From Terriglobales bacterium (GTDB lineage: Bacteria; Acidobacteriota; Terriglobia; Terriglobales; Acidobacteriaceae): a stretch of DNA of 34,506 bases. The stretch covers positions 1 through 34,506 of the forward strand of contig JASHSL010000597.1 in assembly GCA_030040855.1 (NCBI GenBank), given 5' to 3'. The position numbers and the translations under genes were made by a program. Below, in pieces: positions 1-34,506 of this stretch; within the stretch, counting starts at the first letter, position 1; each line of letters opens with the position of its first letter. The notes beneath the pieces were generated by a model, which was given only the letters and a program-made list of their open reading frames with translations, was not told the DNA's origin and did not search any database.

Positions 1-351
1 GGGCTGTTGAGGCTGCTCCTCAACGACGCCCAGGTTCCAGCGTCCGTGCAGGGCATTGGGATAAACAGCAATTACGCTGTCGCGATCGGCTAATTCATCG
101 AAGCGGGTGAGCCGTGAGATGTCGTTTGCGTCCTGATTCGTGCTGTGCAGCACCATCACAACCGGGTATTTCTGCTGGCTGTCGTAGCCCCTGGGCAGAT
201 GCACTACGAAGGTGCGCTCGACTTCACCTACCGTAATTTTCTGCTCTGGTTCCTGTGCCAGAGCGCTTAACCAGAGCAGCGGTCCAGCTAAACCACTGCA
301 AATGGCAAGTGCGAATGACGGCCGGGATAATAGGCGAAATCTCATGCTCAT
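1..351 (-). CDS. N-terminal part of a secreted alpha/beta-hydrolase (PHB depolymerase/feruloyl esterase-like), truncated by the window edge
   Basis: Absent from the ORF track because it has no stop in the window. Reverse-complement translation: MSMRFRLLSRPSFALAICSGLAGPLLWLSALAQEPEQKITVGEVERTFVVHLPRGYDSQQKYPVVMVLHSTNQDANDISRLTRFDELADRDSVIAVYPNALHGRWNLG. Signal peptide, then the typical esterase N-terminus (RTFVVHLPRGYD..PVVMVLH, ADRDSVIAVYPN). Confidence 0.75.
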   Translation of the reverse strand, partial: MSMRFRLLSRPSFALAICSGLAGPLLWLSALAQEPEQKITVGEVERTFVVHLPRGYDSQQKYPVVMVLHSTNQDANDISRLTRFDELADRDSVIAVYPNALHGRWNLGVVEEQPQQP

Positions 352-680
352 CTCCTTATTCTCCTACGCCGCAGGAATCGCTCGATGAGACAGCGCGGTT
401 TCCGCACCCAGCAGAAAACGAGATGATGTTGTGGGAAAGTCCAACCGGCAGATTTTCTCAGCTGCGAGCCGCTTCTTGAGAGCTTGATAAAGTTATCTCT
501 TTACAAGTGTCTCATAGGCAGCAGAAAAGTTCTGCCGCAAAAGAACTCCGTATAGTCAGAACGTGCGTTGCTGCTGAACGTTGCTAGCGCCGACGTAAAA
601 TATTGTAAAGATAGCCGGGTGAACTCTGGCGGCCGCCGAACTGGCGTCCCCGAGGCAAGGCTAGACGGACCCGGCGTTGC

Positions 681-1311
681 TTGATCCAGGCGGGATACCG
701 CGATGCCCACCATTTAACCAGCTATAGGGGAAGCCGCCTGGTGTGCGCCTTCCTGGGTTTGCTCGCCGCCCTTGCGAGCAGCGGACTGGATTCGCCGATT
801 CTGTTCGGAATCGGATCTTTTCTTCCCCATTTTGCCTTGATGCGCAAAGTCCAAAACCGCCAACACCGGATCAAGTTGGGATTACCCGATGCGCTCGACC
901 TCAGCGTCATCTGCGTGGATGCAGGGCTGGCACTCGATCAGGCGATGATGAGAGTGGCCGGGGACCTACATCACGCGCATCCGGAGCTGAGTGACGAGTT
1001 CTACCTCGTCATCACGGGATGCGTGCTGGTTACTCGTTGGACGAAGCATTGAGCGATCTGTCAGAACGAACTGGCCTTGGTGAGTGCATGCGCTAGTTCA
1101 GGCTGGACCCTTGGGAGTTGTGAGAGTTCTACGAGCTTACTCTGATGATCTCCGCGTTGCACGCCAGCAGCGGGCAAGAATACAGGTGATCAAGACTGCG
1201 ATCCAATGGGTGCCCGTACTGCTTCTGTTCGTTATCCCTTCTGTGTTGATTGTCACTATAGGCCCAGCGTTCCTTCAGCTCCTACGCACATTTAAGCCGC
1301 TCGTTCGTTGA
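681..1311 (+). pseudogene. tadC: Degenerate tadC (type II secretion system F domain, Tad pilus inner-membrane protein)
   Basis: TadC-like segments lie in different frames: ...KLGLPDALDLSVICVDAGLALDQAMMRVAGDLHHAHPELSDEFYLV (frame of 681-1052), MRAGYSLDEALSDLSERTGLGECMR (third frame, about 1020-1094), LRAYSDDLRVARQQRARIQVIKTAIQWVPVLLLFVIPSVLIVTIGPAFLQLLRTF (frame of 1084-1311). Confidence 0.75.
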
Positions 1312-1409
1312 GCGCAGACACACAATCATGTGCGCTATCCGAACTTACGAGAGCCCTGTCGCCCTGGTTGAATCGGTCGGGCTAAATCAACCACGAGAAC
1401 CTCAACGGC

Positions 1410-1950
1410 ATGATGGCGCTGGCCATGAAGCCGCATCAAGAGGCAGTGATGCGACGGGCGGAAGTGCCTGGTTTTGGAGTGGATTCGGCGCAGCAGGTGA
1501 TCTCGGAAGTGGGGGTGCAGGCCAGTACATTTGCCTCGGCGGCAGAGTTGACCTCGTGGGTGGGAACCTGTCCCGCAAAGGACGAAAGTGCCGAAGAAAA
1601 CCACCGCAGGTCGCTCGGCCAAAGGCAATAAATATCTGCGGCGGGTACTGAACCAGGCGGCGCACGCTGCTGTCAAGCAGAAAGGCAGTTATTTCCAAGC
1701 GGTGTTCCGCCGTCTGCTGCCTCGGCTGGGCTATAAGTCCGCCATCTGGGCCGTGGCTCATCGGCTCTGTCGCGTGGTTTGGAAGATCCTGCATGAGGGC
1801 GTTCGATTTATTGAATACGGTATTGAGCCTGACCCCCACGCCAAACAAAAACGCGCGCGTCTGCTGGCACGAGCGCTTCGCAAGCTCGGCTACGAGGTCA
1901 CAATCCCACCCATAAACTTTGCTACCGCTGAAAATGGAGTGCGAATATAG
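1410..1950 (+). pseudogene. IS110-family transposase remnant (C-terminal Transposase_20 half only, frameshifted)
   Basis: VPGFGVDSAQQVISEVGVQASTFASAAELTSWVGTCPAKDESAEENH, then in another frame SAKGNKYLRRVLNQAAHAAVKQKGSYFQAVFRRLLPRLGYKSAIWAVAHRLCRVVWKILHEGV: typical IS110/IS1111 C-terminal half. The N-terminal DEDD half is absent; frameshift around 1600-1612. Confidence 0.8.
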
Positions 1951-2182
1951 AGGAGGATTTTCGACGGAGTGCAAGAATGGAACGCCTCTTGCAAGCGCAT
2001 GCGGCACTCGTTGCTTCGAGTCCAACCGCTCGACACTGCTGCCTCCGTCTCGACAATTGCTAGCGAGAAGGTTCCTTCTATGCCGAACGGGATGTGATCT
2101 CCCTGAAATGACAGAATCTACTGGGGGAGGGATTCATGCCATCTCTACAGATTTTCGAACGCAACCACCTCAAAGCAAATAG

Positions 2183-2766
2183 CTACGTTCTGTAAGCGTC
2201 CCTGCGCCCTCCGGCCCGCCAGCAGACGATCGAGTGTCTCCGACGCTTGCCGGCCGTATTGCTTGGCGAGTCGGCGCACAAGCCCAATGTCGAGCGACGG
2301 ACCGGCCGCAAAATGGTGCGGTCAGCATCGACCAAGCCTGGGGGCACGCCGGCAAAGGCTTTCATAGCAATGAAATCCTCACGGCCGATGAACCTCACGG
2401 TCCTCCCCTGAAAGGGAACCTCCGCGGTTCTCGAGAACGCCTGTGGTTCGAGTCCGCGAAGGCCCAGCAGCAGATCAACTCTGTTGCCATAAGCATCGCC
2501 GAGCTTGAGCAAGCCAGGAATAGGGTCCTGGAGGTCGCCGAGCGTTAGCTGAGTCGGGAATCCAGCGGCCTGGAAATCACGCTCTAGATTTTGTGCTTCC
2601 GCATATCGGCGGATAGAAGCAGATCTGCATCCAGGCTGGCTCGGACGGCCCCATGAAGAGATGCCGCCAGCGCACCGATCACTGCATAGAGGACCTTCCG
2701 GATGTCGAGGAGATCGAGAGCATCGAGCAACAGAAGAAGCGACTCGCCGGAACGTGTGGTTCTCAT
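2183..2766 (-). pseudogene. Nucleotidyltransferase-fold protein, decayed (at least two frameshifts)
   Basis: MRTTRSGESLLLLLDALDLLDIRKVLYAVIGALAASLHGAVRASLDADLLLSADMRK (2584-2766), then AQNLERDFQAAGFPTQLTLGDLQDPIPGLLKLGDAYGNRVDLLLGLRGLEPQAFSRTAEVPFQGRTVRFIGREDFIAMKAFAG (another frame), then SLDIGLVRRLAKQYGRQASETLDRLL (third frame). Together these give a continuous nucleotidyltransferase-like protein. Confidence 0.65.
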
Positions 2767-2930
2767 GATTGCGGTCGACCCGGGCGAGCCTCGAGCTCCC
2801 GCCCGGCTTCATACAGCTCCATCACCAGCCGGCAATGCGTTAGGAAAGCCTTCAATCGTTCTTCCGGACTCAGCTGCTGGGTGGCCTCGACCAGAATGCG
2901 ATCGTTTTCTTGGGCAAGTTTCGATTCCAC
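2763..2930 (-). CDS. Small helical 55-aa protein upstream of the nucleotidyltransferase (possible antitoxin/partner)
   Basis: Not in the ORF track. GTG start at 2930: MESKLAQENDRILVEATQQLSPEERLKAFLTHCRLVMELYEAGRELEARPGRPQS*. The stop overlaps the downstream ATG as ATGA (2763-2766). Confidence 0.6.
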   Translation of the reverse strand: MESKLAQENDRILVEATQQLSPEERLKAFLTHCRLVMELYEAGRELEARPGRPQS

Positions 2931-3223
2931 GCCACTTTATTCTAGCCGAGGACCATGAGACTGTTGACAGCTGCACCCTCCCGGCGAGCCAGGTTTTCTG
3001 TCCCAAAGGAAACGGTGCGTTAAACAAGAATATGTTAGGGCAGATCTCAACCTGAAGGCCTTCAGCAAAGGCCTCGACTATCGCCTCTCACTAGCGGCTG
3101 TGGCATGCGGAGGAGAGTTTTGCAGACATTGCCTACCTGGAAGATGAGGCAATCACCCCTGCGTTGATCTTGCTGCCAAAGGCAGCGCACCTGCGAGCGC
3201 TGCCCTTGGCCACTACCCTCAGG

Positions 3224-4153
3224 TCAGAGTCCAATGCCTTTGTTGACGAGGACTTTCACATCGACTCGCTGATTGAGCTGACGGCCTTCGGGGGTTTCCT
3301 CGCTGGCAACCGGGCGCGTGGCCCCATAGCCGGCAGGAACTAGGAAACGTCGCATGGGAATATTGTCAGTATTCCGTAAGTAGGTCACAACCGCGGTTGC
3401 TCGGTCGTCGCTCAGCTTCTGGTTCGCCTCCGGGTTCCCAGTGCTGGACGCGTAACCGGCCACTTCGATCATGTAGTTGTTGAGAGACATTGCCTGCTTG
3501 GCCAAGTTGTCGAGCATCAGCTTGTCTTCAGGAGCCAAGGTCGCCTGTCCCGTCGGGAACCAGATCAGACCCTTGGCTATAGTCCGGTAGTCGTCGAGAT
3601 CGGAGACCCTTTTGTTGATCAAGGCGATGGCCTGAGCATCCAGCGCCGCACCTGCCAAGGCCGCGCCGGCAGTCACTTGCGCCGTATTAGCGGAAGTCTG
3701 CGCAGTGTTCGCAGCAGCTACGCCTTGGTTCGCCGTAGCCTGGGCCTGCTCGGCAGCCGCCTGATTCGCCAGGATCTGCTTCTCTTGTGCTACCGCGATG
3801 GCAAAGTCGTCCGGGCTAAAGGAAATCTTGCTCGCATCGAGTTGCCCTTGGGCATTGCCTATGCCCTCGGCATCAATGGTCAAGCCCGGTACCATGGAGG
3901 TGACGTCCATATCCGTCTTGCGAAACTTGAAGACGCCCTTCTTGCGCTCGATTTTCGTGCCCTCGTTTACGTTGATGACGGCTACCGTATCGGTCTTTTT
4001 TTGCAGAATAGTGATTGTGTCGCCGTTGCGAGACTGGATCATTCCTGTGACCTTAGCTTTCTTGCCAGCCTCGAAGGTTATTGGTTTGGTGACGGCAAGA
4101 GCTAGAGTGGCCGCCACCGCCAGGCAAACTGTCAAGCAGATATCACGTTTCAT
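3224..4153 (-). CDS. OmpA-family outer-membrane protein: signal peptide, DUF5666/OB-like region, Ala/Gln-rich coiled-coil linker, C-terminal OmpA-like domain
   Basis: MKRDICLTVCLAVAATLALA signal; GTKIERK..MVPGLTIDAEGIGNAQGQLDASKISFSPDD; ANQAAAEQAQATANQGVAAANTAQTSANTAQ; IWFPTGQATLAPEDKLMLDNLA..ANQKLSDDRATAVVTYL..GYGATRPVASEETPEGRQLNQRVDVKVLV. Confidence 0.9.
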   Translation of the reverse strand: MKRDICLTVCLAVAATLALAVTKPITFEAGKKAKVTGMIQSRNGDTITILQKKTDTVAVINVNEGTKIERKKGVFKFRKTDMDVTSMVPGLTIDAEGIGNAQGQLDASKISFSPDDFAIAVAQEKQILANQAAAEQAQATANQGVAAANTAQTSANTAQVTAGAALAGAALDAQAIALINKRVSDLDDYRTIAKGLIWFPTGQATLAPEDKLMLDNLAKQAMSLNNYMIEVAGYASSTGNPEANQKLSDDRATAVVTYLRNTDNIPMRRFLVPAGYGATRPVASEETPEGRQLNQRVDVKVLVNKGIGL

Positions 4154-5103
4154 TGAGTTTCTCCGGAAATTGGCTTCGGACATGATCTAATCCGTTGTTC
4201 TACTACCGCCCGGGAATCCCCCTTAGGGTTCCGAATCGCTTGGTTGCATTGCTGACTTGGAGGCAACTGTCGCAACTACCAGCACAACGCACACAGCAAG
4301 TGTACGCAAAAAATTCGCTTGGTCAATCCCAGAAGCTCGTACGCTAGTATTCGCTATCCATCGTATATCACAGTACAGTGCGGCATAAGCTTTGTATTCT
4401 GTGTCGTTGATTTTGATCGGGTCTGCCGCAAAGCGATCCAAAAGAGATCTGCTATGCTTTTTGATCACTTCAATTCAAATCTTCTCAAATTCTGAGCGAT
4501 CTTTTCACTCGTCGGTGTCGTCAAAGACCTGTACAGCTCAGACACAACCACTGTTCCCGTGGCACCGGCCACCAACACCGAAAGTGATCCTTTAACTCAT
4601 TTGCCCACCCTCCGATCCCCGAAACCAGCCACGCTGTTTCCCGAATACCGGCTCTGCCGATATTGCGCTGCGTTGCACTCAGAGACGGACCCCCTCGCCG
4701 GGACCCAAACACTGACACTGGTGTCTGGCTGGTCCTGGTGCGATCTGTGAAGCTTGTCGACATGCGCTTGCCGTAGGAGTGGATCGAATCCATGCTGAGA
4801 TTTGTTTCTCGCTGGCTCGCACTCCTCACGTCGGAAATTCAGCTCTGAGATTTGCAGGCTAGCTTCGTGGAGTCATACCCGGCCTTTTCGCACCTCGGAC
4901 TTCTCAACCTACCCGCACTCGATCGGCAGGCTCGAACCATCAAGCTCTGAGAGAAAATAGCAGTTTCCCTCTAATCGCTGTCTCCCTTAAACTAGGTCAG
5001 GTTGGCGGTCCAGCAGCTGGCCTGATGCACAACCATTGGGGTCCTTGGTGGCAACATCACTCCGCCAGCGATTCTCACTACTCATTGTCCCAAGCGGAGG
5101 CCC

Positions 5104-5853
5104 ATGAAAAAGCATTCACTCGTGCTCGCTTTGATGCTGGGCTCATTTCTTTCTTATGCGCAGGAACATCAACCCCCGCATTGGAGCTATGCAGGGGTAA
5201 CCGGCCCGGCGCACTGGGGCGATCTGAGCCTTGACTATTCGACTTGTAAGACCGGAAAGGAACAATCGCCCATCGACATCGCCCACACAGTAGCGGAAAA
5301 GCTGCCCCCGATCGATTTCCACTATTTGCCGGCCCCGTTGAAGCTGATCGACAACGGCCACACAGTCCAGGTGAACTATATGCCCGGCAGCTATATCACC
5401 GTGGAGGGCAAACAGTACGAACTGGTGCAGTTCCACTACCATCATCCTAGTGAAGAAGCAGTCCGTGGGAAACATTACGATCTTGTAATCCATCTCGTGC
5501 ACAAGGATGCAGAGGGTCATCTTGCCGTGGTCGCTATCCTGTTCAAAGAAGGGGCCAGCAATGCGACCCTCAAAGCAGTCGTCGATCATCTGCCAAGCGA
5601 AAAAGAAAAAGAAATCACAGCCGATGCCACGGTTGATGCGACGGGTCTTCTGCCCCAGACGCGGAGCTACTACACGTTTAGCGGATCGCTGACAACGCCT
5701 CCCTGCACCGAAGGGGTAAGGTGGTTTGTGCTCAAAACGCCGTCCACACTTTCGAGTGCAGAACTGGCAACACTGGCGAAATTGTATCCCCATAATGCAC
5801 GTCCGTTGCAGCCCTTGAACGCCAGGATCGTGAAGGCGGGGGGATTAAGGTAG
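5104..5853 (+). CDS. Alpha-class carbonic anhydrase, secreted
   Basis: MKKHSLVLALMLGSFLSYA signal peptide; HWSYAGVTGPAHWGDL, GKEQSPIDI, VQFHYHHPSEEAVRGKHYDLVIHLVHKD, YYTFSGSLTTPPCTEGVRWFVLK: canonical alpha-CA motifs. GGAGG ribosome-binding site just upstream. Confidence 0.97.
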   Translation: MKKHSLVLALMLGSFLSYAQEHQPPHWSYAGVTGPAHWGDLSLDYSTCKTGKEQSPIDIAHTVAEKLPPIDFHYLPAPLKLIDNGHTVQVNYMPGSYITVEGKQYELVQFHYHHPSEEAVRGKHYDLVIHLVHKDAEGHLAVVAILFKEGASNATLKAVVDHLPSEKEKEITADATVDATGLLPQTRSYYTFSGSLTTPPCTEGVRWFVLKTPSTLSSAELATLAKLYPHNARPLQPLNARIVKAGGLR

Positions 5854-6253
5854 AAGCGCAACTCCACTCATCAGCGATCAAGAAGCTACGAGCCGCGTCC
5901 TCGGCATGGCAGGAGTTCGCCAATGCCAACATGCCGGGAAGCATCGAAAACTGATTTCGAGGCTCAAGGATGGTCACCGGGTTGGCACAACCTGGAAGGA
6001 CGCCGATCGGACATCGGTTCCCGAAACGCCAAAGCCGACGACCCGAAGCTGCAATCGCGCGCCTGCAGTGCTAAACTCTTGGCCGAGGGATCGGTCCCCC
6101 TTCGCGCGGCGCAGCGCCTCGGTCGATCGAGAAGAGAACGAATCTACGATGTCGCTACCATCGTCCGGGCGGCGGCGCTAGCACTGATTCAGCAAGTTTC
6201 TGCGATGGTCGGTTGCGAGGAAGCCGTTGCTCGAGGATTCCATCCCCAACGCT

Positions 6254-7360
6254 ATGAAAATTAATCCCCGGCCCAAGGATGGCTGCCTTGCGTGTGGCAA
6301 GGCACGCTCGGGCAGCCGGTCAAAACTGACTACTTTGTTCGATGATGGCGCCGATCATCTCCGCAGCCGCATCTTTGCAATTTATGGAATCTTACTAGTT
6401 TTCAACGTCGGCGCATGGATCTGGGCCGGCATCGCCTTTCACCGTTATCCGGTTCTTCTCGGCACCGCTCTTCTCGCCTACAGTTTCGGGCTGCGTCATG
6501 CCGTCGACGCAGACCACATCGCCGCCATCGACAATGTCACGCGCAAGCTGATGCAGGAAGGAAAGAGACCGGTGGCGGTCGGATTTATGTTCTCTCTGGG
6601 CCATTCGACGGTCGTGGTCCTCGGCGCAGCCGCGCTCGCGGGAGCGGCTCTGGCGTTCGAACATCGTCTTGACGCGCTGCGGAATATAGCCTCGGTCCTT
6701 GGCACCTTAGTCTCGGCCTTCTTCCTCTTCGCCATCGCCCTCGTCAATCTTATCGTTCTGCGATCGATCTACCGAACCTTTGTCAGGGTTCGACACGGTG
6801 AGCCCTACGTGGACGAGGATCTTGACATGCTCCTCTGCGGTCGCGGTTTCTTTTCCCGGCTATTCCGCCCGCTGTTCCACATGATCCGTAGCAGTTGGCA
6901 CATGTATCCATTGGGTTTTCTGTTTGGCATCGGATTCGATACTGCGACAGAGATCGGCTTGTTAGGAATTTCCGCAGCGGAAGCTGCGAAGGGCCTTCCC
7001 TTCGGCTCGATCCTCGTGTTCCCGATACTTTTTGCCGCAGGTATGTCGCTCATCGATACCACCGACAACATTTTCATGCTGGGTGCCTATGGGTGGGCAT
7101 TCGTAAAACCGATTCGTAAGCTTTACTACAACATCACAATCACCTCCGTGTCCGTGGTGGTTGCGCTGGTCGTCGGTGGCATCGAGGCCCTTGGACTGTT
7201 GGTCGAACATTTTCAGTTTCGAGGATGGTTTTGGGATGGAGTGGCCAAGTTCAATGTTAACTTCGGCACACTTGGTTATTTCATTGTAGGTCTTTTCGTG
7301 CTGAGCTGGATTGTGTCGATCGCATTCTACAAGTGGCGCAGATTCGACGACTTCATCTGA
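6254..7360 (+). CDS. HoxN/NixA-family (NiCoT) nickel/cobalt transporter
   Basis: RHAVDADHIAAIDN and FSLGHSTVVV signature motifs, LGFLFGIGFDTATEI, AGMSLIDTTDNIFMLGAYGWAF. The ORF track starts at 6227; ATG at 6254 (MKINPRP) is a plausible start. Confidence 0.93.
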   Translation: MKINPRPKDGCLACGKARSGSRSKLTTLFDDGADHLRSRIFAIYGILLVFNVGAWIWAGIAFHRYPVLLGTALLAYSFGLRHAVDADHIAAIDNVTRKLMQEGKRPVAVGFMFSLGHSTVVVLGAAALAGAALAFEHRLDALRNIASVLGTLVSAFFLFAIALVNLIVLRSIYRTFVRVRHGEPYVDEDLDMLLCGRGFFSRLFRPLFHMIRSSWHMYPLGFLFGIGFDTATEIGLLGISAAEAAKGLPFGSILVFPILFAAGMSLIDTTDNIFMLGAYGWAFVKPIRKLYYNITITSVSVVVALVVGGIEALGLLVEHFQFRGWFWDGVAKFNVNFGTLGYFIVGLFVLSWIVSIAFYKWRRFDDFI

Positions 7361-7509
7361 ATGCCTGAGCGACCTGCAGGAGGATCAGATCGAACCCCCT
7401 AGAATCGCCCTGGAGCGTCTGCTGGCTTCAGAAGTCGCTTCCGCATTTCCGAACGACTCGTGGGTCTCAGCAGACGCCCGAGACAATCATCCAGCAATTC
7501 TCCTTGTGC

Positions 7510-8539
7510 CTACTGGTAGGCAAGCCATTCGAACCACATCGAGTCGCTGTCCTGCTCGTAGGCTTCCGACAGACGGTCGCTCCCGTTTACCATGGTGATG
7601 TTCTCATTGGCTTCACTCAAATACGTGATGCGTTGGTTTGAACCTGCACGGTAAGCCCAAGCGTTGTCCATGTAAGCATAGGCGTAATACGGCAACGGGT
7701 TATCAAAGGATCCGTTCACTTCAGTTCGCTCAACAATCCACTCCGCTGATTTGCCACTAAAGGTGGCGCCCGCGGGAATGGCGATCGAAGCCGATACACT
7801 CAGGTTCGTGTTGTGATTAGTAGAAACCGGTAATCACACCATCCTTCATGCCTACCCATGAAGTAGCGTAGATAATGTCGCCTGGGGATACGGGAAAATT
7901 CGGAATCACGATTTCTGACTCGGGAAGGAACTCGATCCAAGCTGAATATTTGGCTACGCCATTCACCCACTCCTGCTCCGTGCCATCCTGAATTAAGTCA
8001 TTGCACTGGCAGTTGCCGTCGATTCCCACCCACATCGAGCTATAGCCGGTGAACGACTCGAACTGGGAGCCGATGTTCGGAACGACCCAAAGACCAACGA
8101 CTTGATCGAATACTGGGCTGCCCCCTACCAGAGAATAACCGCTCCAGTTGGCGGCTACGACTTTGGTGGTGTTCTTGAGCGTCGCGAGCGTCGCCACACG
8201 CTGATTGGGCCGGTGGAACCTGCCTGGGTTGGGCACGAGTGCGGCGGTAATGCGAGTCGTACCCACGGCTCGCCGCCACGCCGCATAGGCCTTCGTGTCG
8301 TCCGGGTCGGGTCGGTGAGGATAGCCGTAGGCCTGCAAGTCCTCCTCGGAGGCGCTGGTCGGATCAAACCCCGCAGGGGCCCCGGCGTACACAGTGACCC
8401 CGGGGATGCCGGGAAGGTCTTTCGAAATCGCGTAGTTTGGGTCTTGCGATGACGAACGGAGTTGTTGCGCGCTGGCGCCGCCGACCGATAGCAGCAGAGC
8501 AGAAGAAACTAGCAGAACGAACCGTCCAATTGTTTTCAT
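7510..8539 (-). pseudogene. G1/A4 family glutamic endopeptidase (eqolisin) interrupted by a single frameshift near 7820
   Basis: Start MKTIGRFVLLVSSALLLSVGGASAQQ (8539); NWSGYSLVGGSPVFDQVVGLWVVPNI..SSMWVGIDGN..DLIQDGTEQEWVNGVAKYSAWIEFLPE..VSPGDIIYATSWVGMKDGVITGFY* ends at 7817. The other frame continues TNHNTNLSVSASIAIPAGATFSGKSAEWIVERTEVNGSFDNPLPYYA...LAYQ* to 7510. Confidence 0.85.
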
Positions 8540-8955
8540 GGCTTGTCTCCACTGGGGATATTGGGGGTGCTTTTGCTTCCCAATGGATACGCGTGAAACC
8601 TCGGTAAACCGGATCAGGGACTTTGATCGAGCGTCCGGGTGATCCTGGCGATGCCGTTTTGCCTGAAGTCCGCCAGCCAAAATTCCGTTCGCAGCAGCAG
8701 CAAGACAACGTGAGGGACCTACTGAGCCGTGGGGGAAAGGAGCCAAAGTCTGCCTTGGGGTAGCCCGTTCTAGCGTTTCCGAGGACTGCGAAAGGGACGT
8801 TTCATAGCAAGCGGAGAATGACCCGAGGTGTGGCGAGACGGCCTCGGTAGGCGCGCAAGCTGCGATCGTCCGCCGGTGGCAACACTACCAGCAGTGACCG
8901 CCGGTCCGCCTGCAGCCCACCGTGCTCTGCCTGTCCGATATCGCCGTAGCACTAA

Positions 8956-10566
8956 TTATTGGGTAAGAACCAAGTCGCGCCAATAGGCATTCCCGGCTTC
9001 GTGGCGGGGAATGAGAACCAGCTGATAGAGCCGCAGGGTAACATTCTGGCCCTTGAACCCTGCCAGATCAAGGCTGATATTCCTCCATTTCGAATCGGCG
9101 CTTCCGTCGATGAGTTCGTCCAGGACTCTTTGGTCGTTGACGTAAACCTCGAGCTGCCAGGCTCGGCCAGGATCGACCCCTGCCTGGAAGTTCAGGTGGG
9201 GATGCTGGCCCAAGGTGACGGACCTCCTCAGGACGACTCCGCGGACCTCGTCACGCGGGTAGGTTGCTAGGGTGTCACCGTCCAGATACGTGATTCCCCG
9301 AATCCCCGGCAAACCTCCGCCGGCGCCACCAAAACCGGCCCGTTCGAGCGTCCAGTCGGGATTCCAGTACTGCATGAGATCCGAGAGTTTGAACAACTCG
9401 GCCGGCTGCTGCACCGGCTCCTGAATTTCGATGCGAAGTAGGTTGCCGTCGTCGCTCGCACCATGAGCCACCAGGATAGCTTCTCCAATCCGGGCAGTTC
9501 GTTGGGCAAGCGCGGTAATGCTCTCGTCAACCGGAGGTGTCAGCGTCAGCGGACCCATCGTCGCACCGTAGATGCGATCGTGCAGTGCAGCCACCTCCTT
9601 CGCGGGAAGTGCGGCCATACCATGCATGGCCGCGACGACGGACTCCGAGTTGGCGGAGTTGCAATCGGTATCGGCAAAGTCGGCAGCATGCACCGCAAGT
9701 TGCAGGGTCTTGTCAAAATCCCCTGCGCCAAACCAAACTGCGGTAGCCACGATCCCACCGTTCAGCACGGCGTTGTTGGTCGCCGGGTACTCGATGCCCC
9801 AACGCTGATCCACGGCGCGAAACACCTCGGCGGCGGATTGGCCGGCTTCGGCCATGGCTATCACCATGTCGAGACCTTGCCGGTAGGGGGAACGTGGATC
9901 GAGGAGCGAGGCAGCTTTGTGCACGATGGCATGAGGATCGTGCTCGGCGAACGCGGTGCTGATCATTCCCGCCACGAAGACCGCGCCATCGGTGCCCTCC
10001 GCATAACCGTTGATGTGTCCGAGCCGCCGAGCCATCTCGCCGGCGACATTGGGCATTCCGGGAGCAAGTGCACCATAGAGGTCGCTGCTGAACTGAGGAC
10101 CGATCGTCCACCACAGTTTGTTGTAGCGGGGATGCCCGGTATCGGGAGGCTTGACGCCGCGTTTCAGCAGAAGCAAGGCTTGCTCGCTCGAACCCCAGGA
10201 ACCGGCATTGTTCTCCAGCCATTGCTGACCGAGTTGCTGAACACTCATTCCAATTCCATATTTCTCAAATGCGCGCACCGCCACCATTTCGTAGTAGTAG
10301 TCATCATCCACCGGAGCGTACCCCTCGGGCTCGGTCATAGGAGTCACCGGCAGCACAGATGCCGTGCGGTGCTCGAAACGCACCCCGGTCATCTGTCCGA
10401 TCATCTGCGCCGTCCAAATGGCCTGAACCCGATCGAGATATTGGGCGTGAGAAAGGGTGAGTGTTCTCGAGGATCCTTGGCTCTGGGGCTTCCGATCGAG
10501 TGCCTGCGACACCGACAACAACAACACCAGAACGGGAATACTGCGCAATGGAAAGTGGTTGTTCAT
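8956..10566 (-). CDS. Secreted ADP-ribosylglycohydrolase-family protein with C-terminal carbohydrate-binding-like beta domain
   Basis: Hydrophobic N-terminus MNNHFPLRSIPVLVLLLSVSQALD; YLDRVQAIWTAQMIGQMTGVRFE; DDDYYYEMVAVRAFEKYGIGMSVQQLGQQWLE; GYAEGTDGAVFVAGMISTAFAEHDPHAIVHKA; HAADFADTDCNSANSESVVAAMHGM (DTD motif). Confidence 0.85.
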   Translation of the reverse strand: MNNHFPLRSIPVLVLLLSVSQALDRKPQSQGSSRTLTLSHAQYLDRVQAIWTAQMIGQMTGVRFEHRTASVLPVTPMTEPEGYAPVDDDYYYEMVAVRAFEKYGIGMSVQQLGQQWLENNAGSWGSSEQALLLLKRGVKPPDTGHPRYNKLWWTIGPQFSSDLYGALAPGMPNVAGEMARRLGHINGYAEGTDGAVFVAGMISTAFAEHDPHAIVHKAASLLDPRSPYRQGLDMVIAMAEAGQSAAEVFRAVDQRWGIEYPATNNAVLNGGIVATAVWFGAGDFDKTLQLAVHAADFADTDCNSANSESVVAAMHGMAALPAKEVAALHDRIYGATMGPLTLTPPVDESITALAQRTARIGEAILVAHGASDDGNLLRIEIQEPVQQPAELFKLSDLMQYWNPDWTLERAGFGGAGGGLPGIRGITYLDGDTLATYPRDEVRGVVLRRSVTLGQHPHLNFQAGVDPGRAWQLEVYVNDQRVLDELIDGSADSKWRNISLDLAGFKGQNVTLRLYQLVLIPRHEAGNAYWRDLVLTQ

Positions 10567-10608
10567 TGCGCCTTCCTTGGACCAGCCGTTCCCCGATTCC
10601 GGGGTGTG

Positions 10609-13600
10609 TTAGAAGCTGATTCGAGCCGTAAGCTCGACGATTCGCGGCCCCGCACCCTCGGCGGTTTGCAGCGCGGTGATAGTTCCAAACCCAGCCGAGC
10701 CCACCTCCATGTTCGGCGGTTCATAGTTCTTGTGGTTGAACAGGTTGGAAGCTTCAGCGCCAAACTGCAGGCGTGCTCTCTCCTTGAGGCTTACCGCTTT
10801 GATGAGCGACATGGACACGATTTCCGTGCGTGGCCCTACTACGCTTCCAACGCCGGCATCTCCGAACCTGCCGATAGGGTGGTTTGCAATGCCGCCGGGA
10901 ATCGCAAAGGCGGCAGCGTTGAGAAACAATGGATATCCCCCCAGCGTAGCCCCGGAGGGAGCATAGGGGGAAACCCCGGGCACGACGTCGGCTCGATCGG
11001 AACCAACGGTAGCGAAGATGTTGGTGCCGGCGGAATCGTTCGTTACTTGATAAGGGGTAAGGAAGGGACCGCTTTCGAAAGTCAACACCCCACCCCATTC
11101 CCAGCCGCCGACCAGGCTGTTCAAGACACCGCCGCTGTCGCTGAGGAACTTTTTGCCTCGACCGATGGGAAGCTCATACAAGTACGTCGTCACAAAGCGC
11201 TGGCGGCGATCATAGATCACATTGCCGTAGTCCAGTCCGAGGCCAAAGCGGTTGGTGACAAATTGAGGAGGTTCGGTAGGAATTGCCGTCGGGTTCGAAC
11301 CTCCCGCATCGGAAAGATCTCGGGTGAATACGTAGCTGCTATCGAACTGCAAGCCATTGTTAAAGCGCTTGTGGACTACAACATTCAAGGCGTTGTAGTT
11401 GCTCTTCGCGTCATTGGCCACGCTCTCGATCACTCCCCAGATGGGGAAGGGCCGACTCGCCCCCGCGATGGCGTAGCCGACCGTATTGGGTGCGACCTGG
11501 TTGAGGTCCACCATATCTTGCAGGTTACCTCCGTGACTTCCCACATAGGAGATGCGGAGGCCGGTATTGAAACCAAGTTCCCGTTCCAAGGTGAGGTTCC
11601 ACTGTTGAACGCTCGGATCAATATAGTGAACCGGGAAGGCGTAATAGAAACTGGCCGTTCCCGGCTCGGGATAATCCAGGGGAGTGTAAAAGGGGGAAGG
11701 AAATGAAAGGATGGGTGAGCCGGTATTGTTCGGACCACTATAGGCCTGGGCATAATACGGGATGTAGCTCGACGTCGTAGCCCATCCCGACACCAGATTA
11801 AATCCCAGCGGACTCATGATGAATCGTCCATAGCCACCGCGGAGAACAGTTTTGTCATCCCGGAACAGGCGCCAGGCGAAGCCGATGCGGGGGCCAAAAT
11901 CTTTCGTGTACGTGTAGCGCAGCGCCGAAGGAATGCCGGCTTGCTGAGCAGTCAGGATTGGGGTGGGCACGATCGATCCGGCAAAGCCCGGATCGGTCAA
12001 AGCCAGGGCTTGCTGGTTCGGGACAACGATGGCCCCATGCACGCTCTGGCCGCTGATGGTCGCTTGGTAGTTGGGAAGAAATGCCCCGCTGTTGTAGCCG
12101 GTATCATGCAGGGGAGGGTGCAGCTCGTAGCGAAGGCCTGCGTTGATGGTGAGACGAGAGGCGGCCTTCCAATCATCCTGCGCAAAGAAGCCGTAGGAAT
12201 GTCCTAGCCCGTTCATGCGATCGTCTTTGATCAGCGTGAGCAGTACGGCGTCCGGGTATCCGAGCAAAAAGCTAGTGAATTGATCTCCGATCGTCGCCCC
12301 GACCGGAGAGGAACCGTTAAACAAATAGGTACCCGAGCGCCAGCTTCCAAAGGCGTTGTCATCATGGTCGCTCAGACGTCGAAAATCCCCGCCAAACTTC
12401 CAGGTGTGCTTGCCCTTGGTCCAGGTCACATTGTCTGCCAACTCGATGGTTTGGCTGATCTGAGTCGACGGGTTGGCTCCGCCCGTCTGCTGAAAGTTAT
12501 TGCCAAATACGACACTCGGCACCGCTCCATAAGGGCTGGGGTTCGGAATTCCGACGATCCCCACTTCATTCAAGATCTGCTGCGAGTTGACATCCAGGGT
12601 GGTGGCCAAGTGATAACGGCTCAGTCCCCCCCGCAGCTCGTTGAGCAAGCTTGCGCGGATCACAAAGTTGTAGGCAAAAGCCAATCCCAGGTCGGTTTCG
12701 GGCTGGGAAAATGCACCGGTGGAAGGCGAACCCGCAGTTTCACAAAAACCCGGACAGTAGGGGTTCGGCGCGGTCGTGACGGAGCGATCCTTGTAGGTCA
12801 GCCTGCCGAAGACCGACTGCCGCGGGGTAATGTTTTCGTCGATGCGCAAATCGCCTTGGTCGCTCGCAATCGGTGTGGCCAAGTTCTCTGCGAAGTTATT
12901 GATGTAGGAACTTGCCGCCCCTGTATTGGGCAAGGGCAGCAGGTACTTCATAAAGTTGGCGGAGACAGGATTGATGGGCACGGAGCCGCAGGGGATGGGA
13001 GTACCGTTCGGCTGGAAAACTTGAGCGATGCCCTGGCCGCTTAAGTAGGAACACAGGTTTCCCTGGCGCATGGCGACCGAGGGAACGCTGGTAACAATCG
13101 GTGTCTCTCGCGGCAGACGCAGGCCTTCATAGCTGGCGAAGAAGAATGTCTTGTCATGGCGGATCGGACCGCCGAGGTATCCGCCAAAATCATTCATGAC
13201 GAGCTTCGGCTTAGTCAGAGCAAACGGATTTCCGGAGACTAACGAGTTATCCTCATGATTTAGAAACGCTCCCCCATGGAAGGTATTACCTCCTCCCCTC
13301 GAGGTCGTCGTGATGTCGGAAACGCCACTGAATTCTGCGTTGTTGTTGATCTGGCTCACCCGCATTTCCGAGATCGAATTGAACGACGGAAACAACTCGT
13401 CGAGCGGGCCGGCGTACTCGATGTTCATGCCACTAATGCCGTCCAGGGTGACTGACAAGAGGCCGGGTGTAGTCCCGGCGATGATTAGATTGCCGCTGGT
13501 GTCGGTTTGGACACCGGCTTGGGTTGTCAGAGTGGAGATGGGGCTCGTCGAACCGCTCGACCGCGAATAGATGGCCACGGGAAGGTCGACCAGTTCCTGA

Positions 13601-14172
13601 CCCGTGCGGGTCACGGCAAGGTTCGACTGGTCGGTGGTGATCACTCCCGCGGACTCGCCCTCTACGTTCACAGTTGTCGTTGGTGCGCCGATTTTCAGGC
13701 TGCCATCCACGCGTTTCGTCTCGCGCGCCTCGAGATCCAGATTGAGAAACTCCAGTTTCTGAAATCCTTCCGCTCGAATCGTGAGGTTGTATTTGCCGGC
13801 ATTCAGATTGAAGAACGAGTATTCACCGGCATTGTCTGTCACGACGTGACGTTCGACGCCCGTACCCTGGTTGACCAAGGTAACGCTCGCTCCCTTGACC
13901 ACAGCGCCCGAGGCATCGGAAATCGTCCCGATGACCGACCCAAATGTGGATTGAGCCAGCAGCATGCGACTGGAAATCGCCAGTCCGCCAAGCAGCAGAA
14001 CCAGGTAGAGGGAAAACGCGCGCCCCTTGCTCGTGGGGCGCAGTCGCGGAAAGCGCCAAGAAGCTGCTGTCCTGCCTCTTGCGAGGACGTCGGCGTTTCC
14101 ACTGGCCAAGACCAAACAGCCAGGCACAAGAAGGGACAAGAACCCCGATATCTCAGGAGCCGAGACGGACAT
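10609..14172 (-). CDS. TonB-dependent receptor/Oar-like outer-membrane protein with N-terminal carboxypeptidase-regulatory-like domain
   Basis: STFGSVIGTISDASGAVVKGASVTLVNQGTGVERHVVTDNAGEYSFFNLNAGKYNLTIRAEGFQ; TTTSRGGGNTFHGGAFLNHEDNSL; GGYLGGPIRHDKTFFFASYEGLR; FFAQDDWKAASRLTINAGLRYE; LQFGAEASNLFNHKNY. Confidence 0.95.
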   Translation of the reverse strand: MSVSAPEISGFLSLLVPGCLVLASGNADVLARGRTAASWRFPRLRPTSKGRAFSLYLVLLLGGLAISSRMLLAQSTFGSVIGTISDASGAVVKGASVTLVNQGTGVERHVVTDNAGEYSFFNLNAGKYNLTIRAEGFQKLEFLNLDLEARETKRVDGSLKIGAPTTTVNVEGESAGVITTDQSNLAVTRTGQELVDLPVAIYSRSSGSTSPISTLTTQAGVQTDTSGNLIIAGTTPGLLSVTLDGISGMNIEYAGPLDELFPSFNSISEMRVSQINNNAEFSGVSDITTTSRGGGNTFHGGAFLNHEDNSLVSGNPFALTKPKLVMNDFGGYLGGPIRHDKTFFFASYEGLRLPRETPIVTSVPSVAMRQGNLCSYLSGQGIAQVFQPNGTPIPCGSVPINPVSANFMKYLLPLPNTGAASSYINNFAENLATPIASDQGDLRIDENITPRQSVFGRLTYKDRSVTTAPNPYCPGFCETAGSPSTGAFSQPETDLGLAFAYNFVIRASLLNELRGGLSRYHLATTLDVNSQQILNEVGIVGIPNPSPYGAVPSVVFGNNFQQTGGANPSTQISQTIELADNVTWTKGKHTWKFGGDFRRLSDHDDNAFGSWRSGTYLFNGSSPVGATIGDQFTSFLLGYPDAVLLTLIKDDRMNGLGHSYGFFAQDDWKAASRLTINAGLRYELHPPLHDTGYNSGAFLPNYQATISGQSVHGAIVVPNQQALALTDPGFAGSIVPTPILTAQQAGIPSALRYTYTKDFGPRIGFAWRLFRDDKTVLRGGYGRFIMSPLGFNLVSGWATTSSYIPYYAQAYSGPNNTGSPILSFPSPFYTPLDYPEPGTASFYYAFPVHYIDPSVQQWNLTLERELGFNTGLRISYVGSHGGNLQDMVDLNQVAPNTVGYAIAGASRPFPIWGVIESVANDAKSNYNALNVVVHKRFNNGLQFDSSYVFTRDLSDAGGSNPTAIPTEPPQFVTNRFGLGLDYGNVIYDRRQRFVTTYLYELPIGRGKKFLSDSGGVLNSLVGGWEWGGVLTFESGPFLTPYQVTNDSAGTNIFATVGSDRADVVPGVSPYAPSGATLGGYPLFLNAAAFAIPGGIANHPIGRFGDAGVGSVVGPRTEIVSMSLIKAVSLKERARLQFGAEASNLFNHKNYEPPNMEVGSAGFGTITALQTAEGAGPRIVELTARISF

Positions 14173-14406
14173 CGAACGCCTCCCCTAGAGTCCTCCGATC
14201 CCGCGACGTCCCCAAGCGGAAGGAAGACTGCCAGACAGTGTATAAGGTGAAAGGATTCACCGGGTTCAGGCGAACTTTACCCCGCAATCGCGAGAACATA
14301 TATTTACTTCTCAAAGTATTTCAGTAGCGCTGGATACAAATCTGTCGAACCCGCACATTTTATATTCCGCCTCGGATTGGATCGGTGCCGGAGGCCTGGA
14401 GTTCAG

Positions 14407-16584
14407 TTGAAACCCATTCTGGTTCTGGTAGCCGTAACCGCCCTGATCACGGCGGGCCGCGCCCAAGACACGTCTTTTCCACCGGTGTGGGAGCAGATTC
14501 CCGGCCCTGACTGCGCGCCCGTTCCCCAGTGGAACGCTACGGCTAAACCCAAGACCTGCAGCCGCGCTGAAATCGCCGGCTGGCTCGAAGACATCCGCCA
14601 TTGGCGCACCGAACACCTGATTCGCATGGGTTACGACGGCAGCGAGTATGAGCGCCCGGACCTGAAGTGGACGCAATCCAGCTTTATTCAGCCTCAGATG
14701 ATGGTCCACGACCGGTATTTCTACGATCCGGTGGCACAACGTTACACCGTGGATCGTTACCTCGATGATCTTTTCAGCCGCTATGGTGGAATCGACAGCG
14801 TGCTCGTCTGGCACACCTATCCCAATCTAGGGATCGATAGTCGCAACCAGTACGATTTGTTCCGCGACTTACCCGGCGGAATCGCTGGCGTTCGGCAGAT
14901 GGTCGCAGACTTTCATCGCCGCGGGGTTCGCGTCTTCTTTCCGGTGATGGTATGGGATCAGGGAACTCACAACGAGGGGGTGTCCGACTTCGACGCCATC
15001 GCTCGAGAACTCGCCTCGGTCGATGCGGACGGAGTCAATGGTGACACTCAGGAAGGGATGCCGGCTGCCTTTCGCAAGGCGGCAGACCAGACGGGTCATC
15101 CGCTTGCCATGGAACCGGAGGCACCGCTCGCAGCCGACGAGATGCTCGCCTATGACAACCTTACCTGGGGATATTGGACGTACAGTTTTGTTCCCTCCGT
15201 CAGCCGCTATAAGTGGCTGGAGTCGCGTCACATGGTGAATATGTGCAATCGTTGGGCGCACGATCATCTCGATGATCTTCAGCATGCATTTTTCAATGGG
15301 GTGGGCTTCGAGAGCTGGGAGAACATCTGGGGAATCTGGAACCAGATCACTGCCCGCGACGCCGAGGCGCTGCGGCGAATTGCCACCATCGAGCGAGCGT
15401 ATAGCAGGCTCTTGGTGAGTCCAGAGTGGGAGCCTCACACCCCCACCGAGTTCTTTGGCGTGTTTGCCAGTAAGTTTCCAGGCAAGGATAGGACGCTTTG
15501 GACGGTGGTCAACCGGAATCATTACCCGGTTGCGGGACGTCAGTTGCTGGTGCCTTACCGGGCGGATGTTCGGTACTTCGATGTGTGGCGCGGCCGGGAG
15601 CTCTCTCCCCAACATGAGGGCGAGCAGGCGGCACTCGAGTTTGATGTGGAGGCGGACGGATATGGGGCGGTGCTCGAGACCTCGGCGCCGGGAGATGCTA
15701 CCCTCGCAACCCTCCTGACCACCATGCGAACGCTAAGCCAAACTCCGCTAAGCAGTTTTTCCCCTGACTGGAAGACCCTCCCCCAGCAGATGGTGCCGAC
15801 TGAACCGACGTCAACGAGCAGCCAGACCCCCGAAGGCATGGTGAAGATTCCGGAAGCTGATTTCAACTTTCGGGTGAACGGGATTGAGATCGAAGGCATG
15901 AACGACGAGGGAGTTGACGTTCAGTACCCCTGGGAACCCTCAGCTCGCCGCTATCACCAACACCGGATCCACGTCCGCTCTTTTTGGATCGATAAGTATC
16001 CAGTCACCAACGCCGAATTCAAGAGCTTTTTGGATGCGACCCACTACCGTCCGGGGGATGATCACAACTTTCTCAAGGATTGGAAGAGTGGAACCTATCC
16101 GGCGAATTGGGAGCAGAAGCCGGTGACCTGGGTGTCCCTGGACGATGCGCGAGCCTACGCCAAGTGGAGGGGCAAGCGTTTACCCCATGAGTGGGAGTGG
16201 CAGTATGCCGCCCAAGGGGATGATGAACGAACTTTCCCTTGGGGTAATGACTGGTCGGCCGAGCGAGTGCCGAAACCGGACACCGGTCGGGAGATGGCCC
16301 CAGCCGGTGAAGTCACCGCCCATCCCAACGGTGCAAGTCCGTTCGGGGTGATGGACTTGGTTGGCAACGTGTGGCAGTGGACCGACGAGTATATCGACCA
16401 GCATACCCGCGCCGCGGTCGTGCGCGGGGGAAGTCACTATCAGCCTCAAGGTTCACGTTGGTACTTCCCGCAGGCCTACAAGCTCTCCGAACATGGTAAG
16501 TATTTATTGATGGCCCCTAGCCTGGATCGCTCCGGAGCAATCGGCTTTCGATGCGTGATGGAGGCGGACCTGCAGAAGCGCTGA
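14407..16584 (+). CDS. Two-domain secreted protein: N-terminal glycosidase-like (TIM-barrel-like) domain fused to C-terminal FGE-sulfatase/SUMF1-fold domain
   Basis: TTG start at 14407 preceded by GGAG (the track uses TTG 14377). Signal LKPILVLVAVTALITAGRAQ; DLFSRYGGIDSVLVWHTYPNLGIDSRNQYDLFRDLPGG..MVADFHRRGVRVFFPVMVWDQG; C-terminus FWIDKYPVTNAEFKSFLDATHYRP..PVTWVSLDDARAYAKWRGKRLPHEWEWQYAAQG..FPWGNDW..GVMDLVGNVWQWTDEY..AAVVRGGSHY..GAIGFRCV. Confidence 0.88.
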   Translation: MKPILVLVAVTALITAGRAQDTSFPPVWEQIPGPDCAPVPQWNATAKPKTCSRAEIAGWLEDIRHWRTEHLIRMGYDGSEYERPDLKWTQSSFIQPQMMVHDRYFYDPVAQRYTVDRYLDDLFSRYGGIDSVLVWHTYPNLGIDSRNQYDLFRDLPGGIAGVRQMVADFHRRGVRVFFPVMVWDQGTHNEGVSDFDAIARELASVDADGVNGDTQEGMPAAFRKAADQTGHPLAMEPEAPLAADEMLAYDNLTWGYWTYSFVPSVSRYKWLESRHMVNMCNRWAHDHLDDLQHAFFNGVGFESWENIWGIWNQITARDAEALRRIATIERAYSRLLVSPEWEPHTPTEFFGVFASKFPGKDRTLWTVVNRNHYPVAGRQLLVPYRADVRYFDVWRGRELSPQHEGEQAALEFDVEADGYGAVLETSAPGDATLATLLTTMRTLSQTPLSSFSPDWKTLPQQMVPTEPTSTSSQTPEGMVKIPEADFNFRVNGIEIEGMNDEGVDVQYPWEPSARRYHQHRIHVRSFWIDKYPVTNAEFKSFLDATHYRPGDDHNFLKDWKSGTYPANWEQKPVTWVSLDDARAYAKWRGKRLPHEWEWQYAAQGDDERTFPWGNDWSAERVPKPDTGREMAPAGEVTAHPNGASPFGVMDLVGNVWQWTDEYIDQHTRAAVVRGGSHYQPQGSRWYFPQAYKLSEHGKYLLMAPSLDRSGAIGFRCVMEADLQKR

Positions 16585-16619
16585 GGCTAGACGGCCAAGC
16601 ATTCGTTGCCGCAAAGACC

Positions 16620-17372
16620 ATGGCTGCAGGAAGGGAAATCCGGCTGAACCGCATCTTCGCACGCGACGGTAGGACCGTCATCGCCGCCCTCGATCACGGG
16701 ATCGCGGGCATCGCCCCGCTCGAAGGACTGCAACGCCCGGAGTCTCTCCTTCCAGCGCTCATCGCGGCCGGAGTGGACGCAATCATCGTGGCCCCGGGGT
16801 TAGTACGCGGGTTTGCCGGCTTGTTCGGTAAGGCTGGACTCATCGTGCGAGTCGACTGCGGTCCGACTGCCCATACCGGACAGTGGTGCGAAGCCAGGCC
16901 GGCTTTGACCGCCGAGGACGCGGTACGCCTGGGAGCGGATGCCGTGATCGCCATGGGAATCGTCGGAACCGAGAACGAGGCTGCCAGTCTGCAATCGCTT
17001 GCCGCCCTGGCCGCAGAATGCGAGCGCTGGGGCATCGCTCTGGCAGCGGAAATGTTGCCCGGAGGTTTTGCCGCGAAGGAAGTAACTCCCGCCCAAGTCG
17101 CTTCGGCAGCGCGAATCGGTGCGGATCTGGGTGCTGACTTCGTCAAAGTCAGCTACAGCGGGAGTATTGATAGTTTTCGTGAGGTGGTCAGCAACTGCTA
17201 TCGACCGGTGGTGGTTCTGGGCGGATCAAAGCAACCCCCCAAGGCGCTTGTGTCCACGGCCCGCGACGTGGTGAAGGCTGGCGCCAAAGGGATGGCGGTG
17301 GGGCGGAATATCTGGCAGTCCGCGGACCCAGGCGGCATCGCGGCCGCCCTGGTGGAGGCGATTCATGGCTGA
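16620..17372 (+). CDS. Class I aldolase of the DeoC/FbaB/LacD (DhnA/LsrF-type) family
   Basis: In-frame ATG at 16620: MAAGREIRLNRIFARDGRTVIAALDHGIAGIAPLEGL; LGADAVIAMGIVGTENEAASLQSLAALAAECERWGIALAAEMLPGG; GADFVKVSYSGSIDSFREVV (Schiff-base Lys context); PVVVLGGSKQPPKALV; AGAKGMAVGRNIWQSADPGGIAAALVEAIHG. Confidence 0.88.
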   Translation: MAAGREIRLNRIFARDGRTVIAALDHGIAGIAPLEGLQRPESLLPALIAAGVDAIIVAPGLVRGFAGLFGKAGLIVRVDCGPTAHTGQWCEARPALTAEDAVRLGADAVIAMGIVGTENEAASLQSLAALAAECERWGIALAAEMLPGGFAAKEVTPAQVASAARIGADLGADFVKVSYSGSIDSFREVVSNCYRPVVVLGGSKQPPKALVSTARDVVKAGAKGMAVGRNIWQSADPGGIAAALVEAIHG

Positions 17373-18378
17373 GAGGTGGCGGCGCGTCGGCTTGGTTGTC
17401 AATCCCGCCGCCGGCAAGGGAGCCCATCCGACCGCAGCCGCGCAGGATGCTCTTCGAAGTCTTAGCGTGGAGGCGGCGCTGACTTGCCAAGCTGGGAACG
17501 CAGCTTTATCGGGATGGAGCGGATGGGTCAATGTGCACGCGGTGGACGCAATTGGACGAGCTCACACGCAGGACTTGGTCCGGTGGCTCTCTGAGCAGGA
17601 CGTGGATGCGGTGGTCGTGGTCGGCGGAGATGGTACGCTCGCCGATGCTGCCTTGGCATGTTGCCGAACACAGTGGCGAGTACCGATTATCGGCATCGGT
17701 ACAGGTTCGACCAACGTCGGGCGATTGATCACTTGCCACGCCGAGAAAGCCGCCAGTTTAGATCTGCGCGATCTCGAGACCTGGAACCCGGATGGTCTCG
17801 AGGCTCGTATTAACGGAGAGTTGGCCGGATTGGCATTCAACGACGTTGTCATCGGGAATACGGTGGTCGGCACGATCGATAACCAGCTTCGCGATTTGAA
17901 TGCTGCCAGACGCCTGCGCGGCCAGTTGCTTCGAGAAAGACCGCGTCGCGTTGGCGGGCCGAGGACGAGAGTGACCCGCGTCCGGGATGGAATCCAAACG
18001 CTGGTAGCCGAGGCAGAAAGCGTGGGTGCGGTAGTTGCGGGATTTGCTGAACCGGCCTTCTTCGGCAAGGCCATCACCGGGGGCATCTGTCTGGCTGCCC
18101 TGGCGCAGCTTCCGGCTGGCTGTCTGGTCTGCGATCTGCCTCTGGCGCAAATCGAGATCAGCGCCGCCTCCCTGTTGAATGCGGAGCCAATTGCGTCGCG
18201 GTACGTAACCCTTGCCGAAAACACGCACATCGTGGTGGAGAATGTGGGCAACGGCGCTGTGCTGTGTGTCGACGGGAACCCGCTGCGCCAATTAAGCGAG
18301 TCCGACCGTGTCGCCATCTCGATTCGCAGGGAGGCCGTCATCGGGGTGCGGTGGCACAGAAACTTGAGGGCGGCGTGA
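17365..18378 (+). CDS. ATP-NAD-kinase-like / diacylglycerol-kinase superfamily protein
   Basis: RVGLVVNPAAGKGAHPTAAA; VDAVVVVGGDGTLADAAL (GGDGT motif); VPIIGIGTGSTNVGRLI; ALINAEPI..NTHIVVENVGNGAVLCVDGNPLRQLSESDRVAISI. Overlaps the aldolase stop by 8 bp. Confidence 0.85.
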   Translation: MAERWRRVGLVVNPAAGKGAHPTAAAQDALRSLSVEAALTCQAGNAALSGWSGWVNVHAVDAIGRAHTQDLVRWLSEQDVDAVVVVGGDGTLADAALACCRTQWRVPIIGIGTGSTNVGRLITCHAEKAASLDLRDLETWNPDGLEARINGELAGLAFNDVVIGNTVVGTIDNQLRDLNAARRLRGQLLRERPRRVGGPRTRVTRVRDGIQTLVAEAESVGAVVAGFAEPAFFGKAITGGICLAALAQLPAGCLVCDLPLAQIEISAASLLNAEPIASRYVTLAENTHIVVENVGNGAVLCVDGNPLRQLSESDRVAISIRREAVIGVRWHRNLRAA

Positions 18379-19409
18379 AGGCTCTCAAGTATTACGGCCC
18401 GGGATCGATCCGCGTGGTGGACACTCCCGTTCCCTCGGTCAAGAATGGGGAGATCCTGGTGGCGGTCGTGGCCTGCGGAGTTTGCGCCACCGACGTCAAG
18501 ACCTTTCTCCGCGGCCATCCGAAAATTCTCCCCGGTTCCGGGCTGGGGCACGAAATCTCGGGTGTGATCGCGGAGGCGCCGGGCTCGGATCTTTGGAAGA
18601 AGGGGATGCGAGTCGTGGTCGCGCCTTATGTACCTTGCGGCTCCTGTTTCCAATGCTCGCAGGAGCGATACAGCCTGTGCAGCCACCTGTTCGATGAAAT
18701 CCTGGATCCTGGCGGTTTCAGCGAGTTGGTACGCGTTCCCCCCCGCCTGGCTGCGCAGGGCGTGCTTCCTTTACCCACGGCGGTGAATCCTCTCGCCGGC
18801 TGTTTTGGCGAGCCGGTGGCTTGTTGTCTCCACGCATTCTCGAGCATCGGAGTGGAGGCAGGCGATTCCCTCTTCATTATCGGGGATGGCGTCATGGGCT
18901 TGCTTCAGGCCGAGATTGGCAAGTTGCTGAGGGCCGATCCGGTCATCCTCAGCGGAATGACGAGCGAGCGTATGGCCCTAGCGTTCGGCGTTGCGGATGT
19001 GGTCATCGACGCTGCCAAAGAAGATGTTCTGGCGACGGTGCTTCGTGCGACCGGCGGCGAGGGCGCCGACAAGGTCATTGTTTCCGTCGCCGACATCGGC
19101 GCGGCCGGCATGGCCGTGGCTGCCGTGCGCAAGGGCGGCGCGATCAACCTGTTTGCCGGGATGCCGGCGGATGCCAAGCTTGCGCTCGATATGAATCGCA
19201 TTCATTATGACGAGATCCTTCTCACTGGGTCGTTCGGTTTCGCGCCGGAGGACTTCCATGCCGCCATAGATCTGATTTCCCGGGGAAAGCTGGATGTTAT
19301 GCGCTTGGTGACTTCTTCCGTTCCCCTTGCCGAGACGGCCAGGGCTCTTGAAAAGCTGACCCGCCAGGAGGGCGTGAAGACCATCGTTCTGTGCGGCGGA
19401 GACCGGTAG
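18375..19409 (+). CDS. Zinc-dependent medium-chain alcohol/polyol dehydrogenase
   Basis: GTG start overlapping the upstream stop (GTGA, 18375-18378): MKALKYYGPGSIRVVDTPVPSVKNGEILVAVVACGVCATDVKTFLRGHPKILPGSGLGHEISGVI; PYVPCGSCFQCSQERYSLCSH (structural Zn Cys cluster); VIGDGVMGLLQAE; LTGSFGF. Confidence 0.93.
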   Translation: MKALKYYGPGSIRVVDTPVPSVKNGEILVAVVACGVCATDVKTFLRGHPKILPGSGLGHEISGVIAEAPGSDLWKKGMRVVVAPYVPCGSCFQCSQERYSLCSHLFDEILDPGGFSELVRVPPRLAAQGVLPLPTAVNPLAGCFGEPVACCLHAFSSIGVEAGDSLFIIGDGVMGLLQAEIGKLLRADPVILSGMTSERMALAFGVADVVIDAAKEDVLATVLRATGGEGADKVIVSVADIGAAGMAVAAVRKGGAINLFAGMPADAKLALDMNRIHYDEILLTGSFGFAPEDFHAAIDLISRGKLDVMRLVTSSVPLAETARALEKLTRQEGVKTIVLCGGDR

Positions 19410-19412
19410 GAA

Positions 19413-20168
19413 ATGTTTTCCCGGCTCGAAAATTGGATCGATCTCCTCCCGCGGCTTCTCAGTTTTCACGCCATGTTTATGGCCGGTCTGGTGGTATCGG
19501 TTCCCATGACCTTCATCCTGCTGGCCGAGGTGTTCGACTATCAGGTTCGACTCTTCCCTCCGGGGATGGTCAGAATGGAGCGGCGCTGGAATGCGAAAGC
19601 GGTAACCATGATGGCCATGACGGCGGCGCTTTCGGTGCTTTTGCAAGCGGTGAGCGCAATTCTTGTGTTGATTCCGGGTTTCCTCACGTTTCGTGCCGAT
19701 GCCCTTGTCCGTTTTCCCTTCGGAGCGATCTTCGGAATGCCCGCAGTCTGGGGAATCACCGTAGCCAATCTTCTCGGAGACGCATTGACCGGGGCGCTGA
19801 CGCCCGGTTCTATCGCCGGCGCCATCATTACCTGGTGGATGGCCTACCTGTTTTATCGTCTCTACCGGGGACCCGCAGATTACTGCATGATGAAACCTAC
19901 CGCATGGGTCAAGTATTACGCTGTGGTGCTGCTTTGGTGCGCGCTCGGTTCCCTGTACTTGTGTACCAACTTCATTTACTTGCGGTTGCTGCCCGCCCAG
20001 ATTGTCTGGACTGCCGTCTTTCCCGCAGTTAGCCTGACCACCTTCTTCGGCGGACTGCTCGGTCCATTGGTAGCGCGCGTCGTTGGTCCGGCGGCAGAGC
20101 GTTACGGCCTGTCTCGTGACGAAATGGGGTACGAACATGAAAAGCGAGCGGGCAAAGTTTGGCATTGA
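19413..20168 (+). CDS. Putative ECF transporter substrate-specific (S) component
   Basis: Polytopic membrane protein: WNAKAVTMMAMTAALSVLLQAVSAILVLIPGFLTFRADALVRFPFGAIFGMPAVWGITVANLLGDALTGALTPGSIAGAIITWWMAYLFYRLYRG. Sits 6 bp upstream of the ECF ATPase gene, which is followed by the T component. Confidence 0.75.
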   Translation: MFSRLENWIDLLPRLLSFHAMFMAGLVVSVPMTFILLAEVFDYQVRLFPPGMVRMERRWNAKAVTMMAMTAALSVLLQAVSAILVLIPGFLTFRADALVRFPFGAIFGMPAVWGITVANLLGDALTGALTPGSIAGAIITWWMAYLFYRLYRGPADYCMMKPTAWVKYYAVVLLWCALGSLYLCTNFIYLRLLPAQIVWTAVFPAVSLTTFFGGLLGPLVARVVGPAAERYGLSRDEMGYEHEKRAGKVWH

Positions 20169-20174
20169 CACGCA

Positions 20175-21878
20175 ATGTCTTCGCTTATTCAGATTCGCGG
20201 GCTGACGTATTCGTACCGGAGGCAGGAGGAGCGTCCTGCTTTGCAGGGGGTCGATCTCGATATCGAGCCCGGGGAAGTCGTTGCCATCGCCGGACGGGCG
20301 GGCTCCGGTAAGTCGACTCTGTGCTATGCGCTCAACGGGCTGGTTCCCCAGAGCTTCGGAGGCCGCATCGAAGGCGAGGTGCGCGTCTGCGGTCTCGACA
20401 CGCGTTTCACCCCGGTGCCCGAGTTGGCCCGGCATGTCGGCATCGTGTTGCAGAGTGCCGAATCGCAACTGGTGGGATTGAGCGTCGAAGAGGATGTCGC
20501 CTTCGGCCTCGAAAATGTCGGCCTGCCTAGGGAAGAAGTGAACGCGCGAGTGTTTTCCGCCCTGCGTACGGTCAACCTCGACGAGCTGGCCGATCGTTCG
20601 CCTTGGAATCTTTCTGGTGGTCAGAAGCAACGGCTGGCGATTGCCGCCGCCATCGCTCTCCAGCCGGAGATCTTGGTGCTGGATAATCCGACTGCCGAAC
20701 TCGATCCGGTCGGCAAACACGAGATCATCGCGACGATCGCGCGCCTGAGCTCGGAGCATGGCCTCACGATCGTGATCGTCGATCAAGAATTAGAGGAAGT
20801 GCTCCCGCATGCCTCTCGACTGATTCTGATGGATCACGGTCGAATCGTCCGTGAGGGCAAGCCGGCGGAGGTGATTGACCAGGCGCAAGAGCTGGTGCAG
20901 TTAGGTCTGAAAGTTCCGGATGTGGCTCACCTTGCCTGGCAGTTACGCGATCGGGGCCGTTGGAGCGGTCCTCTTCCACTTTCGATTGACGACGCCGTCC
21001 AGGGATTGCAGCCACTGGCAAACCTCCCTCTGCCGACCGTCGCACCGGTGGAACGCTGCGGCCAATACGGCGAAACTCTGATTGAACTTGAGAATGTTTC
21101 CTTCGCCTATCCCGATGGCACAGCCGTACTCGACAACATCAGTCTGACCATCCGACGAGGCGAATTCCTAACCCTGATGGGCCCGAACGGCGCGGGCAAG
21201 ACGACTCTAGCCAAGCATCTGAATGGCCTGCTCCTACCCACCTCGGGCAAAGTTCTTGTGCATGGGGTTGACACTCGGTCCTCCTCCGTTGCGAAGCTCG
21301 CCCAGACGGTGGGATATGTCTTTCAAAATCCTGACCATCAAATCTTTTCACGAACCACGGCGGAAGAACTGGCCTTCGGTCCACGCAATTTGGGTTGGCC
21401 AAAGCAGAAGATCACTGACGCCGTTAGTCTCGCGCTCACCCGCATCGCCGGCCAGGACCGCGGCCATGACGATCCTTTCTTTATGGGTCTGGCCGAGCGC
21501 AAGCTGGTTGCGATTGCTTCCGTGCTCATCATGGCACCGGAGGTGCTAGTGCTCGACGAACCGGCTACCGGGGCCGATCACGAAGCGGCCATGCGCATCA
21601 TGCATCATCTTTCTGACCTGCATGGTTCCGGTCTCACGGTCGTGATCGTGACCCACGACGTTTCGATTGCCGCGAACTATGCGGATCGCATCGTCGGTTT
21701 ACGATCCGGCAGGATCGTGCTCGACGGAACACCCCGCGAAACCTTTCAGCGATCGGAGGAGCTGCGATCCTGCTTGCTCACACCTCCCCCAGTGGCCGGG
21801 GTTGCGCAAAAACTGGGGGAAGATTTCTCCTCCCTCTATCGCATAGACGAGATGGTACGAATTTTCTCGAGAGCATAG
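20175..21878 (+). CDS. ECF transporter ATPase, two fused ABC domains (CbiO/EcfA-EcfA' type)
   Basis: Two Walker A motifs (AGRAGSGKSTL and GPNGAGKTTLAKHLNGLL), LSGGQKQRLAIAAAIALQPEILVLDNPTAELDP, a Q-loop in each half (VLQSAESQLVGLSVEEDVAFGLEN; VFQNPDHQIFSRTTAEELAFGPRN), APEVLVLDEPATGAD. Confidence 0.97.
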   Translation: MSSLIQIRGLTYSYRRQEERPALQGVDLDIEPGEVVAIAGRAGSGKSTLCYALNGLVPQSFGGRIEGEVRVCGLDTRFTPVPELARHVGIVLQSAESQLVGLSVEEDVAFGLENVGLPREEVNARVFSALRTVNLDELADRSPWNLSGGQKQRLAIAAAIALQPEILVLDNPTAELDPVGKHEIIATIARLSSEHGLTIVIVDQELEEVLPHASRLILMDHGRIVREGKPAEVIDQAQELVQLGLKVPDVAHLAWQLRDRGRWSGPLPLSIDDAVQGLQPLANLPLPTVAPVERCGQYGETLIELENVSFAYPDGTAVLDNISLTIRRGEFLTLMGPNGAGKTTLAKHLNGLLLPTSGKVLVHGVDTRSSSVAKLAQTVGYVFQNPDHQIFSRTTAEELAFGPRNLGWPKQKITDAVSLALTRIAGQDRGHDDPFFMGLAERKLVAIASVLIMAPEVLVLDEPATGADHEAAMRIMHHLSDLHGSGLTVVIVTHDVSIAANYADRIVGLRSGRIVLDGTPRETFQRSEELRSCLLTPPPVAGVAQKLGEDFSSLYRIDEMVRIFSRA

Positions 21879-22700
21879 ATGTCCACACTTCCGGTCGGTT
21901 CTCGGATTGCTTCTCCGCGTTGCTCAAGGCCCATTGACCCACGGGTTAAGATTCTTTACCTGCTATGGGTTTTCCTCATCGTTGGCGTCGTTGCCCACCC
22001 CTTTCTGCAATGTCTCATCTTTCTGGTGACGGTCGCTGTCGTGTATGCCAGCCGGCTTTCCCTATGGGACCTGCTCAAGGCAGGAAGATTTGGCATGTTC
22101 ATGGCCGGTGCATCCTGGCTTCTCTGGATCATCTTTCTGCGCCGCCAGGGACAGGTGCTGTTTGCTCTCGGGCGCTGGCATTTTACCGAGCCTGGCGTCT
22201 ACAACGGACTATCGGTCGCGGTGCGAATCGCGGCTATCTTGCTGGCGTTTCTTGTGGTGTTCAAGACCACGTCGAACCGGCAGATTATGACCGGCCTGTA
22301 TCGTTTGCGGGTCTCCGTCCCGTTCGCTATGGTGGTGGGAATTACCTTGCGGTTGATTCCGCAACTGCAAGCCGAGCACGCCATCATTCAAGAAGCGCAG
22401 CGGGCGCGCGCCGTGGACTTCGACCGGGAAGGGCCGCTGGCCCGGCTTCGCAAGCAGTTGTCGTGTATCATTCCCCTGGCGCTAAGGGCTCTGAAAATCA
22501 CGAGCGACTTGAGTCTGGCGATGGAGGCCCGTGCATTTGATCCTTACGCCCGTCGCACCTTCTCCCCGTCCTTGGAATTTGCCACGACGGACATCGTCCT
22601 GCTCACCGTGATGGGGATCACCCTGGCTTTGAGTGTAGTGGCGCGGGTGATGGGTTATGGCGGTTTGCCGGAACCTTGGATCGCGAAGAGCGTGCGGTAA
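21879..22700 (+). CDS. ECF transporter transmembrane (T) component, EcfT/CbiQ family
   Basis: IDPRVKILYLLWVFLIVGVVAHPF; TSNRQIMTGLYRLRVSVPFAMVVGITLRLIPQLQAEHAIIQEAQRARAVDF..LIPLALRALKITSDLSLAMEARAF: EcfT Ala-Arg-Gly-type coupling-helix regions (QRARAVDF, MEARAFDP). Confidence 0.92.
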   Translation: MSTLPVGSRIASPRCSRPIDPRVKILYLLWVFLIVGVVAHPFLQCLIFLVTVAVVYASRLSLWDLLKAGRFGMFMAGASWLLWIIFLRRQGQVLFALGRWHFTEPGVYNGLSVAVRIAAILLAFLVVFKTTSNRQIMTGLYRLRVSVPFAMVVGITLRLIPQLQAEHAIIQEAQRARAVDFDREGPLARLRKQLSCIIPLALRALKITSDLSLAMEARAFDPYARRTFSPSLEFATTDIVLLTVMGITLALSVVARVMGYGGLPEPWIAKSVR

Positions 22701-22702
22701 GC

Positions 22703-24043
22703 CTACGACGGGGCAGCCTCGGTAAAGCTAGGAAGTATGCGTCCCTTGCATTCCCCGAAGCCCACCCTGGCTTTCCCGGATCCTTCACACCAGCCTCGCA
22801 GGGTAACTTCGTCTCCGTCTCGCAGGAAACCGAGCTCCTCGCCCGTGGGAAGCCGGATCTTTTGTTCTCCCTTCCAGGTTAACTCCAGCAGGCAGCCGCG
22901 GGACTCGGGCGCTCTTCCCGATACGGTCCCGCTCGCCAAGAGGTCGCCCGGCCGGAGATTGCAGCCGTTGCTGGCGTGGTGCGTGAGCAGTTGGGCGAGA
23001 GTCCAATACATCTCGCGAAACGAACCCTGGCTCAGCCGATAGGGAGAGAGCTTTTGCTCGCGCATCTTCGGAGTCGTAATCGATGCCTCCACGGTCAGAT
23101 CAATGCCGCCCCATCGGCGGTCGATTTCATGATCCAAATACGGCAGTGGAGCCGGGTCTTCCGGGAGGCGCGGGAACGCGGGGATGCGGAACGGCAGCAG
23201 GGCTTCGAGCGTCACCACCCAAGGCGAGACCGTCGTGGCAAAACTCTTGGAAAGGAAGGGCCCGAGCGGCTGATACTCCCAGCTTTGGATGTCTCGCGCC
23301 GACCAATCGTTTACCAGAGACAACCCGAATATCTTTTCCTCTGCTTGTGCAATCGGTACCGGGGAACCCAATCCATTTCCCACGGCGACGTAGAGGCCCA
23401 CTTCCAATTCGTAATCCAGTCTTCGGGATGGAGCAAACCCCGGGGTCGTGGCGCCCTGAGCCATGATCTGTCCGTGAGGACGGCGAATGCCGGTCCCGCT
23501 GATAACGATCGAGGAGGCCCGGCCGTGATAGCCGATCGGAATCCACTTATAATTCGGCAGCAGAGCATGGTTCGGCCGCAACATGCTGCCCACGTTCGTA
23601 GCGTGGAACACCGAAGCATAAAAATCCGTGTAGTCCCCGATTTTGACCGGGAGCTCTAGGTCTAGGTCAAACCGATCCAGCACTGCCTTCTGAAGCAAAT
23701 CCCGAACCCTTGCTTCCGCATCCGCGTGCAGCAGCCTGAATATTTGCTTCCTGAGCGCCAACCTTTGCCTATGATCGAGCGACATTAACTCGTTCAGCGA
23801 ATCCGCCCGACACGCCTGGATGGTGGAGGGGCTGACCGTAGTCAGCAGGCCATGCGTCGCGCACTGGTCGAGATCGAGGACGGAATCCCCGATCGCAACC
23901 GCGATGTGCCCTCGGCCCCCGGCGCGCTGCCGAAACACTCCAAAGGGAAGATTCTGAATGGGAAAGTCGGTGGTTCCATGGTTGGCGGATTCCACCCAGG
24001 AAAGGGCGCTTGGATCGTGAGTTTCGTCCGGCGCGGGAATCAT
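22703..24043 (-). CDS. fahA: Fumarylacetoacetase
   Basis: SWVESANHGTTDFPIQNLPFGVF; YTDFYASVFHATNVGSMLRPNHALLPNYKWIPIGYHGRASSIVISGTGIRRPHGQ; DYELEVGLYVAVGN; FGLSLVNDWSARDIQSWEYQPLGPFLSKSFATTVSPWVVTLEAL. ATG at 24043 overlaps the upstream stop (ATGA). Confidence 0.97.
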   Translation of the reverse strand: MIPAPDETHDPSALSWVESANHGTTDFPIQNLPFGVFRQRAGGRGHIAVAIGDSVLDLDQCATHGLLTTVSPSTIQACRADSLNELMSLDHRQRLALRKQIFRLLHADAEARVRDLLQKAVLDRFDLDLELPVKIGDYTDFYASVFHATNVGSMLRPNHALLPNYKWIPIGYHGRASSIVISGTGIRRPHGQIMAQGATTPGFAPSRRLDYELEVGLYVAVGNGLGSPVPIAQAEEKIFGLSLVNDWSARDIQSWEYQPLGPFLSKSFATTVSPWVVTLEALLPFRIPAFPRLPEDPAPLPYLDHEIDRRWGGIDLTVEASITTPKMREQKLSPYRLSQGSFREMYWTLAQLLTHHASNGCNLRPGDLLASGTVSGRAPESRGCLLELTWKGEQKIRLPTGEELGFLRDGDEVTLRGWCEGSGKARVGFGECKGRILPSFTEAAPS

Positions 24044-24942
24044 AACCATCGAAGAGCCCGAAGATCTTCGATCGGTTCGTCCAAGGAGCACGAACCGAAG
24101 GCGATGGCGCATGCTGCGCGCATCCTTCGAAGTTGATCGGTCGGGATGACCACGCCCATGATCTGTGCTCCCCGATCGTCGAAGTGCAGCTGATCGGCTC
24201 GGTCCGAGTCCAGTATAGCGGCGAGGGTTTCCTTGTCCCCTTGATAGGCGGCGGCAAGAAAAAGATTGAGGAATCCGTGCATCCTAGCGACCGGCGCGTT
24301 CGGTTCGTAGCTAAGCGGCGCCAGACGCCGCAAAGGATGATGCAGACCGGCTGTGGCTTTGAAGGCCACGCCGGCACTGGCGAATCCCAAGATCGCGCTG
24401 GCCACGGCATCCGTCGAGGGAATGGCCTCCGGATTCAATCCCCCGGTTCGAATCTTGGCTCGGGCGCCGGATTTCTGGATTGCCGAAATCAGTGCGACAG
24501 GACACGGTAAGGGCACTTCCAGATAAACTCGCAGGCCCTGGGGTGCCTTCTCGGTCACGCGGGCAACCTGTTCGCCGCTCTCCGCTCTGGTCTCGACCGA
24601 GTCGATGATGGCATCCTCGCGATCGTTGAATCTGCGAATGGCGGCGAAATCGCCCTCCGCATCCGACCCCAGGAGACAGCTCACTCTCCACCGCGCAGTC
24701 GTCGGAGTGGCTGCGCGTAGGCGCGCAAATTCCTCGAGGCGACTCGCCGGCAGAACGAACCGTCCAAGAACCCAACCGAGCTCGCCTGCCAAATAGCCTG
24801 CGTATTTCGCGATCGCGTCCGGCATGCTCAGAGTAGCTGGGGGAAAGAGCCCGGCGTAGTCGATCAAACTTAAAAGCACAGCCCGAAGCGAGGCGCAGGG
24901 AATCGCATTCCGGGTTGTCCGAACAGCGTGCTCTTGCGACAT
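24040..24942 (-). CDS. Uncharacterised conserved-looking 300-aa protein in the homogentisate operon
   Basis: MSQEHAVRTTRNAIPCASLRAVLLSLIDYAGLFPPATLSMPDAIAKYAGYLAGELGWVLGRFVLPASRLEEFARL...AKIRTGGLNPEAIPSTDAVASAILGFASAGVAFKATAGLHHPLRR. Between hmgA and fahA, same strand, ATGA overlap with fahA. Confidence 0.85.
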   Translation of the reverse strand: MSQEHAVRTTRNAIPCASLRAVLLSLIDYAGLFPPATLSMPDAIAKYAGYLAGELGWVLGRFVLPASRLEEFARLRAATPTTARWRVSCLLGSDAEGDFAAIRRFNDREDAIIDSVETRAESGEQVARVTEKAPQGLRVYLEVPLPCPVALISAIQKSGARAKIRTGGLNPEAIPSTDAVASAILGFASAGVAFKATAGLHHPLRRLAPLSYEPNAPVARMHGFLNLFLAAAYQGDKETLAAILDSDRADQLHFDDRGAQIMGVVIPTDQLRRMRAACAIAFGSCSLDEPIEDLRALRWL

Positions 24943-24961
24943 GAGCCGAACGCCTGGATTC

Positions 24962-26287
24962 TCAGGGCTTCTGCGGTCTGAAATTCTTTTTTAGGCCCTG
25001 CCAACACTCGTAGTACTCGTGTTGCAGTTGCGCGGTTCGCATGGCAAATTCCGTGGGACGCGCTACAAAACGAGTTTCGAACATAAAGGCCAGAGTATCG
25101 CTGAGCCGATGTGGCTTCAGCTCCGCCGCGGCTGCCTTCTCGTAGGTTTCTGCGTCCGGACCGTGCCCGCTCATGCAGTTATGCAAGCTGGCACCACCCG
25201 GCAGGAAGCCTTCTGCCTTCGCGTCATACTGGCCGTAGATCAATCCCATGAACTCGCTCATGAAATTGCGGTGAAACCAAGGCGGCCGGAAGGTATGTTC
25301 TGCCACCAGCCAGCGCGGCGGGAAGATTGCGAAATCGCAGTTGGCCGTACCCAGGATTTCAGACGGGGAGGTGAGTACGGTGTAGATGGATGGATCAGGG
25401 TGATCAAAGGAAACCGTATTGATGCAGTTAAACCGAGCCAGATCATATTTGTAGGGCGTGAAATTGCCGTGCCATGCCACCACATCCAAAGGCGAATGAT
25501 CGTATCTCGCTTCCCACAAGTTGCCGCAAAACTTAGCCACCACGCGAAAGTCTCCTTCGCGATCCTCGAACGCAGCCCAAGGAGCCTCGAAATCTCTGGG
25601 GTTGGCCAGACCATTCGCCCCAATGGGACCGAGTTCGGGGAGCCGGAACATCGGGCCATAATTTTCGCAAACGTAACCCCTGGCTTCAGGACCCGCCAAC
25701 GCAACACGGAATTTCAAGCCCCGTGGAATCAGACAGATCTCGCCCGGCTCGAGTCCAATTTTTCCCAATTCCGTATGCAGGAGTAGGCTGCCCTGCTGGG
25801 GAACGATCAGCAACTCGCCGTCTGCGTCATAGAAAAAGCGCTTTGTCATGGAGCGATTGGCGACGAAGAGATGAATGGCTACGCCCGAATGCGACTCGCT
25901 GTTCCCGTTGCCGGCCAAAGTAATGAGACCGGTGACGAAGTCCGTGGCCTCTCGGGGAATCGGAATCGGATCCCAGCGGAGTTGATTGGGCGAGGCGGGC
26001 GTTTCCTGAAACGGGCTGCTGCGTATCAGGTTTCGATCGATGGGCGTGAAAGGTTCGTGCATCACCGAGGGACGAATTCGGTAAAGCCACGATCGCCGAT
26101 TGGTGTGGCGGGGCGCCGTAAAAGGTGAACCGCTGATCTGTTCCGCGTACAGCCCAAAGGGCACTCGTTGAGGGGAATTCTGCCCCATCGGCAGTGCTCC
26201 CTTGATTGCCTCCGTGGCAAACTCATTGCCGAAGCCACGGTTGTAGTCGAGATTCTCAGCATCAACGCCGGGTTTTGCGCCTGCCAT
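24962..26287 (-). CDS. hmgA: Homogentisate 1,2-dioxygenase
   Basis: [164 protein letters not shown]. Start at 26287 ([11 protein letters not shown]). Confidence 0.98.
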
Positions 26288-26324
26288 GTTCGACGAAAAC
26301 CTCCCATGGTTCCTGCGATCATGC

Positions 26325-27281
26325 TCAGCCTTGCAGGGCTTCCCACATCTCCCGGTCCCGTTGAGCCGTCCAGATTCGCGGGTGTTTGATGCCACTCGCT
26401 TCATCATAGGCCCGAGCAACGTCAAAAGGCAGGCAATGCTCGTAGATGAACATCCTGCCAAATTTCGGATCCATCTTGGATCGCGTGTACTCGAACGTTT
26501 CTTTCAAGGTTCGCTTCGCCGCGACCGAGTCCCGGGCGCAAGCAAACAGAGTCGTCACGAAATCCTGGGTATAGTCGATCCCGCGCCTGACTTGCTCCCG
26601 GGTTTCGAGCACCGGTCCCCGCCCCGGCACGAGCTTCTCCGGCTTGAGCGAGCGTAACTCCTGCAAGGTGGATGGCCACTCCTCGAGCTGAGCGTCTCCT
26701 GCGTAGGCTGCGGCCTGGTACTCCACCAAATCGCCGGAAAACAAGATGCCGTGTTGCGGCAGGAACACCACGGTGTCACCCCGGGTATGACCGGGGCCCA
26801 AATGCAGGATTCTGACTTCCAGTTTCCCCAGGTGCAGGGTAATTTCGTCAGAGAAAACCAGATTCGGCCAGGTGAGTCCGGAGATAGACTCAACCGCCTG
26901 GAAAAGCCTAGGGAAGCGTTCCATCTCCGACTTCATGTCCTCAGCGCCGCGCTCGACAATCAGATCGTACGTGCCGCGACTCGCGATAATGTGGGTACAG
27001 CCTTCACCGGCATACGCCGATGCGCCCAGTACACGCACGGCGTGGTAGTGAGACAACACGACATGCCGGATGGGTTTATCCGTGACTTGCCGAATCCTGG
27101 CAATCAACTCCCGTGCCATGACCGGTGTGGCCGTGGTATCGACGACGAGAACGCTGTCATCGCCAAGAACCACGCCGGAATTGGGATCCCCCTCCGCAGT
27201 GTAGGCGTAGGCATTCGCCGATAATTGGGTAAAGCTGATCTTCTTCGGACTTAAGTCTCCTCGGGAGGCAAACGGGGTCAT
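26325..27281 (-). CDS. MBL-fold metallo-hydrolase
   Basis: ATG at 27281: [113 protein letters not shown]. The 5' end overlaps the flavin reductase stop (ATGA, 27278-27281). Confidence 0.9.
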
Positions 27282-27790
27282 GGTCGGTGGCTCTCCAAAA
27301 ACGCTCTCCCTTGATGCTCTTGCTCCAAGTGGAGGTATCGCCCCTCGTGATAGAGGAGCGGGCGGGCACATTCTTTGGGGCCCACCATGTCCACCACTCT
27401 GCCCAGAATGATGCGATGATCACCGCCGGGATAGGTCGCTTCCAGATGGCAGCGGAATACGGCGTTTGACCCGGCCAGCCAGACGAATCCTTTTCCGCGA
27501 AGGCAGTCGAACTTGACTTCCCCGCTGCGTGTGCTCGAGAAATGTCGCGCTACATCCTCCTGGTGCGCGGCCAAAATATTCACAGAAAATCGTCCGGAGC
27601 GCAGGAACGATTCGGCGGATTGGCTTTGATTGTGCGCACAGAACAGAAGCAGAAGCGGATCCAGACTGGCCGAGGTGAGGGAATTCACGGTCAGTCCAAT
27701 CACTTTGCCTGCGTCCTCCCCCAGGACTACGGCCACACCGGTCGTGAACCGGCCAAAGAGACGTCGGTACAGCAGCGCCTGGTCGGTCAT
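27278..27790 (-). CDS. Flavin reductase-like (FMN-binding split barrel), HpaC/HsaB-type reductase
   Basis: MTDQALLYRRLFGRFTTGVAVVLGEDAGKVIGLTVNSLTSASLDPLLLLFCAHNQSQSAESFLRSGRFSVNILAAHQEDVARHFSS..GGDHRIILGRVVDM. ATG at 27790. Confidence 0.93.
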   Translation of the reverse strand: MTDQALLYRRLFGRFTTGVAVVLGEDAGKVIGLTVNSLTSASLDPLLLLFCAHNQSQSAESFLRSGRFSVNILAAHQEDVARHFSSTRSGEVKFDCLRGKGFVWLAGSNAVFRCHLEATYPGGDHRIILGRVVDMVGPKECARPLLYHEGRYLHLEQEHQGRAFLESHRP

Positions 27791-27860
27791 CTCTGCGAGG
27801 TCTCCAAGAGCACCCCCCCACAAACGATGGAAGATTAATGCTCGACGGAGAGGCACGGTC

Positions 27861-27876
27861 TGTATCGGAGTATACA
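27861..27876. promoter_or_regulatory. Candidate Crp/Fnr-family operator TGTAT-cggagt-ATACA upstream of the flavin reductase operon
   Basis: Perfect 5-bp inverted repeat with 6-bp spacer, 71-86 bp upstream of ATG 27790 and downstream of the regulator gene. Shares GTATC-N5-ATACA with the copy at 28630-28645. Confidence 0.5.
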
Positions 27877-27910
27877 TCGCAGAAGACGGCCTCCGCAGCA
27901 GCGCAAGCGG

Positions 27911-28585
27911 TCATTCCATGGGCGATGTCTTCACCAGGATGAGGCCATCTACGATATCGATCTGGTTGGCTTCGCGCAGCGTCCGCAAGGCGCGGGTGAC
28001 GGTTACGCGCGAGGTGCCGGTCATAGCTCCGATCTGCTCGTGCGTCAGCCGTGTGATCAGGAGTTTTCCGCCGGCATGATCAATGGCAAACATCTCCTGC
28101 AATCGGTGAAACAAGTCCATGATCCGACCCTCCGGCTCCCGCGAGGCAAGATGTTCCAGACGCACCGCCAACACCCGCTGCTTCAAACTGGTCACGCGGA
28201 GCAGTGCCGAGGCAAACTCCGGATGCTGGACGAACACCTTTTCCATGCGCGCGGCATCGAATTCAATCGTCTCGCTCTCCTCGACCGCGAGCGCCCGCGA
28301 AAATCGAGGCAGGCGATCAAACGCAGCACCTTCCCCACAGATGGTCTCCGGCCCCATATACTCGAGTACGACTTCGACGCCGTCGACGCGTACGATCGAG
28401 ACCTGCACCAGCCCGGAAATCACAAAATAGAACTTGGTCGAGGTGGTTCCCTGCTCGTAAATTACCTGATTCTTGCGAAATCGACGAGGCTGACCCGAAC
28501 TTGCATGGCCCATGATCTGACGGGCGAGTTCGGGATCGATTCGCCACGTCCCCAACATCTTTCTCGCTTTCGTCCGTTTCTGCAC
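27911..28585 (-). CDS. Crp/Fnr-family transcriptional regulator
   Basis: RRFRKNQVIYEQGTTSTKFYFVISGLVQVSIVRVDGVEVVLEYMGPETICGEGAAFDRLPR (cNMP-binding fold); LLITRLTHEQIGAMTGTSRVTVTRALRTLREANQIDIVDGLILVK (winged HTH). Alternative start at 28558. Confidence 0.95.
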   Translation of the reverse strand: MQKRTKARKMLGTWRIDPELARQIMGHASSGQPRRFRKNQVIYEQGTTSTKFYFVISGLVQVSIVRVDGVEVVLEYMGPETICGEGAAFDRLPRFSRALAVEESETIEFDAARMEKVFVQHPEFASALLRVTSLKQRVLAVRLEHLASREPEGRIMDLFHRLQEMFAIDHAGGKLLITRLTHEQIGAMTGTSRVTVTRALRTLREANQIDIVDGLILVKTSPME

Positions 28586-28629
28586 GGTTCCCCCGGCGGC
28601 CCCTGATCGTGCTGCTCAGATTAGCAGGC

Positions 28630-28645
28630 CGTATCTGGCGATACA
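28630..28645. promoter_or_regulatory. Candidate Crp/Fnr-family operator cGTATctggcgATACa between the regulator and the monooxygenase genes
   Basis: Inverted repeat GTATC-tggc-GATAC in the divergent intergenic region; matches the 27861-27876 site in GTATC-N5-ATACA. Confidence 0.5.
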
Positions 28646-28736
28646 AAACTGCGTACCCCACTCGGTCTAGAGTGCCTTAAGCTACAGTCCCGAAAATGCC
28701 CCCCGACACTTTTTGCCAAGAGAACGGATAGGAAAC

Positions 28737-29954
28737 ATGACGCTGGTCGATGCCAACTTCGAGCGCCGTGCGGGCCAATCGAATGCGGTGGCGCAAAAGG
28801 CACGAGCTTTACGCGGTTGGCTCGAGAGCAAAGCGGAGGAGATCGACGCTGCCAAGCAGATTCCCAAGGAGGTGATGGAGCGTCTGGCCGACGCGGATCT
28901 CTGGCGCATGACCCAGCCGCCGCGCTTCGGCGGGCTGGGCTGCACCCCGCGCGATGCCTGGGAGGCGGTTTTCGAAATCGCCAAGGGTTGCGGTTCGTGT
29001 GCCTGGATTGTCGGCCTCAACAGCGCCAACATCTTGATGTTGGGCAAGTTCTCCGACCAGGCTCAGCGCGACGTCTTCCTGTGCGGCAAGCCCCCCATTG
29101 TTACCATGCTTACCGGCGGAGTGGGTTCCAATCTCACGGCGCACCGCGTCTCAGGGGGCGTGCTGCTGTCCGGCCACTGGCGTTACGCCTCCGGCATCGA
29201 CGTTGCCTCGTGGGCTGGACTGCTGGTGTCGATCCCCAATGCCAACGGCGGCGAACCTGAATCGCACGTGGTGCTAGTACCCCAAGAGGCATTCTCGATT
29301 GACCATTCCAGTTGGAATGTGCTCGGCATGCGCGGCACCGGGAGCAAGGACATTGCTTTAGCGCCGACATTTATTCCAGAACATCGCTGGCTCAGCTGGA
29401 GCCAGCTCCAGCGGGGAGAAAAGCATCCCACGTGCCAGAACCATGAGCTCATTTATGATTGTCCGCTGAACTCCGTCTTTGCCATGTCGGTTTTGGCGCC
29501 CATGCTGGGGGTCGCCTCCGCCGTCGCGGAGGAGTTTCGTGACCTGGTGAAAACGCGAATTAACTCCGGAACCCAGCAGCGACAGCGAGACGACAAGGTG
29601 GCGCAGATCGATGTCGCTTCCGGAGAAGCTACCATGGCGATCCTGCGGCAGAGTCTACTCGACGACGCCGACCTGATGCTCGAAATCACTCAGAGCGGGC
29701 GCTCCCTCACGCCGGAAGAGCGGGGAGCGATTCGAATGCGACTCGCGATCGCAGCCCGGCTGGCGCTGGCAGCGGCGCAGAAGATGTTCTCGGGGCTGGG
29801 TGGAAGTCTGTTGCCGACCGGCTCCCGCGCCGAACGTCTGTTCCGCGACTTGCATGCCATGAGTTCGCATTTCTTGCTCCAGCCGGATGCGATCGGTGAG
29901 GCCTACGGACGGATTTTACTGGGACTCGACCTGCCTCCGGGCGCACGCCTGTGA
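28737..29954 (+). CDS. Group-D flavin-dependent monooxygenase oxygenase component (acyl-CoA dehydrogenase fold, HsaA/HpaH-like)
   Basis: ATG at 28737; ARALRGWLESKAEEIDAAKQIPKEVMERLADADLWRMTQPPRFGGLGCTPRDAWEAVFEIAKGCGSCAWIVGLNS; SGHWRYASGIDVASWAGLLVSI; SWNVLGMRGTGSKDIALAPTFIPEHRW; LFRDLHAMSSHFLLQPDAIGEAYGRILLGLD. Confidence 0.9.
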   Translation: MTLVDANFERRAGQSNAVAQKARALRGWLESKAEEIDAAKQIPKEVMERLADADLWRMTQPPRFGGLGCTPRDAWEAVFEIAKGCGSCAWIVGLNSANILMLGKFSDQAQRDVFLCGKPPIVTMLTGGVGSNLTAHRVSGGVLLSGHWRYASGIDVASWAGLLVSIPNANGGEPESHVVLVPQEAFSIDHSSWNVLGMRGTGSKDIALAPTFIPEHRWLSWSQLQRGEKHPTCQNHELIYDCPLNSVFAMSVLAPMLGVASAVAEEFRDLVKTRINSGTQQRQRDDKVAQIDVASGEATMAILRQSLLDDADLMLEITQSGRSLTPEERGAIRMRLAIAARLALAAAQKMFSGLGGSLLPTGSRAERLFRDLHAMSSHFLLQPDAIGEAYGRILLGLDLPPGARL

Positions 29955-29976
29955 AACAACTTCCTAAGGAGCTTGG

Positions 29977-30393
29977 ATGAAAAAGAAAGAAGCAATGAAT
30001 CCGTCGAGCCGCATCTTTGCCACCAAGGACGGCCCCACAATCTTCGAAAAATTTGGTTACTCAGCCGCGGTGCGGGCTGGCGATTTGGTTTATGTGGCGG
30101 GGCAGATCGGCCTGAATCCAGACGGCTCCCTGCCAACGGATGACGAAGCCCAAATCGTGAATGCATTTGACCGGCTCAAGATCGTTCTCGAAGCTGCGGG
30201 TTGCTCGCTCGAGGACGTCGTAGAATTAGTCAGCTACCACGTGGGGCTGCAGAAACATCTGGCGCGCTTTGTCGAGATCAAGAAGCGTTACATCCCCGCC
30301 CCGTACCCTACCTGGACCATCCTAGAAATTGCAGGACTGGCGCGGCCTGGATTGGTGATCGAGATCAAAGCGGTCGCTTACTCACCTCGCTAG
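29977..30393 (+). CDS. RidA/YjgF/UK114-family protein
   Basis: YSAAVRAGDLVYVAGQIGLNPDGSLPTDDEAQIVNAFDRLKIVLEAAGCSLEDVVELVSYHVGLQKHLARFVEIKKRYIPAPYPTWTILEIAGLARPGLVIEIKAVAYSPR; AAGGAG-like site upstream. Confidence 0.95.
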   Translation: MKKKEAMNPSSRIFATKDGPTIFEKFGYSAAVRAGDLVYVAGQIGLNPDGSLPTDDEAQIVNAFDRLKIVLEAAGCSLEDVVELVSYHVGLQKHLARFVEIKKRYIPAPYPTWTILEIAGLARPGLVIEIKAVAYSPR

Positions 30394-30868
30394 GGCTCTC
30401 CCCGCAAATAGTCCCATATCACTGCTGTCCAAATTGGGCTGGGAACGACGCCGGGGACATGGAAGACAAAGTCGTAGACCTCCCCTCTTGAGGGTCGCGA
30501 ACTTCAGGTTGCGTGCTGCGAACGGCCCTATTTGACCCATGGCCATTTGTCTGATGCTCTCCCAGTTAGGACGAGATGACGGGTTGCCCCATGATTTAGT
30601 CGATGGTGCTCGATTCTGCTGTCTCATTTAAGGGCCAGTTCCAGTTGCTGTTCCAGCGGATGGCAGGTGGAACTGTTCAGCACTTGTGCAAGATCAAGAC
30701 CTTTGCCGGCACCAGCGCCCATGCGGTTTAGACCCAGGCTTAGAGGTTTAGACCGGCACGGATTGCCATGTTGCTTCTGCGCAAATATCACGTTCAGGTT
30801 CGATTGCAACTCGTTTTCTGCAGCTGCGGGCACGGTTCGGCTGGGGGCTGGCGAACTTGCTAGCTTTG

Positions 30869-31006
30869 TTACCGCGGCAGTCGTTGGTGCATCGCGACTT
30901 GTGGGCTTGGCCGGCGCTCGGCTTTGTGCTGGCCAACTGCCAAAGCAAATTCGGTTCGTGAAAACAGTTGCAACAACTGGCTGAAAATGCTGTATACGCG
31001 ACTCAT
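30869..31006 (-). pseudogene. IS4-like transposase N-terminal remnant (DUF4372-like)
   Basis: MSRVYSIFSQLLQLFSRTEFALAVGQHKAERRPSPQ resembles the start of IS4-type transposases (FSQLLQLFPR.EF...HKAERHARGF..), then runs out of similarity. Confidence 0.55.
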
Positions 31007-31159
31007 GGTGCAAGCCTCGCTGAGGGGATTTGGTTCTGGCTGAACCGATCTCACCTCAGCAAAGCTTTCACCTCCGCCCACAGCTTTTCCACAAATAAAG
31101 TTGCAAGGCCGAGTTGCAGTCGAACCCGAACGTGATATTTACGGTGAGAGCCTACTTGT

Positions 31160-31792
31160 TTGAGCTGCACTCTGTGCGAGACGCGTAAGGAGAAGCGCTT
31201 CTGCCCAGCGCTCCATGCCCGCATTTGTGCCGCGTGCTGCGGGACACACCGCGAGCTTACCCTCGATTGTCCCCGCAACTGCACGTATTTGAAGCAAGCG
31301 CGAGAATATGATCGCTGCCGACCCGAGTTGTTCGAGGACGAGCGTTGGTTCGCGCACGTCCAAGTGGACGAGGATCTGCTGGATGCTCACTCTTTTTTGC
31401 TAGAGGACTTGGTGGAAAGCCTTGCGCAAAGTGCCTGGGCGAACAGCACCCTCCGGGATCGGGACGTGATTGAGGCGCTCACCGCCCTTGGCCGCAGTTT
31501 CGAGACGCGCGCCAACTCCGGCTTGCATTATGAACCGACGCGTCCCAGCCTAGCCCAGCAAGCCTTGATCCAGCAGTTGCGTGAAGTCATTGGGGATTAT
31601 GACCAAGAGGGCCGGGAATTGGGTGACACCCATTTGCCTGATAGCGACGCTTTAAAGGCACTGGTTTTTGTCTTACGGCTGGCCCTTGACCGCAGCTCTG
31701 GCCGCCCACTCTCGCGTGGTTTTTTGGACTTCCTGTGCACCGAGTTCAACCAAGACGGGAGCAACACCCACTCCCGCATTGCCTTGCCGTAG
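31160..31792 (+). CDS. Hypothetical protein with N-terminal Cys-rich (putative zinc-binding) module
   Basis: TTG start; MSCTLCETRKEKRFCPALHARICAACCGTHRELTLDCPRNCTYLKQAREYDRCRPE: Cys pattern CxxC-x8-C-x7-CxxCC-x9-C-x3-C, then a helical region. Confidence 0.8.
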   Translation: MSCTLCETRKEKRFCPALHARICAACCGTHRELTLDCPRNCTYLKQAREYDRCRPELFEDERWFAHVQVDEDLLDAHSFLLEDLVESLAQSAWANSTLRDRDVIEALTALGRSFETRANSGLHYEPTRPSLAQQALIQQLREVIGDYDQEGRELGDTHLPDSDALKALVFVLRLALDRSSGRPLSRGFLDFLCTEFNQDGSNTHSRIALP

Positions 31793-31894
31793 TTCGCCGA
31801 GCTTGTTGCTTCCGCCCACATCCCACGGTGCCCGTCCCAGCATATGAAAATAATGAGATTCATTTCAGGTCAAAACGTCAAAATCGGTCCGCAC

Positions 31895-31922
31895 GCGGAG
31901 CGTTTCCTGAAACACGCTCCGC
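31895..31922. repeat. Inverted repeat/hairpin GCGGAGC-GTTTC-CT-GAAAC-AC-GCTCCGC
   Basis: 7-bp outer and 5-bp inner arms separated by a 2-nt bulge, in the 31793-32217 intergenic region. Confidence 0.6.
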
Positions 31923-32217
31923 CTGCACAGCCAGATGTTTGAAAGCCGCGCGCGGCCGGATGTCGCCATCGGCATGCCATGGGAGTAACTGCGCGGTCGG
32001 GCCAGCGCACCTTTGCCTAAGTAGGGAAATCCACATGCACTAAATCTGTCCCATTGACAAACGATTCGGAACATCGCATGCTTGCCATCCAGGTGTGGGG
32101 AGGTTCTTTGCTCACCCAACGTCTCGGCGCCCCGGGGATATGGGCCGAGCGCACCCTCCACCATTACTTTACCTGCGACTAACCCTCTCGACAGATCAGC
32201 AATAAGGAGAAGAATTT

Positions 32218-34220
32218 GTGAGAACTTTGAAGACAGGACTTCTGACCTTGTGTCTGACGCTGGGAACCCTTTCGAGCGCCAGTGCTCAGACCGCAGCCGC
32301 GGTGATGGGGCACCGCGCTGCCTTGCCCTACCCCACGGCGGAAACGCCAAATGCAATCGATCTCGGCCCGCTCACGGCACGGACGGGGACAACCCCGATT
32401 TCGGTCACCATCGCACTCCACTTGCCCGAGCTCAACGAGGCCGAGCGGTTGTTGAAATCGCTCTATACCCCGGGGGACCCACAGTTTCACCGGTTTCTTA
32501 CCGCCAGCCAGTTCGTGGCTCGCTTTGCGCCCGCCGACGCCGACGTCCGAAGAGTCACCGCCGTGCTGGCGCAATACGGGTTGGCGGCCCGACAAACCAC
32601 GGCGACGACGCTCCGGGTGACCGGCAGTCCAGCCGCGATGGAGCGCGCCTTCGCCGTGAGCCTGCATAGCTATGAGGTCCCGGCGCACGGTAACGTCCCC
32701 GGCTATACGTTTCATGCTCCCCTCGCTCGCCCCACGATTCCCAGCGAAATTTCGGGGTTGGTCGCGGGCCTGGTCGGTCTTGACAGCCGTCCCAGCTTCC
32801 GTCCGCGCAGCATAAGGGCTCTCCGAAGCCTGGCGAGGGTACAATCGACAGCGGCATCGACGTCCACGCCTGATCCACCTGGGTTCTGGACGGTGACCGA
32901 CTTTGCCGATTATTACGATGTCCAACCCCTCTACAAAGCGGGTGCGACAGGAAGCGGCCGAACGCTCGCCATCGTCACCCTGGCAAGCTTTACGCCGAGC
33001 GACGCCTTTGCCTATTGGCATGCAGTCGGGCTTACGGTGTCTCCGAAGCGCCTCCGCATCATCAACATCGATGGCGGACCTGGGGCGCCGAGCGACGCAT
33101 CCGGTTCCGTCGAGACTGCCGTCGACGTTGAGCAGTCGGGAGGAGTGGCTCCGGGAGCGAACATCATCGTCTATCAGGCACCCAACACCAACCAATCCTT
33201 CCTTGACGCCTTTGCGGCGGCTATAGATTCCAACTCGGCAGAGACGCTATCAACCAGCTGGGGCGAGTGGGAGGGGTTCGAAAACCTGGAAAACGGCCCG
33301 GTGACCGACCCGATTACCGGGCAGACGGTGAGTTTCAATCAGGCATTGCACGAACAGCTGCTTCGCGCCGCCATCCAGGGACAATCCTTTTTCACCGCGT
33401 CGGGGGACGGTGGGGCCTACGAAGCCAATTACGACCTGGGTTGCTACGGGCCATTCTCACCCTCGGTAGCGGATAGCTGTAGCCTAACGCTCAGCGTCGG
33501 TTCTCCCGGGGTGGACACGGCAATGACCGCCGGCGGCGGCACCACCTTGGCCGGGGTTCAGAAATTTTGTCTCAACGCGGCTTGCACTCAGTCCTTCGAC
33601 GTCGATGTCCCCCACGAGAGGGTATGGGCGTGGGATTACCTGGAGGGTTTGTGCAGGGTTTGTGCAAGGCTCTTGGGACCCCCAATCCCATCACCTGTGG
33701 AATCTTCCCCGTGGGCAGCGGCGGAGGGGTTAGCATCATCTTCCCCGTGCCCTCCTACCAGCTTGGCGTTCGCGGCGTTCAACTCAGCCAGCCCCATCAG
33801 CTTTTCGAAGGGTTTGGACTGTTTTATCCCCTGCCGGCGTTCTTTGCTGGCCGTAACGTCCCGGATGTGTCGTTCAATGCCGATCCCGACACAGGCTACG
33901 TGATCTACTACACGTCGTCGGTTTCCGGATTTGAGATTATCCCGTTCGTCGGTGGCACGAGCTTTGTGGCGCCGCAACTGAACGGGGTTACGGCCCTTTT
34001 GGGACAATATTTGCACGACAGACGAATTGGATTGCTGAACTTCGCGTTCTACGATCTCGCGGCCAGGGGTCAGGCCTATACGGGTCCGAACCCGCCGTTT
34101 CACGCGATACCCTACGGCGACAACTGGTTCTATCGCGGCAGCAAGGAATACAATCCTGCAGTCGGCATTGGCACCATGGACGTCGCTAACTTCGCGAAAA
34201 TCCTTCGCACTCAATTCTAG
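32218..34220 (+). pseudogene. S53 (sedolisin/pro-kumamolisin) peptidase, frame disrupted by an 11-bp tandem duplication
   Basis: GTG start preceded by aaggagaag; signal peptide; pro-kumamolisin activation domain LNEAERLLKSLYTPGDPQFHRFLTASQFVARFAP; GSVETAVDVEQSGGVAPGANIIVY (catalytic Glu/Asp); QSFFTASGDGGAYEA. After the frame switch near 33656: NPITCGIFPVGSGGGVSIIFPVPSYQ..RNVPDVSFNADPDTGYVIYY..FVGGTSFVAPQLNGVTALL (catalytic Ser, GTS). Confidence 0.9.
33645..33666 (+). repeat. Exact 11-bp tandem duplication (GGGTTTGTGCA x2) inside the S53 gene
   Basis: ggagGGGTTTGTGCAGGGTTTGTGCAaggctc, where the first copy begins at 33645. Deleting one copy restores ...YLEGLCKALGTPNPITCG... Confidence 0.9.
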
Positions 34221-34246
34221 CTTTTCGTGGGCTTTGCCTGCGAGCT

Positions 34247-34273
34247 ACGGGCGGTTCCTCCGCCCGTTTTTTT
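34247..34273 (+). terminator. Rho-independent terminator downstream of the S53 gene
   Basis: ACGGGCGG-ttcct-CCGCCCGT followed by a T-tract; perfect 8-bp GC-rich stem 26 bp after the stop codon. Confidence 0.9.
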
Positions 34274-34506
34274 CTTGCGGTTGGCGGCGAACCCCATGCC
34301 CTGGTCACGCCAGGACACGGAGCGGCTGTCCCGATTCTGGCCTGCCTCCGCGAAGCCTCCCCCTAAATGGCGGGAAGGCACCGATCGGACCGGTGCACAC
34401 CCGCCGACCTTATCTTAGACTCTTGAGCGAGATTCCACGGCCGACACCGACCCTGCAGGCAGAGCTTAGACAGGATCGATCCCGATATGACGCAGATGAT
34501 GGAGGA

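Follow-up and report, generated by a model that had tools for sequence, protein, structure and literature searches.

A Crp/Fnr-type regulator with an NtcA-like recognition helix and its putative operators at three promoters of a Terriglobales bacterium

The window, that is, the whole stretch of 34,506 nucleotides of Terriglobales DNA that was analysed, carries a Crp/Fnr-type regulator gene (27911 to 28585, minus strand) flanked by two sets of genes. On one side, a minus-strand run begins with an HsaB/HpaC-like flavin reductase (27278 to 27793) and continues with an MBL-fold hydrolase (26325 to 27284), homogentisate 1,2-dioxygenase (hmgA, 24962 to 26290, above the TIGR01015 cut-off), an uncharacterised gene with no Pfam family (24040 to 24942), and fumarylacetoacetase (fahA, 22703 to 24112, above the TIGR01266 cut-off). 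On the other side, the plus strand encodes the HsaA-like oxygenase component of a flavin-dependent monooxygenase (28737 to 29954) and a Rid-family protein (29977 to 30393). The oxygenase and reductase halves, encoded on opposite arms, would probably assemble into one two-component enzyme. This gene context had been described correctly in the original prediction except for the gene between hmgA and fahA, which was omitted. Of 199 Acidobacteriota genomes, 34 (the window's own counted) have relatives of that gene, which adjoin fahA in 17 of the 19 loci read; the gene product may supply the missing maleylacetoacetate isomerase step or have another role in the homogentisate pathway. Further along the window, a plus-strand operon (14407 to 19409) encodes a GH-like/FGE protein, a DhnA/DeoC-type aldolase, a DAGK/NAD-kinase-like protein, and a zinc dehydrogenase, and divergent from it lies a gene for an outer-membrane beta-barrel protein (OMP_b-brl_4, 10609 to 14172, minus strand). 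Between the GH-FGE operon and fahA are ECF-type transporter genes (19413 to 22700, plus strand), comprising a QueT-like protein, a fused double CbiO-like ATPase, and CbiQ.

The MBL-fold hydrolase shares 71% identity with a Burkholderia protein, and in Roseomonas a relative occurs together with hmgA-fahA-maiA and an FAD monooxygenase; these relatives suggest a mobile homogentisate module. With the monooxygenase as anchor, no match at E<=1e-60 was obtained in 300 relatives, and at the level of the phylum only matches of 27-31% were obtained. On proteobacterial plasmids, the relatives of the Rid and MBL proteins have no regulator nearby, except on an Achromobacter plasmid (L042, 5582-6591), where a decayed relative of the regulator (38%, with an in-frame stop) adjoins a Rid gene (53% to the window's); this pairing hints at an older link between regulator and Rid.

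The regulator starts at GTG 28585 or ATG 28558 (its N-terminus was compared with that of the closest ortholog) and belongs to the Crp/Fnr superfamily, having a cNMP_binding domain (PF00027, 66 bits, cut-off 27.5) followed by HTH_Crp_2 (PF13545, 39.2 bits, cut-off 27). Its whole-protein scores against the NtcA model TIGR03697 (55.3 bits, cut-off 244.95) and the E. coli CRP equivalog PRK11753 (61.1 bits, cut-off 266) are far under the curated cut-offs. The codons of the recognition helix were located at 27992 to 28009 (minus strand) by alignment to PDB entries 8h3v, 3la2, and 2xgx. The six residues RVTVTR are identical to those of NtcA, whereas CRP has RETVGR; the helix reads GTSRVTVTRALRTLRE in the regulator and GSTRVTVTRLLGDLRE in NtcA. 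Base contacts in CRP are made by Arg180, Glu181, and Arg185 (PMC12531629), and the regulator has Arg, Val, and Arg at these positions, so that Glu181 alone is altered, to Val as in NtcA. RVTVTR was found in none of the 20 acidobacterial Crp/Fnr proteins closest to the regulator in their HTH (most have RETVTR or RETVSR), and GTA-N8-TAC is absent upstream of 19 of them. The genome encodes one other HTH_Crp_2 protein above the cut-off, and its helix differs.

Two dyads flank the regulator gene. Site 1, TGTATCggagTATACA (27861-27876), is operator-like and lies in the gap that separates the regulator from the flavin reductase operon; site 2, CGTATCtggcGATACA (28630-28645), lies in the divergent gap between the regulator and the monooxygenase. 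Both had been predicted with correct coordinates and letters, under the formula GTATC-N5-ATACA, which proved loose: the dyads do match, but the perfect 5+5 arms are TGTAT-N6-ATACA at site 1 and GTATC-N4-GATAC at site 2. Compared with TGTATC-N4-GATACA, each agrees at 11 of 12 positions, and both fit GTA-N8-TAC. The half-site had also been called non-canonical, which is true with respect to CRP and FNR but not with respect to NtcA, whose operator is GTA-N8-TAC; judged by its letters, the half-site agrees with the NtcA-type recognition helix of the regulator. Perfect 5+5 dyads of these kinds number 56 and 50 in the window, or about 1 per 650 bp per spacing, so each site is unremarkable by itself. 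The interest of the pair is its mutual resemblance, which is moderately beyond chance (p about 0.002-0.01). With the N4 spacing fixed, 1 of 500 dinucleotide shuffles attained the pair's joint half-site score of 22/24, as did 2 of 200 shuffles with spacings of 0-10 free and 1 of 500 pairs of real window segments, and the literature-defined pattern GTA-N8-TAC was matched in both gaps with a joint p of about 1-2e-4. Further dyads in the site 2 gap (28612-28627 and 28659-28674) have no counterpart in the site 1 gap. Another GTA-N8-TAC match, GTATATCACAGTAC (4363-4376), lies outside the listed ORFs between OmpA-family and carbonic anhydrase genes and has no TAN3T at the expected spacing.

The NtcA operator is centred at about -41.5 and accompanied by a TAN3T -10 box (PMC3898017), and at cyanobacterial CRP-type sites this box lies about 22 bp downstream (PMC2633013). 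Candidate -10 boxes of the TAN3T form were found 24 bp past the GTA-N8-TAC of site 1 (TAATCT, 27832 to 27837, minus strand, facing the flavin reductase operon) and 23 bp past that of site 2 (TAGAGT, 28668 to 28673, plus strand, facing the monooxygenase). Each is on the strand of the gene that it faces and is absent from the opposite strand at that spacing. The boxes are weak, and the promoter scan listed none. The centres of sites 1 and 2 would be at about -43 and -42, respectively, and the distance from the 16-bp site to TAN3T is 22-23 bp here and at a third site described below, which fits class II activation at predicted starts; sites 1 and 2 with their downstream TAN3T thus have the predicted architecture of a class II activator. 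A possible promoter of the regulator itself, TTGTAT-N17-TAATCT (28618 to 28646, minus strand), was recognised by eye and is under the promoter-scan threshold. Site 2 overlaps it, covering its possible -35 and spacer, and an operator downstream of the -35 is a known repression geometry (PMC3898017).

The third site, AGTAGCGCTGGATACA (14323 to 14338), lies in the divergent gap between the outer-membrane protein gene and the GH-FGE operon, with a -10 box for the operon, TATATT (14361 to 14366, plus strand), 23 bp past its GTA-N8-TAC. The composite GTA-N8-TAC-N22-24-TAN3T was searched for throughout the window and occurs 3 times, each time in an intergenic promoter region, compared with 0.03 expected, a figure that is somewhat flattering because the spacing range was fixed after sites 1 and 2 had been seen. 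The count was never above 1 in 300 shuffles. Site 3 suggests that the putative targets of the regulator extend past aromatic breakdown to the neighbouring sugar-type gene cluster.

A genome-wide motif scan was among the checks proposed with the original prediction. With at most one mismatch to TGTATC-N4-GATACA, 4 places were found in the 5.1 Mb genome, sites 1 and 2 among them; with at most two mismatches, there were 68 matches versus 65 for a reversed control. A wide regulon was rejected because the motif has no genome-wide excess over the control. In the genome of the relative described below, none of the matches with at most one mismatch adjoins the regulator or homologs of its targets.

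The closest ortholog of the regulator (87% identity) was found in the MAG bog_202 (L018), of the same family. It was the sole close one: searches of 200 relatives and of 249 family genomes yielded no other, and viral contigs yielded none. In L018 the ortholog adjoins the same operon (ADH, kinase, aldolase, LacI, and FGE), and an outer-membrane gene, 65% identical to that of the window, is in the same divergent place. The promoter between them retains AGTA(A/G)C(T/G)CTGGATACA and the -10 box TTTTATATT with the same spacing. Between the window and L018, 19 of 21 positions are identical in the site 3 block and 9 of 9 in the -10 box, compared with 6 of 19 in the spacer, which has diverged, and 9 of 35 upstream; the 19/21 block was matched neither in 200 shuffles (maximum 17) nor in 29 other FGE promoters (maximum 16). 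When 31 FGE promoters were read, GTA-N8-TAC was present in 2 of 2 from regulator-carrying genomes and in 1 of 29 others, the regulator search having covered some but not all of these 29 genomes. The exception, L100, whose genome lacks a close regulator ortholog, has AGTATCTCCAGATACA upstream of FGE; this dyad differs from the consensus at one position and has no -10 at the expected distance. Another relative, G038, has a -10 region in common with L018 and a LacI that is 68.6% identical; it has no site at the FGE promoter, and its regulator matches are distant (at most 30%).

Conservation, for which two genomes carry the regulator, does not reach the other sites. Orthologs of an autoregulated gene would be expected to keep the operator upstream, and in L018, where this was examined, no GTA-N8-TAC site precedes the ortholog; an insertion-element-like remnant lies upstream of it. 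The L018 hmgA-fahA operon also has no site. The monooxygenase, Rid, and flavin reductase are absent from the neighbourhood of the ortholog, so the arm sites could not be conserved there. Phylogenetic footprinting, likewise proposed as a check, favoured an operator at site 3 but not at the regulator or hmgA-fahA, so that the case for autoregulation and for control of the aromatic arms comes from the window's genome alone.

The palindromes are, in our reading, quite probably operators of the regulator encoded between them, a predicted NtcA-type, class II activator of three transcripts, and one local regulator likely serves all three promoters. The original prediction of a single Crp/Fnr regulator for both arms is thus upheld by the matching sites, the NtcA-type helix, and the promoter architecture that the arms have in common. 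Autoregulation, which it also held to be probable, is plausible by the geometry of site 2 but finds no counterpart at the 87% ortholog. Its label of an aromatic-catabolism regulon is too narrow, because the sole site common to both regulator-carrying genomes is at the OMP/GH-FGE promoter and the hmgA-fahA operon of the relative has none. The same observations could mean that the OMP/GH-FGE promoter is the only real target and that sites 1 and 2 resemble operators by chance. Of the three sites, site 3 is the only one kept along with the regulator; in the relative, neither the aromatic arm nor the promoter of the regulator has a site; and the significance of the site 1/2 pair is modest when all spacings are free. 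We consider this reading unlikely, since each of the two gaps also fits the composite, defined independently, facing the gene, and in a relative without the monooxygenase, Rid, and flavin reductase neighbours the sites had nowhere to persist.

Short dyads are bound by many families, and the sites might instead belong to another regulator, for example of LacI, GntR, or MarR type, encoded elsewhere, with the placement around a Crp/Fnr gene incidental. The FGE operon of the relative includes a LacI gene, and L100 has a similar dyad but no close regulator ortholog; both would agree with this, but the half-site fits the recognition helix of the regulator, the site co-occurs with the regulator in two genomes, the window has no LacI match, and G038 combines a similar LacI and the same -10 region with no site; the chances of this explanation are accordingly slim. 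That all three sites are chance dyads with no regulatory meaning is highly improbable, for although each 5+5 dyad is singly common and a genome-wide excess is absent, the composite far exceeds its expected number and the site 3 footprint is conserved.

For a local activator of three promoters, a mechanism of a well-known type can be proposed. The regulator dimer would bind GTA-N8-TAC (TGTATC-N4-GATACA-like) through its NtcA-type recognition helix and, placed about 42 bp upstream of the start, would activate transcription in the class II manner. Site 2 would turn on the monooxygenase-rid transcript, site 1 the flavin reductase-MBL-hmgA-fahA transcript, and site 3 the GH-FGE operon and perhaps the divergent outer-membrane protein gene as well. 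Because the oxygenase and reductase are on opposite arms, a shared activator would keep the two halves of the enzyme together. Binding at site 2, over the possible promoter of the regulator, may in addition cause autorepression. More speculatively, and with the balance of our judgement against it, an acidobacterial regulator of NtcA specificity but unrelated physiology might have served the OMP/GH-FGE-aldolase locus first, the monooxygenase and homogentisate pathway being recruited later via two new operators; if so, glycan-type uptake and aromatic degradation would be coupled through a single signal other than cAMP. The conservation of one site and not of the other two makes a case for following the gain of promoters by this regulon. 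The mechanism is ordinary and leaves that of Crp/Fnr proteins as it was known; the addition is the regulator with its conserved third site, and with it an operator, a regulator, and a set of targets in Acidobacteriota that can be put to the test.

Among known systems, the cyanobacterial NtcA, which has 2-oxoglutarate as its effector, is alike in its helix RVTVTR, its GTA/TAC half-site with N8, a site at about -42 from the inferred start, and TAN3T, and predicted operators of this type with a TAN3T -10 box are present in three window promoters. The regulator differs from NtcA in being acidobacterial, with an overall sequence far under the NtcA cut-off (55 of 245 bits), and in having local targets among aromatic and GH/FGE genes rather than a global regulon of nitrogen genes. 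E. coli CRP has the same domain order, two of the three base-contacting residues (Arg180 and Arg185), and class II geometry, but the regulator is far under the CRP equivalog cut-off (61 of 266 bits), and the site is TGTAT-N6-ATACA compared with TGTGA-N6-TCACA. The change of Glu181 to Val at one base-contacting residue accompanies this TGTGA-to-TGTA shift, here outside cyanobacteria. CprK, although distant in sequence, is a Crp/Fnr regulator that o-chlorophenol ligands activate (PMC2610375). As a member of this superfamily that responds to an aromatic compound and governs its breakdown, CprK provides a precedent by analogy for an aromatic ligand as a possible effector of the regulator described here.
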